Positions 1 through 49,513 of a DNA stretch of 49,513 bases are shown here, piece after piece (within the stretch, counting starts at the first letter, position 1; each line of letters starts with the position of its first letter). The notes beneath the pieces are model-generated. The model did not search any database. It worked only from the letters and a program-made list of their open reading frames with translations, and was not told the DNA's origin. Origin of the DNA: Treponema sp. (lineage in GTDB: Bacteria > Spirochaetota > Spirochaetia > Treponematales > Breznakiellaceae). The stretch is taken from contig JAIRLU010000119.1 of assembly GCA_031259215.1 (NCBI GenBank), positions 1 through 49,513 of the forward strand. Direction: 5' to 3'. Both the position numbers and the translations under genes were made by a program.

Positions 1-1
1 G

Positions 2-539
2 GTTGAACGACAGCATCTGGAACTTATACAGAAAGAAATGGAATATCAACATTCCGGTAATGTGAGGGATGAGTCGGTACAGTCTATCGGGAACCAGTTT
101 GGACCGCAGACCCTGATCTATGGCAAAATGACCCGGCTTGGCAGCGTATATCGGCTGGTCGTTTATATGACGGATGTGGAGCAACCGGTTACCAGCATAC
201 GGTCAGCGGCGGTGCTTCTCGATCAGCCTTTTGTCGGGCTGTTGGAAGAACCCTCCGGCGGCAAAGCGGGAGTAAGCATGGCCAAGGCCCTCTACTCCGG
301 CGCAGGCAACCCGTGGCGCTTCACGGTACAAACGGACAGAAGGGACGGTGATTATCACGACGGCGATTATATAACCTTGCGTATCTATTCTGAAAAGGAC
401 GCATATTGATGTAAAGGGCAACACGCAAGTGATTTACCCGGTTTCACCGCAGGACAACAATTTTATCACCGCCGGAAAAACCTGGCAGATTCCTGATAAT
501 ACCCGATTCAGGATGACCAAGCCATACGGTACGGTTTAA
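2..539 (+). pseudogene. CsgG/LpoB-like N-region plus DUF4384-like C-region lipoprotein remnant, truncated by the window start and frameshifted near 407
   Basis: Open frame from nt 2 (VERQHLELIQKEMEYQHSGNVRDESVQSIGNQFGPQTLIYGKMTRLGSVYRLVV..) resembles the 'VDRxxLELIxxE..S..QSIGxxLGAQ' style. It stops at 407-409 (..IYSEKDAY*), and the +1 frame continues DVKGNTQVIYPVSPQDNNFITAGKTWQIPDNTRFRMTKPYGTV* to 539. Confidence 0.65.
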
Positions 540-577
540 TTAAAACAAAATGGCCTATCAATCCCCTATTACGCTAT

Positions 578-1033
578 ATGAGACCATTACGGATACTGAA
601 ACAGGGGGGGTGGTACGAAATCCGCACCTGCATCAACAACCAGGAACCCTTGTTCCGCAGGTATAAGGCCCGTGCGATGTTTGCCCGGGTGTTCCATGAG
701 ACGACCATTAGGTTTGTCTTTACGATCCGCGGGCTGCGTCTTGAGGATGGTATGCTTAGGTTTTATATCAGGCCTCAGGATGGACAGGAGCTTCCCGCCA
801 TTATGAAGTGGCTGAAGCAGACCTTTGCCCAGCGGTACAACCGGCAGGCAGGGAGGAGTGGCCATATCTGGGGAGACCGGTATTGGTCCAGGATAGTGGA
901 GGGAGAACCCCCTGAAGATGAGGTGTGGGAGGAGGCTTTAAATACCGGGGTCAGACCCTATGGCGGAAGAAACGAAGATCATCCCTCTTTTCCTCTCATG
1001 TTTCCCTTTCCTATGGCCCCTGCTCCGGGATAA
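578..1033 (+). CDS. IS200/REP-associated (RAYT/Y1-like) transposase homologue, apparently without the HUH motif
   Basis: MRPLRILKQGGWYEIRTCINNQEPLF...LPAIMKWLKQTFAQRYNRQAGRSGHIWGDRYWSRI matches the RAYT pattern (IMxW...xxYN...xGHxWxxRxxSxI). The usual HxH segment reads MLRFYIRP. Confidence 0.6.
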   Translation: MRPLRILKQGGWYEIRTCINNQEPLFRRYKARAMFARVFHETTIRFVFTIRGLRLEDGMLRFYIRPQDGQELPAIMKWLKQTFAQRYNRQAGRSGHIWGDRYWSRIVEGEPPEDEVWEEALNTGVRPYGGRNEDHPSFPLMFPFPMAPAPG

Positions 1034-1209
1034 ACGCGGCAATCCGCCCGGTATTTTCGTATCATCCATCTTTCCCGTTCCTGGCTGAAGCGTCTATAGG
1101 GAAAAATCCGCTCTAAAACACAGTTAGCCCAGGGCTTGGATTAGCCCCAGGGCTTTACTCCCAGGGGACCGGATCTAAAAACCTCCCGTATTTTTGGCAG
1201 ATCTGGCTG

Positions 1210-2475
1210 CTAATATTTTCGCAATATTTCCAGGGGCCGCAGTTTCCCGGCTCGGCGTGCAGGAATCCAGGAAGCGAGGATGGAACTGAAGATGGTAAAA
1301 ATCCCGATGAGGACCACCGCGGTCCAATCAATAATAATAGGAATGGTTTCTAGGTAGTACCCAGGGTCCAGGATTTTGACCTCTTCTTTCCGGAAGATTC
1401 GGGAAAAAAAGCCCAAGACCCCTTCCAAGCCATGAATAATACCGTTGATAGTACTCCCCAAGAACAGCCCTGCCCCAATGCCGATGATTGCCCCGGTCAA
1501 CCCGGTCAGAAAAGATCCCCAGAGAAAGATCCCGCTAGTAGCCCTGGGACTTGCCCCAGCAGACTTGAGGACTGCGATGTCTCGCTGCCGTTCAATCACC
1601 AACATGGAGGTGGCAGAAGATACGTTCACTGCCGCCACCAGTACGATGAGGGCCATGATAAAGAGTAAGAGCTGTCGGGTGGATTCATAGGAACGGTACT
1701 GGGATTGCTGGAGTTCCTTCCAGGTGTACACGCTGTACCCGGATCCCAAAAACTCCCTCAGGAATGGGGCCATGCTATCGGCCTGGCGGTAGGGGTCCTG
1801 CATCTTGACCATGAGGTATGATGAGGATACGTCCGAGGGGAGGATCTTTTTACCTGCTTCGTAGCCGATGATACACCAGAGGGCATCCAGTTCCCGGTAT
1901 CCCGAGGAGATGATCCCCCGGACCGTAAAAGGGGTCATCCGGGGTATGGTTCTACCTTCAGAACTAAGCCGGATGGTCATGATTCGGATAGTATCCCCAA
2001 CGCCCACCTGGAGGGACCCGGCCAAGGCTTCCCCTAAGAGTACATCCTGGTCAGCGGTAATCTTTGCCTCCCCTGCCACAGTAACCAGGTAAGCCCTGCT
2101 TCCCGGATCCTCCCAGAAAGAGGCTTCGATTGCCCGGATGGTCCCGCCGGTTTTCCCTTGTTTACCCACCAGCACCCCCAAGCCGTGCTGTTCAGCCCAC
2201 ACCCCCCGAATACCTTCCAGGTTCTCAAGAAGAGGAACGACCGAGTCGATCTGCCCGGGATTTCTGAAATTATAGACCTGTAAGTGGCCGGTTCCCAGCT
2301 CTAGGTACCGGTCGGTGATCCCTCCAATCATGCCATCCGCCACGATGAGGGTAACGATGATAGGGACCAGGCTCAAGGCGATCCCCGTTGCCGCACCGCG
2401 AAGGTACCGGCCTCCCTCATGGGCTCGGCCCAAAAGGTACCGCAAGGCAATGAAGAAGCCTGCCCCGCCCCTCAT
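1210..2475 (-). CDS. Lipoprotein-releasing ABC transporter permease (LolC/LolE, FtsX-type)
   Basis: N-terminal TM plus MacB-like periplasmic region plus three C-terminal TMs (VIERQRDIAVLKSAGASPRATSGIFLWGSFLTGLTG..IPARRAGKLRPLEILRKY). Adjacent to a LolD-like ATPase. Confidence 0.85.
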   Translation of the reverse strand: MRGGAGFFIALRYLLGRAHEGGRYLRGAATGIALSLVPIIVTLIVADGMIGGITDRYLELGTGHLQVYNFRNPGQIDSVVPLLENLEGIRGVWAEQHGLGVLVGKQGKTGGTIRAIEASFWEDPGSRAYLVTVAGEAKITADQDVLLGEALAGSLQVGVGDTIRIMTIRLSSEGRTIPRMTPFTVRGIISSGYRELDALWCIIGYEAGKKILPSDVSSSYLMVKMQDPYRQADSMAPFLREFLGSGYSVYTWKELQQSQYRSYESTRQLLLFIMALIVLVAAVNVSSATSMLVIERQRDIAVLKSAGASPRATSGIFLWGSFLTGLTGAIIGIGAGLFLGSTINGIIHGLEGVLGFFSRIFRKEEVKILDPGYYLETIPIIIDWTAVVLIGIFTIFSSILASWIPARRAGKLRPLEILRKY

Positions 2476-3185
2476 GGCTGCCTCTCTGCCGGATACCGCG
2501 TCTGCTCAGGCCCGATGAGGCTCCCTCCCTCAAGGGTATACCGGTACAGGGCCCTGCGGGCCACGGTTTCATCGTGGGTAACCACCATGAGGGTCTTACC
2601 CCGCTTCTCCGCTGCCCCATAAAGGAGCTCTGCTACGGCGGCGCTGTTATCCGGGTCCAAATTACCCGTGGGTTCATCTGCCAAGATCAGATCCGGATCA
2701 TTTACCAAAGCCCGGGCCACGGCAACCCGCTGCCGTTCTCCTCCGGAAAGGGCCGAGGGGAAATGGTGGAGCCGGGCATCTAGGTGTACCTCCTCAAGGA
2801 GGATCCGGGCTTTTTCCAGAGCCGCCTTTTTCTTCATCCCTGCCATATAGGCCGGGAGCATCACGTTTTCCAGGGCCGTAAAGTCCTTCAAAAGATAATG
2901 AAACTGAAAGATGAAACCCACCCGGTCCCGTCGGTACCCGGAAAGGCTGCTTTCTGAAAGACCCGTAATGTCCGCGCCAGCGACTTCCACAGCCCCCCCG
3001 TCGCAGCGGTCAAGCCCTCCGAGAATATTAAGGAGGGTGCTCTTGCCGCTGCCGCTCTGACCGCTCACTGCCACGGTGCTTCCCTGGAGGACCTCAAAAC
3101 TGATGCCCCGGAGAATATGCAGGGTTTCCGTGCCGGAGGTATAATCTTTTACCAGGTCCTTCACCGCTACCAGCAGCTTACTCAT
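2472..3185 (-). CDS. lolD: Lipoprotein-releasing ABC transporter ATP-binding protein
   Basis: Walker [13 protein letters not shown], signature [15 protein letters not shown], Walker [13 protein letters not shown]. Start set at [15 protein letters not shown] rather than the longer ORF start at 3233. Confidence 0.9.
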
Positions 3186-4560
3186 ACCGTAACACCTCCG
3201 CCGGCCTCGTCCGGGAAACCTTTCCCGCGGCAAACCAGGCCGCTAACAGGGCAGACAAAAAACCAAAGAGGTATATCAGAAACACCTCCTGAGGTATGAT
3301 CCGGGAAGGAATCTCTTTAATATAAAAAACCGCTGGTGAAAAGATCGCGAAGTCCTCTAGATTCGGGGAATGTCCCATGAGTACACCGGTCAAGGCATTC
3401 AAGCTATGGATGATCCCATTCACCCCGGCTTCGAGGAACGTAAAGCACTGGCTGATATGGGTAGCAATCAAAAGCCCTAAGGCCATACCAATCCCTGCTC
3501 CGGTAAAACCGATGATAAACCCGTCCCAGACAAATACCAGCCGGACTGCCCGTTCCCCAGCACCCAAGGCTCGAAACAAACCTATCTCTTCCCGCCGTTC
3601 CAGAACCATCCGTCGCTGAGCCTGGAAGATGTTGAGGCCTACTACGATAAAGATAAGTCCCACCACCACAAACATGAGGAGTTTTTCCGTACGCAGGGCC
3701 CCAAAAAAGGCCCGGTTATACGCTCGCCAGCTTTTCAAGACCACCGGTTCTCCTGGAAAGGAGGCGAAGACCGGGCGGATCAGCCCCAATGCCCGGCTAT
3801 CCTGCCAGCGGTTTCTGAGCTTGATCCCCAAGAACAGGGCCCCTCCTCCCAGGGCTTCTGCGGTATCCAGGTTGATAAAGCCCCAGCCCAGATCGTATTC
3901 ATAGAAGCCGGAACGAAAAATACCCCTTACCGTGAGATAGGAATCGGTAGCAGTAGCAGAGACCGCCGGATCATCCCCTAAGAGGCCGGCCACGGAAACC
4001 AGGGTAATCTCATCCCCCAGCCCTACAAAAAGACGCCTGGCTAGTTCCACTCCTAGGAGGATGGAACCTTCTGTACTCAGGTCAAAGGAACCGGCTTCGA
4101 AAACCAACTTTTCCGCCATACCCCGATCTTGTTCCAGCACATCCGGAGGGATCCCTCGGATGAAGGCCACCTGGGGCCCTCCTCGGTTTCCTCGGATAAG
4201 CCCATGAAATTCCCGCAAGGGAGTAACTGAGTCAATCCCGGGAAGGTCCCTTATGGAGGGAATGGCATCCTGCAGGGCATTGGGATCCCCTGCTTCAGGA
4301 ACCGGCTCCTCTACCCTGATATGGTATGAAGCAATTTCCAGAATACTTTCGATAAAGCCTAGTTGAAAACCGTTCATTACCGCCAGTATTACGGTCAAGG
4401 CCAGTACCCCGGTAGCGATGCCTAACACTGCCAGAATCGGGGAAGGAGACTTCCCACGCTTCCTGGATACATACCGGGAGGCCACAAAGCCGATCCATCG
4501 CACATGGGGTAACGTGCCTCCTTCCCAGAGCGGTTTCTGTACTATCGCACTGCGTTTCAC
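3178..4560 (-). CDS. Lipoprotein-releasing ABC transporter permease (LolC/LolE, FtsX-type), first gene of the lol-like operon
   Basis: VASRYVSRKRGKSPSPILAVLGIATGVLALTVILAVMNGFQ is the typical LolC/E N-terminus; FtsX C-terminus. Overlaps lolD start. Confidence 0.85.
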   Translation of the reverse strand: MKRSAIVQKPLWEGGTLPHVRWIGFVASRYVSRKRGKSPSPILAVLGIATGVLALTVILAVMNGFQLGFIESILEIASYHIRVEEPVPEAGDPNALQDAIPSIRDLPGIDSVTPLREFHGLIRGNRGGPQVAFIRGIPPDVLEQDRGMAEKLVFEAGSFDLSTEGSILLGVELARRLFVGLGDEITLVSVAGLLGDDPAVSATATDSYLTVRGIFRSGFYEYDLGWGFINLDTAEALGGGALFLGIKLRNRWQDSRALGLIRPVFASFPGEPVVLKSWRAYNRAFFGALRTEKLLMFVVVGLIFIVVGLNIFQAQRRMVLERREEIGLFRALGAGERAVRLVFVWDGFIIGFTGAGIGMALGLLIATHISQCFTFLEAGVNGIIHSLNALTGVLMGHSPNLEDFAIFSPAVFYIKEIPSRIIPQEVFLIYLFGFLSALLAAWFAAGKVSRTRPAEVLRYE

Positions 4561-4621
4561 CTCGGTTCCTTTTTATAGATTATGGGAGGCCGAAAGCCCC
4601 CAGGGGATAGACCCCCTCTGT

Positions 4622-5851
4622 TTAAGGACGGACCCGTTCTTCCGATATTTTACGGCCATCTTCCCAGATAGCCCGGAGGACTAAGCTCCCGTTCATATAT
4701 AACTCTTCGATTTCCTGACCCTTATCCCGGCGCACAAGCCGCTCCAAGACCCCGTTGAGGTAATTCCGTTCCAGGATACGGTCCCCTGCTTCATCGTAGG
4801 TATATTCAATGCGCCGTTCCTCCTCTCCGGCTTTCCAGTCTACCGAAGTCAGCCGATCCCGGTTCCATGTATTGTGGGTCTCCCTCAGAATGGTCCCGGC
4901 TTCATCCTGCATGATCTCGGTTACTATCCGTCCCCGCTCATCCGTGGTGTATACCACTCGATCACCGGCATGAGCGGCCTCCAGGGAAAGGTCCTGCATG
5001 AATTCCGAACCATACGCCGTACTGGGGCTGACAAAAGCCTTTTTTTGTTCTTCCACTGCTGCTTGAAGGCCAAGATGGGGAAAGGGTAAGCGGGTTAAAC
5101 CGGTGTCCTCCGTAGAAACCTCCTGATGATACACCCGCTCCACTGCCCGCAGGGCATGGGAACGGCTATACCGGTAATAATCGCTCAGCACCAGTTCAAT
5201 CTTTTCACCTACGGTTCCGGTTCCAGGGGATTCGTCTTCCTCTTCCTCTTGCGCTTCCTCAATAGGGGCAGGCGTTTTGAGCCGGATTTCCGCTCGAACA
5301 AGCAGTTCTTGCCTATAGAAGTAGGTGGTGATGGTTTCAGTACCTTCTTCGGCAAAGTGGTGTTCTTCCATAAGCAGGCTACTTCCATTAAGAAAATCAT
5401 AGATTTCGATGAACCCGGTAAACCGGGGTTTTTCAGGAGTAGGTTCCGCAGGCTGCTCTTCTGAAGCAGGGCTAGGCTCATTTTCCTCATCAGGTTCTGT
5501 TACGGGAATAAGCATCAAAGAGGAAACCAGCATGGTCTTCCCCTGCTCATTTCTGAAGATCCATTGCCGCCGGGATTCCTCCCCTTCTTCATAGAGGGTG
5601 TGCAGTTCGATTCGGTATGAAGACCGGTAATAGGCTTGTAAAGGTTCGGGAAGATCCCAGGCAGCCATGAACTCCACTGAAAGGCAGTAGGGATTTCGCA
5701 ATGCTGCCATCCGGGAGGGAATGCCTTCTAAGATCATTCCTGCCGCATTGGAACGATACCAATCCACGGGGGCAGCGTCTCTGGTTGCGGTCATAAGCAA
5801 GACCAGCACCAGTCCATACCCGCTACGCAAGGCCGACAAATTCCCGGACAT
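4622..5851 (-). CDS. Exported hypothetical protein with YD/MORN-like C-terminal repeats
   Basis: Signal-like N-terminus; C-terminal IEYTYDEAGDRILERNYLNGVLERLVRR..YMNGSLVLRAIWEDGRKISEERV. Start overlaps the ftsY stop (ORF track start 5866). Confidence 0.6.
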   Translation of the reverse strand: MSGNLSALRSGYGLVLVLLMTATRDAAPVDWYRSNAAGMILEGIPSRMAALRNPYCLSVEFMAAWDLPEPLQAYYRSSYRIELHTLYEEGEESRRQWIFRNEQGKTMLVSSLMLIPVTEPDEENEPSPASEEQPAEPTPEKPRFTGFIEIYDFLNGSSLLMEEHHFAEEGTETITTYFYRQELLVRAEIRLKTPAPIEEAQEEEEDESPGTGTVGEKIELVLSDYYRYSRSHALRAVERVYHQEVSTEDTGLTRLPFPHLGLQAAVEEQKKAFVSPSTAYGSEFMQDLSLEAAHAGDRVVYTTDERGRIVTEIMQDEAGTILRETHNTWNRDRLTSVDWKAGEEERRIEYTYDEAGDRILERNYLNGVLERLVRRDKGQEIEELYMNGSLVLRAIWEDGRKISEERVRP

Positions 5852-6716
5852 AGTGGTGGGGATCAAAGGGATGTATATCCGGGTATTGTTCCCCGGTACA
5901 GATAAACATGACCGGCACCTTGAGCTCCTCGGCCAGGGAAAAAACCACCCCTCCCTTTGCGCTGGAGTCGTATTTAGTCAGGATAATCCCGTCCAGCGCA
6001 ACCGCTTGATGAAAAGTTGCAGCCTGAACCAGGGCATTCCTGCCGGTGGTAGCATCCAACACCAGCCATTTGATATACCGGGCCCCTGCGGCCTTGGATT
6101 CTACTACCCGATCTATCTTCTTTAATTCCTCCACCAGCGTGGATTTGGTATGCATCCGGCCTGCGGTATCCGCAATGATCAGGTCCCCGCCCCCTGAACG
6201 AGCCGCTTCAATGGCGTCATAGATCACTGCTGCAGGATCACCGCCGTGCTTATGGGCCACTACCCGCACCCCAAGCCGCTCTCCGTGGATTTTAAGCTGA
6301 TCAATCGCCGCGGCCCGGAAGGTATCCGCTGCAGCGAGGATCGGTTTTTTATGCTGGGAACGATACCGATCCGCTAATTTAGCTGCAGTAGTGGTTTTTC
6401 CCACCCCGTTCACCCCCAACAAGAGGATCATCTGTAAAGTCCCTTCGGGTATATCCAGGGAAACAATCCTGCCCTGTCCTGGTTCTCGGAGCAGATCTTC
6501 CAGCAGTTTGGCTAAACTCTGGCGTACCCCCTCGGCTTCGGTGATCTTTTCTTTTTTACAAAGGCTCCGTAAGATCTCCACGGTCTTGTAGGCCCCGGCA
6601 GCGCCAAAATCACCTTCTACCAGGAGATCCGTCAATTCTTCAAACAATGATTCGGAAACCACATGTTGGATACCAAAAAATTTCTTTAAGCGTTGGGCAA
6701 AGCTCCCCATGATCAT
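5823..6716 (-). CDS. ftsY: Signal recognition particle receptor FtsY
   Basis: SRP GTPase motifs: GVNGVGKTTTAAKLA, ADTFRAAAIDQL, DTAGRMHTKSTLVEEL, LTKYDSSAKGGVVFSL. Confidence 0.93.
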   Translation of the reverse strand: MIMGSFAQRLKKFFGIQHVVSESLFEELTDLLVEGDFGAAGAYKTVEILRSLCKKEKITEAEGVRQSLAKLLEDLLREPGQGRIVSLDIPEGTLQMILLLGVNGVGKTTTAAKLADRYRSQHKKPILAAADTFRAAAIDQLKIHGERLGVRVVAHKHGGDPAAVIYDAIEAARSGGGDLIIADTAGRMHTKSTLVEELKKIDRVVESKAAGARYIKWLVLDATTGRNALVQAATFHQAVALDGIILTKYDSSAKGGVVFSLAEELKVPVMFICTGEQYPDIHPFDPHHYVREFVGLA

Positions 6717-6733
6717 GATCCTTCTTTTTTCTT

Positions 6734-8203
6734 CTACTCCTGTTTGACTAGGACGGTCGCCCCTTCACCACCGGTCCTTATATACCGGAATATACGGTAA
6801 AAGGTTTCCGCTAAAGCCACACCTGCGGCGATACTCGTTCCGATGGCAATATAATACCGGGTAAGCGCCCCATCGTACAAATCAGGGTTACCGGTCCTAT
6901 TGTAGGCGTTTATATGAGCAGTGGCTATACCGTTTATGACAAAGGCCACAGGCAAGGCTATCCAGAATCTTCCATAGGCACCGTACAGACGCCTTCGGGA
7001 TTTTTCTACCCGTTGTTCCTCTGCGCTGTGGATTGGTTTTGGTTTTAAAGTCAGGGGGGCCTGGCTTGTTTCGGTCTGTTCCCTTCCCTGGATGATCACC
7101 GATGCCGCCGCTCCTTCGGTAGTTTCAATCTGGAAATGTTCCAATGCGGTGCGGGGTATTTCTACCGGTAAAGGGGTTTCTCCCCGATAGAGCGCCCCTT
7201 GATACACCTTGGCTTCCCCAGGAACCGTTATGGTAAGGGACCTTTTGCTCAAAGGTTGTAAATTAATATACAACTCTGCCAGCTCCCCCTCAGTAAGGTC
7301 CAAAGACATGCTCAGAGGCTTATAATTATCCGCAAAACTCTCAATGTCTATTGAACCAGGAGGATATTCCCGAGGACCTACTGCACCCCGGCCTGCAAAA
7401 GACCCGTCTACCAAGAGGATGGCCTCTTCCGGCTTGGTATGTACCAAAAGGGACGCAGGCGGCGCTTCAGAAACCACTGCTACAAGTCTATTGGCCAATT
7501 CATCCACTGCCTGGACCATATTTTCACTGGAAAAAATACTGCTGTCCTCATACTGAAAGGAGCCGGTATAACGGGTGTATAGTTTCAAGCTGATATATAA
7601 GCGGCCATGAAATGCCCCGATAGTCCCGGCAAGAAAAGCATCGGCCTTTTGGTTGACACAAAACCGGTATTCTCCCCCAGGCTTGGGCGGCAGCGGAAAG
7701 GTACCTTTTAAGGTATCATCGGTAAACTTAAAAACCGGTCTCTCCGCAATAAGGGGCACCTCTGCTTCAGCCTTGCCCAGGGCTTCTTCAAGTTTCTCGA
7801 TATCCTTCTCAAGGGTCTTGAGGGTCTTTCGGTATTTCCACGGAGGATCCCCTCCAAAGAGGAGCTTGTCCCGTTCTTCTCGTTTTGCCACCAGGGTTTT
7901 AGCCGCCGCAGCCTGAGACTTGGACCACGCGTAATGGGTATAATAGAGGTATTCTTCAGAAGGCCGGATCCGATGATCCACTTTTTTCAAGGCTTCCACG
8001 AGGTTTCGGGTCATGACTTCCCCTAAGAGCTGCTGGGAATGGGGAAGGGAAGAAACATCCAAGGCCGTTACCGATAACACCCATTCCCTGTTCTGCGTCG
8101 GATAAGGCTCTCCAGCATCGGTCTTGCCCCGCCCGTGAACTTGTCCGCATACAAGCCAGAACAAGGGAATAAGCAAAAAATAAGCCCTCCTTAGAACCGG
8201 CAT
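6734..8203 (-). CDS. Exported or membrane protein with a PEGA-like domain
   Basis: PASLLVHTKPEEAILLVDGSFAGRGAVGPREYPPGSIDIESFADNYKP resembles PEGA; N-terminal signal; C-terminal TM segments. Confidence 0.6.
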   Translation of the reverse strand: MPVLRRAYFLLIPLFWLVCGQVHGRGKTDAGEPYPTQNREWVLSVTALDVSSLPHSQQLLGEVMTRNLVEALKKVDHRIRPSEEYLYYTHYAWSKSQAAAAKTLVAKREERDKLLFGGDPPWKYRKTLKTLEKDIEKLEEALGKAEAEVPLIAERPVFKFTDDTLKGTFPLPPKPGGEYRFCVNQKADAFLAGTIGAFHGRLYISLKLYTRYTGSFQYEDSSIFSSENMVQAVDELANRLVAVVSEAPPASLLVHTKPEEAILLVDGSFAGRGAVGPREYPPGSIDIESFADNYKPLSMSLDLTEGELAELYINLQPLSKRSLTITVPGEAKVYQGALYRGETPLPVEIPRTALEHFQIETTEGAAASVIIQGREQTETSQAPLTLKPKPIHSAEEQRVEKSRRRLYGAYGRFWIALPVAFVINGIATAHINAYNRTGNPDLYDGALTRYYIAIGTSIAAGVALAETFYRIFRYIRTGGEGATVLVKQE

Positions 8204-8214
8204 ATCCCTGCACC

Positions 8215-9322
8215 TTAGATCTGGGAATTCCAGGCAAAACGCAAGTATTCCTCGATAAACAAATCGATATCCCCATCCATGACCGCTTGTATATTACCAC
8301 TCTCCGTCTTAGTCCGGTAATCCTTAACCAGGGTATAGGGTTGGAAGACGTAAGAACGGATCTGATTCCCCCAAGAAATATCCTTTTTTTCCTGGGCAAA
8401 CTTTTCATGTTCCTTTTCTTTTTCCTGCCGGTAATAGGTATAGAGCCGGGCTTTGAGTATACTCATGGCAATGGCCCGGTTTTTGATCTGGCTTCGCTCA
8501 TTTTGGCAGGCCACCACGATTCCCGTGGGGAGGTGGGTAAACCGGACCGCACTGTCTGTCTTGTTGATATGCTGCCCTCCGGCCCCTCCTGAACGGTAGG
8601 TATCCACTCGGAGATCTTCCGGTCTAATGATTACTTCTACGGAATCGTCGATTACCGGAAAAATATATGCCGAAGCAAAGGAAGTATGCCGCTTGGCATT
8701 AGCGTCAAAGGGAGAAATTCGGACCAGCCGGTGTACCCCGGACTCGCCTTTGAGATAACCATAGGCATAATCCCCTCCGATCCGGGCAGTCGCGGACTTG
8801 ATACCCCCTTCAGCTTCCAGATGATCCACCTCTTCTATGGAAAATCCCTTTCGCTCCGCCCACCTAAGATACATACGGTAGAGCATCTGAGACCAATCGC
8901 AGGCTTCCGTGCCTCCTGCACCGGAATGGATGGTAAGGAAACAACCGTTTTTATCCACCTCACCACCCATGAGTTCAAAAATATGCTGCTTTTTATAGCG
9001 AACGCTGAGTCCCTCGAGGGTTGTTTCGATTTCCGCATCATGAGACTCGTCTTTGGCTTCTGCAGCCAGTTCATAGAGTACAACCAGATCATCGATCTCC
9101 GTTTGCAGGCTTTTCCAGGGTTCATACCGACCCTTGAGGGTCTTGAGTTCCCCCATGAGTTTTTCCGCCTGCCCCGGATCTTTCCAAAAGTCTGGGTCTT
9201 CCGCTTTTTTTTCCAGTTCCCCTATGCGCCGTTCAAAGGAAGCGTCCTCAAAGACGCCTCCAGGTTTCATAGATTTGAGCCCTCAAGCTTTCAATAGGGG
9301 CACCTAATTCAGATAACAACAT
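8215..9322 (-). CDS. prfB: Peptide chain release factor 2, expressed by programmed +1 frameshifting at CTT TGA (9253-9248)
   Basis: GGQHINKTDSAVRFTH GGQ motif. Upstream zero-frame ATG at 9322 encodes MLLSELGAPIESLRAQIYETWRRL then TGA; the +1 frame continues EDASFERRIGELEKK. AAGAAGGTG precedes the ATG. Confidence 0.92.
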
Positions 9323-9377
9323 AGCACCTTCTTTATAGTTCCTGCTGCAACGGGTTTATACCGGCAAGCCTCTGGAT

Positions 9378-10502
9378 TTACCGCTCTGATAATTCCGCAA
9401 GGGGGATGGGCTTAGGGGAATCATCTGCACCCTCAACCCGGGCAAGCTCTTCCATGAGTTCTTTACCCCTCCTGGAGAGTTTAGTGGGGATCTGAATCAT
9501 GAATTTGATATAGAGATTCCCCCGCCTTCCCCCTGGACCTGCGGGAATCCCTTCATCCCGGATCCTGAGCATTTTACCATTTTGGATCCCCGGAGGTACT
9601 TTGACTTTAATGGTTTTCCCGTCGAGGGTCATGACGTGAATATCCGCTCCCAGGGCCGCTTGGCTTATGGAAATGGGTACCGCACAATACAAGTCCATGT
9701 CTTGGCGTTCAAAATATTCGTGGGATTTAACCCGGAAGAACACGTAGAGGTCTCCTGGAGGGCCTCCATTGGGACCGGTATCTCCCTGCCGAGGGATAAG
9801 CACCCGCTTGCCGTTTTCTACCCCTGGGGGGACCGTAACCATGATCTTTTGGCGTTTCTTTTGCGTCCCCGAGCCATTACATTCCTTACAGGGATGTTCG
9901 ATGATATACCCTTCCCCCCCACAGTTTGGACAGGCAGAAGCCACGGAAAAAAATCCCTGACTATGACGTACCTGCCCAGAACCGCCGCAGGTGGAACAGA
10001 CCTTCTTGCCTGTACCGCTGGAGGCTCCGGTTCCTTTACAGACCGGACAAGCCTCATTCCGAGAGTACTGGATCTCTACTTTGGTACCGAACACCGCATC
10101 TTTAAACGATATATCCACGTCATAGCGGAGATTAGCCCCTTGCCGAACCCCATTGCCGCCGGAGGAACGACGGCCGCTGCTGCCGCCAAAAAAGGTATCG
10201 AAGATACTGGAAAAATCCCCAAAAAGATCCCCAAAGTCGCGGAACGCAGATGAAAAATCCTGCTGCCCCCCCATACCTTCAACTCCGGCAAACCCAAATT
10301 GATCGTAGGCAGCTTTTTTCTGATCATCCGAAAGAATTTCGTATGCCTCGGTAGCTTCCTTAAATTTCTCTTCCGCTTCTTTGTTACCCTGATTTTTATC
10401 CGGGTGATATTGAATGGCCAACTTCCGGTATGCCTTTTTTATATCGTCTTTGGTAGCGCCCTTCTGTACTCCCAGGACTTCGTAGTAATCACGCTTTGCC
10501 AC
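9378..10502 (-). CDS. dnaJ: Chaperone DnaJ
   Basis: J domain [12 protein letters not shown]...HPDKN; four CxxCxGxG repeats; C-terminal domain. Confidence 0.97.
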
Positions 10503-10592
10503 AATAACACCCTTTTTACGTTAATAAACTTCATTACAATTCCCTTACTTCCCTGATTTTACCTGACGCAAGAATTGCAAATGAAGGCCTTG

Positions 10593-12509
10593 CTATTTGT
10601 CATCCACCACTTCGTAATCCACATCTTCCGCTCGCTTGGTATCAGCGCTATCCTGAGCAGAACCACCTCCTGCAGCATTAGAACCGGGCTGCTGCCCTGG
10701 CTGAGCCCCTGTCTGCTTGTATACCTCTTCTGCAATCTTGTAGGATACTTGTTTCAGGGTTTCGGTTTTATCTCGGATGGCCTGAACCTCGGCCCCTTCC
10801 AAGGCCCGCTTGAGGTCTGCAATGGCTTCCTCTGCCTTGGCTTTATCCGCGGCGTTGATCTTATCCCCGAGGTCTTTGATGTTCTTTTCGGTACTGTAGA
10901 TCATGGTGTCCGCTTCGTTCCGGACTTCCGCCCGTTCCCGTTCCTTCCGGTCTTCTTCGGCGTGGAGTTCCGCTTCCTTAACCATACGGTCAATATCCGT
11001 ATCCGAAAGGCCTGAAGAACTTTCAATACGGATCTTCTGTTCCTTACCGGTTCCTAAATCTTTGGCAGATACATGCACAATACCATTGGCGTCAATATCA
11101 AAAGCCACCTCTATTTGGGGTATGCCCCGAGGCGCAGGAGGGATGCCTACCAGATCAAACCGGCCTAGGGTACGGTTCTGATTGGCCATTTCCCGCTCTC
11201 CTTGCAGTACTTGAATAGAAACCGCGGTCTGACCATCAGCAGCAGTAGAGAAGATCTGACTTTTCCTGGTGGGGATGGTGGTATTCCGCGGGATGAGCTT
11301 GGTCATGACCCCTCCCAAGGTTTCAATCCCCAAGGAGAGGGGGGTTACATCCAGGAGCAGCACATCTTTGACATCTCCCCCCAAGATACCTCCCTGGATT
11401 GCCGCGCCAATGGCCACTGCCTCGTCAGGGTTGACCCCCTTATTGGGTTCTTTCCTGAACAGGTCCTTGACGATCTGCTGTACCGCGGGTATCCGGGTAG
11501 AACCTCCTACCAGAATGATCTCGTCAATCTGGTCTGCAGTGAGTCCCGCATCGGCGAGGGCCTTTTTGCAGGGCTCTTTGGATCGTTCCAAGAGGTCTGT
11601 GACCATCTGTTCAAATTTCGCCCGGGTAAGGGTTTTTTGCAGGTGCTTAGGCCCTGATTGATCCGCGGTAATAAAGGGAAGGTTCACCTCAGTGGTCTGC
11701 ATCGCAGAAAGCTCGATCTTGGCTTTCTCAGCGGCTTCCCGGAGGCGCTGCAAGGCCATACGATCCTGCCCAAGGTCTATAGCAGTATCTTTCTTAAATT
11801 CTGCAATGAGCCATTCCATGATCCGGCGGTCAAAATCGTCCCCTCCCAGATGGGTATCCCCGTTGGTGGACTTCACTTCAAAGACCCCTTCCCCCAGTTC
11901 CAGAATAGAAATGTCGAAGGTACCGCCTCCCAGATCGTACACCGCAATGGTTTTTTCTTTTTTTTGGTCCTTGTTAAAGCCGAAGGCCAAAGACGCTGCA
12001 GTGGGTTCGTTGATAATACGCTTAACTTCAAGGCCTGCAATCTTCCCGGCGTCTTTGGTAGCCTGCCGTTGCGCATCGTTGAAGTAGGCCGGCACAGTGA
12101 TTACCGCTTCGGTAACCGCTTCCCCGAGGTAATCTTCCGCGGTTTTTTTCATTTTTTGCAGAACAAAGGCGGATATTTCTTGGGGAGAATACTTTTTCCC
12201 GTCAATATCCACCCGTACATCATCCCCCTGTTCTACCACTCGATAGGGGACCAATTTCATTTCATTGCCAACCTCAGAATACCGGCGCCCCATGAACCGT
12301 TTAATAGAATAAATCGTGTTCTCCGGGTTCGTGATCATCTGGTTTTTTGCCGGTTGACCGATTACCCGTTCACCTTTACTGGTAAACCCGACAATAGAAG
12401 GGGTGGTCCGTCCACCTTCAGAATTCTGAATAACGATGGGTTCGCCCCCCTCAAGCACCGATACGCATGAGTTTGTGGTTCCCAGATCGATTCCAATTAT
12501 TTTACCCAT
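10593..12509 (-). CDS. dnaK: Chaperone DnaK (Hsp70)
   Basis: [24 protein letters not shown]...; [16 protein letters not shown]; substrate-binding domain. Confidence 0.98.
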
Positions 12510-12531
12510 ATATGATAAACTCCTTTACCCA

Positions 12532-12554
12532 TTTTTCTATAAAAAATAGAAAAA
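12532..12554. repeat. AT-rich perfect inverted repeat (TTTTTCTAT/ATAGAAAAA) in the grpE-dnaK gap
   Basis: 9-bp arms around AAAAA, read directly. Confidence 0.6.
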
Positions 12555-12627
12555 TATAATTATGCCATCCTAATAAATATACTAAAAAATCATTTAGTTG
12601 CGATCATCCACTCCCTATCCTGTATAA

Positions 12628-13317
12628 TTATGAGGGATTTTCCGCGGATCCCCTATCTTCGTTAGGCTCGGCCTTTTCCGGTTCCCTATCGGCCCCGGGA
12701 TGCTCAGGCATCAAGACCTTTACCTTAGCGCTCCTGACGATCCGATCCTTTAAGGTATACCCTTTAATGAAATCTTCCTTTACCACCGGCTCGTGTATAT
12801 CGGGAGATTTCTCCATCATGATCGCTTCATGCCGATTGGGGTCAAAGGGTTCTCCGGTGGAATCGAAGCGTTTGAGTCCCCACTTGTTCTCCAACTGAGA
12901 AGACAGGCGCTTTTCGATCATGCTGATCCCTTCGTAAAACACGGTGAAGTCTGCAGCAGTCTTCTGGGAGGCATCTGCCGCCTTGCTGGCCCGCTCAAAA
13001 TCATCAATGATGGGGATGAGGTCCAAAAGCAAGCTTTGATTTGCAAAATCAATGGCTTCCTGTTTCTCCCGGTTCATACGCTTACGGAAATTCTCAAATT
13101 CTGCGGCTTTGCGTAGATTCTGATCCTTAAGCTCGGCGATCTGCTCTTCCGCATGCTTGAGTTTTTCCTCTGGAGTGAGGTTCTCAGTTGGTTCTACAAG
13201 CCCTTGTTCGTCCTGAGCAGGTTCAGGGGTAAGGGGATCGGGGGCGGCTTCCGCTGCCTGTTCTGGATGCGGATCTGCTTCGTGATAATGAGCACCATGT
13301 TCTGTTGACATAACCAT
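12628..13317 (-). CDS. grpE: Nucleotide exchange factor GrpE
   Basis: AAEFENFRKRMNREKQEAIDFANQSLLLDLIPIIDDFERA...; upstream of dnaK and dnaJ on the same strand. Confidence 0.95.
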   Translation of the reverse strand: MVMSTEHGAHYHEADPHPEQAAEAAPDPLTPEPAQDEQGLVEPTENLTPEEKLKHAEEQIAELKDQNLRKAAEFENFRKRMNREKQEAIDFANQSLLLDLIPIIDDFERASKAADASQKTAADFTVFYEGISMIEKRLSSQLENKWGLKRFDSTGEPFDPNRHEAIMMEKSPDIHEPVVKEDFIKGYTLKDRIVRSAKVKVLMPEHPGADREPEKAEPNEDRGSAENPS

Positions 13318-13795
13318 TCACACCTTTTTTATGAATTCTGGATACTTGGTATAGCCTGGTGAAACATATACACCCTAAGGCGTACTATTGCGGGGGTTTA
13401 AACCCGAAGGCCGTTTAAGTCTCTCAAAGTAATACTTATTAAAAACATACTTAACCAGCGCTATAAAGGTCAAGAAAATTTTGTTACTAGGCAGTATAAA
13501 CCTTCGGACGGGCAGGCAGCGGTTTCCGTATAAAGCCAATGGAGGTGGGGGTGGGGGATACCTATCCACAGGAAAACCTTAAAACCCTTATCAGGAACAA
13601 AACGATCCACTACCAAGGTAAGGGCACATCCCGCCCAGGTCCAGGGAAGCAAAGGGAAGATGCATTTCCAGTCCCCACTGCGACGGTATAGAGGGGCCGA
13701 AAGACCCCGCTCCGCGGAAGTTTTCTCGTATTTACCTGGTACTTAAAGCCCATACCCTAGTATTACCTTGTGAGGTATGTATATATACTGATCCT

Positions 13796-14911
13796 ATGAT
13801 TCTATATGATCCAGATCTCATACAAACCTATACTGATTACGGTATCATGCTCCCGATTTCCCCTAGCCGGGCACCGCGGATCATTGATTTTCTAACCCAT
13901 GCCGGAGTCCTTGGCATAGATCCCCTCAAACCGGTTTTCGATTGTCCTGGAGCCCGCCGCTTCCTAGGAGCGTCTCCGGAGCCGCTCATAAACCGGAAGG
14001 ATCTGGAACGGGTTCATCAAAAGGAGTTCATTGCTCGGTTGTACCAAGAGGGCCCAGAAGGTTCCCAAGGACTGCTGAAAGCCCTACTCCATACCTATGA
14101 GCTTATAGATAGCCAGGGACGGCCTCACCGTTATGAACCGGATCGGGCAGTGAAGCCTTTGGTAGCGCTGTTTCACCTTACGGTAGCCCAGGTCGAAGGC
14201 ACCTACTTAGCCTGTCGGCTTGCCTTAAAGCAGGAAGACCCTAAACCAGGGTTCTGTTATTATCTGGGCGGAGGTATGCATCACGCTCGGTATGACCAAG
14301 GGGCAGGGTTTTGTCTTATCCATGATATCATGATTGCAGCTCGGAAATTGCAGGCTGAAAACCAGGTCCAACGGATCTGGATTATAGACCTGGATGCTCA
14401 TAAAGGGTGTGGTACTGCAGAACTGGTACATTTTTCCCGAATCCGCGGGGAGCTAGGCGGGAATAACGACGCTGCCACGGCTCTTGCGATCAGTACCCTC
14501 TCCATACACATGGCCAAAGGATGGCCCTTGGATGCGGAAACCTTGCAAGCCGCATCTCCGGGACGAGCCCCCTGGATCCAGGGGGATGTGGAGATCGGCA
14601 TCGAAGCAGGAGCAGAGGATACCTATGTCCCGGAATTACAGAAGGGTTTAGTGCTGCTGGAGAAACACTCTCAAAACCTGCAACCAGATCTGGTCATCGT
14701 GGTTGATGGCTCCGACCCGTATGAACATGACGAGCTCCCTTCCAGTAGTCTCCTCAAGTTGCGTCTGGACTGCTGTATTGAACGGGACCAGCTTATCTAT
14801 CAGTACCTCCGAGAACGGGGGATTCCCTCTGCCTGGATCATGGCCGGGGGTTATGGGGAACGGGCCTGGGAACCGAATGGGTACTTTTTGCGGACCTTGT
14901 CGGATGGATGA
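13796..14911 (+). CDS. Histone deacetylase/arginase-fold deacetylase family protein
   Basis: YYLGGGMHHARYDQGAGFCLIHDIMIAA, IIDLDAHKGCGTAEL (Asp/His metal ligands), VVDGSDPYEHDELPSS, AGGYG. Confidence 0.8.
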   Translation: MILYDPDLIQTYTDYGIMLPISPSRAPRIIDFLTHAGVLGIDPLKPVFDCPGARRFLGASPEPLINRKDLERVHQKEFIARLYQEGPEGSQGLLKALLHTYELIDSQGRPHRYEPDRAVKPLVALFHLTVAQVEGTYLACRLALKQEDPKPGFCYYLGGGMHHARYDQGAGFCLIHDIMIAARKLQAENQVQRIWIIDLDAHKGCGTAELVHFSRIRGELGGNNDAATALAISTLSIHMAKGWPLDAETLQAASPGRAPWIQGDVEIGIEAGAEDTYVPELQKGLVLLEKHSQNLQPDLVIVVDGSDPYEHDELPSSSLLKLRLDCCIERDQLIYQYLRERGIPSAWIMAGGYGERAWEPNGYFLRTLSDG

Positions 14912-14951
14912 GGGGACCCTGGTAAAGACCACAACATGCTTTCTTCGGGCA

Positions 14952-16220
14952 CTACCTGTTTAGTTTATTCAGAAGGAGCTTCCTGAATCGCCCCATCGGT
15001 TCGGAATCAGGTTCTAAGGCTAAGGCTGCTTCACAATCTGCGAGAGCTTGGGGAAGGTCATCCAGGTGATAATACGCCTGCCCTCGGCGATAGTAACAAA
15101 ATGCCTGATAGGGGTTTATCTTGAGGGATAGGGTAAAATCCTCGATGGCATCCAGGTACTGTTGTAAAACCGTTTTGACGATACCCCGAAAATAAAGGGC
15201 TTTATAGGATGCACAGTCCAATGCTAAAGAGCGGGTAAAATCCTCGATGGCATCGTCATATTGGGATCGGGCGAAATTAGCCATCCCCCGATGTTTATAA
15301 ATAAGGGAAGCAATGGTATTGTGAGGTTCCAGGTTCAGAATAGCGGTGTAAAGGATAATTGCTTCGGTAAACCGATGCTCGTTATGCGCATACAAGGCAG
15401 TAAGCAGCAGTTCATCAATCGAATTACTTTCCGGAGCGTCCTGAGATGCTATAGCAAGAGATAGTCCGTCTCCAGGGGGTTCTTTTCGGTGATTCTGAGG
15501 GAACTTGTTCGGTTTTTCATGGGTAAAGAGGGGGATATCAATGGATGCTTCAATTTTCTTAAAAAAAGAAGCCCGTCGTTTTTCCAACTCCCCGTTGAGC
15601 CGCCGCTGATAGGTCCTGACTTCCTGAAAAATCGTATCTGCCAAGGAAAGGCTGGCATTAAGGGCTGCTAATTTGCGTTTCATCGGTTCGTCGAAGGGGG
15701 TAAATGCAGCTTTATACACCAGTTCATGTTCCACTTCAGCCCAGGCATCCTGGAGAATAGTACGAATTTGAATCTCTGCCACTTCCAATCCGCAGTCTCC
15801 TCGGTTTTTTACAAGGACTTCAGGAATTTTTATCAAAAGATGAATTGATTCATAGCCGAATTCTTTGAAAGAATAATTAGAACCCTTTCGTTCCACCTCA
15901 ACAACTTCAAAGTTGGCTTGTAAACACTTCTCAACGAGGATGATATCTTCAAAAAAAGGGCATACAATCCTGATACCGATTACATCGGTAATACCCAAGG
16001 ATTGGGAACAGCATGGATCTTTTTGAAGCAGTTGGATGTATTTTTTATAATAACTCTCAAATTCCTTGACTCGGCCTTTGACTATCGGGCGGGATGAAAG
16101 AAACTTAAGCTTTTCCTCAAGGGTGGTTTCCATATCCCTGGCAATTAAACTCCTTACCAGGGCGTACCCCTCATAGGCTTTCCGAAGCGTATTCTGATCG
16201 GGGATTATACGATTATACAT
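14952..16220 (-). CDS. RelA/SpoT-type (p)ppGpp synthetase-domain protein fused to C-terminal TPR repeats
   Basis: KGRVKEFESYYKK, DVIGIRIVCPFFED, EFGYESIHLLI, VAEIQIRTILQDAWAEVEHELVYK; then TPRs (AIEDFTRSLALDCASYKALYFRGIVKTVLQQYLDAIEDFTLSLKINPYQAFCYYRRGQAYYHL). Confidence 0.88.
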   Translation of the reverse strand: MYNRIIPDQNTLRKAYEGYALVRSLIARDMETTLEEKLKFLSSRPIVKGRVKEFESYYKKYIQLLQKDPCCSQSLGITDVIGIRIVCPFFEDIILVEKCLQANFEVVEVERKGSNYSFKEFGYESIHLLIKIPEVLVKNRGDCGLEVAEIQIRTILQDAWAEVEHELVYKAAFTPFDEPMKRKLAALNASLSLADTIFQEVRTYQRRLNGELEKRRASFFKKIEASIDIPLFTHEKPNKFPQNHRKEPPGDGLSLAIASQDAPESNSIDELLLTALYAHNEHRFTEAIILYTAILNLEPHNTIASLIYKHRGMANFARSQYDDAIEDFTRSLALDCASYKALYFRGIVKTVLQQYLDAIEDFTLSLKINPYQAFCYYRRGQAYYHLDDLPQALADCEAALALEPDSEPMGRFRKLLLNKLNR

Positions 16221-16250
16221 CTGCGGCCCAGTTTTTCCTATAGAAAATCA

Positions 16251-16292
16251 AAGGCTACCTAAAAAACCACTAAGAATTTCTCAGGTAGCCTT
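16251..16292. terminator. Putative bidirectional terminator between flaA and the RelA/SpoT-TPR gene
   Basis: 10-bp arms AAGGCTACCT (16251-16260) and AGGTAGCCTT (16283-16292) in the intergenic region. Confidence 0.65.
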
Positions 16293-16340
16293 CTTTGGTT
16301 TATAGTACTACTGTAAGCAAACACCTACCTCGTCAGCGCG

Positions 16341-17405
16341 CTATTCTTCTGCTTCCTCGCCGCTACTCGCACCCTCAGTAGGAGTAAAGGTGGTCTCAGT
16401 AGCCTGCCGCTGATTATCCAGATACCGCTGAATTTGAGCTTGGCCAAGCCGCTGCAATTCTCCGGTCTTCCGGGCAGTCTCCCGATCCTGGATAATATTC
16501 CAGAGTGATTCATCTTCAATATCCCGTTCAGTATCAAGGACCGCCTTATCGTAGATGACTTTAACATCTTTGAAATACCCGATAAAATCTCCACCGGGGC
16601 TAGAGGCACTCCGCTGAATGAGGAATCCGCCAAACTTTACAAAGGGCGTTGAATCAGGATAGATGGGATACAAGCGTAATTCCCGATTCCGAACATTCTG
16701 CACATACGCAGGATTATCCCACCGGAGTTCTCCCCAACCTTCAAAGTTAAGATACCCCATGAAGTAGGTCTTTTCGTTCCCTTTGTCATCAATCAAGATC
16801 ACCGAAAGGGCATGGGGAAAATTGAGTCCATAGGCATTTACGGCGATTGACCTAATCGTTCCGACGTTTTTGATCACCCCTAAACCACCGGTAGGTTTAC
16901 CTTCATCATCAGGTTCACCCTCAAAGCGACTCGGCCCGGTAACCCCTGATTCTTCACCAGCTTCGATATTTCCATCATCATCAATGGTTGCCGGAGGTTC
17001 AAACGCGGGAATATCAAAGGGCGGCTTCACAATGGCCCAAGAATTAAAGGCCTCCACCGGGAAGTGGATACGAACACCCATCACCTTTTCCCATTCTTTA
17101 GAGGGCGCCTCTTTAGTATAACTAAGATGCTTGGTAGTGATATTCTGCGCAGAAGATGAGAATACCACATCCCAATTAGTTATAGCCAAAGAAGATTTCA
17201 TCTCTACCTTTTGCCGGGCGGTGAAATTGCTGGTGGCCTCATTGGTAAAGTCCATCAAGGTCGCACGGTTTTGAGTGGGCACGTCATTTTGATCGGGAAC
17301 AATATCAGCCGTTAATTTTGAAAAATCGATAAGCACCGACTCCTCAGCAAACACCGATCCCATTGCCAATAACGTGACGACGACAAGAATGAAGATACGT
17401 TTCAT
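16341..17405 (-). CDS. flaA: Flagellar filament outer layer (sheath) protein FlaA
   Basis: Signal peptide MKRIFILVVVTLLAMGSVFAEE; VLIDFSKL..; WEKVMGVRIHFPVEAFNSWAIVKPPFDIPAFEP; LSVILIDDKGNEKTYFMGYLNFEGWGELRWDNP. Confidence 0.9.
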   Translation of the reverse strand: MKRIFILVVVTLLAMGSVFAEESVLIDFSKLTADIVPDQNDVPTQNRATLMDFTNEATSNFTARQKVEMKSSLAITNWDVVFSSSAQNITTKHLSYTKEAPSKEWEKVMGVRIHFPVEAFNSWAIVKPPFDIPAFEPPATIDDDGNIEAGEESGVTGPSRFEGEPDDEGKPTGGLGVIKNVGTIRSIAVNAYGLNFPHALSVILIDDKGNEKTYFMGYLNFEGWGELRWDNPAYVQNVRNRELRLYPIYPDSTPFVKFGGFLIQRSASSPGGDFIGYFKDVKVIYDKAVLDTERDIEDESLWNIIQDRETARKTGELQRLGQAQIQRYLDNQRQATETTFTPTEGASSGEEAEE

Positions 17406-17454
17406 TCACAGCTCCTTTCAATTGTCTGTAATTTTAACATACTAGTTATTAACA

Positions 17455-17482
17455 AGTATACAAAATATAATTTATTTGTCAA
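17455..17482 (-). promoter_or_regulatory. Sigma70-like promoter for flaA
   Basis: On the minus strand: TTGACA (17482-17477), 16-nt spacer, TATACT (17460-17455), about 50 nt upstream of the flaA start. Confidence 0.65.
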
Positions 17483-17569
17483 CGACTTTTTACCGCAATT
17501 TCCACAATATGGGTAAATTTTGAAATAATTATTTGAGGCTGTTTCAAAATGGCAAAGGGTCAAACCGCC

Positions 17570-18103
17570 TCAGGCATCCTCTCCCTCATCGGTTTGTATG
17601 ACCCGTATCTCATGGCCGTAGATAAAAAGCTTGACCCTTTGCACCGAAGGAAAATTCCGCCGGATTCCCTGTTGGAGCGTTTCCAGGCCCCAAAAGACAT
17701 CCCTCCCCGGGGCTTCCACAAGGGGTAAGGCGGCGCTTTCCGAAAGATCCAGGTATACCACCGCATCTCGGTATAATAATGAACGAAGCCTCGTCTCTCG
17801 TGGAAACAAAGGCAGAGAATCCGGTACAATCGGTCCAAGGAGCGCCTCCTCTACATAGCGTCTGAGGGCAATTTCCTCTGTGGGGGCTCGGGAAAGCATA
17901 CGGTTTTCTACCACCGGTTTTCCATCCCCCAAGGTATAAAAGATAAAAGTCCGTCGCACCTGGTTTATGTGCCGGAATTGGATGAAGGTGAAGATGCCCA
18001 GCAGCAACAGGTAAACCACACGTCGAATATACGATTTTGTCCTAAAACCGCCCCTTTTTTTACTGTTTCTCGTACCACTACCTGCCATGCCCATTCTTTT
18101 CAT
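17570..18103 (-). CDS. GerMN-domain protein
   Basis: RRYVEEALLGPIVPDSLPLFPRETRLRSLLYRDAVVYLDLSESA...GLETLQQGIRRNFPSVQRVKLFIYGHE. Confidence 0.75.
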   Translation of the reverse strand: MKRMGMAGSGTRNSKKRGGFRTKSYIRRVVYLLLLGIFTFIQFRHINQVRRTFIFYTLGDGKPVVENRMLSRAPTEEIALRRYVEEALLGPIVPDSLPLFPRETRLRSLLYRDAVVYLDLSESAALPLVEAPGRDVFWGLETLQQGIRRNFPSVQRVKLFIYGHEIRVIQTDEGEDA

Positions 18104-18133
18104 TCGACCATTTTATATGGCGGCCCTTCATCG

Positions 18134-19204
18134 CTACAACCCTTCAAACTCACCTACAAAATCCATAATACCCTTATATAAGGCTTCTGAAAAGTGCTGT
18201 ATGTAGGTTTCATCAGTCAAAAGCGTGGCATCCGTTTCATTACTGAGAAAGCCTAACTCCACCAGAACCGAAGGCATCCGGGCATTCCGGACTACAAACC
18301 ATTCCTCTGCCTTGATACCCCGGGAAGGAAAAGCGCTGCCCAGGGTTTCATCAAACCGTTTCATGATAGATTCGGCCATCCTGATACTTTCAGAGGTGAA
18401 TTCCTCTTCCAGCATGGCATTCAGAATGGGAATCACCTCTTGGGCATCCTTGTATTTCGACTGGTCAATGAGGGTCCGCCGGTATTCGGGATTGAGGTAC
18501 CACACTTCATAGCCCCGTACGTGTTTATTGAAGGATGCATTGGCATGGATGGAAATGAATACCGTGGCCTCGTTATCTTGCAGAGGAATCCCATTGGCTA
18601 TGGCTACCCGATCATCCAAGCTGATAAAGGTGTCCTGGTCCCGAGTTAATAAGACCTGTTTATCAGGAAAACTGCGGGAAAGCCGACTATGAAGGTCCTT
18701 GGAAACCTTGAGGACCAGGTCCTTTTCCTCCACCCGTAAGGATTTTCCGTCAATAGTATGGTTTCCCACGGCTCCGGTATCTTTACCGCCATGACCAGGA
18801 TCCACAATAATCGCGGCAATACGAAACTGAGCCGGCGCTTCCTGGGAACGGGCATCTTCTAGAACCCTGATGAGGGTACCCACAAAGGCTTGGGGAAACT
18901 GCAGGGTTCCTTGCTCAAGGAAGGGGGACGGAAGGGAGAGTATTTCCTTACCGTTAAGGATAACCAGACCCGTTTCACCGGGCATCCCAACCCGGAAAGC
19001 TATGTACTGATCTGCCCATGAAAAGACTCCGGCCTGGAAAAAGGGATCCCAGCGGAATGTGGCTGTATTTCCCAGGGAACCGAGGTTTTTGAGGGTTTCA
19101 TCTAAGGTGAGGGTCTTCTCATCCCCAAAGCCCACTATTTGTGCCGATAGCAAGAGCAGGTTGGAAAACAAGAGACCTATCAAGAAACGCCGGTTATGCA
19201 TCAA
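18134..19204 (-). CDS. N-acetylmuramoyl-L-alanine amidase (Amidase_3)
   Basis: IIVDPGHGGKDTGAVG..., VFISIHANAS, RMPSVLVELGFLSNETDATLL. Confidence 0.9.
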   Translation of the reverse strand: MMHNRRFLIGLLFSNLLLLSAQIVGFGDEKTLTLDETLKNLGSLGNTATFRWDPFFQAGVFSWADQYIAFRVGMPGETGLVILNGKEILSLPSPFLEQGTLQFPQAFVGTLIRVLEDARSQEAPAQFRIAAIIVDPGHGGKDTGAVGNHTIDGKSLRVEEKDLVLKVSKDLHSRLSRSFPDKQVLLTRDQDTFISLDDRVAIANGIPLQDNEATVFISIHANASFNKHVRGYEVWYLNPEYRRTLIDQSKYKDAQEVIPILNAMLEEEFTSESIRMAESIMKRFDETLGSAFPSRGIKAEEWFVVRNARMPSVLVELGFLSNETDATLLTDETYIQHFSEALYKGIMDFVGEFEGL

Positions 19205-19412
19205 TTCTATTACCCACAGAAAGCCTTTTCATGGAGCTTGAAAGCGTTGACCTTATCACCGTCACCACAGGAACCGTGAGTAATGAGGCGGGTGAGGCGA
19301 TCAGCACCTCGGTACCATTGCTACTATCGAAACTAACCGGGTTTCAGAATATCCTGTTGCATGTACCCTCGCCATGAATTACTACTCCTCCGTGGCTGTC
19401 CTGTTCTTTTCT

Positions 19413-21035
19413 TCAACAGGAATGGAACGGTATCAGGGTATCTACCATATATACCGCCCCTTGGTATCCTCCCCGGATCAACGCTGCCCAAAAACGGCGG
19501 CCCAGAACCAGGGTTCCTGGTTCCCGAATCTTAGCCGGAGCATCTGCCCCGGCTTCCTCCCATAGGGGAAGGGGAAGCTCAGTGATTGCCCGGACCGCTT
19601 CAAGGCTTTCTTCCACGGTCCTTCCCATATAATCCCGCAAGTCTGATTCGATCAAGGGCTGAAACCGAAGAATTCCCACCTGGGACTTTTCAAGAGACTC
19701 CTTAATCCTTGCCGGCTCATATTCCGGTTCCGGGAAAGCCGCGAGGAGAGAACGAAGGGACGGGGAAACTCTAAATGCCCCCGGGGGAAACCCTTGGTCC
19801 TGGGCATCAGAAGCGAGGAATTCCTCGGTTTCCCTATCCGGCGCCTCAAGGCGGATCAAGACCAAACGAGCAGCCTGTTCCGCTGCACCTACCGCGGCTT
19901 CCCGTGTCGGAGCAGCGCTGATACTATTCCCACATTTGCTTACGTTATTTTCAGGAAACCGGACCCGGGTTCCCGGCTCAATCCGGAGGAACAGATCTCG
20001 TACATAGGTAACGGATTTGGCCTCTTCAATGCCATGAATACTCCGAACCGTTCCGGGGATGGAAATAAACGCCCGTTCCGCGCTGGTCCACTGACGGATC
20101 GGCTCAAGGCCTTTGGGGGGCCTCCCTAAAGCGATCTGGATGGCTCCCTGGGTAACTTCCACCCCTGAGGAGTAGGGGTAGGTCCAGCCTGACATATACC
20201 CCCCGGAAAGGCGAGCCGCGATTTCCCCTATCATAGGCCCTTGGGAGGTGAGTTTCATATCTCCCTTTGCCGCTCCATTGGTGATACCCAAGGCCCTGAT
20301 CCCTGCCCGAAAGACCGCAAGGAGGAGTTCCGTCGCGGCCGTGTTCAGGGCGGTAGGCATGGTATGGCCCATTTCAATGAAATAGGGAGGGAAAAAGATA
20401 TGCCGGTCCGCTACACCGTAAATGCGGATATCCCCTTGGTATACCAAGGCGTCTACCGAAAATTCAGGCCCTTCCATGTACGCTTCCAGGATAACCCGAT
20501 TGGTTCGGGAGAAGTTCAGCGCATCAGCCACCGCTGCCTTGAGCATTTCAGGGCCGTCAACCCTGCAGCAGCCCCGGGCGCCCATATTGTCCACAGGCTT
20601 AACCACCAGAGGATACCCAAAAGGAGGAGCAAACTCCGAATCCGGCACCCCCTCCACTACTATGAATGCAGGAGAAGGGAGTCCTGCCGCTTCGAAGCAC
20701 CGGCGCATCCGTTCCTTATCCGAGGCATTGAGGGCAGCCTCGTAAGGGATCCCAGGAAGCCCTACTTGGGCTGCAACCCACGCGACGGTAGCAGAAAAAT
20801 CGGTTCCTGCAGTCATGATCCCCCCCAATCCTCCCTGGGCTTTAAGGGACATGCCCAAGGCTGCAATGCCCTCTTGGTCCTTTAGATCGATCCGCTCAAA
20901 TCGATCCGCTAAAGAGACACAGGGAGCATGAGGATCCGCATCCACCACCACGGTTTCAAGCCCTAATGCCTTGGCAATTCTGATAGCAGGTCCCTGCATC
21001 ACCCCTGCACCCAGGATCATTAATCGTTCTTGCAT
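19413..21035 (-). CDS. ATP-grasp domain protein with a C-terminal extension
   Basis: MQERLMILGAGVMQGPAIRIAKALGLETVVVDADPHAP; ASDKERMRRCFEAAGLPSPAF; FGYPLVVKPVDNMGARGC. GGGAG precedes the ATG at 21035. Confidence 0.85.
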   Translation of the reverse strand: MQERLMILGAGVMQGPAIRIAKALGLETVVVDADPHAPCVSLADRFERIDLKDQEGIAALGMSLKAQGGLGGIMTAGTDFSATVAWVAAQVGLPGIPYEAALNASDKERMRRCFEAAGLPSPAFIVVEGVPDSEFAPPFGYPLVVKPVDNMGARGCCRVDGPEMLKAAVADALNFSRTNRVILEAYMEGPEFSVDALVYQGDIRIYGVADRHIFFPPYFIEMGHTMPTALNTAATELLLAVFRAGIRALGITNGAAKGDMKLTSQGPMIGEIAARLSGGYMSGWTYPYSSGVEVTQGAIQIALGRPPKGLEPIRQWTSAERAFISIPGTVRSIHGIEEAKSVTYVRDLFLRIEPGTRVRFPENNVSKCGNSISAAPTREAAVGAAEQAARLVLIRLEAPDRETEEFLASDAQDQGFPPGAFRVSPSLRSLLAAFPEPEYEPARIKESLEKSQVGILRFQPLIESDLRDYMGRTVEESLEAVRAITELPLPLWEEAGADAPAKIREPGTLVLGRRFWAALIRGGYQGAVYMVDTLIPFHSC

Positions 21036-21050
21036 AGCATCTCCCACCTA

Positions 21051-23036
21051 CTAATTTCCTAATTTCATAACAGTCCGCTCTTTGACCGTTGGTTTTTTGA
21101 CTGCATACACCTCGAAGGTATCGCCCAGATGAAACATACGGCTTATCCAGAGGAATAAACCGTATACCCTACGGTTTTTTTTCCGGGCTTCACCCAAAAA
21201 CCTGCCTACCAGGGGAAACCGTTCCGGATGATGGCCGGAAATAACTACCTTTTTAACGTGAAACCCAAAACGTTTGAGCATGCTCCCGGTCCGAGCGGGC
21301 TGCCACAGGGTCCAATGATCCGGCGGACTTTGTTCCAGGAAACGTTGGAAGGACTTGCGGCCTGATATACCCGTGGCAGACGGGGTTGAAAAGGCCAATA
21401 CCCCACCGGGTTTGAGGAGTCGGTACAGTTCGGTCAGTACCGCTCCAGGTCTTTCAAAATGTTCCAGCACATACCAAAGGGAGATGAGGTCAAACCCCGC
21501 GGCCCCTACTTCCTCAGGTACCGGAGTTTCCGGGAAAAACCCTCGGAAGGCCGGAAGGTGCAGTTCCTCCCGCACATACCGGACTGCATCTTCTGCGGGG
21601 TCCATGCCAAAAGGCAAAAACCCTTCTTCCCGGGCAGCCACCAGGAAAGGGCCATAGGCACAGCCTATATCCAGGAGCCGAGCTTGGGTCTTGGAAGGAT
21701 CTGCTCCCCCGCTTCTTCGGGACCGGTAGAGGATCTGCTTACCATAACGAAGCCGTTTTTTTCCATACTGTACCAGATTCGGAAAATCTTCCAGGTAGGT
21801 TTTGCCGTATTGCTGCTTATAAAAGGAAAAAAAATAATCCCCCTCATATTCGATGGGAGGCAACGTGGAACGGAGGAGGTACACCACACCGCAGCGCCGA
21901 CACCGCCGGTAGGTCCGATCCAGGAATCGGGCGCAGACCGGATCCTGAGCAGGGAGCGTACCGCCGCAGACAGGACAGGCTGCAGGTACCCGGAGGGTAT
22001 AGCTCTTTACCAACTCCCCCAGCCCAGGGGAGGAAGTACCTGCATCCCCTGGCGGATGCAGCCCGTAACGCACCCGTAGCCGCTCACAGCGATCCCCCAA
22101 CGCGTTAAGGGCTTCATCGTTGATCTGAAGAAATTTCCGGTTCTTGGGATGCTGCCTATCAAGCACCGCCGTATAAAGGATGCGTCGTAAACGGCGCGCT
22201 CCTTTTTCCCCCATACCCCCTGACATAAACCCCGTATGGACCGCGAGTTTTTCGTGATAGGTACCAGGGGATAGAAGCAGTACCGGCACCCGGGCCGCAA
22301 GGCTTTCAAAGGCCGTGAGGCCAAAATGGGTAATCACCAGATCATAGTAGGCAAGCTGTTCTCGGAGTTCTGCCATGCCTTCTACAACCTGGATTCCTGC
22401 GGCCGTGAGGACTGCCCTATGCCGTTCCTTTATGTCGGCCCTATGAAACCCGCCGAATAGGGCGGTAATCTCTGTTTGGCCTGGTACCTGCAAGGCAAGG
22501 CAAGTCGGAAGCGTAAGCCCTCCAGGATCTTCAGCGCCGAAACTCACCAGGATCTTCAGGGGACCTCTCCGGGGAGCAGCAAAGGAAGGCCGCCGGTTTT
22601 TCGGCAGCGGGAGGAGGCTTGGGGCGAGGATGTTGGGAGGAACCCGGCCCGGAGGACCAGGAAGCAGATCCAAGAGAAAATCAAAGCGGTCCCGCTGCGG
22701 TCCGCCTTCATCAATACCAATAAGGGGAGCTAAGGCCCCCCATTGGGCGCATTCTTCAGGGGCGGTTCTGAAACGATCCAGGATAATACATGCCCAGCGC
22801 CGTTTCCTGATACTTTCCGTATCCCCTATAAGCCAAGAGGCTGCAATCCTTGCTTCTTGCGTCATAACCAGGGAACTATGCACCAAAACATCCTGGGGTT
22901 CAAGCTCAGGAATATAGAGATACGCCTCCTCTTTCAGGGAACGGAGGGACCGGACCAGAACCAGGGATCGGACCAGATGCCCTCCCCCACGGCCTTTTTC
23001 AAAGGTGGAAACCACCAGGAGGGGGCCCTGCATCAT
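21051..23036 (-). CDS. SpsG/PseG-like glycosyltransferase-fold domain fused to a zinc-ribbon SAM methyltransferase
   Basis: N-terminus GRGGGHLVRSLVLVRSL..ILVSFGAEDPGG..ADIKERHRAVL..YYDLVITHFGLTAFESLAARVPVLLL; middle CPVCG...CRRCGVVY; C-terminus LLDIGCAYGPFLVAAREEGF..DLISLWYVLEHFERPGAVLTELYRLLKPGGVLAFSTPS. Confidence 0.85.
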   Translation of the reverse strand: MMQGPLLVVSTFEKGRGGGHLVRSLVLVRSLRSLKEEAYLYIPELEPQDVLVHSSLVMTQEARIAASWLIGDTESIRKRRWACIILDRFRTAPEECAQWGALAPLIGIDEGGPQRDRFDFLLDLLPGPPGRVPPNILAPSLLPLPKNRRPSFAAPRRGPLKILVSFGAEDPGGLTLPTCLALQVPGQTEITALFGGFHRADIKERHRAVLTAAGIQVVEGMAELREQLAYYDLVITHFGLTAFESLAARVPVLLLSPGTYHEKLAVHTGFMSGGMGEKGARRLRRILYTAVLDRQHPKNRKFLQINDEALNALGDRCERLRVRYGLHPPGDAGTSSPGLGELVKSYTLRVPAACPVCGGTLPAQDPVCARFLDRTYRRCRRCGVVYLLRSTLPPIEYEGDYFFSFYKQQYGKTYLEDFPNLVQYGKKRLRYGKQILYRSRRSGGADPSKTQARLLDIGCAYGPFLVAAREEGFLPFGMDPAEDAVRYVREELHLPAFRGFFPETPVPEEVGAAGFDLISLWYVLEHFERPGAVLTELYRLLKPGGVLAFSTPSATGISGRKSFQRFLEQSPPDHWTLWQPARTGSMLKRFGFHVKKVVISGHHPERFPLVGRFLGEARKKNRRVYGLFLWISRMFHLGDTFEVYAVKKPTVKERTVMKLGN

Positions 23037-23734
23037 GGCAGTGCACCGGTTAAAAGTTTGCCGCCCCTGCGGTATGCCGCGATGATGGTCTCTCCCTGAA
23101 AACGCTCCTCTCCATACGCTGCCAGAACCTCGAACAAGACCTGGGCTCGCCGGTAATCTTCCGGGGTATCAAGGCTTATCCGCAAGGAGGGAGCCTGCCA
23201 TATTAGTGGAGCCAAGGGCCGGTGGAGCTGAAACAGCTCAGGATGGGTATATACATAGGGACACACATGTTCCCGTTCAGCCGGGAGGGAAGCATCCCGT
23301 TCAGCCCGGAGCAGGGCTTCGGCAGCTACCGATTCCACCCCTGCCCCATAGGGCAGCCCGCTATAACCGGCATAATCAGCCTTGAGGCTCACCGCTTCCT
23401 GGTTGAGGGTATTCGCCGCATCCACAAACACAAAGGGATTGTCCCCGGTGGCTCGGATAAGGCGGTCTATGCCAAAACGGCGTACTGCGGCGCAATACCG
23501 GCCCAGTACGTCTTCCTTAGATCCTACTACCAGGTCAAAGCCCGCTTGTTCTGCCCAGGGACCAAAGGCTCCAACACAGTCCTCGGGACAGGCAAGCACA
23601 TACCGATCACACCACACCCCTTTGAGGGCCTCCATGACCAGCAGGATCAGCGGCTTTCCTCCCAGCGGTAGGAGGGCTTTTCCCGGAAGGCGGGTCGAGT
23701 CAAGCCGCGCCTGAAGTATCACCGCGGTCATCAT
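23033..23734 (-). CDS. SpsF-like cytidylyltransferase family protein
   Basis: MTAVILQARLDSTRLPGKALLPLGGKPLI..EDVLGRYCAAVRRFGIDRLIRATGDNPFV is the CMP-sugar synthetase (SpsF) signature. Confidence 0.88.
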   Translation of the reverse strand: MMTAVILQARLDSTRLPGKALLPLGGKPLILLVMEALKGVWCDRYVLACPEDCVGAFGPWAEQAGFDLVVGSKEDVLGRYCAAVRRFGIDRLIRATGDNPFVFVDAANTLNQEAVSLKADYAGYSGLPYGAGVESVAAEALLRAERDASLPAEREHVCPYVYTHPELFQLHRPLAPLIWQAPSLRISLDTPEDYRRAQVLFEVLAAYGEERFQGETIIAAYRRGGKLLTGALP

Positions 23735-24855
23735 TCCAAGGGACCTGACCCTTCCGTACGTTCCGGTTCACCTTTCGGATGTTCAAACTTGAGCACTTCC
23801 ATTCCTGTGGTTTCCGTTCTTCCTTCTTCTATTATCCGGGTATGATCCTCGGTTAGTTCGCCCATATCCTCCCAAAGCTCGGTTATGGCCCGGGCATCAC
23901 TGCGGAACCGGTACCGGTTCGTCTTTACCCATTGACGTCCCTGGGAAAAATCATCCCATGCCGCCAAAAGGGTCCTCCCACTCCGCCAAAAATACCGGGG
24001 GAAAGACCGAAGCGGAATCGTGGCAGAATCCCCTCGGAAAACCGGAGCCAGATTCTTGAGATAAAAACGCCGGTAACTTTCATCGGCCGTACTATCCTCA
24101 GGAGGGGTTTCTCCGTCATAGGAAAGGCGGATAAGCTGGGTGGCGCCAATCTGTTCTCCCCAGAGATAGGCCCGGAATCCAAAATCCATCAGTTGCCAAT
24201 GGGTGCTTTTTAAGGTACTGTCAAAGCCTCCCAGTCGGATAAACCGGGTCCGGTCATAGATACCGACGCCATCAAAGGGATACAGAGAGGGCTGTCCTTC
24301 TTTAGCAGGGGTAAAGAAGAGGGGTTTGACCGTGGCACGGAACACTGCCGGCGCGATGAGGGTGGGCAGGGTTTCAAAATGGGAATTTTGAATCAAAGGG
24401 ACCGTGCAAAGGCGTTTATACTGGCTTTTTTGCCCTTCTCCCTTGTACAATTCTTCCTTACCCAGCCGAAGCCGTTCCTCCATTCGGGAAGCTCCGCCGC
24501 TATGGAGGATCCGCAGATCGTTCCGTAATACAAAAAAAAGGGGGCTCGAGAGTTCCGATGCGGCCAGATTGATCTGTTCCCCAATACTGACCGCTTCCTT
24601 TAACAAAATAAACCGAACCTGCGGAAAAAGCCCTGAGAGTTCTTCCACATCGTACCGTTCCTGGGGGCCTTCCATGGAGATGATATAATCAAATCCAATC
24701 TTTTCCAGTTCCTGAAAACGGGTACGCCGAGGATACCGGCCTCCGCCTCTGCCCAGAAGCACCGCGGAAAGCCCTGTAGAAGCTCTCCGTTCCGTACCCC
24801 CTACGGCAGTATATGAAGGCAGGGTGTCGTTAAAAGTTGTAGGTATAGTATTCAT
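23731..24855 (-). CDS. Glycosyltransferase (GT-A-like) family protein
   Basis: GLFPQVRFILLKEAVSIGEQINLAASELSSPLFFVLRNDLRIL; DGVGIYDRTRFIRLGGFDSTLKSTHWQLMDFGFRAYLWG. Start at ATG 24855 (GGGG upstream) preferred over the ORF track start at 25029. Confidence 0.6.
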   Translation of the reverse strand: MNTIPTTFNDTLPSYTAVGGTERRASTGLSAVLLGRGGGRYPRRTRFQELEKIGFDYIISMEGPQERYDVEELSGLFPQVRFILLKEAVSIGEQINLAASELSSPLFFVLRNDLRILHSGGASRMEERLRLGKEELYKGEGQKSQYKRLCTVPLIQNSHFETLPTLIAPAVFRATVKPLFFTPAKEGQPSLYPFDGVGIYDRTRFIRLGGFDSTLKSTHWQLMDFGFRAYLWGEQIGATQLIRLSYDGETPPEDSTADESYRRFYLKNLAPVFRGDSATIPLRSFPRYFWRSGRTLLAAWDDFSQGRQWVKTNRYRFRSDARAITELWEDMGELTEDHTRIIEEGRTETTGMEVLKFEHPKGEPERTEGSGPLE

Positions 24856-26383
24856 CACACCCCGCGCATATTCCCGTGTAAGCCGGTATACACTGTTCTC
24901 GATAGAGCAGTGTACCCCGGGACCAGATGGTTTCCAGGGGATCCGAAAAAACATTGCCCCAGATCCCTTTTTCCGATGCGCCGGTGAGGGCCGCGAGATC
25001 TTCCCTGCAGCAGGGAACGGTTCCGTCAAGGAGTATCACCATATCCCGCAGGAGGTGCCAACAGGGCTGACGTTTTACCGGCGAGAGATCCGCTGCCCCC
25101 AAGGCAGGTAGGACCCCGCAAAAAGGATCGTATTTTTGAATAATGATACGCGCCCCCGCTTCTTTCCAGGAGCGATAGAATTGTTCAATATCATCTTCAA
25201 AGCCTTTGACTCTGACTGCCTGTACATAGGCGTCCTGGGGAAATAAGCGGATCAGGGTTTTGGCATTTGCCAGGGCCTCCGCATACCCAGGCCCCCGAAT
25301 TTCCCGGTACCGTGCCGGATTCTGGGCATCCAGGGCAAGTATCCAGGAAACCGGCGCCATTCCATTACGCCGGGGTGGGGCTTTTTGGGCTTCCGCTGCA
25401 AGTTGCTCCAACTCATCGGTTTTCCAGCCCAGCCCAGCAGTTTCAACAATGAGGGATAGTTCAGGCTGGGAGAGGACCCGGCGAATAAGGTCCAGCTTTT
25501 CCGGGTGCAGGCTTAGTTCCCCCCAGAGAGAAAGATCGATCACCCCATCCCCGGCAAAGGGGATGATACGGGCGAGGAGATCTTCAAACCGATCCTTTTC
25601 TAGGAAGTCGGTTCTTTGGGTAAGATCCCGTGAACCCTGAAATCGTGGATACGGACAAAGGGTACAGCGCTGGGGACAAGGGCCGGCTACCTGAATACTA
25701 AAGAAATTGGGAAGCGTCCGCAGGAGTTCAGGTTTTTCGGTAATAAGGATTTCCGCATCCTGGGCCCTGGAAAAACCTGCTTCCGCAAACCGGGTCAAAA
25801 GGAGGAGGTTTCGCTTGGAATCTGCCGTAAGGCTCAGGCGGTGGCACCGGAGATCCACCGGGGAAAGGACCGTTTCAATATCAAAGGCATTGATATCTTT
25901 TTGTATAACCGAAAACAGGAGATCCCGCTCTACCGGGCCGTCCGCATCTCCCAGGATTTTTGAGAGAAGTCCCCCCATACCTGGAGCGAGAATCTCCGGA
26001 GAAAGTCCGTAGGGCCAGCCATCGGCATAAGAATATTCCGCGGCATACTGGAGATGCCGTTCTGCCAGAGCCGTAGCCAGCTCCGGATCCAAGAAAGGAC
26101 AGTCCGCCCAGGCAAAATAGGTAATATCAAACCCTGCCGATTCCCTCGCGAGGGTATCCAGCAGGAGCTTCTTGGTCCATTGCGCGGCCTGAATCAGCTC
26201 AATACCATGAACTCCATCCGCCCGCCGGATCGGCGTGGTTTGAGTCAAGAGAAGAACTTTACGGGTATCCGGGAACGCAGCCGCCCGTTCCACGGCAAGG
26301 GCAAGGGCACTTTTTTTTGAAAAGACCTGCTCATAAGCCACCTCGGTAAGGCTGCCCCCATATAATACTACCAGGGCATTCAT
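24830..26383 (-). CDS. Radical SAM/SPASM protein with an N-terminal nucleotidyltransferase-like region
   Basis: Cx3Cx2C (GPCPQRCTLCPYPR); C-terminal VILLDGTVPCCREDL...IWGNVFSDPLETIW...CAGCDEYYTYNF; N-terminus MNALVVLYGGSLTEVAYEQVFSKKSALALAVERAAAF. Confidence 0.8.
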   Translation of the reverse strand: MNALVVLYGGSLTEVAYEQVFSKKSALALAVERAAAFPDTRKVLLLTQTTPIRRADGVHGIELIQAAQWTKKLLLDTLARESAGFDITYFAWADCPFLDPELATALAERHLQYAAEYSYADGWPYGLSPEILAPGMGGLLSKILGDADGPVERDLLFSVIQKDINAFDIETVLSPVDLRCHRLSLTADSKRNLLLLTRFAEAGFSRAQDAEILITEKPELLRTLPNFFSIQVAGPCPQRCTLCPYPRFQGSRDLTQRTDFLEKDRFEDLLARIIPFAGDGVIDLSLWGELSLHPEKLDLIRRVLSQPELSLIVETAGLGWKTDELEQLAAEAQKAPPRRNGMAPVSWILALDAQNPARYREIRGPGYAEALANAKTLIRLFPQDAYVQAVRVKGFEDDIEQFYRSWKEAGARIIIQKYDPFCGVLPALGAADLSPVKRQPCWHLLRDMVILLDGTVPCCREDLAALTGASEKGIWGNVFSDPLETIWSRGTLLYREQCIPAYTGICAGCDEYYTYNF

Positions 26384-26481
26384 ACCTTACCAATATCGGC
26401 ATTCTTGATACCTGCCAATAGTGGCTCATTAAGCAACAAAAGGACAAATCAACCCATAATGAGCGTGTTCGATGCACTCCA

Positions 26482-26538
26482 ATAAGGCAAGTTTGAGCAT
26501 TTGGGGTATTTCTCCCCTTCCGCTCACCCTTGCCTTAT
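26482..26538. repeat. 57-nt rod-like imperfect palindrome
   Basis: ATAAGGCAAG-ttt-GAGC-attt-GGGG-tatttct-CCCC-ttcc-GCTC-acc-CTTGCCTTAT, read directly. Confidence 0.7.
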
Positions 26539-26551
26539 ATGAAGGCCTTAC

Positions 26552-27295
26552 TTAGGGAGCCAGTCTAAACAGGCCAAAGGATGCAGCCAGATGTATATCC
26601 GCGGTTTCAGTTACCGATGCGAGATTATCAATCCATGATATCCACCGAGGCTCTTCGCCATCAGTGCTCCAATCAGTACGGAAAAGCCCTACGAGAAAGG
26701 AGGTCTCGTTGTCCTCAGTGAGCAGGCCCAGTTCCCGGAATGATTCCAGTGGAATGACGCCCTCTACGGAATAGCGGCCGTCAAAAATTCTGCCCACCAC
26801 TTGCTGGTCGGTAAAGGCCCAGTCATTATCCTGATCCCGAAGATAATAGACTACCGAATAATCATGCACATGCCCCAATGCATCAATGGAAACCACATAA
26901 TACGGAGGCAGTTCACCCTCCAGGGGCCGGTCTATTTGATGAGAAGCAAAAAACAGATGTACCGCATCTAAACTATCAACTCCTTCTTCATCCTCCACTT
27001 CTTCTGCAGATACGATATCTTCATCTTCAAGGACAAAGGAGAAATAAAAGTTATCTGCATCATGAAAGGCTTTAAATACCGTTGCAGGAGCCACATCTTC
27101 TTCCCAAGGTAGCACAAAATTACCGATAGCCGGTATCCTGTCCCACACTCGCTCGTCCGCAACACCGTCAAGTACGAACACCGCTTCTTCACGATTAACC
27201 ACATCATAGGTTCCCGCGAAAACCGTTCCGACTGCACCGATTAGCACCATAGCTAATACCCATCTTCTTAACATGTAATCGATCCTCCGATACAT
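26552..27295 (-). CDS. Secreted CBM9-like/carbohydrate-binding-type protein
   Basis: Signal peptide; FVLDGVADERVWDRIPAIGNFV...TVFKAFHDADNFYFSFVLEDEDI...; CBM9-like fold pattern. Confidence 0.65.
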   Translation of the reverse strand: MYRRIDYMLRRWVLAMVLIGAVGTVFAGTYDVVNREEAVFVLDGVADERVWDRIPAIGNFVLPWEEDVAPATVFKAFHDADNFYFSFVLEDEDIVSAEEVEDEEGVDSLDAVHLFFASHQIDRPLEGELPPYYVVSIDALGHVHDYSVVYYLRDQDNDWAFTDQQVVGRIFDGRYSVEGVIPLESFRELGLLTEDNETSFLVGLFRTDWSTDGEEPRWISWIDNLASVTETADIHLAASFGLFRLAP

Positions 27296-27460
27296 AATGA
27301 AAATAGCGACTTTTTCAAAATCTTATATCTTGAAAAACCTGCCTGAGTCTAGCATATATTTTTATGAATGACAACCACTTCAACAGGAGACATCTATAGA
27401 GGAGAGGACCTATAAAACTAAAAACCCTTTCAAGAGGTCACATTTTGAAACTGGTTCAAA

Positions 27461-27498
27461 AAAGAAACCGTTCCCTTTGCATCCGGAACGGTTTCTTT
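27461..27498 (-). terminator. Terminator downstream of flaB
   Basis: Perfect 14-bp arms AAAGAAACCGTTCC / GGAACGGTTTCTTT with a 10-nt loop. Confidence 0.8.
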
Positions 27499-27549
27499 CG
27501 CATAGTTGTAAGGTAGTATACCTTAACGGAAGGACTCGATAACCTGAAC

Positions 27550-28410
27550 TTATTGCAGCAATTGGAGAATACCCTGGCTGCGCTGATTAGCCTGAGCCAA
27601 CATAGCCGTACCAGCCTGACTAATGATCTGATTCTTGGTAAAGGAAACCATTTCACTCGCCATGTTGGCGTCCCGGATACGGGATTCAGAGGCTTGCAGG
27701 TTTTCCGCTCCTATATCAATGCCCCGGATCGCCTGTTCTAAGCGGTTCTGGTACGCTCCCAGATCTGCCCGCTGTTTACTGACCCGTTTAAGGGCTTCGT
27801 CGAGGGTTCCCAAAGCCCGATTGGCACTATCCGGATCCCCAAGGGCAAGCAAGGAATCGTCTCCCACATTCCGAACCCCCAAGGCCTTGGCGGTCATAGT
27901 GCTGATAAACACCTGTTCCCGCTGATCCATGTTAGCCCCGATGTGGAGCCACAGCGAAGCAGTAACCACATTTTCACCCCCTTCCCGGGCAAATCGACCG
28001 GTGAGTAGGTTCATCCCATTGAATTGGGCATGGGAAGCAACCCGATCCAATTCGTCGATAAGCGCCGATACTTCGATCTGAATATACGTCCGGTCTTCTT
28101 CCGTATAAATCCCGTTGGAAGACTGGACCGCTAACTCGCGAATCCGCTGTAAGATATCCTGGGTTTCCTGGAGATACCCCTCGGTGGTCTGAATAAACGA
28201 AATTCCATTCTGCGCATTGGCAGATGCCATGTTCAAACCCCGAATTTGACTCCGCAGCTTCTCGGAAACTGCAAGACCCGAAGGATCATCCCCGGATCGG
28301 TTGATCCGCAAACCGCTCGACAATTTTTCAATGTTCTTTTCAAGCGCGGTCTGGGTGGATTTAAGGGACCTATCGGCAAACATAGCACTTATGTTGTGAT
28401 TAATGATCAT
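27550..28410 (-). CDS. flaB: Flagellin FlaB (periplasmic flagellar filament core)
   Basis: [59 protein letters not shown]...; C-terminal [25 protein letters not shown]. Confidence 0.97.
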
Positions 28411-28417
28411 GCTGTCA

Positions 28418-28483
28418 CTCCTTTGGCTTTTTCGGCGCCTTAGTATTCTTTATTCAGAATTTCAACGCCCCGGCATCCATGCC
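28418..28483 (-). promoter_or_regulatory. flaB leader with candidate CsrA-type sites (loop GGA hairpin and SD)
   Basis: Minus-strand GGCATGGATGCC (28483-28472) can form GGCA-TGGA-TGCC; SD AAGGAG (28423-28418) is about 8 nt before the ATG. Confidence 0.4.
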
Positions 28484-28801
28484 GTCTGCATTATTGTTCG
28501 TAACAAAAAACGTATTTTTTGAAATCTTCAATCTCTCTTTAGTTATATTAAAAAAATGAAGATATCTGAACCTCCTAAACCATGAAAGGGCCCACGATCA
28601 CATGATTTTAGTATAGGTTCATTATTATATCGGATATTGCCGAGAAAGGCTTTAGAGAAAATTTGATCCCACCCAGGGTATGGTATAAAGGTATACGATT
28701 ACAGAGATTTTTTAAAAAGCTGACTTGCGGAGAAACCGCAAGGGTCATAAGTAACCCATGAGAAAAATACAAAAATATACAAATTAAGCCGATATAAAAC
28801 C

Positions 28802-29467
28802 ATGCAGCATCCTATTTGGTTTTTATGTATCCTGATAGCAGGGATATGCTTGTCCTGCGCTACCAGTCCCAAACAGGGGACACCCGAAAGGGCTGTTCCC
28901 CAATCTATGGTTTCAGAAATCCCTCAAGGGAAGGTTCCAGAACTTCCTCCCATACCTCCGATCCCTGAATATATCATGGGACAGGGCCGAACAGCTCCGG
29001 AAAAGCTGGCTTCGTTTTTACTTGCTTCTAATCCCGAAGCAGAAGCGTCTTTTGTAAAGGACTTAGCCGCGATCTATGTGAAAGAAGCGGATATGGAAGG
29101 GGTCAATCATGATGTGGCTTTTGCCCAGATGTGTCTTGAAACCGGATTCCTCCGGTATGGAAACTTGGTAACTCCGGATATGAACAACTTCTGCGGCCTG
29201 GGATCGGTGGGTCCTGGACAGCCTGGGGAGTGGTTCCCAGACCCGCAAACCGGTGTCCGGGCCCAAATCCAGCATCTCAAGGGATACGCCACCGATGCCC
29301 CTCTCAAGCAAGACCTGGTAGATCCTCGCTACCGCTGGGTCCGGTATGGTTCATCTCCGGGAATTAAAGGCCTTGCGGGAACCTGGTCTGCGGATCAGTC
29401 CTATGGGGACAAGATCAAAAATATCTTGGAACGCCTCTATACATTCTCATTTGGGGAAGCGTCTTAA
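28802..29467 (+). CDS. Glucosaminidase-family (FlgJ-like/endo-beta-N-acetylglucosaminidase) lipoprotein
   Basis: Lipobox-like ICLSCATS; VNHDVAFAQMCLETGFLRYGNLVTPDMNNFCGLGSVG..GEWFPDPQTGVRAQIQHLKGYAT; GLAGTWSADQSYGDKIKNIL. Confidence 0.82.
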   Translation: MQHPIWFLCILIAGICLSCATSPKQGTPERAVPQSMVSEIPQGKVPELPPIPPIPEYIMGQGRTAPEKLASFLLASNPEAEASFVKDLAAIYVKEADMEGVNHDVAFAQMCLETGFLRYGNLVTPDMNNFCGLGSVGPGQPGEWFPDPQTGVRAQIQHLKGYATDAPLKQDLVDPRYRWVRYGSSPGIKGLAGTWSADQSYGDKIKNILERLYTFSFGEAS

Positions 29468-29547
29468 AGGAAATTTTTGAAAGACATGGAATTGGAACCG
29501 GGAAGGTACCGATGCCTGAGAACCCTCAGGATCCGCCGCGCCGGTAC

Positions 29548-29772
29548 CTATCGTTCTCGGTAAATAATACGACCCCGGTTTAAATCATAAGGGGAGAGGG
29601 CAATTCGTACCCGGTCACCGGGTACGATACGGATATAATGTTTACGCATCTTACCAGAAAGATGGGCAAGTATCAGGTGTCCATTTTGATTGTTCAGCTC
29701 AACCCTAAACATGGTATTCGGGAGGGCATCTCGGACTATCCCTTCTACTTCAATCGCTTCTTCTTTAGCCAC
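29548..29772 (-). CDS. infA: Translation initiation factor IF-1
   Basis: [74 protein letters not shown]. Confidence 0.97.
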
Positions 29773-29892
29773 AATAACTCCTTGGCACCGTAAAAGAATC
29801 TTAGGACTTGGTCGTTTTCAACCAGGATCTGCATCATGGTTTTTCTAAAAACCTCAGTACTTAAAATTTTAGTTTTTTAGCTTGTTCCTTAT

Positions 29893-29920
29893 ATTATATC
29901 AGAAGGGTAAAAAATGCAAG
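29893..29920 (-). promoter_or_regulatory. Sigma70-like promoter upstream of infA
   Basis: Minus strand CTTGCA, 16-nt spacer, TATAAT. Confidence 0.5.
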
Positions 29921-30040
29921 ATCTGGGGTCAGGTCTCAGGGTAAATTCTGAAAACCCGGCTCGGCGCTTCAGTGGACTACACCTCCCTGGACCGCTATAC
30001 CGCTCCTTCGAGGGTACTTCTTGGGGGGTATTCCCTGGTA

Positions 30041-31477
30041 CTACTTGCCTACACAAAAACGGCTGAACATCACCTCAAGCATATCCGCTGTAGACACTGC
30101 TCCGGTGATTTCTCCCAGGGCATGTACCCCTTCCCCGAGGAGCGGAGCGATAAGATCCAGCGGCTCTCCCCGGTCGGCCAATGCCAGCGCCGCTTCCAAA
30201 CTTTGTATGGCCACGCTGATAAGCCCTTTCTGCCGTTCCGTACCTATTCCCGATGAGGTTCCCCTCGTTTCCTTTCCTCCGCAGGCAAGGGTTAACCGGG
30301 CGGCTATGGCAGATGCCAGTTCCGGGATCCCCCATCCGGTTTTGGCGCTGATCCCCTGAAAGGACCCTGCTCTTTGTTCCAGCAGGGCCTCAGGAGCGCA
30401 TAGGTCAATCTTGTTCCGTAAAGAGAGGATCCGCTTCGGATCCTGGGGAAGAAAATCCGGAAAAAACCGCATGCCTTCCCCGGTATCTGACGGGCAGGAA
30501 CCATCTACCACATAGAGGACCAGATCCGCGTCTTTAAGTAATTCTCGACTCCGTTCCATACCCAGTTTTTCTATATCCCCCCCTGGCTCGGCCTCCCGGA
30601 TCCCCGCAGTATCCACCAGGCGGATGGGTATGCCTTCAATGGAAATCCACCCCTCTATCCAGTCCCGGGTAGTGCCGGGTATGTCAGTAACAATAGACCG
30701 GTCCTCTTTGAGGAGCCGGTTGAAGAGACTAGACTTCCCCGCATTAGGCCGTCCGGCAATGACCACCAAAGCACCCTCATGGTATAACCGTTCCATACGA
30801 TAAGACTGAGCGAGAACTCGAAGCCGGGCAAGAGCTTTCTCTGCCAGAGCGCGGTCCGGCAATCTGCCCGCAGCCTCATCATCCAGCACCCCAGGGTTCC
30901 CCATAAACTCATCTTCAGAATAGTCTAAAAAAATTTCCGTTCCTGCCAGGACCTGTACTAACTGGTCCTGGATACTCAGGACTTCCTGTTCTAAGCTGCC
31001 GCTAAGCCGGTTCACCGCGTGACTTCTTGCCTCATCGGTCTTGGCGGAAACCAGTTCCATCACCGATTCTGCCCGGGTCAGATCCAGTTTACCCGTCATA
31101 AACGCCCGGAAGGTGAATTCTCCTGGGAGGCTATCCCGGAACCCTGCGCGATGAAGTACCCGCATCACCCCCTGGACCGTAGTAATCCCTCCGTGGCAGG
31201 AAATATCCGCACTGTCCTCACCGGTGTAACTTCGAGGGCCCCGGTATACCGAAACCAAGACTTCGTCGATTTTTTCGTTCTTGTCCAGGATCCAGCCATG
31301 AACCACGGTATTTCCCGGAGCCTCCAGCAGCTTGCGAGGTCGAGAAAAAACCGAAGCTACCAAGGGTATGGTATTTTTTCCCGAAGTCCTGATGATGGCT
31401 AGGGCGCATTCAGCCAAGGGAGTGGCCGGTGCCGCGATGGGGGCATCATCACCATAAGTATACAACAAAGGGCTCAT
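30041..31477 (-). CDS. mnmE: tRNA modification GTPase MnmE (TrmE)
   Basis: GRPNAGKSSLFNRLLKEDRSIVTDIPGTTRDWIEG..., C-terminal FSRFCVGK. Confidence 0.95.
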   Translation of the reverse strand: MSPLLYTYGDDAPIAAPATPLAECALAIIRTSGKNTIPLVASVFSRPRKLLEAPGNTVVHGWILDKNEKIDEVLVSVYRGPRSYTGEDSADISCHGGITTVQGVMRVLHRAGFRDSLPGEFTFRAFMTGKLDLTRAESVMELVSAKTDEARSHAVNRLSGSLEQEVLSIQDQLVQVLAGTEIFLDYSEDEFMGNPGVLDDEAAGRLPDRALAEKALARLRVLAQSYRMERLYHEGALVVIAGRPNAGKSSLFNRLLKEDRSIVTDIPGTTRDWIEGWISIEGIPIRLVDTAGIREAEPGGDIEKLGMERSRELLKDADLVLYVVDGSCPSDTGEGMRFFPDFLPQDPKRILSLRNKIDLCAPEALLEQRAGSFQGISAKTGWGIPELASAIAARLTLACGGKETRGTSSGIGTERQKGLISVAIQSLEAALALADRGEPLDLIAPLLGEGVHALGEITGAVSTADMLEVMFSRFCVGK

Positions 31478-31572
31478 ACTGAGGTAGTATAAAACACCTC
31501 GGATGACGTGTATATGGAGGTCCTGCGAAATAGGGGGCTACAATTTGTGGAAAAAATGATAAGGAGAAATAA

Positions 31573-31914
31573 ATGGAAAAGAAATACTTTGAGCTTCTGG
31601 CAAAATATAACAGAGAAACTAATGGAGAAATGAACAATATTATAAAGACACTTTCTGAAGAAGAATGGAACAAGGAATTTACTGGATTCTATAAATCAAT
31701 AGATGAAATCATAGTAAATTTTGTAAATGAAATTATGGAGATAGATTTACCGAAAACGATAACGTTTGTAAACTATAAGGGAGTAACATTTAAAAAGGGA
31801 ATGGACCTAATGTTAATACATATGGTTAATCATGAAACACATCACCGAGGAATGGTGTCATTATATTTGGAAATGGTAGGGAAAGCGAATGATTATAGTG
31901 GATTATATCCATGA
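31573..31914 (+). pseudogene. DinB-family protein, apparently internally deleted
   Basis: MEKKYFELLAKYNRETNGEMNNIIKTLSEEEWNKEFTGFYKSI joined directly to DEIIVNFVNEIMEIDLPKTITFVNYKG..MLIHMVNHETHHRGMVSLYLEMVGKANDYSGLYP. The central region expected in homologues is absent. Confidence 0.6.
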
Positions 31915-32003
31915 GTACCCTATCGGCTTTTGTCGCATTGGGGCTGATTGCGGTCTCATATATACCGGGATGCATTGGGGCATGTGCATAATTATTCGGT
32001 AAT

Positions 32004-32118
32004 CTATTGGACTTGTTCAATAACCCGATTGGTTATCGAACAAGTCTTGCAAAATGCTCCGCATTTTGCTGTTTTTTAAGCGGAACTTGTTCAGAAACTG
32101 AGGTTTCTGAACAACTCT
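32004..32118 (-). repeat. Triple-hairpin repeat, copy 1
   Basis: ctattggacttgttcaataacccgattggttatcgaacaagtcttgcaaaatgctccgcattttgctgttttttaagcggaacttgttcagaaactgaggtttctgaacaactctg; reverse complement matches copies at 39926 and 49363. Confidence 0.9.
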
Positions 32119-32120
32119 GT

Positions 32121-32321
32121 TTGCTCAAAAATATGGGGAGGGCACTTAAAATCACGCTTCCCTATTTTTTGCCGGGTGTTTTCCTTACAGCATTATATCA
32201 GACCTATTTTCCGACAGACCTCACAAACTATATCTTTTCATGGAATCCTGGTTCTGGCCTATTGTGTGCCGAGGTCTTAGGAGTTCCCCTCTATGCGTGC
32301 GGCGGGGGGTACTATGATTGA
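32121..32321 (+). pseudogene. Fragment of an UPF0718-type permease
   Basis: MGRALKITLPYFLPGVFLTALYQTYFPTDLTNYIFSWNPGSGLLCAEVLGVPLYACGGGYYD* ends just where homologues continue (PLYACGGGTIPLL). No start codon of its own; fused to repeat copy 1. Confidence 0.55.
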
Positions 32322-32580
32322 TAGCATTATAGGTGGTGAGCGTTCAAGTCCGCGGGTTGGCAAGAGGGTGCCATCAGAAATGGTAATAGCTGGACGGAAT
32401 GTAGCGTCCGTAGACGCAGTTGGGGCGTATCTCATGGGGTTTAATCCGCGGGCTATACCGCACACCCGAATAGCATGGGTATACACCTACAAAACCCCGG
32501 TACATCTGATACGGGGAAGGTTTTCCGGACTGCCGGCGGCCTCAGGAAGCTCCGGTGTTTTAAACGTGCCCAGAGGGTAA
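32293..32580 (+). pseudogene. DUF362-type protein fragment
   Basis: MIDSIIGGERSSPRVGKRVPSEMVIAGRNVASVDAVGAYLMGFNPRAIPHTRIA resembles DUF362 (DGIxGxExxGPxxGxPV...vvAGxDpvAvDavgarlMGFdP). Only about 95 aa. Confidence 0.55.
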
Positions 32581-32703
32581 GCCAGGAGTACGCGGTCTGG
32601 CTTCTCCCGGCCTAAGGATCCTGCGAATCAGGCTGGAGGGCGGCTTGACTGGGGCAAATGCCAGGGCTTGACTCTTTTTCAGCATCCTTTTAGACTAAAA
32701 AGT

Positions 32704-32769
32704 ATGAATCTGATTCTGGGCTTTCACCATCACCATAGGGCTCAAGCCTTACGCGTGTCCGGTGTTTGA
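32704..32769 (+). CDS. hisL: Putative histidine operon leader peptide (21 aa: MNLILGFHHHHRAQALRVSGV)
   Basis: Four consecutive His codons (CAC CAT CAC CAT) upstream of hisG, followed by a perfect intrinsic terminator. Confidence 0.75.
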   Translation: MNLILGFHHHHRAQALRVSGV

Positions 32770-32788
32770 GCGGCCTAAAGGCACCGGT

Positions 32789-32814
32789 GCCGTGGAGGAG
32801 TCCACGGCTTTTTT
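32789..32814 (+). terminator. his attenuator terminator
   Basis: GCCGTGGA-ggag-TCCACGGC followed by TTTTTT, between the leader peptide stop and hisG. Confidence 0.82.
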
Positions 32815-32834
32815 GTAGTTCCAGACGTGAGTCT

Positions 32835-33716
32835 ATGGGAATGGAGCGTTTTGAGGAGATGATGGATAAACTGCGTATCTTGATACCCAAGGGGCGTATT
32901 TTTGATAAGGTGGCCCAGCTTTTCGATGAGGCAGGGTTCCCCATAAGCCTTACGGATCGAACCTACCGGCCCCTGATTGCCGCGGAATGGGTGGATGGAA
33001 AGATCATGAAGCCCCAGAATGTGGGAGAGCTCTTGGAATTGGGGAGCCATGACGTGGGATTTACCGGCCTGGACTGGATCCAGGAAAGCGAGGCCAAGGT
33101 ACAGGAAATCATGGACCTGGGTTTTGACCACGTCCGTATTGTAGCGGCGGTTCCCGCCGGCCTAGACGAAGTTGCCCTCAGATCCAAGCAGCTCAGGGTA
33201 GCCACTGAATACGTACATCTGGCCGAGCGGTGGCTCCAGGCATCGGGCTATCAGTACCGGATCCTCCGTACCTACGGCGCTACTGAGGTTTTCCCCCCAG
33301 ATGATGCGGATATGATCATCGACAACACCGCTTCGGGCCAAACCCTCAAGGATAATGGCTTGCGGATCATCGCCACCCTATTGGAATCCTCTACCCGTTT
33401 CGTGGCCTCTATTGCGGCTATGGCGGATGAGGTAAAACGAAACCGTATTGAGGAGCTGGCCATGCTGTTTAAGGCGGTCCTCGACGGCAGGGAGCGGGTC
33501 ATGTTGGAAATGAATGTGAGTAAGTCCCAGTTTGCCGCGCTGGTTACAGGCCTTCCCAGTATGCGGAGCCCTACGGTGGCCCCCCTCTATGGGGATGCAG
33601 GATACGCGGTGAAGATTGCGGTTAAGAAAAGTGACGTTCCTGGGATGGTTCCCCGGTTGAAGCGGCTGGGGGCCACGGATATCGTGGAATACGATCTGCG
33701 GAAAGTCGTCCCTTAA
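32835..33716 (+). CDS. hisG: ATP phosphoribosyltransferase (long form with C-terminal regulatory domain)
   Basis: LRILIPKGRIFDKVAQLFDEAGF...; VGFTGLDWIQE; C-terminal MRSPTVAPLYGDAGYAVKIAVKKSDVPGMVPRLKRLGATDIVEYDLRKVVP. Start uncertain (32835/32841/32862); the TTG at 32766 in the ORF track lies within the attenuator. Confidence 0.93.
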   Translation: MGMERFEEMMDKLRILIPKGRIFDKVAQLFDEAGFPISLTDRTYRPLIAAEWVDGKIMKPQNVGELLELGSHDVGFTGLDWIQESEAKVQEIMDLGFDHVRIVAAVPAGLDEVALRSKQLRVATEYVHLAERWLQASGYQYRILRTYGATEVFPPDDADMIIDNTASGQTLKDNGLRIIATLLESSTRFVASIAAMADEVKRNRIEELAMLFKAVLDGRERVMLEMNVSKSQFAALVTGLPSMRSPTVAPLYGDAGYAVKIAVKKSDVPGMVPRLKRLGATDIVEYDLRKVVP

Positions 33717-33792
33717 CAGGAAGTGCTGGTAAGCGGCATGAAAGCCCGAGAAACATCCCCGGTACTTTAGTTCTAGGGAAGGAGATGAAAAG

Positions 33793-34398
33793 ATGGATAG
33801 AATCGCTGAAATCAGGCGTACCACCCAAGAGACCGACATTTTCATAAAGCTCAACCTGGATGGATCCGGGGACCTACGCCTGGATTACCCTATTGGGTTC
33901 ATGAAACACATGCTTACCACCTTTGCCCGGCATGGGCTTTTTGATCTCCAGGTCCAGGCATCAGGGGACATCGCCGTGGATCAGCATCATCTCGTGGAGG
34001 ATACGGGTATTGTCTTGGGTCACTGTTTCACCCGGGCGCTGGGAGAGAAGCGGGGAATTCGCCGGACCGGGACCTGCTTCTTCCCTATGGACGAAACCCT
34101 AGCCCGGGCAGTGGTGGACCTTTCAGGGCGGTCATTTCTGGTGTTTGATGCCACGCTATCAGGAATCCCCCTGATTTCCGGCGGCTACTCATTCCAGACC
34201 GACACCGTAGAGGATTTCTGGCAAGGGTTTACCCAGGGAGCAGCCGCTGCAGTACACCTGGATATACTCCGGGGACGCAGTGATCACCATAAGATCGAGG
34301 CCCTGTTCAAAGCTGGGGCCTGTGCGCTTAAAGAAGCGGTGAGCCGGGATCCTCGTGCTCCTGACCTGGTGCCGTCTACCAAAGGGGTCTTGGCATGA
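33793..34398 (+). CDS. hisB: Imidazoleglycerol-phosphate dehydratase
   Basis: ETDIFIKLNLDGSGDLRLDYPIGFMKHMLTTFARHGLFDL; DQHHLVEDTGIVLG; GRSDHHKIEALFKA. Confidence 0.95.
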   Translation: MDRIAEIRRTTQETDIFIKLNLDGSGDLRLDYPIGFMKHMLTTFARHGLFDLQVQASGDIAVDQHHLVEDTGIVLGHCFTRALGEKRGIRRTGTCFFPMDETLARAVVDLSGRSFLVFDATLSGIPLISGGYSFQTDTVEDFWQGFTQGAAAAVHLDILRGRSDHHKIEALFKAGACALKEAVSRDPRAPDLVPSTKGVLA

Positions 34399-35036
34399 TC
34401 GGCGTGGTGAATTACGGTGCCGGGAACCTCGGTTCAGTGATGAACGCCTTGAAACGCCTTGGGCTTACCGCTCGTTTTGCATCAGGGCCGGAAGAACTCT
34501 CCTTGGTTCCCGGCGCTTCCCCTTTTGAGAAAATCATCTTCCCTGGGGACGGCCATTTCGCCTCGGCTATGGAATCCTTGGAACAATCCGGTTATGCCCA
34601 GGCTCTCAGGGAATGGATTGCCGCGGATAAGCCGTTCCTGGGAATCTGTATCGGCTTGCAGCTCCTCTTTGATTCCTCTGAAGAAGCGCCGCCGGTGAAT
34701 GGTAAACCTCGGCAGGGCCTTCAGGTGATCCCCGGCAAAGTACGGCATTTCCCTGGACGGAAGGTTCCTCAGATTGGGTGGAACCGTACTTCTTTTGTGC
34801 AAGCCCCGGGAGATTCCCGGCTCTTTCAGGGGATGCCGGAACATACCTTTTTCTACTACATTCATTCGTACTATGCGGATCCTGAAGCCCCTGAGTTTAC
34901 CGCTGCGGAGGCAGTGTACGTGGTCAGATATTGCGCTGCCATAGAACGAGGGGCTTTGGCTGCAGTCCAGTTTCATCCAGAGAAATCCGGCGTCCTCGGC
35001 CTTAAACTCCTCGATAATTGGGCCCATCATGGTTAG
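34395..35036 (+). CDS. hisH: Imidazole glycerol phosphate synthase glutaminase subunit
   Basis: [49 protein letters not shown]. Confidence 0.95.
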
Positions 35037-35071
35037 GGGCGTGGTACTTCACCCGTGAAGAAGGAGGGCTT

Positions 35072-35869
35072 ATGCAGGCGAAACGGATTATCCCGTGTCT
35101 TGACGTAGACGACGGCCGGGTAGTAAAAGGCATCCAATTTCAGGGTTTACAAGACGCAGGAGATCCGGTAGAACTGGCTCGGCTATACAACCGGGAGGGA
35201 GCAGATGAACTTACCTTCTTGGATATCGGGGCCTCTTATAAAAGCCGGGCCACGCTTCTTGAGGTGGTCCGTCAGGTGGCCGCAGAAGTGTTCATTCCCC
35301 TCTGTGTAGGAGGGGGGATTCGGCGGGTGGAAGATATGCGGGAGGCTATGAACGCAGGAGCGGACAAGGTTTCGGTTTGTACCGCGGCATTACAAAACCC
35401 TGACCTCATCAGCGACATGGCCCGGACGTATGGAAGTCAATGTGTGGTTCTGTCGATTGATGCTAAACGGGTCGGGGAGGATGCGAGGGGAAGCCCCCGG
35501 TGGCACGCTTTTTCCCACGGCGGCAGAACCGATACGGGGCGAGACGCCATAGCCTGGGCAGTCAAGGCAGTACAACTCGGCGCCGGGGAGATCCTCCTCA
35601 ACTCAATTGACGCGGATGGTACAGGGGCCGGGTACGACCTCCCCCTCACCAGGAGGATCTTAGAGGCAGTGCCGGTGCCGGTGATCGCCTCTGGAGGTGC
35701 AGGCACCCTGGAGCAGATCGCCCAGGTGCTCTTACCCCCGGACCAGGGAAGTGAGGAGTGGGGTAATGCGGATGCGGCCCTGGTGGCCTCCCTGCTGCAC
35801 TTTGGGAAAAGGAGCATCCCGGAAATCAAGCGCTATGTGGAATCAAAAGGAGTGTGTGTCAGATGGTAA
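35072..35869 (+). CDS. hisF: Imidazole glycerol phosphate synthase cyclase subunit
   Basis: [52 protein letters not shown]. Confidence 0.96.
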
Positions 35870-37179
35870 TTGCTTCTATAGATATACAAAACGGCCAGGT
35901 GGTCCAGCTCAAACAGGGAAGGGACCTGGTTTTACAGCGAGACCATGAGGCGGAATTGGCGGAAACCTTTGACCGCTACGGAGAGGTAGCGGTGATAGAC
36001 CTTGACGGGGCCATGGGTACTGGTTCCAATCTGGAAATGATAAAACCCCTGCTCCGTAAGGCGGAATGTCGGGTAGGCGGGGGCATTAAGACCGTGGAAC
36101 AAGCCCGGGAACTGGTGAGTCTAGGGGCGCAGAAGATCATCATCGGTTCGCGGGCCTTTCGGGATCCTACAAAGCACCGGACCGATACGGCGGGAGGAGC
36201 CTTTGGGCTGAGTACGGAATTGCTAAAGGCCCTGGCTAAGGAGATTGGCCGGGAACGGATCATGGTGGCGATTGATGCTCGGCAAAATGAAACGGGGAAC
36301 TATGAAATTGTGATAGATGGCTGGAAAACCCCTACCGGGCTCTCCCTCATCGAAACTGCTCAGGCCCTTGAGCCTTTTGTCGCAGGACTGCTCTTTACCT
36401 GTGTAGAACGGGAAGGTACCATGAGCGGTATCGACCGGACAGGGGTACAGCGCCTGCGGGAAGCGATTTCTTGCGGTCTTACCGTGGCGGGCGGGGTTTC
36501 CACCCTGGAAGAAATCGAAGAACTGGCTGCTTTGGGTTGCGATGTACAGCTTGGTATGGCCCTTTATACCGGCAGGATCGATCTGGGGGAGGCCTTTATC
36601 CGTTCCCTGAACTGGAAAAAAGGGGCTTCTCCCCAAGGATCCCTCCTTCCAGTCATCGCCCAGTCTGTGGACGGCCAGGTTATGATGACGGGTTTTGCTG
36701 ATCCGGAGGCCGTAGCGGAATCTTTTAAGCGGGGGAAGCTCTGTTTCCACAGCCGTACCCGGAATGCCCTCTGGATGAAAGGGGAACATTCCGGTAATAC
36801 CCTCGGGCTGCGGAGGTTCCGGGCGGATTGCGACCGGGACGCGCTGCTTGCGGTGGTGGAACCGGCAGGGCCGGTCTGTCATACAGGAGACTACTCCTGT
36901 TTTGAGACCAGCCGGCGGTATACCTGGGAGTATTTGCAAGCCATCATTGCGGATCGGTTCCGCAATCCCTGCCCTGGTTCGTATACCGCTACTTTAGATG
37001 ATACGCTGGTCCGAGAGAAGATCCTGGAAGAGGCCCAAGAGGTCTGTACGGCCAAGACCCACGAGGAGGTGGTCTGGGAAGCTGCGGACCTTATCTTTTT
37101 TACTACTGCCCTTATGACCCGGGAAGGGGTTACAGTGGCGGAAGTGCTGGATGAGCTTGACCGGCGGCATAAGAAGTAG
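35863..37179 (+). CDS. Fused HisA isomerase - HisI PRA-CH - HisE PRA-PH
   Basis: His[56 protein letters not shown]. His[21 protein letters not shown]...[26 protein letters not shown]. His[36 protein letters not shown]. One continuous ORF. Confidence 0.93.
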
Positions 37180-37315
37180 GTCGTTGCCAAAAGCGCTGCA
37201 AGAAGGGCTTGTAGAATAAGATAATCAGGAAACAAGGCCTAGCGTTCAAGCGCGGTATTTGTTAAGGGAGGAGGCTGTTCAATAAGGGTAAATACCGAGA
37301 CAGCCGTAAGGAGTA

Positions 37316-38317
37316 GTGATGGGTGTACAAGTAAACAATGTGACATCTCTGCCGAATATCCCCTGGGAAGCTCGACCCCAGGGCGGGAGGGCTGAAGTTT
37401 TATGGCGGTATTCTGCTAATCCGGTTATTCCGCGGAATCTCACCGCCTATGCAAACAGCATTTTTAATAGTGCGGTGGTCCCGTTTAAAGAGGGCTTTGC
37501 AGGGGTTTTCCGGTGTGATAATACCAGTCGGCAGATGAATATTTACGCAGGACAGAGCAAAGACGGCTTAAGCTGGACCATTGAGAATGAGCCCATTGAG
37601 TTTATTAAGACCGATCCTGCACTGCCGGATTCGGAGTACAAATACGATCCTCGGGTGATCTTTATCGAAGATCGCTGGTACATCATGTGGTGTAACGGCT
37701 ATCATGGTCCCTGTATCGGCTTGGGGTATACCTTTGATTTTGAACAATTCTACCTTTTGGAAAATCCCCTCATGCCGTTTAATCGGAATGGGGTGTTGTT
37801 CCCCCGGAAAATCCACGGAAATTATGCCATGTTCAGCCGTCCCAGTGATTCCGGCCATACCCCTTTTGGGGACATTATCTATTCTGAAAGTCCGGATCTC
37901 ACCTATTGGGGGAAGCACCGGCATGTTATGGCCCCTATGGGCTGGCAAAGCGCCTGGCAGAGTACGAAAATCGGCGCAGGTCCCGCACCGATTGAAACCT
38001 CTGAAGGCTGGCTTCTGTTCTACCACGGGGTATTGACCAGTTGTAATGGCTTTGTATACTCCTTTAGTGCGGCCTTGCTGGATTTGGATAAGCCCTGGAA
38101 GCCCATTGCCCGGGCTCAGCCCTATCTTATATCCCCTCAACGGGAGTATGAGTGTGTGGGGGATGTGCCGAATGTTACCTTTCCTTGTGCCTGCCTCGTG
38201 GACGGGGATACGGGCCGGCTCGTCATCTACTACGGCTGTGCGGACACGGTTACGGGGCTTGTTTTTGGGTATATTGATGAGGTGATTGATTTTGTGAAGC
38301 AGCATAATTGTCTTTAA
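37316..38317 (+). CDS. GH130-family glycoside phosphorylase/hydrolase
   Basis: [20 protein letters not shown]...[40 protein letters not shown]..; [20 protein letters not shown]. Confidence 0.82.
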
Positions 38318-38416
38318 GGATTGCAGAACATAAGGCCGCGGGCTTTGAGGCAGCCTATGCCCCAGGCGCCGGCCCTTTTCTCTGAATCTGATGTCTAGAG
38401 GAGGCGCTGAAGGCCC

Positions 38417-38950
38417 ATGAAAAAAGAGCTACGCATCGCTATATCAGGAAAAAGCGGCTGCGGCAATACCACGGTGAGTAAGTTAGTGGCCGAATTCTTG
38501 GGGTTGCGGTTTATCAACCTGACCTTCAGGAATTTGGCTCAGGAACAGGGTAAGGACCTAGCGGAGATCCTCGCCTTGGCAGCTCAGGATGATGCGTGGG
38601 ACAAGGAATTGGACCGGCGGCAAGTGGCCCTGGCCCAAGAGGAAGGAGGGTGTGTGCTTGGTTCCCGGTTGGCTATCTGGCTGTTGCACGAAGCGGATCT
38701 CAAGGTGTACCTTACCGCCCGCAGTGAGACCCGGGCAGCGCGTATCGTGAAACGAGAAGGGGGAACCCTCGCGGAAGTAGCCGCGTTTACCGAAGAACGG
38801 GACCGGCAGGACCGGGAACGGTATCTGCGGATCTACGGTATTGACAACGACGCCTATGCCTTTGCGGACTTGATCATCCACACGGATGACCTGGATCCCC
38901 AAAGGATTGCCCAGCGTATTATTCAGCACGTGGAGCAGCAGGAATCTTGA
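38417..38950 (+). CDS. Cytidylate kinase-like family protein
   Basis: LRIAISGKSGCGNTTVSKLVAEFLGLRFINLTFRNLAQEQG...; VLGSRLAIWLL. Confidence 0.82.
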   Translation: MKKELRIAISGKSGCGNTTVSKLVAEFLGLRFINLTFRNLAQEQGKDLAEILALAAQDDAWDKELDRRQVALAQEEGGCVLGSRLAIWLLHEADLKVYLTARSETRAARIVKREGGTLAEVAAFTEERDRQDRERYLRIYGIDNDAYAFADLIIHTDDLDPQRIAQRIIQHVEQQES

Positions 38951-39789
38951 CGGAACAGAGCCATCCAGCCCTAGTAAGAGAAACCTATGAAACCTTCAAA
39001 GACAGCATCTATACCCATTATGCCCGGGCAGGACGGGTTTTCCCCTGGCGGGAACCTACCAGTTCCTGGGGGGTCTTGGTGTCTGAATTCATGCTGCAGC
39101 AAACCCAAACCGAACGGGTGGTACCCTATTGGGAACGGTGGATGGATCTGTGGCCCACACCGGAAGCCTTGAACCGGGCCTCTTTGGAAGATGCCCTTCG
39201 GGAATGGAGCGGCCTGGGGTATAACCGCCGCTGCCGGTATGTGAAGGAATGCGCCCGGATCATTACCGAGGATCATAAGGGAAAGGTACCCCAGAGCCCG
39301 GAGGAACTCCTCCCGCTGCCGGGGATTGGGGCCTATACTGCCGGGGCTATTGCCTGTTTTGCCTATAATTACCCCGGGGTTTTCATCGAGACTAATATTC
39401 GTGCTGCGGTGATCCATTTCTTTTTCCAGGATCAGGAAGGGGTGAAAGATACGGAACTAATCCCTATCCTGGAGGCAAGCCTGGACCGGGAAAACCCCCG
39501 GAAGTGGTATTGGGCGCTCATGGATTATGGTGCAGCATTAAAGAAAGTAACCCCTAATCCAAGCCGAAAGAGTGCCCATTATACCAAGCAGTCTCCCTTT
39601 GCAGGTTCTTTCCGGCAGCGGCGGGGTGCGGTTATAAAATCCCTCCTCTCCCAGGGGCCTGCAGGGATCCCAGAGTTGGGTAAGCGTACCGGCATTAAAG
39701 CAGAGGACTTGTACGAAGCCCTGAAAGCCCTGGAAAAGGAGTCTATGGTAGCCGAAGAAGGGGGGATATATAAGATCGGTGAAGGATGA
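38947..39789 (+). CDS. MutY-like HhH-GPD DNA glycosylase, apparently without the Fe-S cluster
   Basis: FPWREPTSSWGVLVSEFMLQQTQTERVVPYWERWM; LPGIGAYTAGAIACFAYNYPGVFIETNIRAAVIHFF; no C-terminal Cx6Cx2Cx5C. Confidence 0.85.
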   Translation: MTEQSHPALVRETYETFKDSIYTHYARAGRVFPWREPTSSWGVLVSEFMLQQTQTERVVPYWERWMDLWPTPEALNRASLEDALREWSGLGYNRRCRYVKECARIITEDHKGKVPQSPEELLPLPGIGAYTAGAIACFAYNYPGVFIETNIRAAVIHFFFQDQEGVKDTELIPILEASLDRENPRKWYWALMDYGAALKKVTPNPSRKSAHYTKQSPFAGSFRQRRGAVIKSLLSQGPAGIPELGKRTGIKAEDLYEALKALEKESMVAEEGGIYKIGEG

Positions 39790-39925
39790 GTACTGGTTTC
39801 CCGCTTTATGAAAAAAGACATCAGAAGATACCATTGGTGTATTTCTTTCCATCAACGGTTTTTTACTACGGTAATAGAAAAAACATGAGCGTGTCTACTT
39901 TATAGATAGTTATAGGGTATAATAA

Positions 39926-40053
39926 TAGAGTTGTTCAAAAACTTCAGTTTTTGAACAAATTTCGATAAAAACAGCAAAATGCGGAGCATTTTGCAAGACT
40001 TGTGTCGGACTCAAGTCCGCGATAACCAACGGGGTTATCGAATAAGTCCAATA
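39926..40053 (+). repeat. Triple-hairpin repeat, copy 2 (with an extra nested palindrome)
   Basis: aatagagttgttcaaaaacttcagtttttgaacaaatttcgataaaaacagcaaaatgcggagcattttgcaagacttgtgtcggactcaagtccgcgataaccaacggggttatcgaataagtccaata. Confidence 0.88.
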
Positions 40054-40080
40054 TCAAACCAAAAAAAGTAAGATGTTACT

Positions 40081-40215
40081 ATGCGGGAATGTAAACATTG
40101 TCATTCATCCAACGTGATAAAGAGGGGGAAGGCCGCCTGTTCAACATCGGTGCGGAAGCAAGAGGGCCCCCTGGTTTTTAGACCATATCGTTGCGGAGGT
40201 GTCAAAGGGTTTTAG
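40081..40215 (+). pseudogene. IS1-type InsA-like zinc-ribbon remnant
   Basis: MRECKHCHSSNVIKRGKAACSTSVRKQEGPLVFRPYRCGGVKGF*: CxxCxSxxVIKRGK and YRCxxxxxxF pattern, otherwise degenerate. Confidence 0.5.
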
Positions 40216-40274
40216 CCCCGCGTCAGACCCGCTTTGCGGGGCTTGCGCATATACAGCCCTGTGTTGGGCGAAGT

Positions 40275-40297
40275 AAAACCCGCCACGGGACGGCGGG
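40275..40297 (-). terminator. Terminator for the LiaF-like gene
   Basis: Minus strand CCCGCC-gtcccgt-GGCGGG followed by TTTTAC. Confidence 0.65.
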
Positions 40298-40303
40298 CGG
40301 GGG

Positions 40304-40954
40304 TTATTTCTTTTTTGATAATTTGTCATACATATTCTGCATTACCTTTTCTTTATATTTTTCTTCAAATTCTTTTTCTTTCTTTGCTTCTTCCATTACT
40401 TCTTCTATTGTCCTGACGGTTATATTTCCAAAAACAGCCTTCCCAACAATATACAATTCAGGCAATTCTTCCCCTTCTTTATGTATTGCATTCGGTGTAA
40501 ATATTCCCGCAAATAGTGGTACTGTTTTGTTTATTATTTTTACTTTTTGTGATAGTACTATTTCCGTTAATCCAAATATCGAATTTACTTTTATTATGGT
40601 CCTTCCTTTTGGCAAAGTATCCACTATTATCCTGTTTGCTCCAAATAAGCTTGTAAATTTTCCTCCATTCCCGTTTATTGGCGTCAAATTTGTTGTCCTC
40701 CAGGAAAACATTGATACATTTTTTTCATTAGTTTTGGGTATTATAATTTCATTATTGTGAACTAGGGTTAATTCATTAGTTTCATTGGTATTTTCCTGTA
40801 TTATTTTTTCAAGTATAGTTATTTCCTTTTTTGTTTCTATTTTATTTATATATTCCAATATCCGTTCATATTCCTCCATATTTATTATATTTTGGGAATA
40901 TTGTTCCGATAATTTTTGAGTCAATTTTTCCCTTTCTTCCACAATATTGAGCAT
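40304..40954 (-). CDS. LiaF-C/DUF1707-like (cell-wall stress response-type) protein, AT-rich
   Basis: N-terminal SEQYSQNIINMEEYERILEYINKIET; C-terminal LPELYIVGKAVFGNITVRTIEE. GGAGG before ATG 40954. Confidence 0.6.
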   Translation of the reverse strand: MLNIVEEREKLTQKLSEQYSQNIINMEEYERILEYINKIETKKEITILEKIIQENTNETNELTLVHNNEIIIPKTNEKNVSMFSWRTTNLTPINGNGGKFTSLFGANRIIVDTLPKGRTIIKVNSIFGLTEIVLSQKVKIINKTVPLFAGIFTPNAIHKEGEELPELYIVGKAVFGNITVRTIEEVMEEAKKEKEFEEKYKEKVMQNMYDKLSKKK

Positions 40955-41147
40955 ATAAACCTCCATTTTTGCAAAATACTACATTTACATTATGTTGTCA
41001 ACTATTTTTTGCGTTCTCACGAAGGGGGTGAAGGGACAGGACAAATGACACAGGTAAGGCACACAATGGGACTATAGGGGAAAACCCCTTTCATACCAAG
41101 AGCCTAAATTGAGGGGCTTTCAGGTTGAAATAAAGCGTCGTCCCCCT

Positions 41148-41936
41148 TTACCGTTCCGCAATCAGCATGAACAAGGGGTTAACGCGGTTCTTGACCAGTT
41201 CTTTTTCATCGTAGACCCGCCGCCCTATGTTCATGTCGCACGAGACTTTACGGTACCCGGCGCGGAGAAGCGCGTCAAAGTCCCACTGGGGGCGGAGCCG
41301 TTGGCACATGGGCATACTCCGGCGGTAATCCAATTCCGCATCCGTGTAGTCCGGGACTGCTTCGCCGAACAAACGCCGGTAGTCTTCCATAGACCGCTCG
41401 TATTCCCGCATCACCTCTTCGTTGAACAGTCGCCGATTCCAGTTGGCATCGAAAATGATCACCCTCCCCTCAGGTTTCAAAAGCCGTTTCCACTCGAAAT
41501 AGGCCTTGTCCGCGTCGAGCAGGGTCCAGGTAAGGTTACGGCTTATGATGAGGTCAAAGGTTTCACCGGGAAAATCCGTGGCGTGGCTGTCGGCAAGCAT
41601 GAAGGTAACGGGTGCCCCCTCGCGTCCCGCGTTGGCTTGGGCTTCAGCCAGCATGTTTTCAGTGCAGTCAATGGCGGTTACCCGGTGGCCCTCCAGAGCC
41701 ATAAGGATAGCGAAAAACCCCGGCCCTGTGCCCACATCCAATACATCAAGGGAGCCTCTTTTTCCCGCGTTTTCACGGATAAGATCGAGCCAAGCCTGCC
41801 GTTTAAACGAATGTAACTCCCTGTTTACTATAGCGCTGTAGTGTACCGCCCCCGCGGTCCAGTTAGCCAGCAGCTTTTCTTTCGGACTGCACGGGGCTGC
41901 GCTGCCGGAATCCGGTGGCATTGGTTCATTTAACAT
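41148..41936 (-). CDS. Class I SAM-dependent methyltransferase, coupled to the NikA-like gene
   Basis: VLDVGTGPGFFAILMALEGHRVTAIDCTENMLAEAQANA..ETFDLIISRNLTWTL..EWKRLLKPEGRVIIFDANW; start overlaps the upstream stop by 11 bp. Confidence 0.85.
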   Translation of the reverse strand: MLNEPMPPDSGSAAPCSPKEKLLANWTAGAVHYSAIVNRELHSFKRQAWLDLIRENAGKRGSLDVLDVGTGPGFFAILMALEGHRVTAIDCTENMLAEAQANAGREGAPVTFMLADSHATDFPGETFDLIISRNLTWTLLDADKAYFEWKRLLKPEGRVIIFDANWNRRLFNEEVMREYERSMEDYRRLFGEAVPDYTDAELDYRRSMPMCQRLRPQWDFDALLRAGYRKVSCDMNIGRRVYDEKELVKNRVNPLFMLIAER

Positions 41937-43545
41937 CTAATTTTTCCCATTCCACAGGGGCGTAGTTGTTTACGCCTACCTCGAAGTTTTCGATTTTTTT
42001 GGCATTCACCGCAAAGGCAGTTGTGGGGTGGTAAACCGGAATGGTCAGTGCTTCCTCGCTGATAAAGCCGAAAACGTTATCGTAGTGTGCCTGCCGTTCA
42101 GTTTCGTCAAACGAAGCCAATGTCTTTAGAATATCCTGGTACAGGCCTTCGTCAAACCATGCGTTACCCACCCCTTTTTCAAGCGCAGTAGGCGCAGGGC
42201 CGAACAGTTCCAGCAGCGAACTATGGGGCACCCACGAATCCGAGGCGGTTCGTTTAAGGCATATATCGTATTGTCTCGTGGTAAGGGTTATCTCTTCATA
42301 GCCGTTTTTGTCAAAGACGCTCAGATTCGTTTTTATACCCACCGCGGCAAACTCGGACTGGATAAACTCCGCCAGAGGCTTCCATTCGGGAAACTCCCCG
42401 GTAGAAAAGACAAAGTTGAATTCCAGCCGGGCATTCCCTTTTTCCCGCACACCATCGCCATCCGAATCTATATACCCTGAAGCTTCAAGCAGTTCGATGG
42501 CTTTGTTCGTATCGTATGGAACGCAGTAGTTGGTTTCAGGTCTTGCGTAGGGCGTATCCGCCTGATACAAACCGTTAGCCTCAAGCCCAGCACCGTCGAA
42601 TAAGTTTTCTGCGATACTCTTTTTGTTTATTGCATAATTCATGGCAAGCCGCAGGTTTTTATCCTGAAATACCGGCAGGGTCTCGTTAAAGCCGATAAAG
42701 TGAGCGCACAAGGTACCTTTGATATAGGTGGTGAAATTCGGGTTTTGTTTTAATTCCGGCACGCTTTCCATTGGTATCTTTGCCACAAGATCGCCGCCCA
42801 AAATGTCGATTTCCCCGCTCTGAAGGGCCAGTACCCGGGCCTGCCCGTCGGTAATCACCTTGAACAGTATGCGGTCAACCTGGGGCTTTTCGCCCCAGTA
42901 ATACGGATTCGGAACAAGGGAAAACTCCTGATCTTTCACGTAGGTATCAATCATCCACGGGCCGGTTCCAATCGGCTTGGTAAATACAATCTCGTCACTG
43001 CCCTCTTTTTTTACCGATGCGGGGCTTAAGAATCGTACCGGCCGGGGATAGGTAAGCTCAGTAATGATAGGATAGGCCGCATCCTCGAACAGGATTTCTA
43101 CGGTGTACTCATCCAGAGCCTGCATCGAAGTTACCTTGTTTGAAATCAGCGTCCCGTGGCGGCTGTTATTGATCCAGCGGTTCATGTTGAAGATTACCGC
43201 ATCCGCGTTAAAATCCGTGCCGTCGGAAAACTGTATCCCCTTACGCAAATGAAATGTATAGGTTTTGTTGTCCGGCCCGATGTCCCAGCTTTCGGCAAGT
43301 TTGGGGATTATCTTTCCCTCGCCGCCGTCCTCTACGAAACCTTCGTAGATCATCTTGTACAAGAAATGAGGCCCCCGGTACGAGGCGGCATCCAGTTCGT
43401 CAATACCCCCGTCGCGATAGCTCGATAAAACGATTTCCTTAGCTTCCGCCTCTGCTCCGCCTTCGGTATGTTTCTTGCAAGATCCGGCGGCAAAACAAAG
43501 AAGCCCGGTCAACACCAGTAAACCGATATAATTGTTTCTCTTCAT
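41926..43545 (-). CDS. NikA/Opp-type ABC transporter substrate-binding lipoprotein
   Basis: Lipobox LLCFAAGSCKK; LAESWDIGPDNKTYTFHLRKGIQFSDGTDFNADAVIFNMNRW; PIITELTYPRPVRFLSPAS; PIGTGPWMIDTYVKDQEFSLVPNPYYWGEKP. Confidence 0.85.
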   Translation of the reverse strand: MKRNNYIGLLVLTGLLCFAAGSCKKHTEGGAEAEAKEIVLSSYRDGGIDELDAASYRGPHFLYKMIYEGFVEDGGEGKIIPKLAESWDIGPDNKTYTFHLRKGIQFSDGTDFNADAVIFNMNRWINNSRHGTLISNKVTSMQALDEYTVEILFEDAAYPIITELTYPRPVRFLSPASVKKEGSDEIVFTKPIGTGPWMIDTYVKDQEFSLVPNPYYWGEKPQVDRILFKVITDGQARVLALQSGEIDILGGDLVAKIPMESVPELKQNPNFTTYIKGTLCAHFIGFNETLPVFQDKNLRLAMNYAINKKSIAENLFDGAGLEANGLYQADTPYARPETNYCVPYDTNKAIELLEASGYIDSDGDGVREKGNARLEFNFVFSTGEFPEWKPLAEFIQSEFAAVGIKTNLSVFDKNGYEEITLTTRQYDICLKRTASDSWVPHSSLLELFGPAPTALEKGVGNAWFDEGLYQDILKTLASFDETERQAHYDNVFGFISEEALTIPVYHPTTAFAVNAKKIENFEVGVNNYAPVEWEKLDVK

Positions 43546-43568
43546 TCTAGTAACTCCTTAAATAATGT

Positions 43569-44507
43569 TTATGTACAGCAGTGACAGGCCGCAAAATGCC
43601 CGACACCTTTCTGTTCAAGCAGGGGACGCACTTCCTGGCACAAAGGCATTGTGTAAAGACAGCGATTCTGAAATACACAGCCCTGTTCTGGAATACGCAT
43701 ATCTTCATTTTCACGGAACCGCACCAGGTTAGCTTTTCGCTCACGAGGATCCAATGGCAAGGTGGCAGCAAGGAGCGCCTGGGTATACGGATGCACCGCG
43801 CCCGAAGTGACACTAGGCAGAATCTCTACAATGTTCCCTAAATACATCACCGCGGTCCGGTCGCATATACGGTTTACCGCGGCAATATCATGGGAAATAA
43901 AGAGATAGGTCAAAGAAAAATCTTTTTTTAGCGAAACCAGGAGCTTAAGAATGGTATTTTTTATCGCGTAATCCACACTGGAAACCGCCTCGTCGCATAC
44001 GACAAACTCAGGATTCAGAATCAGCGCCCGGGCAATGCCGCCCCGCTGCCGCTGCCCGCCGGACATCTCGTGAGGATAGCGGCTCAAATAGGTTTCATCC
44101 AACCCAACCTTGCGCAGCATATCGACCATCCATGTCTCTTTTTCATCGTCCCTTTCATCATGGTAATTATCCAGCGGCTCCCGTAGAATCTGACGGAGCG
44201 TATAGGATGGGTTAAAGGTCTGCGCGCTGCCCTGAAACACCATCTGCATCCGCTGCCTGAGCGCCCTCATGGCGTTAAAGGAATAGCCGGTAATATCCTC
44301 TCCGTCAAACATAATACTCCCCTGGGTAGGCTGTTCCAGCTTCAAAATCAACTTTCCCAACGTGGATTTTCCGCACCCTGATTCGCCTACCAGTCCCAGA
44401 ATTTCCCCCCGTTTAATAGCAAGGCTCACATCCCGCACCGCGTATACGACCGGTTTCGCTTGTGGTTTATAACTTTTATACAGGTTCTTGATTTCAATAA
44501 ATGCCAT
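43569..44507 (-). CDS. Nik/Opp-type ABC transporter ATPase (OppF/NikE-like)
   Basis: GLVGESGCGKSTLGKLILKLEQPTQG; MSGGQRQRGGIARALILNPEFVVCDEAVSSVD; C-terminal oligopeptide-type Cys region. Confidence 0.9.
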   Translation of the reverse strand: MAFIEIKNLYKSYKPQAKPVVYAVRDVSLAIKRGEILGLVGESGCGKSTLGKLILKLEQPTQGSIMFDGEDITGYSFNAMRALRQRMQMVFQGSAQTFNPSYTLRQILREPLDNYHDERDDEKETWMVDMLRKVGLDETYLSRYPHEMSGGQRQRGGIARALILNPEFVVCDEAVSSVDYAIKNTILKLLVSLKKDFSLTYLFISHDIAAVNRICDRTAVMYLGNIVEILPSVTSGAVHPYTQALLAATLPLDPRERKANLVRFRENEDMRIPEQGCVFQNRCLYTMPLCQEVRPLLEQKGVGHFAACHCCT

Positions 44508-45285
44508 TTGTTTTTTCCAGCAGCAATTTGGTGTACGCATGTTTCGGCGCTTCAAATACCTCGTATACGGTCCCCTGTTCCAAAATATGCCCGTCTTTAA
44601 TTACATACACGTCATCTGCCATCTGAGCCACAACCCCTAAATCGTGAGTTATCAGCAGAATGCTTATGCCCTCGTCCCGGAGCCGGGATAACTCCTTCAA
44701 AATCGCCGCCTGAGTGGTTAAGTCCAGCGAAGAAGTTGGTTCGTCCGCGATCAGCACCGCCGAATGAGCAAGCAGCCCCATAGCAACCATGATGCGTTGG
44801 CACATACCCCCTGAAAGCTCAAAGGGGTAACTCTCCAGAATTGTAAGGGTATCCCTAAGTCCGACCCGGGACAGCACATCCTGAAACAAGGCAATAGCCT
44901 TCCGTTTTTCGCGGCCCTGCCCGCTTCGGAGGCTTACTTCAAAGAGATGATCCTTTACCTTGATAACCGGATTCAGCGAATTGGTGGGCTCCTGAAAAAT
45001 CATGGCTATTTTTTCCCCCCGCACCCGCCGCAAATCCCGCTCAGGCAACGTACGAAGGTCCATATCTTCCAGTAAGATCGAACCTTTCACGATGACACCC
45101 GGTTTTTCAATCAGGCCCAGTATGGACAAGGACATCACCGATTTACCGCTGCCGCTGCCGCCCATGAGTGCCGTTATGCGCCCTGGATACAGATCCAGGT
45201 CCACCTCGTCCAAGGCTTTTACCGTCCGGTTTTTCAAATAAAAGTACGTACTCAGTCCCCGTATCGAGAGTACCCGCCTATCCAT
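44494..45285 (-). CDS. Nik/Opp-type ABC transporter ATPase (OppD/NikD-like)
   Basis: LMGGSGSGKSVMSLSILGL; LSGGMCQRIMVAMGLL; VLIADEPTSSLD. Confidence 0.9.
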   Translation of the reverse strand: MDRRVLSIRGLSTYFYLKNRTVKALDEVDLDLYPGRITALMGGSGSGKSVMSLSILGLIEKPGVIVKGSILLEDMDLRTLPERDLRRVRGEKIAMIFQEPTNSLNPVIKVKDHLFEVSLRSGQGREKRKAIALFQDVLSRVGLRDTLTILESYPFELSGGMCQRIMVAMGLLAHSAVLIADEPTSSLDLTTQAAILKELSRLRDEGISILLITHDLGVVAQMADDVYVIKDGHILEQGTVYEVFEAPKHAYTKLLLEKTNGIY

Positions 45286-46165
45286 TCGCGTCCTCCTTCA
45301 CCATCGCCGTACTGCCGGATGTGGGAAGCAGCGCATCATTAAGCCCCTCTCCTACAAGATTAAAGGCAAATACCGAAACAACGATAGCAAGCCCCGGCCA
45401 CAACATCATCAACGGGTGGGCGGTAAGAAAAGGTCTTGAGTCGTTGAGCATCACCCCCCAATCGGCTGCAGGCGGCTGTGAGCCAAGCCCGATGAACGAG
45501 AACGCGGCTACGTGCATGATCACCGCGGCGATCCGCAGGGACGCAAGTACAATGATGGGTGAAATCGAATTGAGCAGAATATGCTTAAACACGATAGTAC
45601 TGCGACTGCTGCCTGCAGCCTCTGCTGCCATAACAAAGGCGCTTTCCTTGAGCTTCACCACAGAACTGCGCACTATCCGGGCAAACGGAGCCCACCACAA
45701 CACCACAAAGACGATGACGATGTTTACCAAGCTCGGCCCCATAACCCCGACAATCGCCAAGGCCAAGAGGCTGGATGGAAAAGTCGAGGCTATGTCCGCC
45801 ACGCGCATAATCAGATTACCGGTAATACCCCCCACATAACCGGCCACAATCCCCAAAGGCAGCCCGATAAGTACCATCATCACCGTTGCGGCCACTGCTG
45901 TGGCAAGACTCGTCCTGATACCAAAGATGATGCGCGAAAAAATACACCTTCCCAGTTGATCCGTTCCCATCCAAAAATCCCTGTTCGGCGGCAGCAGTTT
46001 CTGCGTTATATCCACCGCGTAAGGGTCGTGGGGCGCAACCTGTTCCGCAAAAACACCGGCAACCGTAAAAATCAAAATCACCCCAACCCCTACAAGCGCT
46101 GTCTTTTGTTCCTTAAACCGTTCCCACCATTCTTTTCCCATTGCCTTTTCCCATCCATCACTCAA
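45278..46165 (-). CDS. Nik/Opp-type ABC transporter permease (NikC/OppC-like)
   Basis: FWMGTDQLGRCIFSRIIFGIRTSLATAVAATVMMVLIGLPLGIVAGYVGG. Confidence 0.9.
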   Translation of the reverse strand: MSDGWEKAMGKEWWERFKEQKTALVGVGVILIFTVAGVFAEQVAPHDPYAVDITQKLLPPNRDFWMGTDQLGRCIFSRIIFGIRTSLATAVAATVMMVLIGLPLGIVAGYVGGITGNLIMRVADIASTFPSSLLALAIVGVMGPSLVNIVIVFVVLWWAPFARIVRSSVVKLKESAFVMAAEAAGSSRSTIVFKHILLNSISPIIVLASLRIAAVIMHVAAFSFIGLGSQPPAADWGVMLNDSRPFLTAHPLMMLWPGLAIVVSVFAFNLVGEGLNDALLPTSGSTAMVKEDANG

Positions 46166-47101
46166 TCACTCAATCTGTATTTTTGGATCAATGTACAGGT
46201 AGATAATGTCGAGCAGCAAATTGATCAGTATAAACGTTACCGCCACTACCAGAATATACCCCTGTATAACCGGAATATCTTTAAGCCGTATGCTGTCCAC
46301 TGCAAATTTACCGATGCCGTTCCACGAGAAAATAGTCTCGCAGGCAAACTGCCCGGCCAAGAGCTTCCCAAAATTCACGCCGATAAGGGTTACGCAGGGA
46401 AGCATCGCGTTTTTTATACCATGACGGACCAAGGTTTCCATTTCTCCAAGCCCCCGGGCCCGGGCCGCCCGCATATAGTCCATGCCCCGTACTTTAATCA
46501 GGTTTTCCCGCAGCAGCCGGATGTAGGTCGCGCCGTTATTCACGCTTAACGTAAAGGCCGGAAGAAACATGTTCTGCCATTTGTTCCCCGAAACCACGGG
46601 AACCAGCCCTAATTTTACGGCAAAAGCGTACAGCAGCATCAGGCCCAGCCAAAAATCCGGTATGGTTGTTCCGCACGCGGAAAGGATCCGGAAAACATGA
46701 TCCCCCAGGGAATTACGATATCGCACACAGAGCAGGGCAATCGGTATGGCAAACAGAATGGAAATAAGGGTCGCCACAACCGCAAGCTTGAGGGTTGCAG
46801 GAAAGCGCCTAAAAATTTCTTCGGTTACCGGCTTTTTTGTCTGAAAGGAGACCCCCAAATCAAGGCGGAGCACCTTTTTGAGCCAGTTCAGGTACTGAAC
46901 AGGCAGGGACTTGTCAAGACCGAGTTCCTCACGGACCGCAGCGAGACTTTCCGCGGTAACCTCCTGCCCCTGACTCCGTATGGTTATGGAGGCAACGTCC
47001 CCCTGGGACATATTGCTTAACACAAAGGCGAGAATCGACACAACCAACAATATGGGTATCATCTGGAGGATACGGGACAGAATAAACCTGAACCGTTTCA
47101 T
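46166..47101 (-). CDS. Nik/Opp-type ABC transporter permease (NikB/OppB-like)
   Basis: RILQMIPILLVVSILAFVLSNMSQGD..LGLDKSLPVQYLNWLKKVLRLDLGVSFQTKKPVTEEIFRRFPATLKLAV. Confidence 0.9.
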   Translation of the reverse strand: MKRFRFILSRILQMIPILLVVSILAFVLSNMSQGDVASITIRSQGQEVTAESLAAVREELGLDKSLPVQYLNWLKKVLRLDLGVSFQTKKPVTEEIFRRFPATLKLAVVATLISILFAIPIALLCVRYRNSLGDHVFRILSACGTTIPDFWLGLMLLYAFAVKLGLVPVVSGNKWQNMFLPAFTLSVNNGATYIRLLRENLIKVRGMDYMRAARARGLGEMETLVRHGIKNAMLPCVTLIGVNFGKLLAGQFACETIFSWNGIGKFAVDSIRLKDIPVIQGYILVVAVTFILINLLLDIIYLYIDPKIQIE

Positions 47102-47142
47102 GATACCAAGGGAGCGGAAACAAGTATATTCACGGTATTTCC

Positions 47143-47190
47143 CCTATAAACAAAAGATGACGGTTTTTAACGCGAAAACCCGTTTATAGG
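47143..47190 (-). promoter_or_regulatory. Nested inverted repeat upstream of the transporter operon
   Basis: CCTATAAAC (47143-47151)/GTTTATAGG (47182-47190) enclosing GGTTTT/AAAACC (47162-47167/47175-47180). Confidence 0.5.
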
Positions 47191-47407
47191 AATTCATTTC
47201 CGAAAATCCATCCCTTCATGGAACGGTAAGAACAGCGGCATCATGCCGTAATATCGCCAGTATACCACAGTCTTGATTTTTTTATCAAGAGATACACATC
47301 AAAATAGAATGAACCCGCACCCCTTTAGGCTCATGCGGAGGCGTAAAATACATGATACATACATCGGTACTTTTCGAGGATGAAAAACCACCCCTTGTCC
47401 GAATGAT

Positions 47408-47491
47408 TGCCCAGAGGGGGACTTGAACCCCCAAGCCCGCAAAGGCACTGGTACCTGAAACCAGCGTGTCTGCCAATTTCACCATCTGGGC
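47408..47491 (-). tRNA. tRNA-Leu(CAG)
   Basis: GCCCAGATGGTGAAATTGGCAGACACGCTGGTTTCAGGTACCAGTGCCTTTGCGGGCTTGGGGGTTCAAGTCCCCCTCTGGGCA: acceptor pairing, anticodon loop TTCAGGT, long variable arm, GGTTCAAGTCC T arm. CCA not encoded. Confidence 0.95.
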
Positions 47492-47578
47492 GACTAGAAC
47501 TAGTATACGTATTGTACGGAGGATAGTCAACCAACATATCCCCCAGTACAGCCGTTTCCAGCATTTTCCCCGGCAAAG

Positions 47579-48283
47579 TCAGGAAATGGCGGTTTCTAAT
47601 GCCACCTCCATCATCTGGGTAAAGGCAGTCTGCCGTTCCTCAGAACTGGTCTGCTCATGGGTTATGAGGCTGTCTGAGATGGTCAGCAGGGTAAGGGCTT
47701 CCCGCTGGTATTTTGCGGCTAAGGTATAGAGTTCGGCACATTCCATTTCCACCGCAAGACAGCCGAATTGGGCCCAGAGCTTCCATTCCGCTGGATCTTC
47801 GGTATAAAACCTATCCGAAGAAACCACCGTACCGACCTTGGGCTGCCAGCCTCGGGAAAGCGCCCGCTCATAGGCGGTTTTAAGCAAGGTAAAAGAAGCG
47901 GCAGGGGCAAAACTTCTTCCTCCAAAACGGATATGGTTAATCCCTGAATCCGTAGACGCAGCTAGGGCAATCACTATATCCCGAAGCTGCACGTTTTCCT
48001 GGATAGCCCCCGCGGTCCCGATCCGGATGGCCCGCTTTACCCCGAAGTCTCTGAATAATTCATTGACATAGATGGAAAGCGAAGGCATCCCCATCCCCGT
48101 ACCTTGAACCGATACCCGCTTCCCCTGGTACAGCCCGGTATAGCCGAACATGTTCCGCACCTGGTTGTATTGATGAACATCCGTAAGCAAGGTTTCGGCG
48201 ATGAATTGAGCCCGCAGGGGATCCCCCGGGAGTAACACCGCCTCCGCAATATCCCCTGGTTTTGCCGCAATATGAATAGACAT
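47579..48283 (-). CDS. deoD: Purine-nucleoside phosphorylase (DeoD-type)
   Basis: [85 protein letters not shown] before ATG 48283. Confidence 0.95.
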
Positions 48284-48329
48284 AAAACCTCCTCGTATAA
48301 GCATAGGCTCTGCAATGATCTTTGTCAGC

Positions 48330-49259
48330 TTAGAGATCCGCTAGATCATAAGGGGTCTCCTGGTACACAAAATTAAGCCAGTTAGAGAAAAAAAGGTGTG
48401 CATGCGCCCGCCAACGGACTACCGGCGTTTTGGTAGGATCATCATCAGGGTAATACTGCTTGGGTACCTTGATGGGAAGCCCCCGGCTCAGGTCCCGGCG
48501 GTATTCCCGGTCTAAGGTAAGGGGATCGTATTCCAGATGACCGGTAACGTATATTTCCCGGCCTTCCCGGGAGGTAATGATAAACGCTCCGGCTTCCTCG
48601 CTTGCAGACTGAATGGTCAGGGCTGGAGTGGTGGCAATGGCCTTTTGGTCGCTTTCAGTATACCGGGACTGGGGGGCGAGGAACTCATCGTCAAAGCCGT
48701 GGAATAGGATCATCCGTCGTTCTTTCACCTTATGGGGAAAGATCCCGAATAGTTTTTGGTCCAGCTCTTGCTTGGGTATGCCGTAGCGGTGATACAGCCC
48801 TGCCTGGGCGCCCCAGCAAATATGCAGGGTAGACCATACATTTTTTGAAGCATAGTCCAATACGGCGGTGAGTTCCTGCCAATAATCCACTTTTTCAAAG
48901 GCCAAGGTCTCCACCGGAGCGCCGGTGATGATGAGACCGTCAAAGCGTTCATGCATGATGCACTCAGAATTATTATAAAACCGCTCAAGATGACCCGGAG
49001 GGGCGTTGTGGGACTCGTGGCTTCCCATGTGCAGCAAGGTTATATCCACCTGTAAGGGACTGTTACTCAGGAGCCGGAGTAATTGAATCTCCGTATCCAA
49101 AGTGGTGGGCATAAGATTGACAATAGCCACCTTCAGGGGCCTAATATCCTGATGCAAAGCCCGGACATCGGCCATAACAAAGACATTTTCCTCTCTGAGG
49201 GCGTTATATGCAGGTAACGTAATAGGAATCTTTATAGGCATAAAAGTACTATGTTCCAT
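48330..49259 (-). CDS. metA: Homoserine O-acyltransferase (MetA family)
   Basis: [81 protein letters not shown]...[18 protein letters not shown]. Start 49259 or 49241. Confidence 0.95.
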
Positions 49260-49362
49260 TTTTGAGAAAAATACAAGTTGCGCTCTATTGCCCTGGGCAG
49301 TACTTGGATAAACCTATAAACACTTCCGCGGAGGTTGGCGGGCCTCTCGGCCTCCCTATACA

Positions 49363-49478
49363 ATAGAGTTGTTCAGAAACCTCAGTTTCTGAACAACTTC
49401 CGCTTAAAAAACAGCAACATGCGGAGCATTTTGCAAGACTTGTTCGATAACCAACCGGGTTATTGAACAAGTCCAATA
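49363..49478 (+). repeat. Triple-hairpin repeat, copy 3
   Basis: atagagttgttcagaaacctcagtttctgaacaacttccgcttaaaaaacagcaacatgcggagcattttgcaagacttgttcgataaccaaccgggttattgaacaagtccaatag. Confidence 0.9.
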
Positions 49479-49513
49479 GACCGCCGGTCCCGGATATGTC
49501 CGCACCCACTGCC

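Follow-up and report, generated by a model that had tools for sequence, protein, structure and literature searches.

The five-gene block at positions 19413–26383 of the analysed window (49,513 nt, contig JAIRLU010000119.1 of Treponema sp., assembly GCA_031259215.1) probably represents, with a likelihood that we put at about 80%, the spirochaete version of a cytoplasmic pseudaminic-acid-type (nonulosonate) pathway glycosylating the flagellin FlaB with a modified acidic sugar. The model was built from gene content, synteny, co-occurrence, motifs and predicted folds, from which we infer all the enzyme activities, the sequence in which they act, FlaB as the target and the glycan. The extra chemistry of the ligase, methyltransferase and radical-SAM components is most readily understood as a variant module that tailors the acyl group in a pathway resembling that of pseudaminic acid.

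Organization of the locus

The five genes, hereafter A to E, are overlapping or close-packed ORFs, all on the minus strand and all confirmed in the window. Genes A and B overlap by 26 nt, B and C as well as C and D by 4 nt each, and the gap between D and E is 3 or 15 nt, depending on whether E starts with the GTG at 21047 or alternatively with the ATG at 21035. The packing described in the initial annotation was thus borne out, and the gene order is conserved far beyond chance. The features of the locus are as follows:

16341..17405, minus strand: FlaA, flagellar filament sheath protein (PF04620, 1.4e-69), the conserved end of the block
17570..18103, minus strand: GerMN-like membrane-anchored protein, a syntenic neighbour with homologues in 36/56 loci
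18134..19204, minus strand: N-acetylmuramoyl-L-alanine amidase (PF01520, 1.4e-47), syntenic, on the flaA side
19413..21047, minus strand: gene E, ATP-grasp carboxylate-amine ligase of the L-amino-acid-ligase type, 544 aa
21051..23036, minus strand: gene D, PseG-like domain fused to a zinc-ribbon SAM methyltransferase
23033..23734, minus strand: gene C, SpsF/PseF-type cytidylyltransferase, 233 aa
23731..24855, minus strand: gene B, GT-A-fold protein, 374 aa
24830..26383, minus strand: gene A, spiro-SPASM protein, 517 aa
27550..28410, minus strand: FlaB flagellin (PF00669/PF00700), the likely substrate, whose adjacency is genus-local only

The TTG at 25029, listed as the start of gene B, was rejected in favour of the ATG at 24855, because the ATG falls within the conserved terminal stretch of A (...CDEYYTYNF) and both the 26-nt A/B overlap and the B start MNTIP recur in many relatives. 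A hairpin resembling a terminator is located by the flaA gene at 16293-16250.

Conservation in Spirochaetia

Gene-neighbourhood comparison across Spirochaetes showed the five-gene block to be conserved in relatives, with the order A-B-C-D-E-amidase-(GerMN)-FlaA complete in 38 of the 48 class-Spirochaetia loci examined and two further loci truncated by contig ends; the proposal in the initial annotation thereby withstood the conservation part of its refutation criterion. The block had initially been described as lying between flaA and flaB, and of this setting the flaA link is conserved, whereas proximity to flaB and to the CBM9-like gene was found only in the genus of the window (the window itself and locus L032), and a general linkage to flaB was accordingly rejected. 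In most Treponema-type loci C and D form a single ORF, and in Leptospira-type genomes spiro-SPASM stays paired with the cytidylyltransferase alone. In T. denticola as well as in T. pallidum the block is not adjacent to flaA and E is located elsewhere, and co-transcription with flaA is therefore not general; a gene at the GerMN-like position precedes flaA in both species. Published primer sequences confirmed the identity of the T. denticola genome, which contains A, B, C-D as one fused gene, E, a single NeuB and four Maf-like matches, and a T. pallidum-type genome retains A-D, E, NeuB and Maf.

Co-occurrence with flagellin

The distribution of the genes was followed in a panel of 80 hand-picked genomes, 69 flagellated and 11 flagellin-less, the latter distributed over three or more groups (f12 as well as parts of f9 and f4), of which two belong to families that also contain flagellated members. 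Spiro-SPASM was present in 64/69, ligase E in 65/69 and Maf in 66/69 flagellated genomes and each of them in 0/11 flagellin-less ones, although shared ancestry inflates these co-occurrence statistics. With thresholds chosen after the scores were seen, NeuB was detected in 65/69 flagellated vs 2/11 flagellin-less genomes and PseB-like proteins in 63/69 vs 3/11. Three flagellated Borrelia-like genomes possess none of the five, and Maf PF01973 exceeded its cut-off in 66/66 flagellated non-Borrelia genomes vs 0/14 remaining ones. That flagella-less spirochaetes and Borrelia do not possess the set agrees with the model. Weak spiro-SPASM matches in flagellin-less genomes (E 1e-4 to 1e-9) are far below the cut-off and were discarded as other radical-SAM proteins. 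PseH N-acetyltransferase was over the cut-off in 0/80 genomes, and the T. pallidum-type genome gave no PseH match of any strength.

A role of the block in producing a nonulosonate-type sugar for an outer-surface glycan or an envelope polysaccharide instead of flagellin, with the flaA linkage being old synteny with no functional meaning, is improbable. Such a role would agree with the use of SpsF/SpsG-type genes for polysaccharides too, with the unrelated amidase and GerMN-like genes within the same unit, with the location of the block in T. denticola and T. pallidum, and with the separate nonulosonate clusters of Leptospira (PMC3438082). Flagellin-less spirochaetes, however, retain their envelope and yet were without A, E and Maf in every tested case. 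Moreover, T. pallidum has no LPS, and the T. pallidum-type genome nevertheless keeps A-E, NeuB and Maf.

Genes B to E

Gene B has no Pfam or NCBIfam match. Its AlphaFold model (pLDDT 84) resembles polypeptide GalNAc-transferases according to Foldseek (best E 2e-12, TM about 0.5), and its homologues share the start and a WQ..DFG.R..LWGE block. When the homologues were checked for a DxD/DxH metal site, a W-N/S-D stretch was found to be common but not invariant; the GT-A assignment is based on the predicted fold with its TM of about 0.5. Gene C matches PF02348 (2.6e-22) and PDB 6oew (6e-39) and has the QxRlxSxRLPxK, RxTxDNP, EH and RxTxDtxxD motifs intact; among NCBIfam-type models there was no PseF equivalog match, and KdsB models also match this protein.

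Gene D encodes a PseG-like nucleotide-sugar hydrolase domain with a conserved GxGHxxR motif (D1, about residues 1-330), followed by a zinc-ribbon SAM methyltransferase (about residues 350-650; PF13489, 1.9e-22). The similarity of D1 to PseG is weak (TIGR03590 6e-7, under the cut-off; PDB 3hbm 6.5e-4). Gene E exceeds the cut-offs of both ATP-grasp_4 (PF13535, 48.5 vs 27 bits) and LAL_C2 (PF18603, 62 vs 29.4 bits), with the L-amino acid ligase 3vot as its PDB match (4.2e-39). Two scanned E homologues from two lineages outside class Spirochaetia carry a fused C-terminal FMN-dependent alpha-hydroxy-acid dehydrogenase domain.

Nonulosonate genes elsewhere in the genome

The initial annotation proposed chemistry not covered by standard nonulosonate pathways and noted that no synthase gene was seen. 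The idea that the block stands outside nonulosonate chemistry for want of a synthase has to be abandoned, as the same genome encodes a NeuB/PseI-type synthase, PseB- and PseC-like proteins and Maf, and NeuB co-occurs with the block. The synthase gene adjoins fliS, and its product contains PF03102 (9e-64) and an SAF domain and scores under the cut-offs of both the NeuB and the PseI equivalog models. FlaG and FliD were considered as NeuB neighbours in treponemes and were dropped once the sequences had been read. The PseB- and PseC-like assignments are best matches below the equivalog cut-offs (170 vs 408 bits and 314 vs 424 bits, respectively), and the MptE-like/Maf proteins match Maf_flag10_N and FlagModPseD weakly. 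Given these scores and the weak match of D1 to PseG, the stereochemistry may be that of Pse, Leg or Neu.

Proposed pathway

The SpsF-type cytidylyltransferase, PseG-like/methyltransferase, GT-A, ATP-grasp and radical-SAM parts together support the earlier proposal of a pathway for an activated sugar that is connected with the flagellar filament. In the model, PseB- and PseC-like enzymes encoded elsewhere would produce a UDP-4-amino-4,6-dideoxy sugar, to the free amine of which ligase E, replacing PseH, would join an acid, probably a polyhydroxy or alpha-hydroxy one, giving a larger acyl group. This acyl group would be O-methylated by the methyltransferase half of D, the PseG half would remove UDP, and NeuB/PseI, encoded elsewhere, would carry out the condensation with PEP. 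Gene C would then yield the CMP-nonulosonate, and Maf transferases, also encoded elsewhere, would pass the nonulosonate to Ser/Thr residues of FlaB. The replacement of PseH by E, with D methylating the larger acyl group, is suggested by the fact that PseH never reached the cut-off while E, Maf and spiro-SPASM track flagellin. Genes A and B, presumably translationally coupled, would work with this set, A probably tailoring the sugar or the acyl group in lineages with an intact radical site and serving as a non-radical partner in those that have lost it; of the whole model, the functions of A and B have the weakest support.

No paper describing the spirochaete glycan-tailoring enzymes as a set was found. 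The model identifies a gene set shared by nearly all spirochaetes, assigns a role to an orphan radical-SAM family and predicts enzymes for the addition and methylation of an unusual acyl group. In Leptospira, FlaB glycans probably attach the sheath to the core.

Comparison with known glycosylation systems

The FlaB proteins of T. denticola bear a 450.2-Da glycan which is required for filament assembly and motility (PMC9481697). Arithmetically, 450.2 Da is the sum of a 274.1-Da mono-acetylated Pse core and a 176.1-Da methoxy-trihydroxyhexanoyl group. The glycan structure behind this split reportedly goes back to the 2017 work of Kurniyati. The proposed pathway fits both this glycan and the Shewanella Sfm system. 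T. denticola belongs to the same order as the window genome and encodes A, B, the fused C-D gene, E, NeuB and Maf-like genes, but neither its block nor E is near flaA, and the spiro-SPASM of its close relative L044 is devoid of the radical-SAM cysteines.

These data also bear on the still less probable reading in which C serves as CMP-sugar synthetase for some other acidic sugar, of the Kdo type or not, and the flagellin glycan made by the set is acidic but no nonulosonate. KdsB models match C as well, and the solved Leptospira relative 6oew is annotated merely as a cytidylyltransferase; nevertheless, NeuB and the block co-occur nearly one to one, the best match of the aminotransferase is PseC, and the T. 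denticola glycan mass fits the mono-acetylated pseudaminic-acid core by the above arithmetic on PMC9481697.

As in the Campylobacter/Helicobacter Pse pathway (PseB-C-H-G-I-F with Maf/PseD/PseE), the window genome encodes a dehydratase, a DegT aminotransferase, a PseG-like hydrolase, a NeuB-family synthase, a cytidylyltransferase and a Maf-type transferase, and the occurrence of the genes tracks that of flagellin. Unlike that pathway, spirochaetes have no PseH at the cut-off and possess the ATP-grasp ligase and methyltransferase instead; their PseF and PseG counterparts are distant SpsF/SpsG-type versions, often fused, the spiro-SPASM and GT-A proteins are added, and the genes are spread over several loci. 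In Shewanella, sfm genes coding for a PseI-like protein, a SAM methyltransferase and an ATP-grasp_4 ligase have a role in a 274-Da nonulosonate with an O-methylated nitrogen-free moiety (PMC3765264). The S. oneidensis system (sfmABCDE) shares these three protein types with the spirochaete set, but also includes a TPP enzyme and an oxoacyl reductase and has neither a radical SAM/NTase fusion nor a GT-A protein.

Gene A and the spiro-SPASM family

Gene A matches TIGR04321 over residues 4-517 with 564.9 bits (cut-off 250). Residues 1-228 form a cytidylyltransferase-fold domain without the RxxxRLPxK loop (predicted model pLDDT 93; best Foldseek match the Leptospira cytidylyltransferase 6oew, TM 0.74), residues ~230-400 a radical-SAM domain with CxxxCxxC at C236/C240/C243, and residues ~436-517 a twitch/SPASM domain with C441, C459, C506 and C509. 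Pfam matches are PF13186 and, weakly, PF04055, and the PDB profile match is BtrN (1.3e-12), which spans the radical core and the twitch. The radical-SAM core, the twitch cysteines and the GN..E..IW pattern between them align with this radical-SAM twitch-type aminocyclitol dehydrogenase; unlike BtrN, gene A has the N-terminal pseudo-cytidylyltransferase domain, and many family members are without CxxxCxxC. Spiro-SPASM is thus a P-loop-less cytidylyltransferase paralogue joined to a BtrN-like radical-SAM/twitch enzyme, which is a new description, and we infer a likewise new tie of the family to the flagellin pseudaminic-acid-type pathway. The TIGR04321 model names no function, whereas here the family is linked to flagellin glycosylation with the radical site missing in many members; literature searches on spiro-SPASM, on TP0288/TP0562/TDE0958 and on radical SAM with flagellin or nonulosonic acid found nothing useful.

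Many SPASM proteins modify peptides and spiro-SPASM co-occurs with flagellin, but a maturase acting directly on flagellin or another protein, with the sugar genes as mere neighbours, is the least likely reading of all, given that the nearest solved relative is the aminocyclitol dehydrogenase BtrN and no peptide maturase, that the protein has a sugar-nucleotidyltransferase-fold domain, that its gene overlaps the GT-A gene by 26 nt and that its Leptospira-type counterpart is paired with the cytidylyltransferase alone.

Within the nonulosonate reading, we tentatively suggest, with the odds somewhat against it, that spiro-SPASM is the first radical-SAM enzyme in the biosynthesis of a nonulosonate (flagellin sugar), its substrate being presented on the dead cytidylyltransferase domain, and that in several lineages, including the syphilis treponeme, it has decayed to a non-radical iron-sulphur-binding partner. 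If true, catalytic and pseudo-enzyme versions within one pathway would be available as a natural series. As judged from the alignment, the family is repeatedly without its radical-generating site yet retained: CxxxCxxC is present in 38/57 aligned sequences and absent in 19/57, T. pallidum among them, with about ten changes on the tree of these 57 relatives. Its loss with the auxiliary cysteines kept makes it testable what a radical-SAM scaffold does after radical chemistry ends. The twitch cysteines C441, C459 and C506 occur in 57/57 sequences and C509 in 56/57.

Gene content and order of the five-gene block

The block of genes A to E is probably, at roughly 0.8, part of a flagellin nonulosonate pathway with putative enzyme activities and FlaB as the presumed target. 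It lies on contig C223 of a spirochaete MAG of 2.73 Mb and 77% completeness. Of the named genomes, Treponema MAGs and that of Breznakiella homolactica come closest to it, and these are taken to be termite-gut spirochaetes. The minus-strand cluster is present in the window as initially annotated:

26383-24830, minus strand: A, spiro-SPASM protein (TIGR04321 score 565 bits, cut-off 250)
24855-23731, minus strand: B, predicted GT-A-fold protein, ATG start
23734-23033, minus strand: C, cytidylyltransferase (profile searches)
23036-21051, minus strand: D, PseG-like domain and methyltransferase (profile searches)
21047-19413, minus strand: E, ATP-grasp/LAL_C2 ligase (profile searches)

The ATG of B at 24855 sits within the conserved C-terminus of A, and both the 26-nt overlap and the MNTIP start of B are found again in relatives. 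E is followed downstream by genes for an amidase, a GerMN-like protein and FlaA, and upstream of A there are a weakly CBM9-like protein and FlaB. The former, encoded at 26552-27295 between flaB and the block, is secreted, matches CBM9 below threshold and was found in the window's genus only. A 19-pair terminator-like hairpin directly follows flaA (16250-16293), and a strong sigma-70-like site (TTGACA-16-TATACT, 17482-17455) lies just ahead of it, so flaA may have its own promoter too.

The window's proteins were searched against up to 20 kb of sequence around spiro-SPASM in each of 56 spirochaete genomes. The full order A-B-C-D-E-amidase-(GerMN)-FlaA was conserved in 38 of the 48 class Spirochaetia loci, with two more cut by contig ends. 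Of the initial placement of the block between flaA and flaB, the flaA side is conserved, whereas FlaB and the CBM9-like gene adjoin it in the window's genus only. The linkage to flaA makes sense because in Leptospira the glycans on FlaB1 probably connect the filament core with its sheath (PMC13144727). C and D form a single ORF (SpsF-SpsG-methyltransferase) in most Treponema-type genomes, which supports a shared pathway.

The T. denticola-like and T. pallidum-like genomes keep A, B and C-D as one group, but at a distance from flaA, which retains an amidase-GerMN-FlaA unit, and E is located elsewhere. Genome G165, which exactly matches two published primers, is T. denticola ATCC 35405, and flaA of T. 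denticola is co-transcribed with the genes upstream of it (PMC9481697). Outside the class, the Leptospira- and Brachyspira-type genomes have A either by itself or accompanied by C alone. In two loci from one genus of the window's family (L037 and L043, genomes G295 and G359) A and B alone remain together, with C, D and E absent within about 8 kb downstream.

Co-occurrence with flagellin

Spiro-SPASM scored above the cut-off in 291 of 393 sampled genomes of the phylum. A hand-picked panel of 80 genomes was scored for flagellin, spiro-SPASM, NeuB, PseB-like protein, E, Maf-type PF01973 and PseH. Maf was found in 66, E in 65 and spiro-SPASM in 64 of the 69 flagellated genomes, against none of the 11 flagellin-less ones; the corresponding numbers were 65 and 2 for NeuB and 63 and 3 for the PseB-like protein, with thresholds for these two (E-value below 1e-40) fixed after the scores were seen. 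Fisher p-values for co-occurrence with flagellin range from 1e-5 to 1e-11 and are descriptive only, given that the genomes share ancestry, that we picked the panel ourselves and that the NeuB and PseB thresholds are post hoc. The flagellin-less genomes represent three or more groups, and two of these belong to families (f4 and f9) in which flagellated genomes with the set occur as well. Among the flagellated genomes, Maf is missing from three Borrelia-like ones only, and these also miss spiro-SPASM, E, NeuB and the PseB-like protein; the remaining two without spiro-SPASM are MAGs (G321 and G317), the former retaining E close to a contig end. PseH reached its cut-off in none of the 80 genomes.

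Probable pathway genes elsewhere in the genome

The synthase gene that the initial annotation did not see is present in the same genome, outside the window: a NeuB/SAF gene adjoins fliS on contig C217. In the window's genus this NeuB/PseI-type gene is divergent from the neighbouring fliS (1032-2839 of stretch L137, from C217). Contig C150 carries genes for a LoaP antiterminator, a PseB-like dehydratase, an aminotransferase with PseC as its best-scoring model and a three-subunit xanthine-dehydrogenase-like set, and a T. pallidum-type genome has a counterpart of this set that starts at the PseB-like gene:

5246-12400 of stretch L138 (C150): PseB-like/PseC-like/xanthine-dehydrogenase-like operon, preceded by the LoaP gene
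8264-14592 of stretch L136 (T. pallidum-like): operon of PseB-like, PseC-like and three xanthine-dehydrogenase-like subunit genes

The probable flagellin-sugar operon of the T. pallidum-type genome includes a molybdopterin-type oxidoreductase. Contig C225 encodes MptE-like/Maf proteins in an operon (7249-12994 of stretch L242), with two proteins that have no Pfam hit next to them, and similar-looking operons occur in T. pallidum- and T. denticola-type genomes (L244 and L245).

Genes C, D and E and a possible acyl group

In C the nucleotidyltransferase motifs are intact, and the solved structure that matches it best is that of a Leptospira cytidylyltransferase (6oew, 6e-39). The PseG-like part of D retains GxGHxxR and gives weak PseG matches (3hbm, 6.5e-4; TIGR03590, 6e-7). 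E groups with L-amino-acid ligases (3vot, 4e-39), enzymes that couple carboxylates to amines. In genomes outside the class, E is a longer protein of 720-800 aa (L235, 6170-8341; L236, 6413-8659), and in the two lineages scanned there the added part, its C-terminal half, was identified as an FMN-dependent alpha-hydroxy-acid dehydrogenase.

Kurniyati in 2017 reportedly described the T. denticola glycan as a mono-acetylated pseudaminic acid with a 2-methoxy-4,5,6-trihydroxyhexanoyl group on N7. T. denticola FlaBs bear a 450.2-Da glycan that is required for assembly and motility (PMC9481697), and the mass calculated for that structure agrees with this (274.12 + 176.07 = 450.18). A methylated acyl group on an amine, in a genome that lacks PseH, is what would be expected from an ATP-grasp ligase and a methyltransferase. 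E would then stand in for PseH by joining the acyl group to the sugar amine, a role we somewhat favor, and the methyltransferase part of D may, by a slighter preference, act on that acyl group. Shewanella offers a tested analogue, in which the genes involved in a 274-Da nonulosonate with an O-methylated nitrogen-free group include those for a PseI-like protein, a SAM methyltransferase and an ATP-grasp_4 ligase (PMC3765264).

Genes A and B

The N-terminal 228 residues of A are predicted to adopt a cytidylyltransferase fold (pLDDT 93; top match 6oew, TM 0.74), without the RxxxRLPxK loop that C retains, and the remainder aligns with the radical-SAM dehydrogenase BtrN over the radical core and twitch cysteines. 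The CxxxCxxC motif is intact in the window's A and in 38 of 57 sequences and missing in 19, with T. denticola-like, T. pallidum-like and Brachyspira-type proteins among the latter. When the motif columns are left out of the tree, the pattern takes about 10 changes, four or more of which fall on well-supported branches; such counts give no direction, and loss is the plain reading because BtrN shares the motif. Of the four twitch cysteines, three stay the same in all 57 sequences and the fourth has changed once. As CxxxCxxC is absent in many A proteins, the radical reaction is not the part of A needed by every spirochaete; where the site is intact, A could tentatively be assigned a tailoring of the sugar or acyl group by radical chemistry.

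The structure predicted for B is that of a GT-A protein, nearest to polypeptide GalNAc-transferases, but with a metal motif that is not invariant. The Maf proteins are likelier than B to be the flagellin transferases, and candidate roles for B are the addition of a sugar or partnership with A.
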